Shown here piece after piece: positions 1-64,000 of a stretch of DNA of 64,000 nt. The position numbers and the translations under genes are program-made. This stretch comes from Moniliella sp. 'wahieum' (lineage: Eukaryota > Basidiomycota > Moniliellomycetes > Moniliellales > Moniliellaceae): positions 868,001-932,000 of the forward strand of contig RSEE01000003.1 of the NCBI GenBank assembly GCA_003971905.1. The letters are read 5' to 3'. Within the stretch, counting starts at the first letter, position 1. The number at the start of each line of letters is the position of its first letter. Under the pieces are notes generated by a model. It was given only the letters and a program-made list of their open reading frames with translations, had not been told where the DNA came from and made no database searches.

Positions 1-1877
1 TGTAATGATCCAGGCCGAAGGCAAGGGTCCCCGCTCCACACGTTCGTTTTGCCTGGGATTCACTGCGGCGAGTCAGAAGAGCAGGCCCTCGTAGTATGAG
101 CCTCTAAATAGACTATACGGAGATTTACATTGTGCGCACCTTCCTCCTCGGTTCCGCAGTGGCAGGTGCCTACGAAAGGCGTGTGCTGAATGAGGTGGAG
201 AATAGGGAATGTGGTACTGAGGAGAGGTACAGGCTATGAGAAGGGTGGGGCCTTATATTGCCAATGAGGGTACCGGGGAACAGAAGAACGACTGGGGTGC
301 AGTGATAAGAGATGTGTGTCTAATAGATATTATCACGCAGGATGTGGCGTTTTGGGGTCATCGCCGCAACAGCCCACCAGGACTGGGTAGGGACGAGGCG
401 AAGAAGAAGAATGGGCACCAGCAGGGATGCCGTGGTCCGAGCAGAGTGTAACCCAGTCTTCATTCCTGGATCAACTTCTTTCTCTTCTCTCGCGCTTTTC
501 CCTTTTGCCATATATGTGGTCTGTGTTTGTCCGCCCCCGGAACAATCATGTGCAGAAAGACCGTAAACAGTAAATGTCTAGAAGTACATCTGCATGTATA
601 GTCTCACACCACTGCTACAATTGAAAACAAATACGGCAGAAGCCTCTACAACCACTTAAGTGCTTGTCTTTTAAGCATGTCCTGTGTGACATGTGACGTT
701 CGGTTCTATATGGTGCGAACAGGGCCAAGGAATGAGGCTTACGTTTAAGCTGTTTAAAAACCCTAAGACTCCCTACTAAGTACTAAGGCCTAAGGGGCCT
801 AAGGCCTAAGGGGCCTAAGGCCTAAGGCCCGATGCTGATTTGAGGAGAAACGGCAGATTGTGGCAAAATTGTGGTTCGCGCGGGGATAAAGGAGAGAGAG
901 AAACCTTAATTGAGACATGTATACCCGGAATGAAGTCAAAGTGGAAGAGCGAGAAGCGGAAGGCACGAAGCGCGAGGCGCAGATGACTGTGTTGGAGTGT
1001 TGGAGGAAGGATGCAGCGAGGACGGGTTCAGATAAGGGAAAATGCCATGCAGAAGTGGGCGGGGAAACCATCAAGTGAGTCATGCGTGACGCGTATGACA
1101 TGGGAGCCAACTTCAAAGTCTGTGTGGTTCCAATAAGGAAAGTTCAACATGCCACCAGAGTTGGACAACATTCCTCTGATAGCGCTTCTCCTCAGGGGCC
1201 TCAGGGCCTTAGGCCTCTTCACTACACACACAACCCCCCAAAAAGTTGTTTCAATCTTAGCATGTTGTATCCGTTCAAAAAAGAACTTTGTGAAGATCTT
1301 TTTAGAAGCGCGAGAAAATAGAAAAGAGCATTGAGGAGACTGTGTTCGTCATATGGCCGTCGGTGATCGATGACGGTCACTAGGTCACTGACCGCCACAG
1401 TTCCATACACGCACAACCTCATATATGTCAGTGTTACTCTCTAGGTCTCTCTCAGAGTTTAGACGTCTCCGTCACTAGCTTCACTCCATAATCGGCACAC
1501 GCGGAACTTACGCACCGTGTCCGCCAAAAGTACATACATCTTTTGTGTTGTGTCCCGTGAGATTTTAGGCCTTAGATATGTGGAAGGTCGGCTGCCCTCT
1601 GTTGTGTTATGAGCGCAGAGCATGACATTGTTGTCGTTTTACCTGCCTGCCACTGCACAATTGAACAGGCGAGGCAGGTGGCACACTGCCCCCGTGCGAA
1701 GGTGGCGGAGCACGGGCAAATGCGTGATTATATAACAAGCAAGAAATAGTCTTGTCTCGTTATTTTCGCTTTATATATATTCCAGCGGTCCGCACGGACA
1801 TTGCTGTGGTTGCCGCCCCCCACCCCCCCGTGCAGCAGACCACCGCTGGTGTTGATGCGAACACCACTGCGCTCAAC
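1..1877. other. Gene-free left edge
   Basis: I see no credible coding region here. All open frames are short, overlap on both strands and show no recognisable motif. The stretch holds a palindromic repeat run at 784-829. An AT-rich stretch with TATATA-like boxes lies near 1731-1737 and 1771-1779 and may be the promoter of the gene that follows. A C-rich track lies near 1815-1830. Confidence 0.5.
784..829. repeat. Tandem AGGCCT-palindrome run
   Basis: The palindrome AGGCCT recurs with 7- and 9-base spacing (units AAGGCCT and AAGGGGCCT alternate). It belongs to the same class of palindromic-hexamer runs found in most other gene-free stretches of the window. Confidence 0.8.
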
Positions 1878-4675
1878 ATGTCAACTGCCACCATCGCCAC
1901 CGCCCCCTACTCGCCCAGTTCCCTCACCCCCACGGCGGCCTCGTCCCTCCAACACCGTCGACTAGTAGTACTAGTACACCTGCCGGTACACCCAACCCTG
2001 GCACGCGTCCCGCTCATCGGCAGAGCGCTACGTCCCTGGCACATATGAGTCCCCCAAGCTCCCACACACCAAACAGTAGCCTCGCCGACTCGGCGATCAT
2101 TCATCTTGCCCCTGCTTGGGACGAGAGCAGCTTGGATCTGGCCTCATCCCAATCGCTTTCTGCTCCGCTGGAACCGCCACAGCGCATCCCCGAAGAGACC
2201 AGCATGCGCTCCACCCTCTCGTCATCCGAAAAAAGCACACACCAAAAAACAACATCCATTTCGCGAGGGATTGATGGGGGGATGTTGAACACAACAGCCG
2301 CTTGGCCGCTGCTGATGTGGCCGCCCAATTAGCCAAGCTTGACCTGACGGATCCTCGTATCCTTGCTTTGCTCACCCCCTCCCTTGCCCCGCTCAAACAA
2401 GACGAGGGAGAAAAGCTACCTCAGCCATTTGATGCGCCTCCTTCCGCCTGGCAGAGTCACGCGGCTCGTTCGTTGCCCCGTCGCCAGTCCTTGGCGTTCC
2501 TTCCGATTCTGAGGTGAACCCACATGGGAGACATGGCCTTAAGCAACCATATGAGGCTCAGGCCGGCAACACTACCGCCTCTACCAATTCTGAAATGGAG
2601 GCACTGCGAGCTCAAGTCCAGCACTTACAAAATGCGCTCAAGCAGAGAGAGTCGATTGATCTATCAACCTCGGTCTCTTCAGCGCCCCTCACGCCCCCTC
2701 TCTTTGGTCGTCCAGTTCGTCGACTGCGCCTGATCAGCCTCTTCCCCCTACCCCGATCAGAACATTGCAGCACTCTGTGGGCACACATGGAAGATCAAGT
2801 CAGCGGTCTGTCCACGAAAATGGCGAGGGTTCAAAGATCAAACACCATCCTGGCGGTCGAACGGGGACGTCCACTTCTTCCTCAGCAGTAGTGGGATCCA
2901 GTGCTATGGATGGTTTCAGTCCCCCGCGGCAAGTTCCAATTGGTACGGCAAAGGAAAAGGTGAGCGGAAACGCCCTCCACGCTTGAACATTGCGCCATAC
3001 CACGGTGAGCCAGATACACATGGGCACGCCGCCCTTTCCTCCTCCAAGAAGGATACACCGAGTTCCCTCAACATCCCGAAGAGTCCCAAGTTTGCTTTAC
3101 GTGCGTCGGATCAACGCTCTACTGCTCTCGGTTCTATCAACGAAGATGATCGGCAGCGGCACGGAGAAGATCAGGGACCAAGGGGTGCCATTCACAGCCC
3201 AGATCAACGGGACTCCCATCTTGGCCTCCGTCACCGTCTAAACCTTGGCCACTTCATAGTCAGGTGGACGATACCTACAGCAGCGTGGGAGGGCTGGATG
3301 AAGCGACGACTGTCATGGCGGAGCACGCTTCAAGTACGGGTCACTCTTCTTTTCACGAAGAACGCTTCAATGAACTTACCGGAAAGATTGGTTCGTTTAC
3401 ATTTCCCCTCCCACTTTCATTTGAAGACTGAAAAGATACTAACTTGTTGATGCAATCTCCTTTCCGATAGCTGCTTTGGAGGCAATGCTCGCTGCTCAGG
3501 CGCAGTACCAACAACCAACGAAAACCAACCCTGGTATGTTTTTACCGTCGTATCCCCCAAACCCCTCGGCCGATTCTACCAACGGGTTTATGATGGGCGA
3601 CACGTCGATGCAAGACTTGCAAATGCACGCCCAGATTCAAGCATTGGAAATGCAGTTGAACCTGTTGCGAGCTAAGCAACAATTCAAGAAGCAGCAAAAA
3701 TCGTCCCAGCAACAAATCGGAGGCACTTATCAGCACCCCCACCTTCCCTATGAACTGGACTTGAGCTCGCGTCTATCTACTTCAACGCAACCTTCAAGCT
3801 ATGGCCCGCCCACACCTACCGATGCTCATCCCACCGTTTCTTTTCGGAGCAAAAAACGCAGACACACCAGCTGCAGCCTGTCCGCCTTGGTGTGCACCCG
3901 GCACGGCGGACGAGAGCCATGAACCAAGTTGTATTGCTCGCGAGCTGCGTTCGCTCGGTGGAACTAAGCGGAGGATTGGGCCAAGGGAAGTGGCTCCAAC
4001 ACGACTCTGGATCGGAGAGCTGCACCTCCTCCGACAAGAGCTCTTCCCACGGATCAAGTACGCACCATCGTAAAGGTCTGACCGCGGCCCTGCGGGATCG
4101 GATGGGTAATGCATCGCGCCAAAGTTTCGAGCAGCGACCGTGTTGCCATTCCTTCTTTCGATGCTGGGGACAATGACTTACCGACAAGTAAGACCAAAAA
4201 AGAAGAGACCAACAAGCGCATTACCCGTCTCTTTCGGTCTACCGTCACAGCTCGACGAGCAGACTATGAGGACGCCCCCGTCTTGTTTATCCGGATCGCA
4301 ATCTAAAATTCAAGCAGGGTCCGGGACGGGGGCGATTGTACATCCAGAACTCGTCGGCGGGACGTCCTCCCTATCCAACCTAGGTGCTTCTATCTCTACC
4401 AGACGACGAAACCACACACGCTTTTTTTGCTTTGGATTTTTCTCCCAACTCTTACACTCTCATTTTGCTTCTACACTATTCCTCGTTTGCTTCTTCATTG
4501 GAAGCACGACCTTCTCTCCACAACTCTTCCAATCCGTCTTTCTGATCCCCCTGAGCGAGATATGCCCGGACTTCCTTCCGCTCTATCCTCCAACACACCT
4601 CATTCCTTAAGTAGCTTTAATACATCAGGCTTGGCCCTTCGGAAGACATCGATAACCGCCCATAACAGATTATGA
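1878..4675 (+). CDS. Unrecognised low-complexity protein with coiled-coil segments
   Basis: I do not recognise a family. The frame must be followed across several one-base shifts. It starts at an ATG at 1878 (MSTATIATAPYSPSS), is rich in Ser, Thr and Pro, and contains a short coiled-coil-like stretch near 2590-2650 (EMEALRAQVQHLQNAL) and a second, Gln-rich one near 3620-3720 (QIQALEMQLNLLRAKQQF). One intron is clear, at 3391-3470: donor GTTCGT, a perfect TACTAAC branch point at 3437-3443, acceptor GATAG. It joins ELTGKI to AALEAM. The 3' end is uncertain: the coding-like signal continues to about 4310 and possibly to the stop at 4675. It converges on the alcohol dehydrogenase gene. The composition suggests a disordered regulatory or scaffold protein, but that is only inference. 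Confidence 0.5.
3391..3470 (+). other. Spliceosomal intron with perfect TACTAAC branch site
   Basis: Donor GTTCGT, branch point TACTAAC about 25 bases before the acceptor, acceptor GATAG. Removing these 80 bases restores a continuous frame (GKI|AALEA). Confidence 0.75.
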
Positions 4676-4923
4676 GCTTCATATCATGCATGTCATGTCG
4701 ATGGTTTGGGAGCACGACTGTCAGCAAAGCGACGAGAGCGGTCTCTTGCGAGGATATACGTGATCCTGACCATCGAATCATGACCAAAACCGTCTACAGG
4801 AGGCTTGTGTGTTGGCTCTATGGGAATCATGCGAATGAAAAAACAGATCGGCATGTTTCATCATCATCATTGATATATAGAGGGGGGTATTGGAAACCAG
4901 AAGCTTGCACTACTGTGAGAGCA

Positions 4924-6063
4924 TTACTTGTCCACATCGAGGACGATGCGGCCAGCAAGCTTGCCTTCGTGCATCTCGGCATAGACCTCGTTCAGCTGGG
5001 AGAGACCACGGGTGTGGTAATGACACGGACCTTGCCCCGCTCGGCAAGACGGAGGGCCTCGATGGCATCCTCCGGTTGCCCACGATGGAGCCAACGATGC
5101 GCTTGGCCGTGACAGTTGTGTCAAACACGTCGGCTTGATGAACGTGCCGGGAGGCATACCGACAGCGACCAGGGTACCACGTGGGCGGAGGTAGGCCAGT
5201 CCTTGGGTGTACGCCGCCTCGGATGCGGCGGCCACTACGGCGGCATGGGCACCAAGTCCACCGGTGATCGCCTTGACTTCCGCAACAATGTCTTTGCACT
5301 CGCGGAAGTCGATCCAGGCGTCAGCCCCGAGCTGCTCCACCAGCGCTTTCTTCTCAGCGCCCGTGTCGATGCCAATCACACGGTAGCCCATTGCCGCGTA
5401 TTGTACACCCAAGTGGCCCAGTCCACCACCGGCACCGGGAAGGACCACCAGTCCCCCACCGAACAGCTTGGCCTCCAGCAGGGCACGGTAGATTGTCACG
5501 CCAGCGCATAGAATTGGCGCGGCATCAATGAGGCGGGAGCGCATCGGGGATGGGCGTGACGTACTTGGCAGGCGCCACGACGTATTGCTGGAACGTGCCA
5601 TCGACAGTGTACCCTGAGTTCTCGAGGTGAATGCAGTTCGGCTCAAAGCCCACGCGGCAGTACTCGCAGTTGAGGCACGCCGAGGCGACCCACTTGATAC
5701 CCACACGAGCACCCTTCTGGATCCACTCGTCCGAGCCCGTGCCAAGTTTGACCACCAACCGGCACCCTCGTGGCCGCCAACCAGCGGCTCCTGTCGCTTC
5801 GAGTTTGGTAGGCAAGGGCCAGTCGCCGGCATGGCATGCAAGTCACTAATAACCACGTCAGTTCGAATTCCTGATAGGACCTGATGAAAGGACGTACGTG
5901 TGGCAGACACCAGTGTAGGTAATGCGGACGAGCACCTCGCCAGGCTTGAGCTCAACTTGGCTCGGGTCGTACGTGACGAACTTGATCGGGCCACCGACTT
6001 TGTCAAGACGGCCTTGGTGGCCGTGGTAGGCACCTCGAGTTGTTGTTCGCGAATGTCGGTCAT
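4924..6063 (-). CDS. Zinc-dependent alcohol dehydrogenase (MDR family)
   Basis: This is a cytosolic-type NAD(P)-linked alcohol dehydrogenase that interconverts alcohols and aldehydes. The start is the ATG at 6063 (MTDIREQQLEVPTT). Visible features in order: catalytic-zinc Cys in CHTDLHAM, created by removing an intron at 5846-5897 (GTACGT...TTAG); GGHEGAG with the second zinc ligand; the structural-zinc motif CLNCEYCRVGFEPNC; the third catalytic ligand in LCAGVTIYRAL; the Rossmann loop VLPGAGGGLGHLG; and the C-terminus EMHEGKLAGRIVLDVDK ending at 4924. The length (about 350 residues) fits the family. There are at least four one-base frameshifts (after ATKAVL, around the GGHEGAG segment, before APILC and near LTQLSRP), so the gene is readable only across frames. 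A TATA box lies about 100 bp upstream and the leader is CT-rich, suggesting strong expression. Confidence 0.9.
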   Translation of the reverse strand: MTDIREQQLEVPTTATKAVLTKSVARSSSSRTTRAKLSSSLARCSSALPTLVSATRTSFHQVLSGIRTDVVISDLHAMPATGPCLPNSKRQEPLVGGHEGAGWWSNLARARTSGSRRVLVWVSSGSPRRASTASTAAWALSRTAFTSRTQGTLSMARSSNTSWRLPSTSRPSPMRSRLIDAAPILCAGVTIYRALLEAKLFGGGLVVLPGAGGGLGHLGVQYAAMGYRVIGIDTGAEKKALVEQLGADAWIDFRECKDIVAEVKAITGGLGAHAAVVAAASEAAYTQGLAYLRPRGTLVAVGMPPGTFIKPTCLTQLSRPSASLAPSWATGGCHRGPPSCRAGQGPCHYHTRGLSQLNEVYAEMHEGKLAGRIVLDVDK

Positions 6064-6159
6064 AGGGAGATAGGTTGGAGAGGCGGAGGAACGGTTGCAG
6101 AGAAAGAGGGGGAAGCAAAGCTGCTGGGGAGAAGAGTAACGATCTACAAAAACACCGCG

Positions 6160-6167
6160 ATATATAG
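6160..6167 (-). promoter_or_regulatory. TATA box of the alcohol dehydrogenase gene
   Basis: TATATA on the minus strand, about 100 bp upstream of the ATG at 6063. It is followed by a pyrimidine-rich leader (purine-rich on the plus strand, 6065-6125), the usual fungal core-promoter arrangement. Confidence 0.55.
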
Positions 6168-7383
6168 CCCCGTATTACAGTTGAGCCCGCACCTACAACC
6201 GAGCTCATGATGCATGACACCGATCCATGGCAGGTCCGTGCGTCTGCACGGCCCATTTCCACTGACGGAGGGCTGACACGCGACAGCGCCAACCAAACCG
6301 AATCTCACCTGAGAGCGCAGCTGCCTTCATGCTTCAGCCGCAAAAAGTGAGTCGGGGAAGAAGGATATCCCGACTGAGTATTGAAGCACAATGAGGGGGG
6401 GCTCCGCGAGGAGAGTGGTCCAAGATGGCGTGGCTGAACAGGTGCTCAAATTGGCGGTGGTTTGTGCCTCCGCCAGTCTCTGCTCTTCAGGCGTTTTGGC
6501 CAGAGGCGTGAATGTTAGGGGGCAGGCACGGGGGACGATCGGCCTGATCACTCAGTACAACATCCGCGCTCAGCCTCAGGGCCTCGTGGTGCGCTCATAT
6601 CCCAGCAGTAAGCCAATCATGTAATCATGCCCTGGGCTCATATCTCTGGCCTCTGGCCTCTGATCCAAACTATCGATCCGTAGGGGCTCATATCTCGCGC
6701 GACTACGATGGCGGCTAGCGCTTCGTTGCACTTGCTCCAGTCCCTGCGCCCACTTGCGCCCACACCAAGACCTGTGAGGCGTAGCGCGTAGGAGGGCGTA
6801 GGCCTAACGTCACATGGTGCGCCCAGCTTGAGAACGCTCAGGCGCTCAGGCTCGCTCAGCGCCGATATATCACTGTGGCGGCAGGGCGGTTGTGGCGCCG
6901 ACAGATGGTGGCGATGGTGATGAATTAGACCATGGAACCAAATCCCATACACCTCTAGAGAGCCCCCGTGCGCCACAGTGCATATTTTATCCACGCTGCA
7001 TTTGATTCGACTCGAAGAGTGGCTTCATGTTGCGCAGCGCTTCAATTTTTTACGCCGGCATCATTAAACTGACGACAGCCCTGGAAGTGTGATGTGATCC
7101 ATGTGATGTCCGACATGTGTCTCTGGGCCAAGCGCCCAGGGCTTGCTGCGGTCTGCTATCCAACTCTTCAGCCACAGTGCTGCTCTTCTGTGCTTGCTTT
7201 TTCAGCTTCAGCAGCTTCAGCTTGGGCACCTAGCCAAGCTTAGCTACCATCGATTCAAGAGTGGGTCAAGCATTATGGTACTGGGCAACTTGTGCGCTTC
7301 CCGCCTTTCCTTGTTTCCTTGGGCTTTTCCACTGGGGCACGAGTCTTAAACGTTACAAACGGGAGCCCTAAAGTAAAGTGACG

Positions 7384-7416
7384 AGTGACTAGTGACGTCA
7401 CCAGTCACTAGTCACT
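7384..7416. repeat. Perfect 13-bp inverted repeat
   Basis: The arms AGTGACTAGTGAC (7384-7396) and GTCACTAGTCACT (7404-7416) are exact reverse complements separated by 7 bases. Each arm contains the palindrome ACTAGT, and the sequence could form a hairpin or cruciform. Confidence 0.85.
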
Positions 7417-7715
7417 AGCCTCCGTTCCGCTGCATACGCGTGTGCCCCTATAATTCATCCAGTTCCGCCCCGTTCCTCTCCGCTTCCGTCGAGCGCTTCA
7501 TGCTTCAAGCCGGTCAGGCACCTGTGCATTCGGAATCGGCAGGACTCGGAGTACACGGCCATGCCATCCAGGTCATCTTTATCTCTTCTCTGGTGTGTAT
7601 ACGCGTACGCCTGGGTTGACCAGTAGCTAGTAGCCTCCGATGTGTGAAAGCCCCAAGATCATGCATCACCATATCACCAACCAACCAACCTCCCATCAAT
7701 GCATGGTCGATGATG

Positions 7716-7736
7716 ATCGATGATCGATGATCGATG
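7716..7736. repeat. ATCGATG heptamer x3
   Basis: Three exact tandem copies of ATCGATG (the palindrome ATCGAT plus G), flanked by partial copies on both sides. Confidence 0.9.
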
Positions 7737-8470
7737 ATCTGAGACGCTGCGATGGCTCCCAGGCAACACTGGGCTGGGCCATGGCACGGTCGCGCTGTGC
7801 CTTGGTGGCCGGGGGGCACTGTGTGGGGTTGCGGGCTATGACGTGCGTGCTGCTCCGGATCGCCTGCGCTGGCACAGGCGTCGCGCTGCGCTGCCGCATT
7901 CCGTGTTCCTTGGGGAGCAGCCGTCGTTCCAAGCCAGCCCCCGCGACCGCTGCGCTCGCTAGCACGACCCCCACGCGCCCCCGCCCCCGCCGTCTGCTCA
8001 TGCTCAGTTTTCCTCCTCCTCCTCCTCCTCCTCCTCTCCCTCCCCCCGCTCTCGCCCGCCATCTGCGAGGCCTGGGCCGCACCTCGCACCACATGTCTGC
8101 CTCTGCCATGCGCACCACCCTCCACCCGCTGCTCACCATGACCGCCGCCAGCACCCCCGACCGCGTCACCAGGCCCAGTTGAATGCCCGCCCGACTCGTC
8201 CACCACCCATCGCTCGACCGTCTGCGCGCCGAACCGAGTCCCGCTACCTCCAGCGGACAAGAAGAGGAGATAGCCGAGGGTATGAATGATGAACGCAAGC
8301 GTGGCGTTGAACGCACTTCGGTCCCCCATCTACTTGATCCACGCCGCCAGACGACCCCGTCCATTGTTTCTCCTGAGCGACACCCACTGCGAGTGCGCGG
8401 CGCACCCTCAGACCCAGTCACAGGGACACGGTGACAATGACCTCATCTGTCCTCTTGCTCCCACGGGCAG

Positions 8471-9698
8471 GGCCCTGTCGTTACGCCCAAGCACCACCTG
8501 GGCGTGGTCCAAAGTCCAGTCCATGAGCCTCCGTTGGCCAACGACCCGCCCGTGGCGGAACAAGTTTCGGACCCATCGTTGCCTAGGCCGGCATGCTCCA
8601 TTTGTGGGGAAACGCCCGAGGCGTATGGTTTGCTCCAAAACTGTGATCACCCCTTCTGTGTCTCCTGTCTGCGCCAATGGCGACAGCAGGGCACCACATC
8701 AGATCTGGACGAGCTCACTAGCAACTTCAAGTGCTGCCCCATGTGTCGTACTCCATCCCTTCTCTGCATCCGATCCCCCGACTTTGTCACAGACGATGCC
8801 AAGAAGGCCCAGATCGATGCGGTCATGGCACCCAAAAAGGGAATCCCTTGCCGCTACTTTGTCAAATCACTGCGTACATCTCAAGGTCCGTTTTGCCCCT
8901 TTGGCGACGACTGCTTTTATCTCCACAAGATGGGGCCCGGACAGTTTCGGTTTGGGCTGGACGCTGAACAGATGCAGGCCAAATCTTCAGCCCGACGGAG
9001 AGTGGCAGCCCACCGTTCCTACCCCCCTTCGGAGGATGAGGGATCGGACACCGAGTCAATGTCATCCCACACTTCGTCTTCTGTTTCCGTTCGGATAGCA
9101 CCTCGACGCTCGGGCTCGATTGGACGCGCACGTACTCGGTTTGGTGGATCGGGTCTCGGATTGACGCCGTTGACCCCGACGCCTCCGCTGTCTCCGAACG
9201 GGTCGTCACGGGCATCTCCTGTACCGGGCCAGGTGCCTTCCCGTCGAAGTGCTTCCTTTGGTGCATTGACAGCCGTGGTGCCCACTCCCAATGCCTGTTC
9301 TCCTTCCCCCCTCCTGTCACGAACAAGACCGAACGCCGTGGATCGATTGCTGCAGCTGCAGCGGCGGCCCGACGACAACGGGAGGCACGGGCAGCCTCCA
9401 TGTCGGCTGGTGGGAGCCGCGCGGTCGTTTCGGGACTGACACCTGCCTCGCCTCTGGGGCGATGGGGCTCGGAAGCCATGCGTTGGCGTACCGACGAAGC
9501 TCCTTGTCCGCTGCTGCGGCGGCAGCAGCCAATGCTAGTGCCGCCCGCACAGATTCGGTCAAGGACCCCCGTGCGATGGTGCGTAGTTTGCGACTTGACT
9601 GTTCCGAGTTGTCGGCGCCGCTGTCGTCGGCGATTGATTCCGAGTCGGACTGCTCCCGACCTACGTCCCCCTTTGCTCCTGCTGTCCAGACCGCCTAA
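8471..9698 (+). CDS. RING plus CCCH zinc-finger protein (makorin-like E3 ligase)
   Basis: Probably a ubiquitin E3 ligase with an RNA-binding-type zinc finger. A C3HC4 RING finger runs from ACSICGETPEAYG (about 8595) through CDHPFCVSCLRQW to CCPMCR (about 8750). It is followed by a makorin-style CCCH finger, GIPCRYF...CPFGDDCFYLHK (8850-8930), then a Ser/Pro-rich tail with an Ala run, ending at the stop at 9698. The RING followed directly by a CCCH finger of CPFG..C.Y.H type is characteristic of the C-terminal half of makorins. The usual N-terminal CCCH fingers are not visible. At least two frameshifts occur in the tail (around 9290-9500). The 5' end is uncertain: the RING frame opens after a CAG at 8468-8470 that looks like an acceptor site, and a short first exon may lie at 8282-8430. 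It converges on the DUF1765 gene. Confidence 0.75.
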
Positions 9699-10630
9699 TG
9701 CGGGGGAAATATGGTGGATGCCACGAATCGGTGTTAGGATCTTGCGAGCCCCTTTTCTCCCCTATATACCCTATGGTCAGGCCAGTGCTTCGGGGGGAGG
9801 CGTGGTGGTTGGTACCGCGGACGCCTTGGTGAACGGTTGGAGAGACCAACCTGTGCTGCACTCTGCATCCTCAGCGCCTCAGCGCTCATTTTCTCATTAT
9901 CGATTATCCATGCCTCATATGTTGCAGGTTATCTATATTCAGCTTACTGGCATACTGCATGATGATTTGGAAGAGTGTGTTAATGGCAGTGCTCCTACTG
10001 GGCCTCCGACTGATGTGGGCACCAACGATGTACAATCCATCAACAAATCTGGCCATGGCATGCAATATCTCGAGCGACGGGTTTGTCGCCAACAATCCGG
10101 GGGAACTGTAGTGGACATGATGACGAGCAGGGGGGGGGGGGTGTTACGGTGTGTTCGACAGTATGTAATAGTACTGTAGTAGTAGTATGCGATTGCTTTT
10201 GCCGTGCAGACATGAAAAGGGGACAATACGTTATGGTGGATCGGGTGCGTGGAGGCCACAGTAGGAGAAAGAGAACTGGCAGGTTGAAAGATGCGTAGTA
10301 GTACAGCCGAACGTGCACCGGGATCGTTGAACTCCGACCGTTGACGGTACGATGATAGTTGACGACGTTGACGAGAGACGCAACACTAAGCGCTGGGATT
10401 GGCGAGATGTGGGAATAGAACAGATCGTTATCCTTGCCACATCGCGGGCCAAGAGACAGCGAGTGAAGGGATTTCAATCAGGGTCGATTCCTCTGATTTG
10501 GACGAAGGCATCGTTGCGACTAAGGCATCATGGTCCTGCAGAGCAGAATAGTGAATACAGTCAGTAAACAGCGCTTCGTGCAACCCCCAAATGCAAGAAG
10601 AAACAAGGAAAAGCGGACTTGGACACATCA
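9699..10630. other. Intergenic region between convergent genes
   Basis: Only short overlapping frames are present. A run of ten G lies near 10132. This is probably the 3' untranslated and terminator space of the two convergent genes. No further feature was recognised. Confidence 0.5.
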
Positions 10631-13600
10631 TTAACGTACGAGGATCGTCTGATCGTATTCGCGCAATGCTTGGGTTGCGTACGGTTGCAGTCTCCGATCA
10701 AAGCCCATCTCCTCCACCTCGTCCAGACCAGTGAAGTCTACCGAAGAATCAGTCCTGCAACCCAGAGGACCTGAAGTGAATTCCGGGGCGGTGTAGGAAG
10801 CGGAAGGTACCAGACGAGCGGCGGTCTCTTCGGTAACTAAGCTGCCGCGGTGGAGGAAAGCGTTGGTGGCTGTGGCTGGACGGAGAAGTCGAGACCAGAC
10901 CGAGCCAGTGTCCTTGGACGACCAAGTTGTTTCCATTTCGGATCGAGCTGGAGTGGGGCGACCGGAGGCCTCGTCCGTGGGCGGTACCCGCGGATCAGGA
11001 ACAGGTGTGATGCAATGGAGGCGGTTGGTTTGGTAGGGAAGAGGAGCAGCGTCCGAACGGGAGCCGGCGCTAAAACGGTCCGTCTCTCGACACATTTGCT
11101 CGTATTGTTTCCGCACGTTTTCAAGCCTACGGTGTAGGAGGCGAAGAATATGCTGAGTGGAGTGACCGTCGGGATCGTCGTGGGGCAAGGCGAATTCAGG
11201 GAGATGGCCAAAACGGAAGATAAGAATGTGGACAAAATAGGAACGAATGGTAGGCGACCAAGAAAGAAAGAGTTTAGTGAACAGTTCGTGGGAGAGCAGC
11301 GTTTCATCCGCAGCCCATGCCGGTGGCGGCGGGTGGACATGAGTATGGCAAAATTGGTGTAGCAAAAGGCGATTGTCCGCATCAGTGCCACAAGGTGATC
11401 AGTCTCAAGAAGAATACGACGAACGACGGATTGGATAAAGTCCACATCCACAACGAGCGCAACGGGCAAACGCGCCTTACCCAGTGTCTCCATCAGCGTG
11501 TCAAGCCAGTCAAAGAGACAAAACACACCTTGCACATCATGAAGCGAAGTGCGTTTGATAAGCAGGGAAATCTGCCAGCGGATGCTAGCAAGAAACAGTG
11601 AGGAAGTGAGCGGGTTCGGTGACGGCAAGTCTCCAAAGGTAACCGCATCTACCACAGCTGAAACACAACGACTCGTTGCCATCTCTAGTTGTTGGGGCTT
11701 GCCTGAAGCACTGCCCAACAGGGCAATCGCTGTTGCTTCGCCGTTGGGGGCACTGGAAAACGGAATAACGTGTCAGTATAAAGTACCCTACAGGAGCATG
11801 ATGACATATGATACTCACAACACTCCACCATCGGATACTTGGTTCGTGACAACATATGTAAGCGAGCGATGCACCAACGCAAGGTTCTTTTGGTGGATCG
11901 CAGCGGTGACGTGGGCAATCCCCGGTGCTCCAAAGAAAAGGCAATGGCACTCGGGCGGCAAGTGACTGCGCACCAAACGGTCAATTTGACGATGAACATT
12001 GCGCAAAAAGGAAAAGACGACCTCCGAGTCGTCCGACTGGAATCGACGGAACCAGTTGCCCCATCGTAATTCGCTGACCATTGCGTTGAATCAAGTAGTC
12101 CACGGGCCTGTCGGAGGCATTGGGGAAACCAGACCCTTCTTCCTCGGGGTCTTGAGGACGGTGCAAAGGGTGTACACGGGACATGTAGGAACGAGCGTCA
12201 TCAAAGCAGACCGCATGCAGATGCTTCGGGAAGAACGCAAGGAACTCCTCCCAAGCTGCGTCCGATGGACAAAGTTCATCCCACTTGGCTTCCCTGGCCA
12301 CACGGTGCAGTAAGGGACGCGGGATGGGAAGCGCAGAAAGTAGCTTGCACGCCACACCGGGAAGGCGTACCAGAGCGAGCGATAACACTCGTCCACCAAA
12401 TACAAGGTTGGTGTGGTATACGCCCTTACCATTCATCTCGCCAATGGCATACTCCAAACAGTCGTAAAGTAGATCTTCATACCGCTCTCTCTCTCCCTGC
12501 TGCGTCTCTTGGCTTTGGAGTGCGTCAATGCTCAGATTACGGGCCTCCAGGAGGAGGTTGAGGCTTTCCAACATCGACACACGGTCAGCTGACGTTTGTG
12601 CAGTCTTAACCGACACCATCATTTCCGAAATCCAATCGAGCAGCAGAGCGCGCCGGGCACGGGGGTCTTTGTAGCGCACAAATGCCTGGTCAACTGAACG
12701 CTGCTCGGACGACTGAAGGGCAGTCGGGCTTGGTTTCCCTTCCGAATGCAGTGAGGGGCACGGATGGAAACGAGGCGAAATGGCCATGGCTGAACCTGAA
12801 GGGGAAGACGGTGTGCTGGAGGCAACCTCAGACCGACTTGCAGTCGTGCTCTTGGGAGTGGAGGGCGCGGGGGGTAAATCAGGATGAACCAACGGACGCT
12901 CTTGCTCCATGCGCAAAAAGGGCTGGAGTACGTGGCGCAAGAGCTTGGCTCGATCAAACGTAGCAAAACCCGCCTCTTTGCGCTGAGTAGCATAGTGGAA
13001 CTTGGGCAACGCTAGTTCAATTATTGTCCAGGCCATGGCAGGCAATGCATTCTCCTTCCCCGGAAGGACACCAGGGGAAAAGGGACTCCAGGTAGGTTTT
13101 CTGGGCCAAGGACTCTCATGTTCTGCCGCTGAAGAGTTGATTGAGCTGCAATGAAGGGAACCTTTTGTTGACGCCGAGTCGGAAGGGGCCGTTGAGGTGA
13201 TGGCCCGGCTAGAGGCTTGATCGAGGAGGATCGATGAAAGGCTGGGTAGAGATTGGGACGAGGGTGGAGACTCTTGCTCTTCACTGTTGCCAGATGAGAC
13301 AGATTGATGACTGTCCATTTGAGAAGCAGCGTTATTGTCCGGCCAGGTGGCAAGGGGTTCTGTCTGGTGGTTGCGAGTGGTGTGAGTCGGAGATTGCGAG
13401 CACGGCACGGCATCTTGTTTTGCCGCCCAACAAGTTGTCGGGGCCACTTCTGGAAGCACCAGAGGATCAGTGGCGGTCAATGACGAGAGGTTACTTTCGC
13501 TTGCCGAATGGTTCCAAGGGGGTAGAGGTGTACCACCATGACTGGAGGGATTGGAACGGATATAGGTTTCGCTGGCCGAGGCGGGCAGCTTGGTCGAGAA

Positions 13601-13975
13601 GGATAACCTGAGAGGCTCGGCTTGAGAGTGAGAGCGATCCCACCTGACAGAGGGCTCAGAGGCCAACGCCGATGAGGAAAGGAGGCAGAAAGAAGAGATT
13701 TGAGATGATGTGGGGGCGGGTTGGGTCACTGTGGTGGAGGTAGGCATAGTCAACAGCGAAGTTGTTTCGGTAGCGTCTTTGAGGGGCGACCGCTTTCGGA
13801 AGAGGGAACGGCGGCCCTTGCGAACTTGGACAGGGGCAGAGTCCGAGGCAAGTGGGGGTTCATCAGTGTGGGCAATGGACTTTTTGCGCCAGAAGCGAGA
13901 GAGGCCAGAAGTGCGGCGGAGGTGCGGTGGAGGGGGGTGAGATGAATCCGGCGACGACGAAGGGTTCAACACCAT
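10631..13975 (-). CDS. Large fungal DUF1765-type protein
   Basis: About 1,080 residues. The first 250 or so, starting with the ATG at 13975 (MVLNPSSSPDSSHPPPP), are Ser/Pro-rich and basic (RFWRKKS, RKGRRSLFRKRS). They are followed by a long folded alpha-helical region with segments such as YEDLLYDCLEYAIGEMNGKG, FGGRVLSLALVRLPGVACKL, FLAFFPKHLHAVCFDDARSY and VFSFLRNVHRQIDRLVRSHL. These, and the downstream SILLETDHLVALMRTIAF-like helices, match what I know of fungal DUF1765 proteins, whose biochemical role is unknown. An intron at 11754-11818 (GTGAGT...CCAG) joins SDGGV to APNGEATA. Frameshifts occur near 12060 and 11350. The C-terminus ends YDQTILVR at 10631. The family assignment rests on memory of the domain's appearance and was not tested by search. 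Confidence 0.7.
11754..11818 (-). other. Intron in the DUF1765 gene
   Basis: Donor GTGAGT and acceptor TTCCAG, 65 bases. Its removal keeps the reading frame from VSDGGV into APNGEATAIALL. Confidence 0.7.
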
Positions 13976-14574
13976 GGCGAATAGCGCAGCAACGATGGTG
14001 ACGGTGGTGGTGGTGTGGTCGAAGGGGAAGGCGATGCAGATAAGAGGAGAAGCCGGTAAATCATATGATAGCCAGCTGGCACTCTGCCAACACGGAGGTG
14101 CCGAATATAAGGAGAGACCCCAGATTTGCTTGGCAAATGTGAAGTAGCGCGTTTTTCTTGGACGGTGTGGCAGTGTGGGGAGTGCTGTGTGTCGTGGAGG
14201 CGGCGGGATTGAGTCTGAGATCTGAAACGATCTTTTTCACCATCATCGGGAACGGTGCTCCGAATGTCGATGGGATGATCGGTGGCCGGTGGACTGAGCT
14301 GGGCAGGCTGAGGCGCTCAGCGCTTACGCGCTTACGCTCAGTACTGGTGGACTGAGTGTGCCGTTGAAGTTCAAGATCGCTCAGCATCATATGTCGGCGT
14401 CCCGCACATCCATGGCACCATCACCAGTCCAGATCACCATCACCAGTACAGGTCACCATCACCTTTGTTCCCTCCCCATCAATATTCAATGCATCAAGAA
14501 GATGATCAATGGTCAATGACGCGGGTGACGCGTGGCAGGTGACCTGATGACGTAGCATGGAAGAGTAGTGCGAA

Positions 14575-14588
14575 ACGCGTAACGCGTA
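14575..14588. repeat. ACGCGTA heptamer x2
   Basis: Two exact tandem copies of ACGCGTA (the palindrome ACGCGT plus A), followed by degenerate copies to about 14602. Confidence 0.85.
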
Positions 14589-14917
14589 ACGAGCGTAACG
14601 CATCCGTGTTTGCCTCTGCCCTTCTGCACCTGAGACCGCTTCAGATCTCAAATCTCTGATCCATGCTTCTATGATTCGCTGTATTACCGGGTGCGTGTTT
14701 CGGCTACCACCACACCCAACTTCGACTGGACTGTCCAGCCATGTCCAGCCTCGCATGTCTCATGCACTACCTCATGTGTCACAGCGGGTGGAAGCGCCAC
14801 TTATCCTGACGCCTGAGGCCTGACGCTTCACACTTATGCAGCGCTTTTGAAGACTGTGAGGTACCCGTGCTCTTCGCCCACTCACCTTCTCTCCCGCGTC
14901 TGTCCATCAGAGTTCCA

Positions 14918-14946
14918 TGATGCATGATGCATGCATGATGCATGAC
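14918..14946. repeat. ATGCAT palindrome run
   Basis: Four ATGCAT palindromes in 29 bases, mostly spaced by 7 bases, of the form TGATGCATGATGCATGCATG. Confidence 0.85.
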
Positions 14947-16337
14947 ATACATGACGTATTGCCAAATCACACACTGCTGGTATCACACTGCCGCATCTGA
15001 GATGTTCGCAGGGCCGCTGTAGTGACTAGTGACGGGTGAACTCACCGTTGAACGGTTAATCACTTAATCACTACTGAGTCACGAGTACCTAGTACCTAGT
15101 AACCTCGGGCCCCTCTAGGCCTCGCTTTTTGGCTCGCCCTAGGCGGTTGATATGTAGTCCCCCCCTTCTCCCCTGCTAAGGTACCTGTATTCCCGACCTA
15201 CTTGTTTGCGTCTTACAATCGATAATCGTGCATACGACACCGCTTCATACACTCGTGCATCATATTGCACAGACGTAATTCGCATGCTGTGGGCGACGAG
15301 GCATCATATGGTGTGGGATGTTGGGTGTTTTACTCTCGCTTCATATCCTCTCTCTTCAAGCTTCAAGCAGGCATCAAACAATTGCCAACATGAATGCTGG
15401 ATGTATGTTTGTAGTGTCGTCATGAATCTGGGGTGTTCACTATAGTCACTATCATCTCGCACCTCAAGCAGTGTGAGGACACATCAGAGGGCACACCTCT
15501 CGGCACACACTCTCAACACGATCATATGTTGGCTGTATAAAGCAACAACCACATGATCGATGGAGGTGTGTGATGCAGGCGTGCAGCCGGTGTGACCAAT
15601 GACTTCATTAATGACCGGTGTCGTTGACCCCGTTAGCCATATATGGTGTTTGTTTGTCTTGCGCCAAAAAGGTCGATCGCAGTTCTGTACCATGATCTCG
15701 ATGACCTTGATGATCAAGCTTCAAGCCTCAATCTTCAAGCCACAACAGAAGTTGATATAGGGCGTAAGGGGGAGAAAGAAGAGGTGACATGTGACAAAGG
15801 ATGAGGGGTATTGCCACGGTCTTGTTCCTGTTATTAGGTAAAATCCGGGTAGAAAAAGAGTTGAGACGTATATATATAAGGGAAGGATTTGGATTCTCCA
15901 TCGAAACCCCAGCCGAAAGGGTCAAAAGCGACACCAACATCTGCCCTCATCCAGACCTAGTACAATGACATGCGCGTTGTACGGGACCTACTGTATACAC
16001 TGCAAGTCAAAACAAAAGTATAGACCAAGCTGTGAGATCGTGCGATTTTGGGGTAGATTATCCCACCGCTTCGTCCTTTGTAGAGAAGGGACGGGGCTGA
16101 CATCAGACCTCTTAATCTACACCCAGTTCAAGTGGAACGTATGGGCGGTCTTCCTCTTCCATGGGTACCAATCTGTGGAGGGGAATGTCGTGTGCGCCTG
16201 CGAATTTACCGAGTCCATGCAGTAGGGTGTTCAGTATTCTTATATAGTAGGTCATGGAGCATCCGCGTGGAAACCGGTAGTATGCCAGGCTCCTACTGTC
16301 CGGTTAAGTTGGGTCCTCTTCGGCGAGGAAGGTGGGA

Positions 16338-16353
16338 GGGGGGGGGGGGGGGG
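16338..16353 (+). repeat. Poly-G run of 16
   Basis: Sixteen consecutive G with no interruption, inside a gene-free stretch. The length is likely to be unreliable in the assembly. Confidence 0.8.
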
Positions 16354-17065
16354 CACCAGCTTGAACATGCATTGTGGCATTCGAATGCAGTCGTGTCATA
16401 TGTTCAGCAGACAGCCGCTGTCACAGTCGGGGCTAAGGCGAGGGAGACCAGGATCGGACTAGGCCAAGGGGTGTAGCAATCGTTCGTGGGGAAGAAGCAA
16501 GAACAGAGGACATGGTGCGAAGTGGAAGGAACAGGGAAGGAGCGAGACGCTCGAGACGAAGAAATTGGAAATGGGAGCGAGATCAGCCAAACTATGACAG
16601 CCGCCCCAATTATAAGTTTAGAGGCGCTGCCCAGGTCGTATACCCATCCCAGGTCAATCAGCGTTCCAGCCACCCGTTTGTTCTTTCTTCTGTCGTTGTC
16701 GCATCGTCAACCCCCCATCCCCACCCCAATCCCCCGCACCGCATCTCGTACTGCGGCGGGAAAGGGAAGCTGCACCGTGGGAGAGGCATCCGTTAACAAA
16801 TCACCGTCGCAGAAGAACAATCTTGCCAATGAAAGGAAATGAAATGAGAGGGCGGCCTGTTGCACCGACATGTGGACACCGGAAGCCGGGGTCTTGGCCC
16901 AAGTTGCAATTGGGTCGGCACAGCAGCGCTGTGCCAGCGTGGCTGCGGCAAGCCCATCACGTCCCTCGCCAATTAGGGTTACCCCCTCGCCCCCACCGCT
17001 GACTTGGCCGGCCACTGAGCTGACCAGCGCGAAGGCCTCAACCAGCGTCTGCCTCCTTGCCCAGT

Positions 17066-17174
17066 GTACGTCTTGCCTTCTCCGCCGTGTGGCTGGCCAT
17101 GGGAATGGGATCCAACCAGGCCCGATACTGACAACGGCCACTGCTGCTGCTCCCGGACTGGTGCGACGTTGCAG
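17066..17174 (+). other. Possible 5'-leader intron of the S19 gene
   Basis: GTACGT at 17066 and TTGCAG ending at 17174, immediately before the ATG at 17175. This would be an intron of 109 bases in the 5' leader, or one separating a very short first exon. The donor and acceptor are good, but no transcript data are available. Confidence 0.4.
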
Positions 17175-17656
17175 ATGCCCAACGTTCGTGACGTGGCTGC
17201 CGACCTGTTCATCCAAGAGTACGCCGAGCACCTGCGTCGGTCGGGCAAGATTGAGTTGCCGACGTGGGTGGACATTGTGAAGACGGGGGCGTACAAGGAG
17301 CTGGCGCCGTACGACGAGACGTGGTTCTACGTCCGTGCGGCCGCGGTCGCGCGTCACATTTACCTGCGCAAGTCGGTGGGCATTGGCGCGTTGCAAAAGT
17401 ACCAGGGCGGTGCGCAAAACCGCGGGTACCGGCCTTCCAAGCACGCCGACGCTTCCGGCTCTGTCCAACGTAAAGTGGTCCAAGCGCTGGAGAGCATTGG
17501 GGTGCTCGAGAAGGATCCCAAGGGCGGACGCCGCATTTCGCAAGATGGTATGCGTGACTTGGACCGGATTGCGGTTGCTTGCTTGGAGAGCAGGCCGAGG
17601 AAGAGTCTGAGGAGGAGTCTGAGGAGGACGAGGACGAGGACGAGGACGAGGAGTAG
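17175..17656 (+). CDS. RPS19: 40S ribosomal protein S19 (eS19)
   Basis: Small-subunit ribosomal protein needed for maturation of the 18S rRNA 3' side and part of the 40S head. The sequence MPNVRDVAADLFIQEYAEHL starts at 17175 directly after a TTGCAG. It is followed by the strongly conserved IELPTWVDIVKTGAYKELAP, WFYVRAAAVARHIYLRKSVG, IGALQKYQGGAQNRGYRPSK, HADASGSVQRKVVQALESIG and GGRRISQDGMRDLDRIA, i.e. the complete family core. Near 17590 a one-base shift moves the frame. In the second frame the protein continues as an acidic tail (GEQAEEESEEESEEDEDEDE and so on) to the TAG at 17654-17656. The unshifted frame would give an implausible Arg-rich tail. The gene converges on the RasGEF gene. The long antisense frame over it is a shadow of the GC bias. 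Confidence 0.95.
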
Positions 17657-18289
17657 GCTTCCGCCCTGTTGATGCAGGACCAAAATCAAAATCGCTCGCA
17701 TGGCTCGTCGTGTGCCCGAAAGATACGTAGGCATACTCGATCCTTGTCCGCGCTAAGATTTAGGATGCTTCCGCAAAAACGGTTACAGGCACCGATTTAC
17801 TTGTCACATGACACTGAGCATGATAATAAGACCCTTTCACTCTGTATTGCGGCTACGCGATGGCACAATAGGTTGGCAGTGGGCATTGCAATAGGATGCT
17901 TAGCGCTTATGGGGGCGGAGGGGATATATTGTCGAACCAGCGAAGTACATATGTAGCCGAAGAATGGAACGGATATAGGGTGTCACATGCGTCAGGTGAC
18001 AAGCAGAAGGATCGTAAGCCATGGCCATGGCAGGCAACGGGGTGGGGTCGTAAGATAAGCAATGACGGGAATGAAGAATGAGAGTATGAGGCGTAGCTGG
18101 GAAAGGTCGAGAGGGGATGAAGGGATGTGGAAGAAGACAAAGACAAGGAAAGGTGCTTGACCGATGATCCAGTAGAGCCTTGTAGAGGCAATAAGAAAGC
18201 TCGGTCAGTGCAAAGGCACCGAAGAACCGAATGCACATGCTGATCGAAGGTAGTGAAGGGGGGCTCGGTCCCGCCACTGGAATCATCCA
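17657..18289. other. Space between S19 and the RasGEF 3' end
   Basis: Holds the 3' end and terminators of two convergent genes. The exact stop of the RasGEF gene is not clear: one frame stays open to 17900. Confidence 0.4.
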
Positions 18290-21200
18290 ATGTGAGGGGC
18301 TGGACACATTAGGGATAGTAGGTACTGTGGAACAGGGCGACAGGGGCGCAAAGGGCGGGGGCGCGGTCCGTCGTGGTTCCAACTTTTGCGAGCGCTGATA
18401 CAGTAGATCACCAGCTTCTTGGCTTTCCTCAAGGTATGTTACGAGCCAGGTTTGGATCTCGGGCACGGCCTGGAGCGCATACAGCTGACCTTGGACCGTC
18501 ACCAAGTCGTCCACGAGCCGGGCTAGACGATCGTAGCGAACCCAATTGATCATATCTGAGTCGTTCACCATCTTTGACGCCTGACAACCCGGATGGCCGC
18601 CGGCTCGGGCCATTGCCCTGCAACGTAAATACAATGTCCCCTGCCGCAATGCCGACAAAGGGCAGAAACGGCGAGCGGGTTCGTAAGGCATCTTGGAATC
18701 GTTGCCGGTACTCGGTAAAGTTGTGGCCAGGGAGCGTCATGGCCTCGTACGCCTTGGCCCAGTCCTTGTATTTGGCCGGCAATGCTTGCCAAGTTTTGTG
18801 CAGCCGACGTACTGCCACCGCCCCGATCCCGCTCTGAAGCGAGAAGAAGGCATGCAGGTTTTGCAGCAGCAGACATTTCTGTAGCGGGGCAAGGTCAATA
18901 TCTTCCGTCGTCTCGCCGAGTATGGGCAGTAGTAGGAACTATAAATGCCAACAAGCGAGTGGAGTACATACGCGGGAGAGTTTGAGAAAATAGATCAGGG
19001 CATCTTTACGCTCCTTGACCGTATCGAGGGCCAAGATGGTGGCCTGGACCCAACTGGCAAGCTGGTTGCTGAGGTCCGAGAGCACCTTGATGGGCGCGGG
19101 CGTGCCTTCGTCCCCCACATCCAACCCCACCGTGTCCGACGAAGGGGTCTTCTTGGGGGCTACATATTTGCCCCAAAATTGCTCGGGTGTGATGGAGGCA
19201 TACACACGACTGACCAACACGGTCAACTGACGTGCCATCTCGCCCGTACTAACCTCTGTCACACTTGCTGTGCCCTCGCGCAACCGAGCCAGGAGCGAGC
19301 GGCTTAGGTTTGGGGTGGGGGCTCCCGAAGTGGACCAGCCAGGGGTATAGAGCGCGTCGGTGGATTGGCTCTGGTCAGGTGGCTCAATGGTTCGGACCAA
19401 GTCGGTTTGGATGCCATCACCCACAAGCCGCATTTGCACTGTTCCCCCTGCCGTTGTTCTGCGGGTGACAAGGGCCAGCACATCGGCTGCTCCTGTCATC
19501 GTAGCGAGCTTGGTCAGCGTGGGCAATAACAAGGCATCGTCCAAGTCTGGACGCCAGTATGCGTCCGACATCCACAACCGAACAAAGCTGATGATGTTGG
19601 TTCGTTGTTGCTCGCCGGCCTGGGTCCAGAGGTCGACAAGCAGTTCAGCCAACTGGCTTGCACGACAAAACAGCGGCAGCGTCAAACAAAACCGTTGCGC
19701 CAGCTTGGTCTTATCGGTCCGCGACCGGAAGCAGTGTGCGCACACCCTTGCAGACTGCCGCCCAGTAGAACGCCTTCGGAGTTGTACGTGACGCCTTCCT
19801 CAGATGGAGGCACTTCCGCCTCATTTTGAGTTGCCTCTGGCTCGTTTGACACTTTGAGTTCGCGTGAGGAAGGCTTGGGCATCTCAGAGGGAAAGCCGGA
19901 ACGTCGTCTCATCCGGTTTAACAGGTTTTCTACACTGGGCCCCCGAGACACAAGGGAAGAGGTGGTGGAGCTGGGCCGGGCATGGCGAATAGAGAGTTTA
20001 TGGCGAAGCGAGTTGATCGGGTCAAGGACAGTGGTGGAAGCCGTTCCACCTCCACTGACACTGAGAGAGGCGCTGGTACCAGAGGGCGATGCGAGAGGGC
20101 TGGAGCTCTGCGCCCGGGCAGAAAGGCGGTGCCGCAGCGGCGGCATGGTGAAACTTTTTGACCGGGGCTAGAGATCAACGACAGGCGCGACAGGCCACGG
20201 TCCCTTTTCATTCGATGATGCAGCCCGCCATCGTCCGACAGGGAGCTGGCCTCCCCGTCCCCCTTGGGCAGCGGTCGACGACGGACAGGTGACGAAACCG
20301 AACGGAGAGACGAGGGCGTATGGCACTTTTCCATCAGAGTCGACACTTGGATCACCACATCTTCCCTGTTGGCCTAGGGAGCCGGACGGGCAGAAGGATG
20401 AGGAGAAGGTGATGGATTGGAGCCAGAGTTGGGTCTGGGTACAGAGGCATCTAATAGGAGGCTGGACTAGGCACAGGGACAGTGAGTCACACAGGAGAGA
20501 GTGCAGGGCACAGGGACAGTGACACGCAGGGACGTCAGCGTGGAAGCCGATGGAACCGAGGCGAACCTGGTCTACCGACTGGGAGCCAGAGGATCACAGT
20601 CAACACCCCCTGGCCAGGGAACCCGGAGACATCGGTTGTGGGATGAGCTCCTGCCAGTGGATGTAGAGAGGGGAGGACTTGAGTGGCAACCGGGACGAAT
20701 GGCCTGGAGTTGTGCATGGCCACACGACTGGCCTACACCCCCGCTGTCCAGGATGACACCTGAACGAGCCGAGCGCTTGTGGTTGGTGTATTGTGCGACC
20801 GCCAGATGCTTGTAGAAGTCTTAGAAGTAAAAGTAGTAGGGGTTGCGCCCCGAAGCGATTTGGTGGGCAAAAGTAAAAAGCACCAGTTATAGGTGTAGTG
20901 AAGAAAATTGGAAACTTGGAGTAAATGCGGTCCAAGGTCGTTTGGCATCAAAATTGGATGCGTTTGGTAGTTGTTTGGTTCCGCATGCCTGGTGCCAGTG
21001 GGGTCCATTGGGCATGGAAATGAACGGGCGCTATGCGTCAACCGTCTTGATCTGTTTGGGTTCTCTTTGTTGTTGAAAAAGAGGAGTGGAAGAAGTTGGG
21101 TGACCACCCCCCCCCATCCTTTCCCCAGGTGCCCCGGATGAATTGGCAATCCGGGGCGTGTAGCCGTGGGTGGGGCACTTGATGAGCAGCCACCCCCGCT

Positions 21201-22977
21201 TTCTGCGATTCGCCTGCGCCGTTTTGTCGTTGGGGAGGAATTCGTCTCGTTGACGATACCCGACACGTTTTGTTCCGTCGTGTGTTGTCCCTAAAAATCA
21301 TTGCCCCATCTGTGGGGGACGAGTGTGCCGATTGTGGCGGTAGTATGCCGATTGTGGCGGTAGTATGCCGATTGTGGCGGTAAGGTGCCGATTGTGGCGG
21401 TGGTGTTGTTGGGCGGGAGGACGGGTGTGTCTTGTGGCTTGGCGGCTTAGCTTGGGCTTGTAGGCTTGGGGTGGCTTGCTTGAAGAGCGCTCCCTTCCGG
21501 GGGGATCAGATTGTAGCTCTGTTGGCCTAGGGAGCCGGACGGGCAGAAGGATGAGGAGAAGGTGATGGATTGGAGCCAGAGTTGGGTCTGGGTACAGAGG
21601 CATCTATATAGGAGGCTGGACTAGGCACAGGGACAGTGAGTCACACAGGAGAGAGTGCAGGGCACAGGGACAGTGACACGCAGGGACGTCAGCGTGGAAG
21701 CCGATGGAACCGAGGCGAACCTGGTCTACCGACTGGGAGCCAGAGGATCACAGTCAACATTCCCCAAGACGAGAAGGTCGGATGCTGCCGAGATAGCAGG
21801 TGCGGCCATGAGGGCGACACTGGGCGCTTTCACGTCGGAATCTTCAGAATCAGCCAAGGTCAGCTGGCGCACTGCGCTCAATAGCTTGGAGGAGGCTTGT
21901 AGAAAATCGGACCGAGTCAAACGGAGTGTGGTGAGTGCGCGGCTGTTGGCACGGCGAAGATAGGGATCGATACAGAGCTGGTCCAAGTCACGAATGATCA
22001 CGTTGATCGCATCGTACACGGCCAAGGTGGCCTCGACCACCGATTCGGACGAAGGGGAGGCAGCTTGTTCTGAGAGAGGTAGCTCGGACGAATCCGAACG
22101 GGAGTGCATAAGGGCCTGGACATGGGCGTGGATGGCACGATGAAAGTTGGGACAGGCAACCAGCAAATTCGTTTGTGCCTCCTTGATCCCCTGCACTCGC
22201 ATACTTGCTTCCTCCAGCCAAGTGTACGCGATGTTTCGTCAAACGCAAAGGAAACGGTATTAGCGCTTCTGGATCCATTGGAGGCAGGGGATTCCACGTC
22301 AGAAGGGGAGGAAAGCATTGGCTTGTCTCCCTCAACAGGCGTCACGTCCAGCATGTCCCCGATGGCAGAGATGATGTGGTAGGCACAGCTGATCAACTTG
22401 TTCTCCGATTCGGCTGGAGGAGCAAGTGGGGCGGTTGTCTCACCCAAGTCGGTAGCGAGGTCAAGCAGGCACTGGACGAAGGAAAGGAGCGTTTTGCGTC
22501 GGGCGGCGACGGTGGGGTTACTACACCACTGTCGTCGGCATGGAGGCAGTTGATGGAGGTGAGGGTGGCACGTACACCGGCACGGAGTAGGCGAGCATCG
22601 GCAAGGTAGAGGGAACGTTGCTGCGCACGGACGTGGGAGATGAGAAGGGTGGCGGCGGTTGTGATGTAGCTTGGAATGCGTATGTGGGCAGGCCGGGGAT
22701 GAGGGGAAGACGAAGGGCCAGGTGGGAGAGCATCTGGTCAAAAGAGGCTACGTGGTTGCTGGGAAACCACCCGCGCTGGCCATCCATCTCGCGTCCCACC
22801 AGCCACTGGGGTGGCGGTTGTACACGAGGATCTGGGCGCCAGCGACGATGGGCAGACAGTTGGCCTGCGTCGGGGAGGGGTGGTAGTCGTACAAAGCATA
22901 GACGAGGTCGGGTGCGCCGTCGCCCGGGCCGGGGCCGGGGGCTGGCCCAGGGTCAGGGGATCTGGGGGGCTGGACAT
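18290..22977 (-). CDS. CDC25-type Ras guanine-nucleotide exchange factor (SH3-RasGEF_N-RasGEF), interrupted by an LTR element
   Basis: Activates Ras by GDP/GTP exchange at the membrane, feeding the cAMP/PKA pathway in fungi. Reading down from an ATG at 22977, the product has: an SH3 domain (DLVYALYDYHPSPTQANCLP, HPSGWWDA, RGWFPSNHVASF; about 22905-22735); a helical linker (LLSFVQCLLDLATDLGETTA; ESENKLISCAYHIISAIGDM); RasGEF_N (start EGVTYNSEGVLLGGSLQ, then QLAELLVDLWTQAGEQQRTN; about 19810-19550); and RasGEF (VRRLHKTWQALPAKYKDWAK, GHNFTEYRQRFQDAL, FLPFVGIAAGDIVFTLQGN, MINWVRYDRLARLVDDLV; about 18880-18380). A complete mobile element (20367-21759) lies between SDLLVLG and EDVVIQVSTLMEK. Many one-base shifts are present. 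A stop near 18942 is avoided only by splicing GTATGT...TATAG, a very short 33-base intron. The 3' end is uncertain. Confidence 0.85.
20362..20366. repeat. Target-site duplication TTCCC (left)
   Basis: TTCCC directly before the left LTR, repeated exactly at 21760-21764 directly after the right LTR. This is a 5-bp duplication, as made by LTR-retroelement integrases. Confidence 0.9.
20367..20605 (-). repeat. LTR of copy 1 (left)
   Basis: 239 bp, TGTTGG...GTCAACA. It differs from the partner LTR by a single missing base near 20456 (CTAATAGG against CTATATAGG). It contains two near copies of a CAGGGACAGTG motif (CACTGTCCCTG on the other strand), which may be enhancer-like repeats. Confidence 0.9.
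21326..21405. repeat. Four 20-bp tandem repeats inside copy 1
   Basis: Four adjacent units of TGCCGATTGTGGCGGTAGTA. The last two differ only in their final bases (TAAGG and TGGTG). The same array is present in copy 2. Confidence 0.9.
21520..21759 (-). repeat. LTR of copy 1 (right)
   Basis: 240 bp, the fullest LTR version in the window, with an intact CTATATAG box and TGTTG/CAACA termini. Confidence 0.9.
21760..21764. repeat. Target-site duplication TTCCC (right)
   Basis: An exact match to 20362-20366. Confidence 0.9.
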
Positions 22978-24585
22978 GATGGCGGGGAAGAGGATGACGA
23001 GCGGCTGGAAGATGGGAGCAAGCGAGGGGACACGGCAGGCAGGGGCCAGACTGGAAGAGGAGCGGTATGAAGCTTGAAGACGCCGGGGGCGGGACCTGGT
23101 GGGACCCGGTTGGGCGCACAGGGCAGGCGAAGTGTCCGTAGGGTGCGTGCATTATGCATCAAATTGCAGCCGGCCCACCGTGACAGATGCAACCCCCGCC
23201 GTCCGTGGCGAAGGGCAAGACAGATGCGAAGACGGGCAATATGCTTTGTGCTGTTCTAAGGGCGATCGCAGAGGGGGCTGGTGCCCCGACGGCAACAATG
23301 CACATCTCAGCCCGATGATCGGTGATTGATCGATCAGATCGTCAGAACCGATCAGGCCCAGGGCCTCGCCGTGCTGCGCTCCGTACTCAGTCGGAGCGCT
23401 GCTCAGTCATTCGGTCTAGTAACGCTAGTAACTAGTGACTCAGTAGGCAGTCGGAGTACTGCTTCGTATCGCCAGTTAGTGCCCAGCGCCCAGGACGCAG
23501 TCTCTCAGTACTGAGACACCGTCCCCAGCGGAGTGTGGATTCGATGAATATGAGTACGAAATTTGAAGACGCGTTGCGGCTGCGACACGGCACAGCGCCT
23601 CCATGCCGCATTGTTCCCCCCAGGCACCCAAGACCCCAGCCAGGGCTGCTGCGTGGGCGACGTGCGGGCCATGGCGCTTTTCTTTTGATGACTTTCGATG
23701 GTCGCTGCCGGTGACTGGCCCGGCCTCTTTGGTCGCCTGCTTTGGAGCATGGTCCGGACATTGGCCGGTGCCGGGGACGGTCATGGGATGGGCCAGACGG
23801 CAGGCTTGCCTAGTAGCTACTAGCTCCGACTAGTTCCGCAGGAAAGCTACTGCCTGCTACTGCACGTCACATGTCACATCGCAGCGGAGCGCGAGCTAGG
23901 AGTGGGCAGCAGCTAAAAATGCGCTCACACCACCCACCCAAGACGCACAAAAGCTTGCCGCCATTGGTGTATGGCAGGCCTGCGTTAGAAGCAGATGTCT
24001 GATGTCTGATGCATGACATGAAGCAAGTGCGTACTTAGTTCTTGCTTACTAGGTACAGGGTACGTACACTGAGCGCGAGCCGAGCATTGAATATGACATG
24101 CTAGTACCGCGTTGCGGCCTGTTGCGGCCCGTTGTGCGTGTTGCGGCGGCTGGGGCTGCTGTGGCAGCCTGTGGCAGCCTGTGGCAGCCTGTGACAGTCC
24201 TGCTGCCCAGCCACAGCGGGACAATCCACCAGCTGCTTTCAGATCCCAGGATCTCACATGTCGCATGTCACATGTCACACCTCTAAGCTTTGCAACTGCA
24301 CCCCGCCTTCCGCCTCTGCGTGGCTGGGGTGGAGCCAGTTGGGCGTGCTGGGCGTGCTATGACGTACCTTGCGCTGGGCCAGTCGGGTCCCTTGTTCTGT
24401 GGCTCCATGTCCCAGATGGCTTCCTTCAAGCTTCACGCAAATGCAGCACATGCGTCGCACGCCAACGACGTTGCCCGCCAAAAGCCAAATTGGGTTCATT
24501 ACAACGCCGAAGCGCAGCCAGGGCGCTCACTCGCCCCATTTCAATTGAAACCTTCGGAGCTTCGGCGTTTTTAGTACTTTCTCTG

Positions 24586-24599
24586 AGTACTGAGTACTA
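24586..24599. repeat. AGTACT heptamer x2
   Basis: AGTACTG followed directly by AGTACTA, i.e. the palindrome AGTACT with a 7-base period. Confidence 0.8.
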
Positions 24600-27500
24600 G
24601 CCCTGTTAGGGTGTTCACTGGTTCTTAGGCCTTGCGCTTGGGGCGTTATGCGTACGCGTTATGCGCTTCGCCTTACGCCCGTATAAACTTTTTATACATG
24701 CAACGGATTGCCACACCAAGTGATAATAGCCCTCTGCCGCCAGCGGGAGGAATGGGCCCACCCCGACAGCCTTCGGGTGGGTGGCGCCGGCTGAAGTTGG
24801 CGTGGGAACGTAGAGCTTGAAAGTTGCGGTTCTGTTCCAGATTTTATGTTGCCTCCATCAGCGAGTGCAACAACGCAGCACGTTGTGGTGGGTGTGTACA
24901 TTTTAACACTGGAATTCGAGCAGGGCCCATGCGGGGGGAGAAGGTGCGCTGGCCAGAGGCAGAGAATCGTAGTATGCAATGGCGGCCAATTCCGCGTTGG
25001 CATAGTCGGCCACAGACGGCGATTACCCAGCCGCGCCTCCACATTCTCCGTCAAATACACACCCCACCACCCCACCCCCTGCCCTCTCGTCCACGTTCTC
25101 ATCCAAGCAGTGCTTAATATTACATGGAACCCGTGTGCCGGTCTCCCACACAGCATCACACCGACATCCAATTGGACGGCAACAGGGAGTACCTCATGTC
25201 AAATTACATCTCTTCTTTTGCGTACTTCGACTATAGGTCGGGGGAATCCGGACAGCTTAATCTCCCCGTCATGCATCCCTCCGGCTCAGGCGCGAAGATC
25301 GCGACACGTTTTTAGCGATCTGTCCGCTCATTCCCACTGTCATCGCACATAAGTATGCGTCCCACAAACAAACTCTCTCTGTGTGGGTACACGACCGGCG
25401 GAAGCCGTAGTGCCTTGGCTCACACTCAGACCGTCACGGAATATTGATTGACTGCTCCACCAGCTCCACCTCTTTGCCTATAACCCCCCCCGCGCGCACA
25501 CACACCCACGCCATATATGCAGGACATGCACAGTGGTCTGTGCGCTGTAGTCGGTATTCAATAGCTCCCACCGCTCTCGCACGGGGCACAGCTCACACAG
25601 TATATTGTACCATTTCACCTTGTTCGGTACCGCCAGTCAGTCGGAATGCTTTTGCGTCTGACGGATCCGACCGACGTCCATGTCACATGTCATGGGTCGA
25701 TCACACACTGCGCAGTTGTCGCCTCTTTTTGCGTCGTTACTTTGGATATTTTGCCCTCATCGGCCTCATCCCAGGGACCTGTGAGCACCCTGAGAACCCT
25801 GAGCGGCCTGAGCCTCAGGCCCCAGGGAAAAAATCGCAGACCATCGAGATCCTCTCGTTTAGCGGACCATCAGCGTTCAAGCTGTGCATCGCTCCCCGGC
25901 GCCCCTGGTACCATTTCCAAGGAGATGCGAGAACATCTCCGAGTATTCTATAGTGTTCCTCTGAAGAGAGTTACCGATTACTGTTGGATACCATCGTCAC
26001 CGCGCGTCACCGTCAACGGCCTCTCGGCTCCACATTACACATTGGCAGCATATCTCCCCACTCAGCTCAGCTGAGCGATCAGGTTCCGCGCTCTGGATGT
26101 CTTTCCCTCGCTCGGCACCAAAATGCACATGTCCCCATCTTATTTCGACATACGAAAAGTACCATGAACATGTTAGGTGAAACCCTTTTACAACGTGAGT
26201 GTGGAGCATGTGGATCCTGGGAAACACGTCCCTATATAACCTTACTAATGTATTGGCACTGTGAGCATCTGGCAGAGTCCTCAATACTAACTTGCTACTA
26301 ATACTAGGCCGAAAGGGCAAATGGTTGCGCCTCTGCTCTTCGGCTTTCCTTTGTTCATAATCGTCTGGCCAATATTGTCTGACAGACCTTTTTCCCCCGC
26401 CCCCTCGCTTCTTTTCTTGTCTCATGCATTATGTCTTTTGCTCTCAACTAATATAAAAGTACGCGACATGTATCTCGCTCCCTCACGAAGACATTACAAA
26501 ATCAGCTCCCCTCATACCATACAGGCTTCTGTTCTTTCTCACACCTTATCTTGACTTTTGGGACAATGTTATACAATCCTTTTAGTAACAGGCTCCATGA
26601 CGATCAATGATCTCGATCATCATCTGACCCATTATGCATTATCTGATATCTCCTGTGGGGACCGCGACGCCTTTCCTTATGTGGCCCTACTACAGTAGAG
26701 TAATTGAACGAGGGCTCTGCCGCCCGTCTCGTGTGCCGAGCCCAGGACAAAGTCACCTAAGAGTACACACAGACTACAGAGGATTACCATAAACGAGGGG
26801 ACCACCGGGCTTACATCTGGGTCTGCTGCGGCTTCGCCCCAGTCTGTGTCCTCGTGCTGACGGCGACGGCCCACGGCTATCTTTACCTCCTTCGTCCGCC
26901 GTTCCATCGTCTACCGTTCCATCGCCCACGCTATCCACCGACCCAGCATGCAAAACATGGGTTATAAGATTCCATCCTATTTTCGCGACTGGTGGCATAT
27001 AGTATGCTGTTGCGGTGTCAGTAGGCAAAGAATGGCAATCAATAGCAGGAACGCGTGCCTGGAGTGATACTCACAGCCTCAGAGCGCATTTCGTACTTGA
27101 AGCTTAACGTGTGTCGTCAGGTGGAGAGGGAAGCCTGGGTTGTCGATGGATGGCAGGCCCTGACCCTTGGTTGCTCTCCTCCTTTCTGGGAGTCCCTTCT
27201 GGTGCTCCTCTTGGCCAGAATAGGCCGCCGTAGCTACCGTTCCATCGTTGCCAACACACCTTACTATCCATCGTTCCACAGTCCCCGTTGATATCTTCAT
27301 TAATCGAAGCCACCGCGAACGCAGGTGTGTGTATAGGCACACCGCTTTCCACTTGATGCATGAAAGGCGGCAACACCCTAGCTGTCAATTTATAACCGTC
27401 ATATATCGTAGTACCCCTCCGTGAAAGGTGTGCGATGTTGGGGCAACGCTCACGCAGCGAGATCGCCTATTGCTTTACGGAATACTATTCTGACAGCCCA

Positions 27501-29184
27501 TCCGAAGAGAGACCTCTCCATCACCTCTCACAAATGTCACATTCGTCTCAAGGAACAAGGAACACCCCCCCACACAAGAGGTACTGCACGATCAGAACAC
27601 CATCGGTCACACAGGCTCCAATCTCTGCACTGTTTCTGCTCTACTATTCACAGCACTCTTCACACAGCTGGTATGTGTTTGCGAAAGGATAACGACAGAG
27701 CGAGGATAGGCGCTAGGCCATGGAGATACATGTTGGTGAAACCTGCCCTACTTTGTGATCCATGTGATCCGTCGTATTGGTCATTGGTCACGACGGCGAG
27801 ATCTTTTTCGCTGGCAAAACTGTGTGCATATCTACCACCCACTCGCGTACATCTCAGCGATTTCGCAATTCAGTGTTTGCCTAGTCGTCCATCTCTGAGG
27901 TCCTGAGGGCTTTTGGCCCTCATCCACATCAGCGCTCAGCATACCCACTGCATACTCCGCAAGCGTGTTGTGGCCAGGACGAGGGGGTGACTAAAGGGCA
28001 TGGTCTAATACTTGACATACGATCCGCTCAACATTCTGTATTCACTCGAAAAGTAGACGGCCGGTGTTTGGACGGTTGTGGGGTGCCCCGGTTCCCACAT
28101 TTGAGCCATACTCGATCACACGGGGGTACGGTACAGCCTGGTGTAACTGCTGGGTAGAAGCCATCCGAATGTCGACTCGGAAGCCTCGCCCTTGCTCCCG
28201 CTTGCATCGGCACTGCTCACCTGGCTCGATGGCGCATATTAGTACTACCAGTGCATTTAGTGCATTATATACCCGGTGCCTCTCCTCGCTTCCCTCTTAA
28301 CATGACCTCGTGCTTCTCGTCGCGGACCGGACGCTGCTTCCGACGAGCAGCGTGTGTGCGTGGTGGACGCAAAGATTCCTTGCCTCCTCTGCCAACAGCC
28401 GTCTCCCATCAGGCTAGAAGAGTAGGATGGAAAGCAGGTAGAATAATTAACCGGTTCGCTCCATCAGTGCATCTGCATCAGCCTCGATGCCAATCTCGGT
28501 CTCGTGGCCACAGAGACCAGAGACACAATAGCCCATCGACCGCACAAACAACGCTAAGCCGGTATAGTACATTTATAGTAGTCCCCTTGTCCACCTAGCG
28601 CCCAAATACATTTGCGATGGGCACACCAAGGCAAGCCGGGATGTGGATTCCCTTTCGTTTTAGCGGCTCCTATTAGTACTTAGTGCTGGGCTGGAGTGAG
28701 GATGGAACTACGACTGCTCGGCTCGGTTCTGTGATTCAACGGTTGCTGCCCGCTCAAGTTGCTTCCAGCATCGACACCATTGCGCCTGCTATTAATCTCG
28801 GACCATGATCAATGCGTTTATGCATGCAAGAAAATCCCAGGGTGCCAAGTAACTTGGATGTCTCTCCCCCTCCCCTGCTCTCCCTGCGTCATCGACGTCA
28901 TCTGAGATCAGCAGGATGCATCAGGGTGGGGGAGGGGAAGGGGAGGGGGCAAGGGAGTTTGGGCCATACGAGCGGGGGGGAGGGGGGGGGGCATGGGGTA
29001 CAGAACAACAAAGTGACGGCGGGCATGGCTTCGGGGGGTGGGGGGGAAACCATATTCGCCGCGGGGCAAAGAGGTAAGGTACGGGTGCAGAGGGCCGGGA
29101 AGAGGGGACGGGTTGGATTGGACCGAGTCCCCTGGAGTTAGAAACGGACAGGGGCCGGGAGGACGGGAGCAAAACCGACAGCCA

Positions 29185-29225
29185 AAGCGAAAGCGAAAGC
29201 GAAAACGAAAACGAAAAAGAAGCAA
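29185..29225 (+). repeat. Purine-rich hexamer run
   Basis: AAAGCG, then AAAACG units in tandem, a simple-sequence repeat just beyond the 3' end of the neighbouring minus-strand gene. Confidence 0.75.
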
Positions 29226-29354
29226 AGGGGAATACAAAAAATGGTTCAGTTCAATGACAAGGTCAGCCACACGTGAAGCGTGGGGTTTTGGTACAGAAAC
29301 AGTCCCCCCCCCCGCTCACAAACAAAGGGGACGGAAGGAATAGACAGAGCAGTC

Positions 29355-31734
29355 TTAGAGGGCGATAATGACAGGGCCTTGGGCGGCCGAAACGATGCTC
29401 TCGCCCCAGCCGGGTTCGTCCAGGCCATAGGGCGAACGTCCAGAGAGCCAAGCGCGACCAAACACAGGTTTGGCCCGCCGCTTGGACTTGAGCAGAGATC
29501 AGTCTTCCCATCTCCACGGCCGGGTGGAGGCAGCTCGCCAGGCGTCGGCAAAACCCCCGCGGCCAGCGCAGGAAGCGTGGGCGAATCTACTCGCCACTGC
29601 TTGGAACGCGGCGCGGAAATGCTCACGGCCTGGGTGGCGGTGAGGTTAAGTGCCCTTGGAACAGAGCGGGATGGGCAAGACTGACGGCCCCGCCTGTTGC
29701 CACGTACGAGCACAGCGGGACATCCGGTTTTTGGCCACGGTACCGCGCTGTGATGCGGCCAGTGTGGCTTGTGATGTGCACTTGGGCCCGACAGGGGCGG
29801 GCTGCTCATCCGACTCCTCCTGACTTACCTGCAAGAGGTCGAGATCAATGTCGGCGTCCAAGTCGCCTTGAAGGGTTTGAAGATACACTGGCCCGGTAGG
29901 TTTGAGCGCAACTTGGATGCGGCCTGAAGTGGCCGAGACGTCCGTCCTGTCCGCTTGCAGACGAGCAATGTGCAAGTCGGCCTCGCCACTCGTCACTGTG
30001 GCCGAGGCAGCGACGACATGGCCCAACGACATCAGCCCATACGGCGCATGGAGCAGCATCTCTGCCTCTGGAGCAAACAGGCGCCTGTCGAGGTTAAGGT
30101 GCCAAACCACGTTTGCGCCCACACCTGCTCCTGCACTTGGATCGAGTCGAGCAGGCTGATTGCTCCGTAGTACGAGGAGAGTCGAAGCGTACGCAGCAGC
30201 ATCGCCTCAGGCAATGGTGGCGCTGGATCCTGGTCATCGGAACCTTGCACGTCACCCTGAGGTGTCCCATGAAACGTCACACCCAACCGGGAGGACGCCA
30301 CATCAATGGCCATCATGGCATGGGATGCGGGTGATATTGAAGATTCTTCTCCGCTCCCGTCACCTCCTCCCTCGGGCGGGGAAGGAGCCCCACACTGTCG
30401 GCCTGGGTGGAGGGTAAGTTCTACATGGACCGTAATCGCGTTCCGCATGTCGAACCATGGCGTCACATCCGACGCCAGTGTCAGACCCAGGCGCCCATCC
30501 GAGGTGCGAACCTCAGCGAGAGCGAGGGAGAGGCGAGCTGGCTTCGATGCGGGCCGTAGGCATACAGTTGGGCCGTAGCACGAGGTCTGGTGTCGCACAC
30601 AGCCCATCCTTCGTGCTTGTCCTGCGTAGCTTTGGGGAGCACCATCTCTTCCTCGTCTGCATTGCCTGCGTCACTTCCGTCATGCGGACCTACCGGTTCG
30701 GAAGACGTGTGGACATGTACGTGCCCCCGGTGCCGGACTCCCACTGAATGGAAAAGGAGAAGCGTGTCGGCCTGGAAGTCCATCGCCAACGGTCCGGCAG
30801 GGGGTTCGAACTCGTACTGTGCTTCGATCCACCAGTCGTTCTTGGGAATGCGCCGAGACGGGTCTCCGGGCCAGATAAGCTTCCCATTCCTGTGGCCGAG
30901 AGGGGGGCGGAAAAGGGAAGGGTGCGGAGGACAGTCGCATTGTACGATGGCGGCAGCGCATACGGCTTGGGAACCACAATTTTTTCTACTGGCGGCGTTT
31001 CGAGCCAAAAGAGTTCACGCAGAAGAAATATGGTGAGCAGAAACAAATAGTGTCCCCGTCCCTAGAACCGAGAGCGCACGGCGACGCAGGTACTTGTCCT
31101 CTTGCATCTGCCATCTCGGATCCATCCGCCCGCCTGTGCTAACCCCCGAATCCATTTCGAGCAACAGCGTGCCGTAGCCACGCCAGCGCGCCTTGGACAT
31201 GGGAGCAAGTGTGAGCGGTGGTTGGGAGCACGGGCATGGCCGCTGCCCCCTTCTGTCTGTGGCTCAAAGGCAGGAGCAATGACACGGACCCGGCGGCCGA
31301 CGCTGACGCGGTTGGTGCGCCGGCGCTCATCGGACAACCAAGCAGGACGGAGACGGGGAGGAGACGGCGGGGGCGCAGCATCAGCCTTGAGGTCTCCTGG
31401 GAGGGCGAATCGGGAGCGTGAAGGAGGAAGGGACGGAGGTGTCGAAGGTCGAGTCGGATGCGGTGGCAAACAGAGACGAGCGTGCGGACGTGTGCAGGTC
31501 GGGGTGGCAGGCGCATGGTGGGAGGCGTGGCTGGGGGTGGGGAGTGGCATGGAAGGCGGGGGACTGGTCGGGGGATGGCGCGAGAGACGAGGGGGACGGG
31601 GACAGGGACGGGGAGGGGATAGGAGGGGGACGGAGACGGGGACGGGGAGATGGAGGGTGGTGGGAGAGCGGGGCGGGGCAGCAGGGTGGAGAGCGGGGCA
31701 GGGCAGCCGCACTAGCACCAATGGGCGGGTGCAT
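29355..31734 (-). CDS. Predicted single-pass membrane protein with beta-rich outer region (unrecognised)
   Basis: I do not recognise a named family. Following the frame across shifts gives a Pro/Ser-rich N-terminal part (start tentatively the ATG at 31734), then MSKARWRGYGTLLLEMDSG and DKYLRRRALSVLGTGTLFVS with a hydrophobic run (about 31090-31020) that looks like a type II signal anchor. This is followed by VEKIVVPKPYALPPSYNATV. The long C-terminal part has repeating beta-strand patterns typical of adhesin-like folds (ADLHIARLQADRTDVSATSG, RIQVALKPTGPVYLQTLQGD, VHITSHTGRITARYRGQKP). One frame ends WGESIVSAAQGPVIIAL at a stop at 29355. An extracytoplasmic beta-solenoid role is inference. The N-terminal limit is weak because the region is strongly GC-biased. 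Confidence 0.5.
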
Positions 31735-32720
31735 GCAGTGGGATTGCGCGGGCGATGGCGCTGGGGAGGCGGATCAGGCGGAGGCAGAGGCGAGCGAGGG
31801 ACGGCGGGGCTGGGCAGCCTAAGAGTGCCGAGGACTGAGGACGGCTGCACGGGTGGGTGGTTGAGTTGAACGTTTGTTTATCAGACTCCGACTCATTTGC
31901 GCTTTCCAGCCACAGTCGTTGGCTTTCGCAGCGAGTGACTAGTGCCTGGAACACGGGCAACCTACTGTGCAACCCTAGCGCGCATCGGTGGCCCCACTTG
32001 AAACGTACACCCAGCAGATTGGCAGTGTGCTGGGCATGTCATGTGCATGTCATGCATGCAGCCTGTGCCTGGTGCACTGCCACTCCAGGCCTTGGCCTGG
32101 CATAGGCTCGGGGCCGCAGCAGGTGCGATTTCACATTGGAATGGCTGGCACTGAGTCCTGACAGGCCGACATGTGACACGTGACAGAGAGCATGCGGCCG
32201 CTCGCCAGGCCCCAGCACGCACCCGTCTGCACCAGCCCAGTCTGTCTTCGCCGGTACTCCGTTGGACGCTGCATCAATCATTAATCATTCATCATTCATC
32301 ATCCCATGTAGGACAGGGCACCTGCCGGTGTCCGGTCGCGCATTGCGCGTATGCACCGTGCAGAAATGCTGCCCGCCGGGCCAAAAGGCCAGCCGGCCCG
32401 GGGTACTGCGCACTGGTGCCTTGTCTTGGCACCGGCATCAATCATTAATCATTTAATCAAGCATCGTGCATCTTATCCGGCGCAACACTTATCGTCGGGC
32501 GAGGGACTACAGATCTCACACCATGCATCATGCATCACGTAATCGATACCCTCAGGCTAAGCGCGAAGGTGCGTAACCGCGTGATCGCACCCGGATCTGG
32601 CTTGACGTGTTCGACGGGGCCAGCAGGGGCCAGCAGGATTGGTTCACAGCAAGCAGGCAGGGCAGGCAGAGCAGGTGGGGTAGGGCGGTGGGCTGGTGGA
32701 GCTCGTATGTTCACACGCTC

Positions 32721-32741
32721 ACATGTCACATGTCACATGTC
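32721..32741. repeat. ACATGTC heptamer x3
   Basis: Three exact tandem copies of ACATGTC (the palindrome ACATGT plus C). Confidence 0.9.
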
Positions 32742-32880
32742 ACACGAACGCTGGAAGAGGCAAGGCAAGGCAAGGCAAAAGGCAAGTGAGTGGCAAGGCT
32801 CCCGCGATCGGCTCAACAACGCTCAACAACGAACGCTCAAGTTGAGCGCACTCAAGTTGAGTTCAACTTGACGTTCAAAC

Positions 32881-32908
32881 TTCAAGCTTCAAGCTTCAAG
32901 CTTCAAGA
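32881..32908. repeat. TTCAAGC heptamer x4
   Basis: Three exact copies plus one near copy (TTCAAGA). In another phase the unit is AAGCTT plus C. Similar shorter runs lie at 15350-15370, 49521-49538 and 58749-58767. Confidence 0.9.
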
Positions 32909-33500
32909 GATGAGAATTCGGGCCGTGGCGCGTGGCAGCGTTTGCGCTGCCACAGGCTGAGGCTCAGTCACTCAGCCTCGCCTCAGCGCCAAACATGAAT
33001 CAACCTCATTGATCCTCAAGTCGAGGTAGGCCAATGCGCTGATGTGGTAGCCTGATATAGATGTTCGCCTAGCCTACACGCATGCATATGGGAAGCACGG
33101 CGCCAACCCACCCGTGCGCAGGGGCCATAGCGGTCACATGTCGCAGCGCGGCGGCCGGTGCGAATGGGGCGGCATTCGTCAAGTGCGGATGGTACTTCGG
33201 CTGAGCGCAGCAACGAAGATTGAAATTGATTGAACGTTGAATTGAACGTTTAACGTTCACTGTTCAATTTGAATGTCCAGCGCGTCCAGCTGGCTATGTT
33301 GAAATTGAATTGAAATCAGTGGAATGCAACTACGTGTAGCGATAGCTCGAACTCCCCTGTGGGAGTTTTGCGGACATATATAGAGCAGTCGCTCCCACGC
33401 TCGGAGCGACGCGAATCCAAAGGGAGACGAAGTGGCCAACCCCCGGGGCAATCTTCCAGGTGGTAATGTCGTAATCGGCGTAACCAGCAACCCCGCTGTA

Positions 33501-33535
33501 ACGCGTAACGCGTAACCGGTAACGGGTAACCGGTA
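33501..33535. repeat. Five in-phase heptamers ACGCGTA/ACCGGTA
   Basis: ACGCGTA, ACGCGTA, ACCGGTA, ACGGGTA, ACCGGTA in unbroken 7-base phase. Two different palindromic hexamers share one period. Confidence 0.9.
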
Positions 33536-33802
33536 ACCCAGCCTCGCCCGAACCTTTTCTGTACCCCAGGATTATACTGAGAACATGTCCAGGATTGAAA
33601 GGTTGAACGCGCAGCTGGAGTGTTGCTGTCATGTACGTACGCGGGCCAACAAGTCAATTGCTCATCAGAACTGCTGAACCCCAGACGCTCACGGCGCCAC
33701 AGCGAGCGGGGTTTCCAACACAAAAGAAACTTCCATTGGCACCCCAGTGCTGGCCGCCGCTGTCTATCCCCGCTCCTTCTACTCGACCGCCACCAGCACC
33801 TG

Positions 33803-34781
33803 ATGACCCCGACCTCGACCTCGACCTCGGCGGACGACAGGACACTGCTGGACATTGTGCGCGAAATTTACCCAGCGGTACAACCCTGTCTGCCGCTTGT
33901 CCCGGGCGCACCCCCTATCTGGGACCCCGACGCGCCGCCGGTTGACGAGACGAGTGCCAGAGCCACCACCCTGGATTCGTTGGTCGTCATCGTGCTTCCC
34001 GTGGCCGGCTACACGCTCACGTCGAACCGGGCAAGTGCAGAGGAATACGAGAAGATTGCAGAGATGATGAGTCACCCGATGGTCTATCCCACCCTGCGCG
34101 ACCCGCCCGTACCTTACCTCACTGATCATGCCATGGTCTGGTCCACTCTCGAACGCCGAAAGCAGCTCGCTGCCCTGCGTGCGCTCTCGTCCCGCGCAAC
34201 TCGGTTGATCCGCACCAGTTCCCGGGATACAGCCCGGTCGGCTCAGTTCGGTACAACGACCAGGTGGTAGGTACGGTGACTCTGAGTGGGAGTACCAAAG
34301 GCGCACCCTTTGCCGAACAAACATGGCACATCGGTACGTTTCTCACCTCATTCTTCTCGTTTTTCTGGCTGGGCGTGGTGTTGGGGGCATGGCTAACGGT
34401 GCCGTGGCTGTGTATAGGCTACTCGATCCACCCAGATCACGGAGGAAAGGGAGTCATGCAAGCGGCGCTTCGGGCACAAATGGACCTCTGATTCGCGCGA
34501 TACGTCAAGCATTAGGTCTTCCGCCTCAGCTCCCAGATTCCCCCTCGCATCCACGCCCGCTATTTTGCGGAGCAACAATGGAGCATAACCAAGCCAGTCG
34601 ACGGGTCATGCTCCTTGCCGGTCTCACCCCCATGCGTACGACAAGAGATCCTGATGGTCGGACGTATGGGGCACGCGCAACTGACCTCCCAAGCGGAGAG
34701 AATAAGGTGGTAATGGGTCTTCTGCCCCCCGAGGTTGTCGGTCAGCCCATACGGGATGTGGAGTTCGAATCGCTCACCTAG
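33803..34781 (+). CDS. GNAT-family N-acetyltransferase (RimJ/RimL-like)
   Basis: Predicted acetyl-CoA-dependent acetyltransferase; the substrate is unknown. The start is the ATG at 33803 (MTPTSTSTSADDRTLLDIVR). The middle contains NRASAEEYEKIAEMMSHPMV and PPVPYLTDHAMVW, then the core strand and acetyl-CoA loop VVGTVTLSGS...WHIGYSIHPDHGGKGVMQAA. The latter is formed by splicing an 84-base intron at 34334-34417 (GTACGT...TATAG). The family's C-terminal signature follows as MEHNQASRRVMLLAGLTPMR, and the stop is at 34781. Frameshifts occur near 34220 and 34485. The length (about 295 residues) is slightly long for the family because of an N-terminal extension. Confidence 0.8.
34334..34417 (+). other. 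Intron in the GNAT gene
   Basis: GTACGT...TGTATAG, 84 bases. Its removal creates the uninterrupted acetyl-CoA-binding segment HIGYSIHPDHGGKG. Confidence 0.8.
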
Positions 34782-35248
34782 GCATCGATGGGACCTTGTA
34801 GTCTCCATCGATCTTGCTCCTGTGATCTGGGACTATCTATTTCGACATGATGCGGGTGCGTGGTGCATGGTGCATGGTGCATGGCGCTTGCTTTGAAAGG
34901 CACAGCATGAGCGATAAGCAATGGCTCTAAAACGAAGAAAAAATGTGCACAAAATCGACCGAGACAACATGATACAGGTTATGCACTGAGGGACGGCTCT
35001 TCAAAGGCAACAAAAGGTGCAAAGCAAGGCACCAACAGACGGCACAAGAGAGATGCGAAAGAGAGAGATAGCAAAAGGGATTAAGTGGGTTTCCAAAAGG
35101 GGCAAGCCGAAGAAAGGAAGCCGAAGAGGGCAAGTCGAATCAAGGAAGTCGAATAAAGTTGAACAAAGGAAGTCGAACAAAAAAGGCGTGGGAGGAAAGT
35201 ACTGAGATGGGGCGAGAAAATAGGTGGCTTTGCATAGAAGTTTCCGAC
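34782..35248. other. Space between the GNAT and KRE6 3' ends
   Basis: Shared 3' region of two convergent genes. It contains CATGGTG repeats near 34860-34880 and an imperfect GGAAGTCGAA repeat (35116-35190). Confidence 0.5.
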
Positions 35249-38200
35249 TCAACTGGACCCGCTCCCGGAAGACGACGAAGAGTCGGTGGAGGAAGAGGAG
35301 GAGCAACCGGTCAATTTGTTGCGAGGCCAAGGTTTGTTGAATGCTATGGGACCACAACAGTGAGGTTAGTAGCGCAGGGGCGGGGCGAATGAAGGCAATA
35401 GAAGAGTAACACACTAGTAATGTTGGGGTTGTTGTACAGGTCGGCGTGGCGCTCAATGTAAGCCGCGGTCGGATGGTCTGGCGGATCACAGGAAACACGG
35501 TTCGGTTGCCCATGTGGCTGGTACACACGCACGTAGTCAAAACGCATTTGAGCGGGGAAGACAACCTTGTCCTGGGAGGTCCAGTCGATCCATTGGAATC
35601 CAGAGGAGATGCTACACAATAAGGTACCCAATCAGTCAGTCAGTCAGAATACAAACAAATGGATGGACAAGATACGCACCCCAAGTTAAGTACGATCGAC
35701 ATGGGCTCGGTAGGAATTAAGCGTTGGCCAATGTCCATGGCTCCCTGGGGCCCGAGGGCGTCGCCATTGAGGCGCCAAGAAGGCTGACCGTCGTTCCACC
35801 ATTGAACATACCCATTGCCATTGCCGTCCCAATCGGGCGAGTACTCCAACCCATACCGGATATTGGCCGCCCGTCTCTTCAAAGTTATCGTCCGACACCC
35901 GAGTCACAACCGACGCTGACATTTGCAGTGGGCCCCGTGGTAGCTGTTGATCTCACTGGCGGTGCTGTTGTAGATCACGGTTTGTTGCGACGTATTTCCA
36001 GCATAGTAGTTCTCTGAAAAGGGGGCCACCTGGAGCGATTGAGACGCATAGGTGTGCTTGTTCTGCACTTGCACCTCAAAGACATCAATCTCACTGGCGC
36101 CTCTGCCGACATTGTTGGAGGGCCCAGGGTGGTCTTCGCCATCACAGGTGCAAGCGGGGCTACGCATACCAGGCAGTTTACTGATCTTGCCCTTGGCTGC
36201 ATACGGAGCCGTCGAGTGGAGCGCGCCTTGGGGGCCAGTGCCATTGACAAAGTGTTGACCTTTCAGAATGCCCGTGTCACATTGGTCGTAATTGTATGGC
36301 CACAGTCCATCGGTGGTACCCCGGTAGCCTGGGCGGCCCAGATTGCCCATCAGCCAGGCCGCGGGCCAGTAGCCCTTGCGAGCCGGCCCACCAGGAAGGA
36401 GCGTGCTAAACTCAATGTAGCCGCCTTGAAAGCAAAACTTGTTCCAGCTCTGAAGCATACCCGATTGGAAGTTGAGGTTGTGTGTTGCTTTTTGGGTCAG
36501 GGATAGAACCAAAGAACCTCCCGTCGTGTTAACTGCCTCGGGCGAGTACCACTCATAGTCGCCCGTCGCACCGTACCAAATGTTGGCTGCCTCCCAAAAA
36601 GGCTATACCCCGGCAGAGTCAGTGGAGTTCAGAAGAGAAAAAAAGTAGGAAGCAGGACTCACGTCATCACCAGGGTAGAAGGTGCGACCTTCAACGTTAA
36701 ACTCGTCGCTGAATACAAGATCGAACCGATCTCCCGCATCGTTCTTCCATTGCATAGCACTCTGCGGAGTATCCGAGTCGACCAATGCGCGCAAGGTACC
36801 AAGGAGGGGAACCTGTCCCGTCGCGTTCGTCCCCCCACCCCGAGACCATACTTGCCCCAATCCTTGTGTTTGGACAAGACCTGGTCAATGATGGGATAAC
36901 CTGCAAACAGCAAGCACAGCGCAACAACAATAAAAACCATTGTCCCAACGTTAAGCAACCCCTCCATTGAGATGCCGTGGTTCCGGTCCGTCTTCTTTTC
37001 CACTGTGTGCAAGTAATCATCCGGATCGTTATCAATGTCTCTCGGTACGAGGCTGGAGTGGACAGATGCCTTGGCAGCCGCCGATTTCTCCGTCTTGGGT
37101 TGTGTCGTGTTGCTGTACCAATCGTTCTGGTTGGGGTGCTTACGCGCCTCCACCAACGTGGTCTGGGACACTTGCGGCTCCATCGGTGTCGGGCCAGCCT
37201 GCCCGGAGCTTGCCAGAGGCTGTGCACCTGTTCTGACTCCGGCCCTTCCACCTGCGCCAATCAAGGATGCCCCGGATGCCGCTTGCAGACGCCGCTCCAT
37301 CGCTTGGGGGTCGTGATCCCACCACGTCGGGGATGCTGACATTGGAACCATAGGCTTTGTGACTCGGGCGCCATTGAGCCCCGGTACGGGAGAATGGGGC
37401 AGCAGACCCATTGAAGCGGGTGGGAGGGGGTTTGCGCTGCACGGCTTTCTTGGGGCTTGGCGAGCGATTGGCAGCGGACATGGGAATGTCGCTGTAGTGC
37501 TGCGAGGACAGGTGGGGCAGACATGTCGACCGAGCTAAAGCCCCGGGTGTGACCTTTCCTCTCGGGAGAAGGAAGAAGTGGGCGCTCGGACGAATCGCGC
37601 TCACTGCGCTCGGGGAAGAAAGCAGAGGACGCTCCGGGGATGAAAGCAAAGGGCGATCGGGCGAGTAGCCCTGGTTGCGCACAGGCGAATAGTGGCGAGG
37701 CGGAGTACGAGGTGCCTGATAGGGATTTGAACTGATCGCCCCGGGTAGTGGAGCCACAGGAACGAACGGATTAGCAGTTCCAGGGGGGGCTGGCTTGGGT
37801 GCTTGCACTGTTTCTTGAACCACGCCCACATATCCCCGGTTGGAGTTGGGATCGTGCGCGTAGGCGAGGAAGGGGTGGGGCGGATCGGGACTGGACGGCG
37901 CACGGGAGAAGAGGGGCGGGGAAGCAGAGCATGGGTGCGCGAAGATGTGGCCACGGGAGGAGCAATACGGGCAGAAGACCGGCTGGCAGCCGAGACGGGT
38001 GCCGGAGGCGGAGCAATGCGTGCGCCCGGAACCGCACCCGAACGCTTCCGGTCGGGGGAATGGGAAGAGCGCGACGAGGCTGGATTGAGGTGTGGGCGGG
38101 GCGTGGACAAGACGCGCACAGGTTCAGGTGGGGGTTGGCGGCCGCGAGGACGGGGAGGTGAGTATCCCATGGGTGGGGCCACCGACGACACATCGCTCCT

Positions 38201-38287
38201 GGTGGGGAGGACTGTGGATGCGGCGCTCGAGGGGGCGGGCGAGGGTGGGCGCACGGCCGGTGGGGGCCTGTGTGTGTTGCTCGGCAT
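35249..38287 (-). CDS. KRE6/SKN1: KRE6/SKN1-family beta-1,6-glucan synthesis protein (GH16-like)
   Basis: Type II membrane glycoprotein of the secretory pathway required for beta-1,6-glucan in the cell wall. The start is at 38287 (MPSNTHRPPPAVRPP), followed by a long Pro/Ser-rich cytosolic tail. A membrane segment (EGLLNVGTMVFIVVALCLLF, about 36965-36900) precedes the lumenal domain: DRFDLVFSDEFNVEGRTFYP, PFWEAANIWYGATGDYEWYS, FQGGYIEFSTLLPGG, WPAAWLMGNLGRPGYRGTTD, the catalytic-type GASEIDVFEVQ, GLEYSPDWDGNGNGYVQWW and FDYVRVYQP. It ends with a Ser-rich tail at the stop at 35249. Introns at 36603-36662, 35612-35679 and 35344-35414 join well. Several one-base shifts occur (near 37810, 36830, 35915 and others). 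The length, about 930 residues, is normal to slightly long. Confidence 0.93.
35344..35414 (-). other. KRE6 intron 3
   Basis: GTGTGT...CATAG, 71 bases. It joins NNPNIT to the C-terminal FNKPWPRNKLTGC and its Ser-rich end. Confidence 0.65.
35612..35679 (-). other. KRE6 intron 2
   Basis: GTGCGT...TGTAG, 68 bases. It joins SIVLNLG to ISSGFQWIDW, a conserved KRE6 block. Confidence 0.8.
36603..36662 (-). other. KRE6 intron 1
   Basis: GTGAGT...TATAG, 60 bases. It joins FYPGDD to PFWEAANIWYG, a conserved KRE6 block. Confidence 0.85.
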
Positions 38288-38976
38288 GGCGATGGCGGCG
38301 ACCAAGAGCGTGCACGGGAGGGGTGGTGGTGGTGGCGGGGAGGGCACGGGGCCTGGAGCTTCATTCAGCCTGGAGCCTGAAGCCGGAAGCCGATCCTTAC
38401 GTGCGGAGCGCACCACCGAGCGAGCTGGCGAGCACCGGTGGGCTGCGCCTCGTAGAAAATACACGAGCACCCCTCGCACTGGAGCAGCGTCCGCTCCGCC
38501 ACCCCGTGCTGCAAGTGGAACTAGCTCGCATGCATGCATCATGCGTCACGCATCACACGTCACGCTTCTTGCCGCCGCCCCAAGCAAGGCTCGGGGGCTG
38601 TATCTCGCCGAGTCGGATCGCCTCGCTGCCTTTTTCGACCCCTCGGAGTTACAGGTTGCCATCCCACGCGTTGGACTTGGACAGCGTTGCAACCTCTGTG
38701 ACCCATGTGACCCTGCTCGCTGGTCGATGATCTGCATATCAATCTACACCCACCAACCACCGCCACCACTGTCACATGTCAGGCTTGCCACGGCACATGC
38801 GCGCCAATCGGGCAAGCGGTACGCACTTCTATCGATTGTACTGAGTCCCGAGGCAGACAGCTTCCTCCGCACCTAACCAGCAGCGGAGTGATCTCTCGCG
38901 CGTTCTAAAAGAAGAGCCGGCCAGGACGCTCCTACTATACAGACCAAAACTCATGGATGCGTATGGCATGGCGTTC
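38288..38976. other. Intergenic: KRE6 promoter and HAS1 3' region
   Basis: No gene seen. GC-rich upstream of KRE6, with a short ATGCATGCAT palindrome at 38530 and CACGTC/CACATGTC motifs nearby. Confidence 0.45.
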
Positions 38977-40690
38977 TCAGCGACTCCACTGGCCCTTGAC
39001 GCCGGAAGCCGGCTTGGGCTTGTAGTGTCCCGCCTTCTTGTCCGGCCCCTTATATCCCTGCGCCGAGCCACCCTAGCCCGTTTGGCCTCTTGCGCCTCCT
39101 CTTCTTCCTCGGCGTCAGCATCAGCATTGCCCTCGCTCTTGCGCTTGGGGGGACCCTTGAGCGCCGCACCAACAGAAATGTTGACTTTGGGTGGCACCTT
39201 GAACCCAAATGCCCGCCCTACCTTGGCAAGGTCGAGCTGGTGCACGTCAAAGATGCGCTTGAGCGAGTAGGAGGCATACGCGGACAGGTAGGCTCGGTAG
39301 CCCTCCTTGGCGCTCTCGTGCAAAAAGTAGTTCTTGGAAATAAGTTTCTCCAGTTGGCCTTGGACGTTGGCAATCTTGTTGGGTGGGAAGGTGTACTCGT
39401 TAAGCGGCACCTTGGCCAGCTTGAGGAAACGGAGGAAGCCCAGCTCCGATGGAAGAAGGAACAGAGGGATTTGCCGGCCTTACCCGCACGTGCCGTACGT
39501 CCGACGCGATGAATGTAGTCGCGCGGATCGTCAGGAGGATCGAACTGAATGATCCAATCGACCTTGGGGATATCGAGCCCCCGCGCTGCTACGTCTGTAC
39601 ACAGCAAAATGCCTTCGGGAGCATTGCAAAACTCGAAAAAGGTGTTGGTCCGCTTCTGCTGTTTCTGCTTGCCGTGCAGATCAAGCACAGGCACGTCAAT
39701 GTAATTGAGCAGCTCGGCGTGGTACTTGACGCTGTTGCAAGACGACATGAAACAATAGCTTCTTTCCCTTGTTCTTTTTCAAAAACGTAAAGAGCAGCAG
39801 GAAACGCTTGTCGCTATCGCATACCACGTAACCCTGCTCCAGGCCCGTCACGGTTGAAGCCAACTTGTCGGCGTGGACATTGATGTACAGCGGGCCAGGA
39901 CGCAGCGAAATGCGAGCCAAGTCCTGCACTTTGGTTGTCTGGGTCGCCGAAAAGAGCATCGTCTGCCGGTTTTCTGAGGCAAGACGGAGAAGGGCGTCAG
40001 TTTCAAGTGGGGATTGAACGTGTAAGGAGGAGAGTAACGTACCACTGGGAAGCAGATTGATAATCTGACGCATTTCGTCCTCAAACCCAATCTCGAGAAT
40101 GCGGTCGGCCTCGTCAATAACAAGTGCCTTGAGGTTGGACACGACGAAGCCCTTGGTATTCCTCAAATGATCCAGCAACCGCCCGGGGGTTGCAATGATC
40201 AGGTTGAGACCTTTTGTAACTTATCGGCCTCCTGTTTTCGGTTCGCACCGCCCATGATGATCCCAAACGTTTGGCTTAGGCCCCGCGGCCCATAATCTCC
40301 TTGGCCACACCAAAAATTTGCAGCGCCAGCTCACGGGTTGGCGAGAGGATGATGGCGCCCGTCCCATTACGGGGCTTGAACTTGAGCCGGTGCAACAGCT
40401 CAATGGCGGGAACAAGAAAGGCAAGTGTCTTTCCCACTGCCAGTCTGCGCTGCTCCCAATACGTCCCGCCCAGCCAGAAGCGGAGGGATGCAGCGCGATT
40501 GCACTTCCGTCATGGTCTTGAAACCCATCGCGTCCAACCCCTTGGCCGTGGCAGGCGTCAAATCGAGCGTGGAAAATGGAGGTCGCTCCTCGGAGGACTT
40601 TTCCCCCGTACTAGAGCTGCCCTGTTGACGTTCGTCCTCGGCAACATCGGCGGCCAGCTGGGCGGCCAATTGCTTCTCAGCGCTGTCCAT
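38977..40690 (-). CDS. HAS1: DEAD-box ATP-dependent RNA helicase HAS1 (DDX18 orthologue)
   Basis: Nucleolar helicase for 40S and 60S ribosome assembly. The start is at 40690 ([20 protein letters not shown]). Motifs in order: Q region [20 protein letters not shown], motif [31 protein letters not shown] in [23 protein letters not shown] in [31 protein letters not shown]. The HAS1-specific C-terminus is [40 protein letters not shown] and [21 protein letters not shown] 69-base intron at 39974-40042 (GTACGT...CTCAG) joins NLLPS to ENRQT. Frameshifts interrupt motif I, the region before motif Ib, the segment after LLFTFLKKN, the stretch near FFHRS and the tail. The corrected tail ends [16 protein letters not shown] at the stop at 38977. 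Confidence 0.95.
39974..40042 (-). other. Intron in HAS1
   Basis: GTACGT...CCTCAG, 69 bases. Its removal gives the unbroken [18 protein letters not shown] block. Confidence 0.85.
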
Positions 40691-42362
40691 CTTGTTGCTG
40701 GTGGTGGGTGCAACGTCACGCTGGAGACTTGGTCCAGCTAAAGAAAATTAAAAGGGCTGGTCTCAGGTGCATTTTTTTGCACCGATGCACCACGAGAAAG
40801 GCTGAGCGCTGGCACATGACGGGTCACGTGCCACACTTGTCATGCCACATGTCACGTGTCACGATGGCGTAGCCAGCCGAACTTGAAGTTTCAAATATCC
40901 CACTATCGGCGCCATATCGGCTGGCGCTGGTCTTTACTATCTTCGCTACTGCACTTTTTTGCGGCTATATACATGCACCTGCTTCTATAACTAGGGGTGG
41001 TCCTCCGCACGAGTACTTGTACGCTGTCCACTAGTCACTAATGTTGGAGTGTGGTGGCATGTGGCACTTGATCAGCCATGTCGCTGTTGGCAAGCGGAAC
41101 TATCTACAGAGTTCATCCACGACTCTCGCCCGCTCTGGATTGGTTACCGTCGCGCCTCGTTCCCCTCCTTCCTCTTCTCCCTGTTGCATTCGAGGTCGAA
41201 CTAACGTGAGTAGCTTACGAGAAACAGTGCATTCGTCTTTAGCTGGTAAGGTAGCTACTTCTCAGTTGATGGACAACCGCGGTTCTGGGCTCTCTTCATT
41301 GGTGTGACCGATTTATCGCGCTCACCCATTGATCTCTCTCCAGTCTAGAGCTTCCCCCTATAGCCCTCATTCTTTCAACTAGTAGCTGGTACTGCGTCTG
41401 CTGTTGGCCTCGGAAACACATCCAAACGGACTCTGCAGCGGTGGCAGAGGAGAAGGGTGTGTATACTATAGCGTTTGACATATATATATGGCGTCTCTCT
41501 TCTCGGAGACAAAGGGCACGCCAGGGAAAACACCCTATAGGCGAAAATGAAGAAGCCATCAGTAGCATGATGTGGCGCTGTTCCCGGGCGACTCCGGAAA
41601 CTTGCATCGCATAGGAAGAAGGGGTAAGTCCGTGGGACTCCTTGCTGAAAGAGACAGAGTGTGGCACCCACTTTGAAGCATGTGTGGGCGTATATAGCTG
41701 TGGAGGGAGTAGTGTTCCATTGCACAATATAGTATTTGGCACCAAACGGAAGACGGATCGGAGAGAAACGAGACGGAGAATACGTGTGGTGTAGTAGGTA
41801 AGGTTCATGCGGGAGATACTTGAAGGCCACACTGGAGACTACAGGGACTGTCGGCGTCACGAAGATGTTATGCATTATGGGGGGTGGCGCGGGACACTTC
41901 TCTCATGGCTCTCGGCGGGCGAGGTTGAGGCGAGTGCCACTGGAAATGCCACGTATTTCCCAAAAGTGCCCTGATTCATGAGCAGAGTTTGCCTTCAAGT
42001 TGGGAGCCTTGCTATGTGCACTCCGGTGAACGTTAAAGGAGGGACTGGAAGAACTGAGGGATGGGTGGGCTTGCTCCACTTCGGTCTGGCAAATCACAGG
42101 CATCACGGTTTTTTCACATGCCCACATAGCGCGTCCACACAAAGATGGCGTGCGTGACAGAGCACACAGTGTAGTGTTCGCGAGTAAGTACTAAGTCAAC
42201 ATTGGAAGGATACTAGGAAGATCAGGCCGGTTAGATACCGGTCAGGCAAGATTGGTCCAGACCGTAGAGTACTGTGCGTCCCTTCCCCAATTTAGTGGCG
42301 ATCACAAGTAGAGATCTCTTGGTCCAGAGGGGTAAGCCGCAGGCTCTGATCTTTTCTGTCTA

Positions 42363-42386
42363 AGATCTAATGAGATCTGAGATCTG
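42363..42386. repeat. AGATCT heptamers
   Basis: AGATCTA, a 3-base gap, then AGATCTG twice in tandem (42373-42386). Confidence 0.85.
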
Positions 42387-43314
42387 AGAGCACTTCAATA
42401 TTCAATGCAGCCACTTTTAACCACCACAATCATTCAAAGAACATCACAATGTGGGGAGATGCAGTTTTAACGTCAGATTTTGCAGATTCGGCTGTGCTCT
42501 AGCAAGCGCCGATTACATGTTACAAAGAGGACGATCATCAATCATCCCCCACACAGTATCACGGGGAGCACCCAAGGTCCGTTTTTTCGCCTCCGTCATA
42601 TGAAGAAGACTAGTAATATATGCAAGCTGCAGACACCACAGAACCCATAAAACTGTTAAGAATATGTCGGTGCCAATGCCGGACCGTAGCCTGATGGTGG
42701 TCCCCCCGTGGAGTTTATAGGAGGAGTATCTCAGCGAACAAAGGTCCGAACTGCGACAGTTACGTATACTTTAACTGGGTTTGGTGGTGAATCCGAGCGG
42801 GAATACGAAAAGAGAGGTCAAAAAAGAGGACTCGGACTATGGACTCCGCCAGGGGCTCGCGCGCTCATGATCACCTCCCGGTCCGTCTTGGGGGAACAGT
42901 TTGTACAGTGTGGCGGAAAAGACCTTGTTGTGGCGATGGCTCTCAGATCTCATCGTCATTCACATGCCCACTTTTTCACACGACCTTTTTGTTTGGAAAT
43001 GAGAGAATGGCGTGAGCCAAGAGAGAGGGTGTTGATATCTGTGTGTGCTGTTGGCGACGGAACGTCATTAAGATAATTGACATCCTGATCAGTGGGAGGG
43101 CGAAAGCTGACAGCAGACGCCGGATGAGCGACCCTAGTTTAGCAGAGTGAGCGATGGGCATCTTCGTCCCGGCGCTGTGGAGATTTTGCAGTAGATATGG
43201 TGCAGCTCTCCTCGTTTCGATCTTCTCAGACACCTCATTCATTGCCCGTAGTCGACGATAGAGAGGTGCGGTGTTGTACCTTCGCGGGGTAGTAACCACG
43301 CACAATGTATTATC

Positions 43315-43351
43315 AGGCCTCAGAGGCCTCAGATCTCAGATCTCAGAGCTT
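43315..43351. repeat. In-phase heptamers AGGCCTC/AGATCTC/AGAGCTT
   Basis: AGGCCTC at 43315, then AGGCCTC, AGATCTC, AGATCTC and AGAGCTT in unbroken 7-base phase from 43324. The first four units carry perfect palindromic hexamers. Confidence 0.88.
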
Positions 43352-43474
43352 CACTTCCATGTTTTGTTCTCCGCGAGAGGCTGTTTTGTCAACGCTGGCA
43401 GAGCACATGTCAGCCGCTCAACAGCCCACCAGGTTCATATACCAACTGCGTTGATGGTATGTGCCATGTGCATG

Positions 43475-43516
43475 ATGCATGATGCATGAACGTTGAACGT
43501 TGAACGTTCAAGTTGG
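43475..43516. repeat. Six in-phase heptamers ATGCATG/AACGTTG
   Basis: ATGCATG, ATGCATG, AACGTTG, AACGTTG, AACGTTC, AAGTTGG: a composite run that switches palindrome without losing the 7-base phase. Confidence 0.9.
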
Positions 43517-44915
43517 ACATCGACCGCATGCAGAAGACGCCCAAAACGGGGGGGGTGCCAAGGTTGATTGGATTCTAGGGGTGGGTGGGGGTAGGGAAGT
43601 CGGAAGGGTCAAATCTGAAAGCACGACTGTACAGCGGCGCCCCTCTCCACAGCCTTCCCCAGCTCGAAGGCTCAAACGTTCAAAAACGTCAAGCATCAAG
43701 TGCGTGGCCTGTTTCATGATGCATGATGGCATCATGATCGACATGATTGTGTGCGTTCCAGTGCGATGATGATCGATGATCAATGATAGGTTGGCGGACG
43801 GCGGCACAATCGACCACTATGCACTATTGCAAGTTGCCGTTTTTGCCTCCTCCTTGGTCTTGTGTCAGACAGGCACGCAAGCTTGAAGCTTGAGGCTTGA
43901 CTCCCCTAGTGCTGGGCATCGATTTGCCAAGAAAACGCGTGTACACTGCTCAGATGCCAGGCGTAGCCATGTGATGCATGTGACCTGTAACCCGGGTGCA
44001 CGTGACCAGCACCTCCAAGTACCTGCCCCCCCCCCTTTGACATTTGTGCAAATACGCTGCTGGCTCCTGTGTGGGTGGGGCTGTGGGATGTGGGCGCTCA
44101 GAATGTGAGGTCATTGACATTGACATGTTGGCATCATCCGCCATCTACCGGCCCTACTCCCTTCCTGTGATTGTCATGCCATCTAGTCAACAGCCTCTAA
44201 TGCAGCATTTTCACAATATTCCGCTCTGGCGCAAATCATGCGTTTTGCCATTGGTGACTAGGGTTTACAGTCTTGGCAAACGACGAGCTTACAGGTGGCA
44301 TCTTGGCGCAAGGCATCTCGGCAAAGTGTTTGTGTGCGTCTGAAAAAGTCGGTGGACGGCGCTCTGCGGCAGTCTTCCTCTTCCCTCCTTCCTACCCCAC
44401 ATGCTCCTCTCGGTTCCGGTGTGTGATAGATGGCGTTCGCTCCGTAGCTGTTGTGATCGATGATCGGAACGATGATCGATGCGACGATCTTTTCAGCTCC
44501 GAACGGGGGGGCGCAATTTGGGCAGGCACGCGGGCAGGATGTAGCTGCGAGATGCCCTGGGATGCTGTACTGGGATGTCTGCCGACCCATTTTTGTCGAT
44601 GAAGGTAGTCAACATTGAGTTCAACCTAGTCAGCACAGGCAGTTGCTAGTCAGATCCCAGATCCATTAATTGCCGTATATGGCCAGAGGTAACCAGGGTA
44701 CTAAGTACTAACCGGACTATAACTGCGGGAAGTAGAAGGCCGGTAACCGGGACACGGGATCCGCGTGTGCCGATGAGGTCGATGATCGATGTCGACGGGT
44801 CTTAAGCAGGTCGAACGAGGGTGCGTGCAGATCCTTAATGACAGGTGACATATGCGACAATCCAGGCCGTTTGAGGGGGGTTGGGGTGGCACTCTCAATG
44901 TGGTAATCGATAAAT

Positions 44916-44920
44916 GATCA
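44916..44920. repeat. Target-site duplication GATCA (left)
   Basis: Directly before the LTR and repeated exactly at 46306-46310. Confidence 0.9.
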
Positions 44921-45158
44921 TGTTGACTGTGATCCTCTGGCTCCCAGTCGGTAGACCAGGTTCGCCTCGGTTCCATCGGCTTCCACGCTGACGTCCCTGC
45001 GTGTCACTGTCCCTGTGCCCTGCACTCTCTCCTGTGTGACTCACTGTCCCTGTGCCTAGTCCAGCCTCCTATATAGTGCTCTGTACCCAGACCCAACTCT
45101 GGCTCCAATCCATCACCTTCTCCTCATCCTTCTGCCCGTCCGGCTCCCTAGGCCAACA
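44921..45158 (+). repeat. LTR of copy 2 (left)
   Basis: 238 bp, TGTTGAC...GGCCAACA, with a TATATAG box. Two bases are missing relative to the right LTR just after the TATA box. Confidence 0.9.
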
Positions 45159-45277
45159 GAGCTACAATCTGATCCCCCCGGAAGGGGAGCGCTCTTCAAG
45201 CAAGCCCACCCCCAAGCCTACAAGCCCAAGCTAAGCGCCGCCAAGCCCACAAGACACACCTCCTCCCGCCCAACAAC

Positions 45278-45357
45278 ACCACCGCCACAATCGGCACCTT
45301 ACCGCCACAATCGGCATACTACCGCCACAATCGGCATACTACCGCCACAATCGGCAC
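45278..45357. repeat. Four 20-bp tandem repeats inside copy 2
   Basis: Reverse complement of the array in copy 1. The core ACCGCCACAATCGGCA recurs every 20 bases. Confidence 0.9.
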
Positions 45358-46066
45358 ACTCGTCCCCCACAGATGGGGCAATGATTTTTAGGGACAACAC
45401 ACGACGGAACAAAACGTGTGGGTATCGTCAACGAGACGAAATTCCTCCAACGACAAAACGGCGCAGGCGAATCGCAGAAAGCGGGGGTGGCTGCTCATCA
45501 AGTGCCCCACCCACGGCTACACGCCCCGGATTGCCAATTCATCCGGGGCACCTGGGGAAAGGATGGGGGGGGTGGTCACCCAACTTCTTCCACTCCCTTT
45601 TTCAAAACAAAGAGAACCCAAACAGATCAAGACGGTTGACGCATAGCGCCCGTTCATTTCCCATGCCCAATGGACCCCACTGGCACCAGGCATGCGGAAC
45701 CAAACAACTACCCAAACGCATCCAATTTTGATGCCAAACGACCTTGGACCGCATTTACTCCAAGTTTCCAATTTTCTTTCACTACACCTATAACTGGTGC
45801 TTTTTACTTTTGCCCACAAATCGCTTCGGGGCGCAACCCCTACACTTTTACTTCTAAGACTTCTACAAGCATCTGGCGGTCGCACAATACACCAACCACA
45901 AGCGCTCGGCTCGTTCAGTGTCATCCTGGACAGCGGGGTGTAGGCCAGTGTGGCCATGCAACTCCAGGCCATTCGTCCGGTTGCCACTCAAGTCCTCCCC
46001 TCTCTACATCCACTGGCAGGAGCTCATCCCACAACCGATGTCTCCGGGTTCCCTGGCCAGCGGGGG

Positions 46067-46305
46067 TGTTGACTGTGATCCTCTGGCTCCCAGTCGGTAG
46101 ACCAGGTTCGCCTCGGTTCCATCGGCTTCCACGCTGACGTCCCTGCGTGTCACTGTCCCTGTGCCCTGCACTCTCTCCTGTGTGACTCACTGTCCCTGTG
46201 CCTAGTCCAGCCTCCTATATAGATGCCTCTGTACCCAGACCCAACTCTGGCTCCAATCCATCACCTTCTCCTCATCCTTCTGCCCGTCCGGCTCCCTAGG
46301 CCACA
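46067..46305 (+). repeat. LTR of copy 2 (right)
   Basis: 239 bp. The end reads GGCCACA instead of GGCCAACA (one A missing). It is preceded by AGCGGGGG, which resembles a polypurine tract. Confidence 0.9.
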
Positions 46306-46310
46306 GATCA
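46306..46310. repeat. Target-site duplication GATCA (right)
   Basis: An exact match to 44916-44920. Confidence 0.9.
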
Positions 46311-46709
46311 TGTGATGAAAGAGTGATGAACTTCAGGCCTGAGCGCCTGAGCCTCAGGCTTCAGGCAGGCCTTATATACTGAGTAAAAGAGAATTCGGGT
46401 GTGCTTTTGCATGCTGTGTGCAGATGGGATGGGTCGTTGAAAAGGGGGAAGGTGATCGTCACTACGTCACCTTCTTGAGACGGGTTGAAAGCCAAGAAAG
46501 GACTGAAATGTTTGCTGTTGGTTCTACCTACGGCCACATATGCATCCCCCTCGAAAAATTCGGATGTGATGATGATCGTGTGACCATATGCAGCACATCA
46601 ATCAAAGATGTACATTGGCCAACCCCCTTTTTTTTCTTCCGAAGATAGCATGTCGAAGTTAGTACACAGCAACATCCCTTCAGGAAGGACATTGCCTGGT
46701 CCAAACGTG
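46311..46709. other. Space between the LTR element and the DPBB promoter
   Basis: Contains CCTGAGC/CCTCAGGC palindromic motifs at 46339-46365. Otherwise upstream sequence of the secreted-protein gene. No gene is seen. Confidence 0.4.
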
Positions 46710-46716
46710 TATATAG
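46710..46716 (+). promoter_or_regulatory. TATA box of the secreted DPBB gene
   Basis: TATATAG about 100 bp upstream of the ATG at 46817. It is followed by about 75 bases of CT-rich leader (46740-46812), a pattern of strongly expressed fungal genes. Confidence 0.6.
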
Positions 46717-46816
46717 TCTACAGGGCTCCACCCACATGCCATTCTCCTCATCCCCACCTGCACACTTGGCCTCCTCCCTCCTTTGCCTTTGTCGCCTCTC
46801 TTTCCTCTCGTTCACC

Positions 46817-47299
46817 ATGCAGTTCTCTACCGCTTTCGTTACTGTGGCCGCCGCTGCCGCCTTCGTTTCCGCTGCTGTTATCCCTAAGGTTGACAACCGT
46901 GACGTTGAGGTTGTTCGTCGTGACTGGGGCATCAAGAACATTTTCACTCAGGGCTCCCTCACCTGGTACGCTGGCGAGTCCCTTGCCGCCCTTCTTGCGG
47001 TGGCCCTGCCCCCAACGACTCGGACCTGGTTGTCGCCGTCGCGTCCGACTCTCCCTTCTCGTGCAACGAGTGGGTCCATCTGTATGTTTCCCCCTTCTTG
47101 TTCCCCGCCAACCGTTTCCGTACTGACACACTGTCCGCTTGTTAGCCACTACAACGGCAAGATGATCCCTGCGCAAGTGCGGGACACTTGCGAGGGCTGC
47201 GGCCCGCTCCACTTGGACGCCACCAAGGGCGTGTTCCAGGCTCTCGACCTGCTTGATGTCGGTGTCCTGAGCGACGTGCACGTTGTCTCTTTCTTCTAA
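46817..47299 (+). CDS. Small secreted double-psi beta-barrel (RlpA/expansin-like) protein
   Basis: A secreted protein of about 138 residues. The start MQFSTAFVTVAAAAAFVSAA is a clear signal peptide, followed by a short propeptide-like stretch (VDNRDVEVVRRD). The barrel begins FTQGSLTWYAG, continues CGGPAPNDSDLVVAVASDSP in a neighbouring frame (one-base shift near 46985), and ends with HYNGKMIPAQVRDTCEGCGP and LDLLDVGVLSDVHVVSFF. A 64-base intron at 47082-47145 (GTATGT...GTTAG) joins CNEWVHL to HYNGKMI. Members of this family act on or bind cell-wall polysaccharides, and several are secreted effectors or fruiting proteins. The substrate here is unknown. Expression may be influenced by the LTR element 0.5 kb upstream. 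Confidence 0.85.
   Translation: MQFSTAFVTVAAAAAFVSAAVIPKVDNRDVEVVRRDWGIKNIFTQGSLTWYAGESLAALLAVALPPTTRTWLSPSRPTLPSRATSGSICMFPPSCSPPTVSVLTHCPLVSHYNGKMIPAQVRDTCEGCGPLHLDATKGVFQALDLLDVGVLSDVHVVSFF
47082..47145 (+). other. Intron in the DPBB gene
   Basis: GTATGT...TTAG, 64 bases. Its removal restores NEWVHLHYNGKM. Confidence 0.8.
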
Positions 47300-48697
47300 G
47301 CTGAGACTTTTTCGTTTACATACCGCGTCCGGGTTCCTTTTCGGTTCTTCCTTGAGCTGAAGCATAACTGCTGGCTTTATCTTTTGCGTCTGGGGCCCTT
47401 CCCCTCTCTGGCATTTCCACCGAGAGGCAACAAAAGGGCTTCTTGGGCATTGCTTCGCGCTGCCCTTGAACCCCCCTACCTTTTGTATACTATGATTCGG
47501 TCTGGTGTTGACCGTATTGGTTTAAACAGTCCATTGTGCACATGCCTTCTCTTCTGTGCCGATTGAATGGGTATTATTCTTGCGACATGTATACTTTCTT
47601 TATAGTCCCTTTCTTTATAGTCCCCTTTTTCGCACACACTTCTGTTGAGTAAAGGAATGGGCACTGCTCTGGCTTTTCTCCCTCTCTTCTCTGTCGTATA
47701 ATTTCCTCTGCTGTGTGATATGTGAAGCCTACATCATATCCCTCATTCCCCTAGGGTTGTATGCGCTAAACTGAACAACAACGCATGCTAAATTCAGCAG
47801 AAAAATGGGATCCAAGTATCCGCCTTGCCTTTGTACTGTCGGCCATGACTCGATGTACCTTGCATATGCCATGGCTTGCTATACTATGGATCCTATGACA
47901 GAGGTCAAAGGTAGAAACCAAGATCAATTCATAGTCGAGACAGACCAAACAAGTATACAAAACAAACACAACAGACTGCTTTGCAACAACGAGATCTCAG
48001 CAAAAGGAACATTATGAAGGCCCGCCATGGTCGCATGGGCTCATCGGTACGATGCTTTGTGCCCATTGCACCCAGTCTTCCCAGAACCCTTCCTGCTGCG
48101 CCCGACTACGCAGCGTCAGCGCCTTTGAGAGCATGGGATGGTGTGCATTACTCTTTGCCGCTCTGGAAAGTGCCCTGCATTCATCTGTTTATATTTCCTG
48201 CCATAAGACACTTGAGGACTGATTCCTTCTGTTATATATAAGTAGCCGTGTCTCTAAGGCTTGCTAGCTGTGGTCCTGGTCGACCATCATGTCTTCGGTC
48301 TCCCGACTCCCCGGTCCTCTCTCGCCCTTCCACCTTCTACCGCCCTTATGCTTATGAATTTACGACTTACGTTGAGTACGCTACAAGCCGGGGTTGCTTT
48401 TATCATAGTGCTTGCTCTTCTTTAGGACTCTGTCTGTTCCCGCCTACTACAGCGTACCGAGTGTGGTAACGCTGCGAGGAACAGAGTAACTTCGGAGCTC
48501 CTAGACCCCTTCAACTGGTCTGACGACTTACGTACGCGGCTCCAACCTCGGAGGGTCTGAGCTGCATCTCGGCCTTTGCACACAGGGAGCCGCCCAAAGA
48601 AGTGGGTTCCTCCCTCGTCTCTAACCCTCTCAGTTCAATCAGCATCTGAAGCAGGACCTAACGTACGAGATACCGATTGGCCTGTCCAAGGGTTTAT

Positions 48698-48721
48698 ACC
48701 CCCCTAAACTACAGGGGGGGT
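48698..48721. repeat. C7/G7 hairpin
   Basis: ACCCCCC, a short AT-rich loop, then GGGGGGT: a 7-bp perfect stem. It has no obvious gene context. Confidence 0.6.
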
Positions 48722-49840
48722 CCCACCTCGGAACTCCCCCATGACAGACGAGAGGCACCTCGCCCTCTGCTCGACCGGCACACGGCGACGGGGCATTGGA
48801 GCGACAGAGATGCCGATGAGGCAACCGCATCAGCACCACACACATCGTCGTCGTACGATACACTGGAACGTTCATCGTTCTATACCTGATGACCCCTGGA
48901 GTCCTGATGGTCCTCGAGGGTGATGCAATCGCACTGGTGGTGGTGGTGGTGTGGCAACCAGCAATACCTACTGAGGAACATCAAGCAGCGAGTCGCCATC
49001 AGGGGCTATGCGGGGGGACAAGGAGGGAAAACAGGAGAGGGGAAACAGCGGAACTCCTATTAGGCCTGAGGAGGAACTGAAGGGACATTGGCCAAAGCAC
49101 GAGCCAACCCTATAGCTCAACATTACCATGCTAAGCGCTAACCCTCCCCCCATCCGCTGAACGTGAAGACGCGGCTTGACTATAATGTGTTGGGCATACC
49201 GCAAAGTCCCTTCCGACTGTGTTTTTACCGCTCCACCGTCGCAACCTGGGGATGTGACGATGACCATCCCGAGTATACCGCATTCGCTTTCAACAGCCAC
49301 ACAGGAGCGCTGAAGCGCATGTGCGTTTATACTCTCTGACTGCCAAAAGCCTCTTTTTCAGTTTATTGACGATGCATGGAGAACAGTACCTAGTAACTAG
49401 TAAACCCGCGCTATCCGTTATCAACCACCGCTTTGCCACCACAAAACGTGTGGCATATGACGTTGACCACATCAGGGTCCGTTCAGGCCGCAGGGACCAC
49501 CGTCCGTGCGGTTGTGTCCCTTCAAGCTTCAAGCTTCACCCCTTACTAGTTACTCGTTGGGTAAAAGCAAAAATTATAGGCGTTTCAGTACTATAGGCCC
49601 TGCGCCTCTCGACTAATATTCTCGCTGCCTTCAATCGGCTGCTGCTCACATGTCACACCGTTTGCTGTAGTATAGGAGTTTTGTGCTTCTCCACAGGCGA
49701 GCGAAGCAAAGACGACCACCCCTTTTGGCGTGCCGTTGATAGAGGTGACGAACCTATATAGATCCTATATTTCATACAACCTAGGACGACTCCTTGGGCT
49801 TGACCGGTGACCCTTCACCAGCAAAAGATCATCGAGATTG

Positions 49841-49868
49841 ACGCAGCCGCGAGCTTCTGCGGCTGCGT
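49841..49868. repeat. Perfect 10-bp stem hairpin
   Basis: ACGCAGCCGC and GCGGCTGCGT are exact reverse complements around an 8-base loop (GAGCTTCT), followed by TCTATAG. It could be an RNA hairpin or a footprint of a mobile element. Confidence 0.75.
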
Positions 49869-51125
49869 CTATAGAATGAGGTTAACGAGGGAGGCGCATA
49901 GGTAAAGCTTATACTATTACTATATAGAACGGCAAAATGGGGCATATAGGAATGGCATATAGGAAAACGCTTTATCGCCCACACACTATATATATTGGTC
50001 TCGCTCGGCCGGAATTTTGTTGCAACGAGGACAAATGACTTGCCTATCGTGTGGTGTACCTCTGCCTGCAGTGAGGCGCGCGTGGCCACATATACGTCCC
50101 CTGCAGCTGCTCTCCCCCCGCAATCGATCGTTTGATATGCGTTTCGCTCCTGTTGTGTCTCTATATACGCTTTTTCAGAGTGTACAATCCATTACTTTCT
50201 CGCGGCTACCTAAAGCATGGCCAGCATAGGTGAACGTGTGGACGCGGTAGTCCAACACGGACAATCTCAGGCATGCATCTTTTGACACGGGGGGGTGTCG
50301 ACAGAGCTTGTTGCGCTTGGCCAGGGAGCGCTAAGTTGGCCTTATCGATCATCCACCGTTTGAACGAAGGGCATTAGGCGGTGACATTGACACCCGCTCA
50401 CGTCCTGCATAGACTGGGTACGCTACACATCACCCTTGCTCTTGCGGCGTGGAGAAGCACTGTTCCCGAGCGCGTCCTGCGACCCTTATGATATGCAGCG
50501 TGTCCGGCGGCCTTCGCAGGGGCTAGTTTGATGTTGATGACGACGATGGGGCCGTGCCCAACACTTGCCCATCTGCTGCATGTATGTAAGTGTGGCGTAC
50601 GGTGGAGGATGGGAGGACTGGATGGATGGGGTGCGCAAGGGATGGGAGAGCCGTCTGCCTGTCTGCGATGGGAGTGTGATTGCGGGGACGGCGGGGGCAG
50701 AGGGGCAGCTGCGCCGGGCGTCTGCGGTGTCCGTCTGCAGTGTCCCGCCATGCGTGCGGCGCTAATAAGCAATAAGCAGGCTGCAGTGAGGGCGATGGGT
50801 GATGGGATACTGCGCTGGCTCTCTTCGCGCTGCGACGCATCCAAGACATACATGCTCAGGAGGTCCGGCGACGCAGCCGAGCGCCCAGCTGGGAGGCCAG
50901 CAGCCCCACACGCAGCGCTCGTCAGGGGGCATCCGGAGCACAACATCCCTCCTCCCTCGTCCATCCGCACCATCATCGCCATCGCCACTGCCCCCCCCGC
51001 CCTCCCTCACCCTCACCACCCTCACCACCACCACGCCCCCCCGCCCGCACACCAGTTCGCTCTGCTGCACTGCTCCTGCGTGCTGCCTCTGCATCTGAGC
51101 TCTGAGCCGCCGCCACGCCGCCGCC

Positions 51126-54100
51126 ATGGGCTCCCGCTCGCACCAGCATCGTCCCACCCCGCCGCGGCCGCTGACCCTTCCGCGGCTCCTGCCCCTGCCT
51201 CCACTTCGGCTACCCCCGCTCTCCCCCCGCCGCTCCTCCAGCCTCCACGGCCGTGGCCCACAAGCACAGTGACCCCACTCTCGCCCCTCCGCGCCGCCGA
51301 CATGCCAAGGACCCGCCCCCGGACGCCCCAACGTCCTCTGGCAGCAAGATCAAAAACCGCATCATGGCCCTCTTTGAAGCTACCCGCACCGAGGCCACGA
51401 CGTACCCAGTACTTTGAGGCCCGCGCTCGCATTGACCGTTCCTACGCCGACCAGTGTTTGAGCTCAATCGCTGTACGTTTGAGCGACCCTCGTCCGACAC
51501 TAACTCCCAAGCGCCACCTAAATCAGCTTGTTCTCAGTTTCCCGACCGGCCCATCAGCGATTCGTCATTTGCGGTCCATCTGGACGCCGCTGCGCCAGCT
51601 TGATCTGACCGAGGCCAAACAGCACCGGGAGCGTGCCACACAACTGGAAGGAAGAAGTGAAGAATTCAAAATGGATTAGCGCCCAACACCAGCGCCATGG
51701 TGACACTGGTACCCGTATCGAGGACTCCATACTCAAGTACGCTGAGCACCTCGACCATGTTAAACAAGTGCGCCAACGGTACCTAGAGATCTGTCAAAAG
51801 TATGACTATCGCCAAGAAGAGAGCCCCAACCCCCCACACCATGACCTGCAGCCGCTCGACCCTTGTCCTCCTCCCCTCGCCGATCCCCTCCTGCATCCGA
51901 AGCTCGTCCGACAGGAGTTATGCCCGATGCCGAAACTTTGGTCGACGAGGGAGACCCGCGCTCTCGTAACATTTTGGATACCCTCCTCACCAAGGAGGGC
52001 CGTGACTCGGCCCGTCGCGAAGCGGCCAAGAAGACCAATCCGTTCTCTTGGGGTAAGGCCAAGCCGTCCGATTCTGGCATGGGAGCCACTTTGACTTCGT
52101 CTGCCATCGCTCCCACGGCGTTCGGCCTCAATTCCGATACCGCTAGTCTCTCCAATTCGGTCACTTCCCACGCGGCAGGAGAGCGGGGAGGATTGCCCGC
52201 ACGGGGCGGCGGGACTGGGGCGGAATTGCTAGATACACCGCTCATGAGGCAGGCGAAACGGCCCAACAAGGACCGTATCGATACGCTCTACCGCCGCGAG
52301 GTTTCGGAACTGGAGCTCTTTCGTCGGCAGCGGCAAAACGAGCTGATAACAGCCCGCGAGAAGTGCATTCTTTTCCACATTGACTGGGCAATTTCGTCGC
52401 CGCCTTGTGTCGCAGTACCGAACAGACGTCGCTTGACATGCTCTGCTTTCTATACAAAATGAGGCAGACGGGGCTTGAAAACGCCCAGAAGGCATGGATC
52501 GACTTGGTGGGCAGCCAACGCGCCAACCGCAAAGAACCCACATACCCTGTCGATGGTCGCACTCCATGGACGGATGATGACACGGATGCCGCTACGTTCC
52601 AAAGTAAGTTCCCTCAAGATTTGGACGTACCTCCTGTATACTACTCCAATTAGTACGTTTCTTCTTTCTGCTTTGCTGAAGCCCAAAGTACTTACATTAC
52701 CCTAGCTGGCACGGCGAGTATCGTGATTTGCAGTTTGGCGTGCCACTTGCCGACTATGCGTACAACCACAATGCGTTTGATCGACCGCCCGTGATGGTAC
52801 GCAAGTGCCTTGCCTTTCTCAACGAGCACGCGCTTGACACGCCTGGCCTCTACCGCACGGTGGGCAACCGCAAGGCGGTTGAAGCCATGGCTAGCGCAGT
52901 GGAACGAGATGAGCAGGCGTTCCAGTTTTACCCTTCTTCAGACAGTGGTCGTGGCGAGTTTGCTCAAGCTCTACCTACGGCAACTGCCCATTCCACTCGT
53001 TAGTTTGACGGCCAAGACAATCAAAGATTACAAGGAATACCGCTCGGCATCCAATGCTGAGAAGGTGGTTGCCGATTCTCTCAAAGAATCGCGCGATTTG
53101 TATCCTCACCTTACGCTTCTCAAGAAGAAGATTGACGACCTTTTGACTGTGCACAAAGTCACACTCCGCGCCGTCCTGGAGCATCTTGGCCTTGTCGCGG
53201 CCAATGCCGCCAAAACAAAATGGATGCTCACAATCTCGCTCGGATCTTTGGGCCGTGATTATTGGGATCAAGCCTGAAGCCACCAATAAACAGTCTGAAC
53301 GTTCGGATAACGGGTCTTCATATCAATTGCCAATAAACGAGCCGCCCACGGAAGTGGCTTCGAAACACGAGATGGTCAACCTTGATACGGCCAACAACAT
53401 CATGGAAGACATGATCTGCCACACCGAGTTTCTCTTTCCGGCTCTTCCACAATCCCTTGCAACGGCGCTACCGGCCCCTTCTCAGCCCAATGCCCCCTTG
53501 AGTGCCCAAGCACATATTTCCCCACAACCAAGCCGAATCAAAGGCAAACCTCAGCCTGCCCTGTCTGGTTTACCGCCATATGAAGCTCCCACGGGAGGAG
53601 CTGCTACCCCACCCACGGCTGGAGGAGCCGTTGCCGTGACGCAAAGGACCGCCGAATTATTACGCTCTTTCCGTCCCCGCCAATCGAGGGGGACCTTTGG
53701 TGGCCTCGGCCACCGTCGGCCCCGAGTCAAAGCATCTGCTATGTCTGTGCCTTCCAATCGCCGCGCACGGAGGACCCGAAGCACTCATTCGCACGGGGCA
53801 TGCCAAGACGCAATCGTTGCATGAAACTCCAGCCCGCATGATGGCAACCCGGGCGGCGCTCCCTCCGATGGGGGAGAAACCCGTCGATCCTCGGTGGATA
53901 TGATTGGAGAGGCAAAGGTTCGGCCTGCGCATCCCAAGGTGCTGACGCCCCCGTCCCCTCAGTGCAGCGGCAAGCTACCATAACCGATCTATTCACCCAT
54001 CCAACAGCGCACCGACACCACCTTTACTTGAAGGCACCCCGCCTGCCCCGATCCCGGCACCTAGAGTCAGCTCGACGACCCATTTAGTACACGGCGATCC

Positions 54101-54742
54101 CTGCGTTCCTCCCCTCCTGTGCCTAAGGATGACATTCTGATGACCGTTCCTGAAACGTTTATGCCCCTCAGCCGGGACAAGGGACCTCGTCCATGCAACA
54201 GTCACCCGTCAGGGAAAGCCCCATCTCCCCTTCAGCCCGCCCCGTACGGGGCCTTCATCCGGCGGGTGCTCCGGTTCGTCAGGACACGATGCTTGGTCCA
54301 TGCTGGGGTCAAGCCGGGGTCGGGGGTATCGGGTGGGTCGGGCGGTTCTGCGGTTGCAGAAGTGGGTACGGGTACGGGTACGCGGACGACGGCTTCACCA
54401 CGCAACTCGATGCTGCCTCCCTCAACGTTACCATCCTTGTCATCTCAGCCTCCCCCGTTGCCGCCTTCGTTCCCGATGCCGGCTCCCCCTTCGGGCCCAC
54501 CTTATCGCCGTCAAAATGTGGCCGATTGGCCGGGCGGCCCTGTGGTGGAGCTGCACCCGCCTCGTGTGCCGCCGAGCCTTGTTGGTCGAAGACACGTGGG
54601 CCACAGGCAGCACCGAAGGCACCACCCTCCTTCGTTGTGTCCTGGGTCGAACGACCATGGAATGTGGACCATGTCTCGGACGTCGAGCACGACCCATTCG
54701 ATCGGCCATGAGTTTGGTGTGGGGCCCGCGGCGGGCGGGTGA
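51126..54742 (+). CDS. F-BAR domain RhoGAP (Rgd1/Rgd2-like)
   Basis: Predicted GTPase-activating protein for a Rho-type GTPase, linking membrane curvature to cytoskeleton and wall signalling. An F-BAR region begins KIKNRIMALFEATRTEA and EARARIDRSYADQCLSSI (51345-51480). It continues RIEDSILKYAEHLDHVKQVR, YLEICQKYDYRQEE, TLYRREVSELELFRRQRQNE and MRQTGLENAQKAWIDLV. A 53-base intron (52653-52705) precedes WHGEYRDLQFGVPLADYAYN, the start of the RhoGAP domain. The arginine finger is in ALDTPGLYRTVGNRKAVEAM, followed by SLLKLYLRQLPIPLVSLTAK and a conserved ENKMDAHNLA-like segment in a shifted frame (about 53215-53270). A long Pro/Ser-rich tail runs, with several shifts, to about 54742. The start is uncertain (ATG at 51126 chosen tentatively). 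At least eight frameshifts are needed. Confidence 0.8.
52653..52705 (+). other. Intron in the RhoGAP gene
   Basis: GTACGT...CCTAG, 53 bases. Its removal joins VYYSNY to WHGEYRDLQFGVPL at the domain boundary. Confidence 0.75.
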
Positions 54743-55285
54743 GCGCGGGATGGGTTCTCCTTTGTTCTTTGTCTCTGTTCTGCGTCCTTGGGGTTGGTTG
54801 GTGGCGGGGGAGTGTTGGACCTCTTGTTTGGATCGCTCCATCTTGGGGGGAAGGAGCCACTACCCTGTTCTTCTTTCCTTCCCCCCTTTTTAACAGCCAC
54901 GATTTCGAACAATGGCTTCATCACGGGAGGGTTGGCTGCGCTGCCTGGTCCATAGCCTCAGAGCAGGCGGGGGGCGAGCAGGGGAGGTAGATCGGGGGCA
55001 GCGACAGACAGACCAGCGAGAGCCAGCGTGGTCTGCCGAAGGAAGGCAGGCCCGTGCGGCTGTTGGGAGCAGCGGGATGGACTGACTACACCTGCACGTG
55101 ACCCACTGGACGGCCTGCTGCGGGCCGAAGCAGGGCGAAACAGGCCCATACTCGCCTCGTGCGGGGTGGGGCAGCAACCCTCGCCCAGGCCGCTCGCCTA
55201 GCGTGCCCCCCAGCGATCGATGAGCTACAGCAACCAGCCGGCTCGGCGCGGCCTTGCTCCTCCCCCACCTCTGCCCCGCCCCGCC
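54743..55285. other. Intergenic: NAC alpha upstream region
   Basis: No gene is seen. It is GC-rich towards the NAC start. An in-frame upstream ATG at 55220 would add 22 residues ([11 protein letters not shown]) but looks non-conserved. Confidence 0.45.
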
Positions 55286-55910
55286 ATGGCTACCATCGAC
55301 AACGTTACCGCAGCGCTCCACGACGTGCACGTGTCGGAGGAGGTGGCCAACCGCGCCGAGCGCAAGAGCCGCAAAGCGCTCCAGGGCTTGGGCCTGGTGC
55401 GCGTGCCCGGTATTGCGCGCATTGCCATGCGGCGCAACCGCGGCCACCTGTACGTGATCAGCAACCCAGAGGTGTACAAGTCGCCCGTTGCCGACTCGTA
55501 TGTCATCTTTGGCGAGGGCAAGGTCGAGGACCCGAACCAGCAGCAGCTTGCGCTCCAGGCTGCCCAGCAGCAACAGCAGCAGCTCATGCAGATGCAGCAG
55601 GCCGCCGCTGCCGAGGGGGCTGGCGGTGACTTTTCGGCCCAAGCCGAGGCGCTGCTCCCCGATTCCAAGAAACCCGAGGCACCCGAGGATGATGAGGATC
55701 GAGGCCGGGGATGTGAACGAGACCGATATTGAGCTGGTTATGACTCAGGCTCATACGACGCGCAACCGTGCAATCAAGGCGTTGCAAGAGGCAGATGGTG
55801 ACCTGGTATGTTTTCCGTGCGCTCCCCCCCCCCCCCTTCTCCACCTTGGTTTGCTAACGAGGCTTGCTTGTATATGCCAGATCAATGCCATCATGAATGC
55901 CACCGCATAA
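55286..55910 (+). CDS. EGD2: Nascent polypeptide-associated complex subunit alpha
   Basis: Ribosome-bound chaperone subunit that contacts nascent chains and pairs with beta-NAC. The start is at 55286 ([20 protein letters not shown]). The NAC domain reads [40 protein letters not shown] and [20 protein letters not shown]. It is followed by a Gln-rich stretch ([18 protein letters not shown]) and an acidic linker. The C-terminal UBA domain is [33 protein letters not shown], then, after a 75-base intron at 55806-55880 (GTATGT...GCCAG), INAIMNATA and the stop at 55910. A one-base shift near 55700 separates the linker from the UBA domain. The length (about 180 residues) is normal. Confidence 0.95.
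55806..55880 (+). other. Intron in NAC alpha
   Basis: GTATGT...TATGCCAG, 75 bases. It joins DGDL to INAIMNATA. It carries a run of about ten C that is likely to be mis-sized. Confidence 0.88.
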
Positions 55911-57187
55911 AGTGTCTCCCTCTGGAGAGCACCTTACTTCCCTGGCCCTGTCCCACTGGGTGGCGCCCCTGGCGTGCCCGGCTAGGACCTGTGGCCGTCC
56001 ATGTTCTATGCCACGCAACCCCTTTCATATCGGTCTGTCGAGCTGAACGTTCATTCTGTTACCGCTGTGCTCGCAGTCCGCCCAGCATTTACCCTGACAT
56101 ACTTCCATAGTACCGCTCTACTCCCATCGGCTGGGACTTCCCACACAGGATATGACGTCTCCCTCCCCATCCCCCTCCCAAGCCATACAGGCCCTTTATG
56201 GAAAATGGGGGAAAGAGGACGGGTTGTTCGGTGGAAGTTCCCCACGTCTGTTGAATCAGGACCGAGTGGTCACCGCGGTTGTGGAGAGGCTACAGCAAAG
56301 AGGGACAGCGGGAGACAACTATGGAGAGCCTGAGACGATAGCCCAGGAGTGGCGACCCGGTCACGGAGGTGTGCGGGGCGCAGAAGCTGCTTGGCGATCA
56401 GTGTTTCTATCCCTTTGCGATTCCCCGCATCCCACCCGACTAGTTAGGACCAGCCTGCCCACCTACATGCATCTGGCCAACTTGTCTTGATTGAGAACCT
56501 GAGCTGATTGCGGATATACCTGGCAGGCCCGTCGGGGGGCCAAAGCCATGCCCCCAGTATATATCCCCACCCCCGTACGTCCCATATTCACTCCATCCAC
56601 CACCGCCCGGTCCCGGGCGTGCTTGGGCCCTTGGCCCTCCTTGGGTCGTTCACAGCTTCACAGAGCAAGTCTGAGGCCGCATTCGCCACCCGGCCCAACC
56701 CCGCTGTGGTTATATTGATTGCAGCCGAAGCTGAGTCAGAACGTGCTGAGTGGCGCAATGCGGAGAGAGCAGGCGAGTTACGAAGCTGGCAGCCCGCGTC
56801 GTCGACAATGAGCGACAGAACCCAACGGGGTGGGGGGAGAGGGAGACGGGGCGCAGCCATGCTGTTCGTGTTGAGGATGTCTGCCCAGTCTGTGGCGTAT
56901 CCCCTGGTGCAAGGCAAGTGCGAGCGCAGGTACAGGGGGTTGAACGGTGTTGGACGGGAATGGACACAGGAATTATACAGGTACCCGTGGGGTGGAGTGC
57001 AGCCTGGTGCCGCGCTGGGGTTGGCGGTTAGCGCGTGACGCGTGAGGCGCGAGTGCTGATATTTATAGCAGCCAGCCATGGCTGCAAGTTTAAATCGAGT
57101 TGGTTCGACGTGTTCAACGTTCAACTTGAACCTCCTGGCCGCCACCACCTCGCCCTAGCCCCTGGAGCGCCTCCACTTGTGCTGGGC
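55911..57187. other. Gene-free interval
   Basis: No gene can be supported. Two overlapping frames on opposite strands near 56508-57148 lack motifs. A short AACGTT palindromic segment lies at 57108-57127. Confidence 0.4.
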
Positions 57188-58645
57188 ATGCCGCATGTCG
57201 TGGACGACGCGGAGCCTGGCTCTGCCCGCTCGACCACATCGTCTCAGTCCACCGTCACACTCCTCCCCACCACAGCGCATCCTTTCCCCTTCCACCTCGC
57301 GCGCCGTTGCCAGCCGCACTGCCCCAGCCCCCCTCAGCCTCGATGTGGACCTGCCACCGGTTGAGGAGCCTCGGCTGCCTCCTCCGCCCCCCCGTCCCCG
57401 CCCACAGGAAGGCCGTTCGCACCTCCCCGACCCGGTCAGCTACGGATCCAGTCTTCCCGGCTCGAGCATCTCTAGTTCGCTCCTCGAAACCGATACAGAA
57501 GCCGGGGAGAGCGGACTGACGTTCACGGGCTATTCCACCTTTCCAGTGTCGACGCCGAGTCGTCTGTCATGGGAGGCGCGCGGGCCGAGGGACGGAGAAA
57601 GAAGACCCGGAGAAGAAAACGCCCCCCGGAACCTGGAGTGCCATTTCCGAGCCAACCTGACCCTTCCAAGCCCCTGCGGCCAAGACACTACCGCAAACGC
57701 AAGGCCCAGCGCGGGTTGTCCGCTGGTTCCACCGCTCTGAAGGCATGTTCCTCTTTGCGCTGGCCCAAGTCTTTGTCGCAGCGTGCGTACCGCTCCTCGA
57801 TCTGGTGCAACTTAGTTTTCCCGAGATTGTTCTAGGAGAGATGAGTGTCGCCTCCTTTGGAGCCTTGCTGTTTCTTGTTGTAAGCCGGACCCCTGACCCG
57901 GTCTTGGGCCCTCCGGGGGTCCGTCTACTTCTCTTGCTTCGTGGGGCGCTGGGCGTAGTCACACTCTTTGGTCTGTCCCTCTCGCTCTCCTCGCTTCATA
58001 CCAGCGACACGGTAGCCCTTCTTTTTCTCGCGCCGGCCTTCACCTATTTCTCGGTGCCGCCCTGCTTGGCGAGCCCCTGTTTTTGCGCGAAGTACTGGGG
58101 TAAGTACGACGTTGGCCGGGGTGGTCTTGGTCACACACTTGGTCTTTATTCCATGAAGAGCCCGACCGGATTCCTGGGCTTCCTTGCCCTTGGTCCCTGG
58201 GGCCGTGGACGACGCCTTCAGGTCCCTGGGCCTCGCCTGAGGCGGGGATCGGTCTGGTTCTGCTCAGTACGCTCGGTTTGGCAGCAAGTTACATTACGGT
58301 ACGCAGGATTGGGACGCGTGCTTCGGCGGTTCAGAGCGTATGGTCCTACACCCTTCTAGCCACGGTTGTTCTGCTTCCATCCTTGGTGCTGGAATGCGCC
58401 TGCCCAGCGAAAAGGAAGCCGTCGTGCTCCTCCTCCTGGGCATCTTGACCTTGTCGTCAGAAACACTTATGGCGCTCGCGCTACAGCGCTCCAAGGCGGG
58501 TCGGGCCACCGCTGTTTTGCCCTTCCAATTGCTTTTTGTTCTTCTCATTCAGGCTGTACGCCTGCACCACTTCCCTCCCCTCGGTCTGCTAGGGGGGGCG
58601 CTGATCGTGCTTGGGGCCGGGTTGGTTTCCCTGGTGAAACAGTAA
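57188..58645 (+). CDS. EamA/DMT-family membrane transporter (SLC35G-like)
   Basis: Predicted ten-helix transporter of the drug/metabolite superfamily; the substrate is unknown. The N-terminal 170 residues or so are Ser/Pro-rich and basic (start tentatively the ATG at 57188). The first EamA half starts GMFLFALAQVFVAACVPLLD, then LRGALGVVTLFGLSLSLSSL and DTVALLFLAPAFTYF. In neighbouring frames it continues LFLGAALLGEPLFLREVLG and LAGVVLVTHLVF. The second half has GLVLLSTLGLAASYITVRRI and VWSYTLLATVVLLPSL, then LLLLGILTLSSETLMALALQ, KAGRATAVLPFQLLFVLLIQ and LGGALIVLGAGLVSLVKQ up to the stop at 58645. The helix pairs and the LLGEP motif are typical. Frameshifts occur near 57590, 58040 and 58370. 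Confidence 0.82.
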
Positions 58646-59399
58646 AACCTGGCCCGTGGATCGAATCGTGACCATCAAATTTTCCATGTGATCGCATGCA
58701 CCTGGCCATCCACTGCATCATTTCTCATCATTTTCAACTTTGTTTTTGCTTCAAGCTTCAAGCTTCCAACGCTCCATCCGCATTCCATTTGCCTGATCGG
58801 TCTGGTCTCTCTGCTCACTGTTACTTTATCTCCTCCATCCAATGGTTCTCCCCCTGCCCCATCCCCTCGGCTCAGCTCTGCCGCAGGACACAATTTGGCC
58901 GTCTGATCCTTTGGCGTTTTCCGGCTCTCTTTGCGTCCCCTCTTGGACTGCTTCATCCCACCCCACACGCCCCTTGGCCACAATTTCGGATTATAGGATT
59001 CAACAAGTGATGCATACGCGGTGGGACATTCCTCCTTCTATAATGTCAATCCATGACTTATGGCCGCCATCAACCGTTTGGCGACGAGACGATCAACCGA
59101 TTCCCTTTTGAGTGATCTACCCAGCCCACGACCAGACAGGGGTAGCTGCCCCCCAGCTCTGAGGGCAACCGCGAGAGACAGGCACGGTCTGCATACGAAG
59201 GTGTATCTCTGTATACACTAAGTACTCAGTGTGAGCTCCTATGTACCGGTTCGCTGCTAACTACGCAGTAGTGACTAGGGATTTCGGGTTTGACGCGAAC
59301 TGGGGCGGACGTAGGAATCGCAGCCCGCACTAAGTAGATTAATTTGCCCCAGGTAAAAGTATTGCTGGGATCAGCGGAAACACCAGCCTCGAAAAAAAA
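58646..59399. other. Intergenic between the transporter and the tRNA genes
   Basis: Contains an AAGCTTC heptamer run (58749-58767) and nothing else recognisable. Confidence 0.5.
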
Positions 59400-59471
59400 T
59401 GCCTCCTAGCCGAATCGAACGACTAATCTTCGCATTACGAGTGCGACGCCTTACCATTGAGCCAAAGAGGC
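59400..59471 (-). tRNA. tRNA-Thr (anticodon CGU)
   Basis: A full cloverleaf of 72 bases on the minus strand. The acceptor stem is GCCTCTT with AGGAGGC, the D-arm region is GGCTCAATGGTAAGGC, and the anticodon stem TCGCA/TGCGA encloses loop CTCGTAA with anticodon CGT (codon ACG). The T-arm has TTCGATT. The discriminator A is followed by a run of eight T, a Pol III terminator. No intron. Confidence 0.92.
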
Positions 59472-59738
59472 GTGGATGCTGCACCAGCTCAGCCAAAGTC
59501 AGTTGATGTACAGCTCAGCCTCCCCAACTTTTAATGCCGAAACGAAGGTCGACGGCCTCCTGTCAGTTAATAGGCCGATCTCTCCTGCTTCTCATGGCCT
59601 TGGCATTCCATCCCATTCCGATCGATCTGAGGCATCTTGTCGAACACCAGCCTCATGGAGAGCTGGACCAGCTTGACGATCCTTCTCTTGCTGCCCACAA
59701 AATGAGTAAGGCAAGGCTCATTTCCACAGGCAAAAAAT
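59472..59738. other. Space between the two tRNA genes
   Basis: Open frames only, with no recognisable gene. It ends with the T-run terminator of the second tRNA (AATTTTTT on the minus strand). Confidence 0.5.
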
Positions 59739-59838
59739 TGTCGTGTCCCGGGATCGAACCGGGGACCTTGAGGAATCCGGAGGATTGGTTATTGAAGCAC
59801 ACTTCAATCTCACGCTCTCCCATCTGAGCTAACCCGAC
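59739..59838 (-). tRNA. tRNA-Phe (anticodon GAA) with intron
   Basis: About 100 bases on the minus strand. The acceptor 5' strand is GTCGGGT and the 3' end ACACGAC (one mismatch). The D-arm is GCTCAGATGGGAGAGC, the anticodon loop starts TTGAAG, and the T-arm is CCCGG/TTCGATC/CCGGG, followed by discriminator A and a T run. About 27 extra bases after position 37 form an intron whose TTCAA can pair with the anticodon loop, as usual for nuclear tRNA introns. The anticodon assignment is less sure than the tRNA call because one anticodon-stem pair is mismatched. Confidence 0.78.
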
Positions 59839-59994
59839 GTAATGTTTAGGTGGTATCAGTACGGTTCACCCGGCTACCAAGTGACACAGCTCCGTTACTT
59901 GATGCTCCACGTCCTCCGTTTGCCCAGTTGATAATCTGTTCGGTAGAGTGGCTTTCCCGAGTGCGTTTCTACCAGCCTGTCCTCCTTGCCACTC

Positions 59995-60924
59995 ATGGGC
60001 GGCTACCTTTCCACACCGTCTCCCCAAGAGCAGGTCGAGCGCAAGTGCGCAAATCGACCACAGCCAAATGGGCTGAGATTGATGCGCGCTACACGCCCGA
60101 GCAGGTGCGGGAGATGAGCCAGCTAGAACGCGTACGTTCCCCTCATCGATCGTCCTTCTTCCTAATCCCGCCCTCCGGCCCCCACTGCTTACTCCCCGTA
60201 CGGAATATCGGCGATGAGGCTGACTTTGCTGACTGCCTCATGGGACACAGTGCACTGCCGGCCTGCCCTATTTGGCCAATGAGCCGGCCTTGGTGCGGGG
60301 CCGCCTGCGCGCCCGGAGGATCTACCACCGCTTCAACCATTCTCTCCCCAATCCAACGGATCCACCTGACCTTCCTCCCGGGGTGGAGCCGTCCGGGATT
60401 GGAGGCAGCCAGGGCGGTGCGGCAGCCGAGGCGGGCTTGGACGTGATTGGGGCGGAACGACGGGGGATGCTGGCCGAACTGTTCGACGTGGCACCGGAAA
60501 AGATGCAAACGGTGGAGATTGAGCCGCCATTGTGGGTGGACTTTGGGACGAACATCAAGCTGGAGGGTGCGTTTTATGCCAACGGAACACCACCTTTGTC
60601 GATTCGGCCGAGATCCGGATCGGGAGTGGGACGCTGTTTGGGCCAAGTGTGCATGTCTATTCGGGTACCCACTCTATCAGTGCGGCGGAGCGGGCAAAGG
60701 GATGGGAACGCGCGGCACCTGTCAGCATTGGTCGCGATTGTTGGTTGGGCGGCGGCAACACGACGGTCATGCCAGGCGTGACGATTGGGGACAATGTCAC
60801 GATTGGCGCAGGGAGCGTGGTGACGACCGACATTCCTTCCTTTTCCGTCGCGGTTGGTGTGCCGGCCAAGGTGATCAAAACCTTGGCGCCGCATGAGCGC
60901 TCCGTCCCTTCGCCTCCCGCTTAG
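59995..60924 (+). CDS. Sugar O-acetyltransferase (maltose/galactoside acetyltransferase type, LbH repeats)
   Basis: Predicted acetyl-CoA-dependent O-acetyltransferase of the Maa/LacA/NodL group. The start is at 59995 (MGGYLSTPSPQEQVERK). The N-terminal Mac domain includes TTAKWAEIDARYTPEQVREM. A 119-base intron (60132-60250, GTACGT...CACAG) leads to TAGLPYLANEPALVRGRLRA, RRIYHRFNHSLPN and RGMLAELFDV. The core reads TVEIEPPLWVDFGTNIKLEG, then, after a shift near 60580, VDSAEIRIGSGTLFGPSVHV, YSGTHSISAAERAKGWE (catalytic His) and the hexapeptide coils PVSIGRDCWLGGGNTTVMPG and VTIGDNVTIGAGSVVTTDIP, ending at 60924. The first frame shift is at about 60040. It is divergent from the two minus-strand tRNAs. 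Confidence 0.88.
60132..60250 (+). other. Intron in the sugar acetyltransferase gene
   Basis: GTACGT...GACACAG, 119 bases. It joins REMSQLER to CTAGLPYLANEP. Confidence 0.7.
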
Positions 60925-61450
60925 GACAAAAGCAGGCGCGGTGCATCCTCCTCCTTTTCTAGCCTGGGGCTTCTCCCCCCTTGGGTCACTGATCATCTCT
61001 TCTAGATTGTCGAGACGCCCCCAGAGGGGATTAATTGTAGGCGGACTCAACCAACTTGTGCTCATTTTTGCTTCCTCCACCGCCCGGGGGCTCGCGCCTG
61101 GCAAGCAGCGTCTACGCATAAGAGGCCATGTTGGGGTGTGTTGGATTGCGGCGCAGATGGCCACCATGTGCGCGTGGGTTGGCATTGCCAGCATGCCGTA
61201 TGCTCGCCTACATCGACGGTCAGCCCCGCCGTGCTGGTTGGCCGGGGGGTGGTGGCAGGCATGGCTCCTAGAGGGCTCGTAACGCGACACGTGTCGCTTA
61301 CCGGCGCTTACCGCGGAGAGCATCCGATTTCAAATTGCACCACTGAATGTTGAATGTTGTAAGTGAAAGGGTGAAACGTTCAACTGCGCAGCCCTGGTAC
61401 TACTCTGGCCCGGCGAAGCCATGGGATGTCTGCTACATCATACCAGGGCC
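60925..61450. other. Intergenic: promoter side of the Zn2Cys6 gene
   Basis: No gene is seen. A short TTGAATGTTGAATGTTG-type repeat lies near 61345-61360. Confidence 0.45.
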
Positions 61451-63362
61451 ATGGCAAGCACGCCAGACACGCCCGACACGCCCAGCACGCCAGCTCCGCC
61501 GCCGCCGCTGGCACCGGCTGTGCCGCCCAGCGGGCCAAGCGGAGGCGCCAGCGTGCACAGCTCTCTGCGACCTGTGCCGCATCGGCAAGCTCAAGTGCGA
61601 CCGCACGGCACCCTCTGCTCCTCCTGCCGCGCCCACGGCCGCCCAGAGCACGAGTGTACTCGCCACGGCGTCCCTGTCGCCGTAGCCCCCCCGCCACGGC
61701 CCCGGGCAGGAGGAGGCATCGCGCCGTCCAACTTCCACCCATCGCCGCCACCGCCACCGCCACCGCCGCCTCCACCGCCTCCACTCCATTGTTCCCACCC
61801 CTACCCCACCCGCCTCGCTCCACTCCCAATGCCCCCACCCCCTTCGCGCCTACTATCCCTGCCTTGTCCCCGCCCCCAATCTGCCCATCGTTCTCCTCTC
61901 CTTCCTCCAGTCTTTGGCACTGCATCCACTTGAATCCGTAGTGGAGGAACATTGCTGTCCGTCTGCGCCGCTTGGCCCGCTTTGCACTACCTCCACCCCG
62001 GACCGTGCACCGAGCTGGCTGGCCAGGCGGGGCCGCCCTTCCCAAGTGGGAGCAGATGGACCAGCTGCTTCAGATCTACTGGGACCAAGTGGCCGTTGTT
62101 TCCCATGGTACGACGCGGCGCAGGTACGGGGCAAGGCAGAGAGCACTGTACGGTTGCCCGACAAGCCACTCAACAGCCAGCAGGGCGGGATGCTGCCTTT
62201 GCTCGCCTTCCTCTGTGCCGTGGCAGCCAAAGTGTACAATCTGTCACCCTCCTCGCGCCTGCTTGAGTGGGAGTAGACACGGACGCGCCGGCCCGCCTCT
62301 CGGGGCTGGGAAGGCAGTGTTTCCACCAAGGTTTTCTCCAGGTAGAACAGAACGCGGTCCGATGCGCGGCTGTCCCATCGTCCAGCTTCTCATCACGGCC
62401 GGGATTGGGCTCAGCCTCGTGGCTGAGGTGGTTGTGTACTAGACACGTGTTTACGCGCTGCACGGCAGTCGCACATGGACGGACGGTTGGGCCCGGTGCA
62501 GAGGATGAACCGGAAGGAGGACATTGTCCAGGCTGCTTGCTTTCCATGCTGGTCTACCTAGACTGGTGGGTGTCGCTATCACAGGGATGCCATATGGTCT
62601 ATGAAAACACCTTCACCAGTCGTGGGAGGACGCACGTGTCCCAGAGCATATGGAGGCATTTTGCAGTGTGGGAGACCAACTGCGCATTGCCCGTCTCGCC
62701 CTTTGGCTCGAGGACGGGGAAGCGACGGGGCAGGCCGTGGCCAAGGAGGCGAGGGCGGTGCTGGACGGGCTGCCACTCGGGCTGAGAGGGACAAGTGTGC
62801 AAGCTGTGCAAGCTGTGCATGTGAAGAGCACACTCCACTTCTGCTGTTGGGGGTGCACATGCCCTTGTTTCCGGATGGTCGGGACCAAGCACGGGAGCAT
62901 GCGATGGCACTGGTCGACTTGGCGCAGGAAGCACGGCAGAGGAGGTACTGCTGCTGCGTAGCAAGCGTGCGGCGCGTCATGCACTGGTCAATGCGGGGCT
63001 GGTTCTGCTTGCGGATGCTGTGCGTGCGAGGGCGCGAAAGCACGCGCGAGAGAGGAGGCAAGGCGATGCTGGAGGCGGCGGAGAACCTGGCGGAGGCGAC
63101 CCTGGAGCGCGAGCCGGCGACGCGGGCTCTACCGGAGGGGCTGGAGGGGCTGCTGCGGATGGGCTGCTGCAGCTGGCCAGCGGGGAGGGCGATGATGCGG
63201 CGGCGGTGGCGGCGGGCAGGCGGTGCGGACGAGATGGGGGTAGGTGTGGGCGCCGTTCTGTCCGACCCGTCCTGCAGCGGGGGGGGTGCCGGCAGGGCCG
63301 TCGTAGCCGCGAAGGAGGGCTTTGTACATTTTACTCCAGGCGACGAGATAGGGTTACTCTAG
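61451..63362 (+). CDS. Zn2Cys6 fungal transcription factor
   Basis: Predicted sequence-specific nuclear regulator. It starts with the ATG at 61451 (MASTPDTPDTPSTPAPPPPL). Across a shift the binuclear zinc cluster reads QRAKRRR, then CDLCRIGKLKCDRTAPCSSC and RAHGRPEHEC (61490-61670). This has all six cysteines with C-x2-C, C-x6-C and C-x2-C spacing; the cluster spans two frames. A Pro-rich linker follows, then segments that look like the middle homology region: PKWEQMDQLLQIYWDQVAVV, SQQGGMLPLLAFLCAVAAKV, YNLSPSSRLLEWE, DQLRIARLALWLEDGEATGQ and KAMLEAAENLAEATLERE. Many shifts and probably several short introns make exons after 62270 uncertain. The end at 63362 is the stop of the last coding-like frame, and the gene could run on further. 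Confidence 0.7.
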
Positions 63363-64000
63363 CAGGTGTGGGTTGTGTTGCTGGACAGCCAGGCGGAACG
63401 CGGCGCCAAATGCAAACCCGCGCCGCATTCCGCCCCGGTGGGGCAGGCGGGGCATCCAAGCGCATCCAGCCTCCAGCGGGGCACAGCAGCACACAGCAGC
63501 CGCCGCAGCCGACCAGCCCCACGTGGAGGCCGCTGCCCCACCCCACCCTCCCCCCGAGCCCCACCGTCGCTGCGTCGCCGCCATGTCCATGCGCGAGCGC
63601 CACAGCCGCCGCCCCAGCAAGGCCTCCCGCCCCCCGCCGAGCACACCCCCCCCACCGGCGCCGCCGCCCCCGTCCCCCCGCGCTCATCACCTACGCCGGC
63701 AGCGAGCCCCTGCTCGCCAGCCCCTTCTGCGCCCATGTCCTCTCCAGCATCTCCACCCAGCTGCCCATCACCGGCATCGCCCCGCCCGCCGTCGCCCGCA
63801 CCGCGCCACCGCCCCCTGCCGCCGGCGTCTGGAGCCCCGCCCCCGCGGCCAGCGAGCTCCCGCCTCTCCACACCGAGCTCGTCGAGCTCGGCACCCACCT
63901 GACCCGCGTCCAAGCCAGCAGGATGCCTTCATCTCTCCTTCCACGCCCTCTCCTTCCCGCTCGCCCACCTCTACCTGCTGGTCTGTGACGATGCCGAGCA
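63363..64000 (+). CDS. Possible continuation of the Zn2Cys6 gene or a new gene, cut by the window end
   Basis: Strongly Pro/Ala-rich frames are open on both strands. One plus-strand frame carries ALITYAGSEPLLASPFCAHV and ELPPLHTELVELGTHLTRVQ, and then, in another frame, FHALSFPLAHLYLLVCDDAE at the very end. These pieces look more protein-like than their surroundings. No domain was recognised, and a composition artefact remains possible. Confidence 0.3.

Follow-up and report, generated by a model that had tools for sequence, protein, structure and literature searches.

Recent insertion of a protein-less LTR retrotransposon into an SH3/RasGEF gene, present on a single contig of a homologous pair

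Short LTR elements of the TRIM type lie in or near genes of plants and have been used there as exons, according to PMC4717578 (2016), in which tandem TRIM arrays are also already described. The TRIMs of that account are short, non-coding LTR elements with a target duplication that also form L3I2 and longer arrays, as does the element considered here, which differs in belonging to a genome that we judge to be fungus-like by the style of its genes and introns. Fungal genomes have likewise been screened for TRIMs, as reported in PMC12210899, PMC9970103 and PMC7014611. The majority of the fungal Helenus TRIMs use anticodon-loop primer sites, tRNA-Tyr included, and the group is tied to Copia and makes 5-bp duplications, a trait shared by the present element, according to Kojima 2024 (PMC10886601). 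Identity with Helenus is not supported, since tRNA-derived sequence, the defining Helenus feature, was not detected in the element LTR: Rfam lists no tRNA in it, and its best A- and B-box matches do not exceed those of shuffles. (Rfam matches to RsmY and H19_3 fall far under their gathering scores and are taken as chance.) Priming from the anticodon region instead of the tRNA 3' end, which also appears to be the case here, is described for yeast Ty5 and Drosophila copia in PMC5371799; both are autonomous, unlike the present element, and the Ty5 primer is initiator tRNA-Met. Both anticodon-arm primers and TRIM arrays are already published, and the element is a further case of a known type.

At the locus described here, a young, non-autonomous TRIM, probably mobilised by Ty1/copia machinery and primed by spliced tRNA-Tyr, has very probably entered exonic sequence of an SH3/RasGEF gene on one haplotype, the assembly containing two. 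The insertion is real, and an ordinary kind of mutation. The window, that is, the whole stretch of 64,000 nucleotides that was analysed, belongs to a contig referred to as C3, and its homologue is referred to as C45. The features are as follows.

18432..20361, minus strand: 3' part of the interrupted gene, with linker and RasGEF (CDC25) region, in several frames as assembled
20362..20366, no strand: target-site duplication TTCCC, left copy, found once at L006:2963-2967 on the empty homologue C45
20367..20605, minus strand, the gene's sense: 3' LTR in the inferred sense, 239 bp, its orientation taken from the primer-binding site
20606..20613, minus strand: putative polypurine tract, CCAGGGGG in sense, abutting the 3' LTR (sequence seen, role inferred)
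20606..21519, minus strand: internal part of the element, 914 bp, between the two LTRs
21506..21519, minus strand: putative primer-binding site GAGCTACAATCTGA, 14 nt, abutting the 5' LTR, with 1 mismatch to the spliced tRNA-Tyr anticodon arm
21520..21759, minus strand: 5' LTR in the inferred sense, 240 bp
21760..21764, no strand: target-site duplication TTCCC, right copy
21765..22981, minus strand: 5' part of the interrupted gene, with SH3 and linker, in several frames as assembled (SH3_1 in piece 22751-23158)
44921..46306, plus strand (opposite orientation): second element copy, with duplication GATCA, missing at the collinear place on C45

The terminal repeats are direct and near-identical, start with TG and end with CA, and in the window sequence differ from each other by a single 1-bp indel. 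A first-pass annotation of this DNA had reported direct LTRs of 239 and 240 bp with perfect TTCCC duplications, which are found base-exact at 20362-20366 and 21760-21764. The internal part includes a 20-bp tandem repeat at 21322-21401; two of its longer frames, of 185 and 155 aa, were searched and match nothing in Pfam, and the element is without pol. The element is thus an LTR retrotransposon of the TRIM type, with a short internal part and, as far as these two frames show, no coding capacity; its total of 1.39 kb and its 240-bp LTR put it at the large end for TRIMs. Placement in the Ty1/copia superfamily is suggested by the type of primer and the 5-bp duplications. Because of the match of the primer site to tRNA-Tyr, the element is read as running, like the gene, along the minus strand of the window.

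On C45 the site is empty, with a single TTCCC (GGGAA in the sense of the gene). There, L006:1-2967 aligns to window 17398-20366 and L006:2963-4460 to window 21760-23258, so that the two alignments overlap by five bases, which are the single target. The C45 flanks of the site have 96.2% and 94.9% identity to the window, with 82 substitutions in 2,953 and 78 in 2,650 aligned bases (about 3%). Collinearity was tested with short C45 stretches, and four regions sampled from 5047 to 62328 of the window match in order: 5047-8023, 17398-24453, 39993-48712 (with small gaps) and 59569-62328. A second gap in C45 (L056:4888 against window 44920 and 4891 against 46312) corresponds to the second element copy, absent there, and C45 carries element copies of its own beyond the collinear stretch, at about 126-129 kb. 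Paralogues of the interrupted gene, with about 70% identity to it in the matched parts, lie on two further contigs, C97 and C95. These two copies have 92.7% identity to each other, their alignment of 5,906 columns containing 127 mismatches and 137 gap openings; paralogues occurred as such pairs in the few cases seen. From these comparisons C3 and C45 appear to be two haplotypes within one assembly, the same appearance being expected of homeologues in a hybrid with two subgenomes, which they could also be. The first-pass annotation had allowed for an insertion on one haplotype only; that is the best reading, with C45 as the empty homologue.

The exchange factors of yeast offer the closest comparison for the gene itself, and an SH3 domain is present in yeast Cdc25. 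The RasGEF catalytic domain is common to the interrupted gene and the Cdc25/Sdc25-type Ras exchange factors of PMC5640605, from which the gene differs in that its RasGEF_N is undetected by profile. With its pieces searched separately, RasGEF (PF00617) scores above the Pfam cut-off in two of them, 18942-19799 and 18432-18938, and SH3 (PF00018) scores 25.2 bits against a cut-off of 22.9 in piece 22751-23158. The earlier proposal that an LTR element interrupts the coding region of a CDC25-like RasGEF gene, upstream of the exchange domain, is borne out. The more exact placement between SH3 linker and RasGEF_N stands as far as SH3 and RasGEF are concerned, but RasGEF_N was not detected by Pfam in the gene pieces searched, and a genome search with PF00618 gave 27 matches from 35 candidates with none at this locus, on C45, or at the C95 or C97 copies; a degenerate RasGEF_N domain at the locus is compatible with these profile results. 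A PDB search with one RasGEF piece as query returned nothing at E 0.01.

In the assembled sequence, the upstream frame ...SAASDLLVLG enters the LTR and ends about 10 codons into the element, and downstream of the element the frame of the gene continues as EDVVIQVSTLMEK, an arrangement of SDLLVLG, element and EDVVIQVSTLMEK that is as first described. The C95 paralogue encodes SAASELGRVGEEVVTQVTDLME across the site in a single frame, and this stretch is the counterpart of SAASDLLVLG / EDVVIQVSTLME in the interrupted gene; the single-frame matched piece of C97 over the site is shorter, LGRVGEEVVTQVT. Since the C95 paralogue encodes the stretch uninterrupted, the insertion site is coding sequence, and on this comparison the insertion falls within an exon. 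The contrary reading, in which the insertion is intronic, intergenic or spliced out and leaves the protein unaffected, could draw on the failure of the assembled frame to cross the site even on the empty C45. It is made highly improbable by the conserved stretch on C95, as well as by a motif scan of 20250-21900 that turned up neither a GTRNGT nor a GTATGY donor on the gene strand and, within the element, not a single branch-plus-acceptor motif (upstream of the element there are two, with AG at 21820), and by the size, under 100 bases, of the one small intron that was recognised by eye elsewhere in the window, at about 47082-47145. The idea that the element might be spliced around accordingly gains no support from the scan. 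For the frame to stay open through the site, the window would need one more base, and C45 is out of frame there as well. The single-base break in a GGGG run that had been pointed out is present, but the gene has further frame breaks, and the GGGG mismatch is best explained by indel errors of the assembly. Comparison of the internal part of the window copy with 29 others yields 36 substitutions and 309 indels, 271 of the latter in homopolymers, figures in which errors of the window copy itself recur each time as it is one partner in all 29 comparisons; a single-base indel relative to C45 also occurs near 17589, within a gene at 17176-17655 that we take, from its sequence, to encode ribosomal protein S19. 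As the assembly is rich in single-base indels, the missing base carries little weight, and every frame call here is uncertain. With frame breaks so common, the C45 allele is at most putatively intact: its gene is not in one frame, the insertion site included.

These frame breaks, several on C3 and also on C45, are what would favor a C3 copy that was already a pseudogene, in which the insertion was neutral. Such a history is very unlikely given that the breaks are mostly single-base indels of the kind seen between near-identical element copies and in the S19 gene, and that SH3 and RasGEF are still found by Pfam. Mis-joining is invited by near-identical repeats longer than 1 kb, but both flanks here are collinear with one homologous contig and the exact target is duplicated over 5 bp, so that an assembly chimera is extremely unlikely. 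A different consequence would follow if the sense-oriented 3' LTR drove a shortened exchange factor lacking SH3, giving a gain or change of function instead of a loss. The common sense of element and gene, as judged from the primer site, would permit this; in the 240-bp LTR a pyrimidine-rich stretch follows TATATAG, the LTR contains no other ATG beyond the one at position 156-157, and the first ATG of the EDVVIQVSTLM frame is at 20334, 33 bases past the element. The in-frame ATG is, however, preceded by a two-codon ORF (MW) at 20360, the 3' LTR as assembled has TATTA and not TATATA (possibly an assembly error), and the assembled sequence has frame breaks on the way to RasGEF. Transcription of this type is very improbable, and it is a long shot that one haplotype thereby encodes a regulated Ras activator and the other an unregulated one.

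For the preferred reading, an exonic insertion on one haplotype, the steps may be pictured as follows. Ty1/copia machinery would mobilise the protein-less TRIM in trans, the anticodon arm of spliced tRNA-Tyr serving as primer for its reverse transcription, and the TRIM would have entered the SH3/RasGEF exon of one haplotype with duplication of TTCCC. The interrupted allele would then make only an SH3-linker fragment, and exchange activity would be supplied by the C45 allele together with the paralogous genes. Such a fragment is the most likely product of the C3 allele, and loss of the exchange domain from that allele is likely. A general loss of Ras activation is unlikely because of the C45 copy, the C95/C97 pair and the many other RasGEF matches (51 in the genome, often several per gene), although the frames of any of these may be broken. 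The first-pass annotation had expected Ras activation to be affected unless only one haplotype carried the insertion; its proviso agrees with the presence of the insertion on one of two contigs, but a general effect is not what the other RasGEF copies suggest. The locus is a clean example of a protein-less LTR element, spread very recently, whose presence varies between two homologous contigs and which has struck coding sequence of a signalling gene. It also provides a ready pair of alleles for distinguishing an insertion tolerated by way of the other copy from one that alters dosage or protein.

The youth and spread of the family are evident from its other copies. Searches gave at least 41 matches for the LTR (40 of 283 first-look candidates scored) and at least 48 for the internal part (40 of 121 candidates scored), counts that are lower bounds from lists favoring the best matches. 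A survey of target duplications comprised 31 rows, made up of 30 loci and the second window copy, of which six run off their locus; the 25 rows with both ends represent 24 distinct insertions, and 22 of these have a target duplication, whose length is given as 5-7 bp by a script with a tolerance of up to 2 bases at each end. The two without a duplication are L038 and L045. Seven of the 22 are compound insertions, each with one outer duplication: L035, L039, L047 and L048 have the order LTR-internal-LTR-internal-LTR, and L033, L040 and L046 are less regular. Across 17 simple copies, the LTR pairs have no substitution in 4,049 aligned sites, compared with the roughly 3% between C3 and C45, and the sampled insertions are therefore much younger than the C3/C45 split. 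The family has recently been amplified, and the sampled copies are very young. When the flanks of the 31 rows were compared for insertions common to homologous contigs, L028/L029 and L035/L036 each proved to be the same place, and no pair representing one insertion on two contigs was found in the sampled part of the family. Flanks of L035, L043, L045 and L049 gave short matches (61-176 bp, 77-96% identity), taken as other repeats; one of these begins at the edge of the duplication-less L045. Among 27 listed frames of at least 70 aa, two belong to the interrupted gene; the 18 frames that were searched, which abut other element copies, gave no Pfam domain at E 0.001, and for this reason no preference for exons is claimed.

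The putative primer site suggests a possible source of enzymes for this family. By our reading, GAGCTACAATCTGA is complementary in 13 of 14 bases to the anticodon arm of spliced tRNA-Tyr. In L059, the tRNA-Tyr(GTA) gene is split by an intron into exon 1, ...GTCAGATTGTAA, and exon 2, CTCTGA...; ARAGORN in bacterial mode called it tRNA His, and its identification as an intron-bearing tRNA-Tyr is ours. The site spans the splice junction, with the mismatch at position 37 in our numbering. An opposite orientation of the element, with a tRNA 3'-end primer site TGGCCAGGGAACC 5 bases from the LTR, was dropped after the anticodon-arm match and is disfavored. The primer site followed by a base other than T occurs at 27 places in a genome search, compared with 0 for the reversed control, and five of the eight such loci fetched (L062 and L064-L067) are one family. 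Downstream of L062 lie an integrase core, RVT_2 and a second LTR with 99.5% identity over 209 bp, which make this an autonomous Copia element; two of its gag-region frames gave no Pfam domain at E 0.001. This Copia family of the same genome (L062, L064-L067 and L071) has the identical 14-nt primer-binding site directly past the LTR. It codes for integrase and reverse transcriptase, unlike the element, and its 209-bp LTR has no match to the element LTR apart from the first bases, TGTTGAC in three of five copies. As the likeness of the LTRs is limited to these first bases in those copies, the Copia family is a candidate helper only; Copia machinery has probably mobilised the element in trans. 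In the fetched loci, with overlaps counted more than once, six junctions have the tRNA-matching T at the mismatch and 48 have C. Traces of the tRNA-Tyr primer may also remain at the ends of elements of this family.

Copies of the element with unusual ends or arrangements, together with an LTR of another family and two genes of the window, are considered here.

C1:1545501-1550387 (loci L069 with L061), tandem array of the element; at its right end the 3' LTR is followed directly by GAGTTACAATCTGAC
C134:91001-94500 (locus L070), positions 1872-2072, LTR of a family other than that of the element and related to locus L063; a G-run precedes the LTR
C145:51344-59655 (loci L027-L029 and L041) and locus L033, complex insertions with inverted LTRs
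Window 46818-47300, gene for a small secreted protein, interrupted by a single short intron
Window 17176-17655, ribosomal protein S19 gene

The tail at the right end of the array is the exact complement of spliced tRNA-Tyr, and the element's own putative primer-binding site mostly has C at a position where tRNA-Tyr demands T. The tail at this integrated end looks like a leftover copy of the primer. The last bases of the left flank are GCATG and the sequence on the right is ...CTGACATGG, so that CATG is repeated at both ends of the array, with the C of the right-hand CATG overlapping the tail; comparison of the two flanks revealed no full 5-bp duplication around the array. At L070, too, GAGTTACAATCTGAC directs attention to the LTR's end: it follows the LTR and gives way to unrelated sequence, and it may be another such primer copy.

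The complex insertions, of which those on C145 have truncated internal parts and L033 retains one outer duplication, resemble rearranged products of reverse transcription.

In the gene at 17176-17655, whose product we take by eye from its sequence to be ribosomal protein S19, a one-base indel relative to the homologous contig C45 lies near 17589 and is a sign of an unpolished assembly. RasGEF domains are numerous in the whole-genome search, with 51 PF00617 matches from 62 candidates, some of which are probably homologous pairs. About 500 bases from the second copy of the element lies the small secreted protein gene, whose product, by eye, resembles a double-psi beta-barrel.
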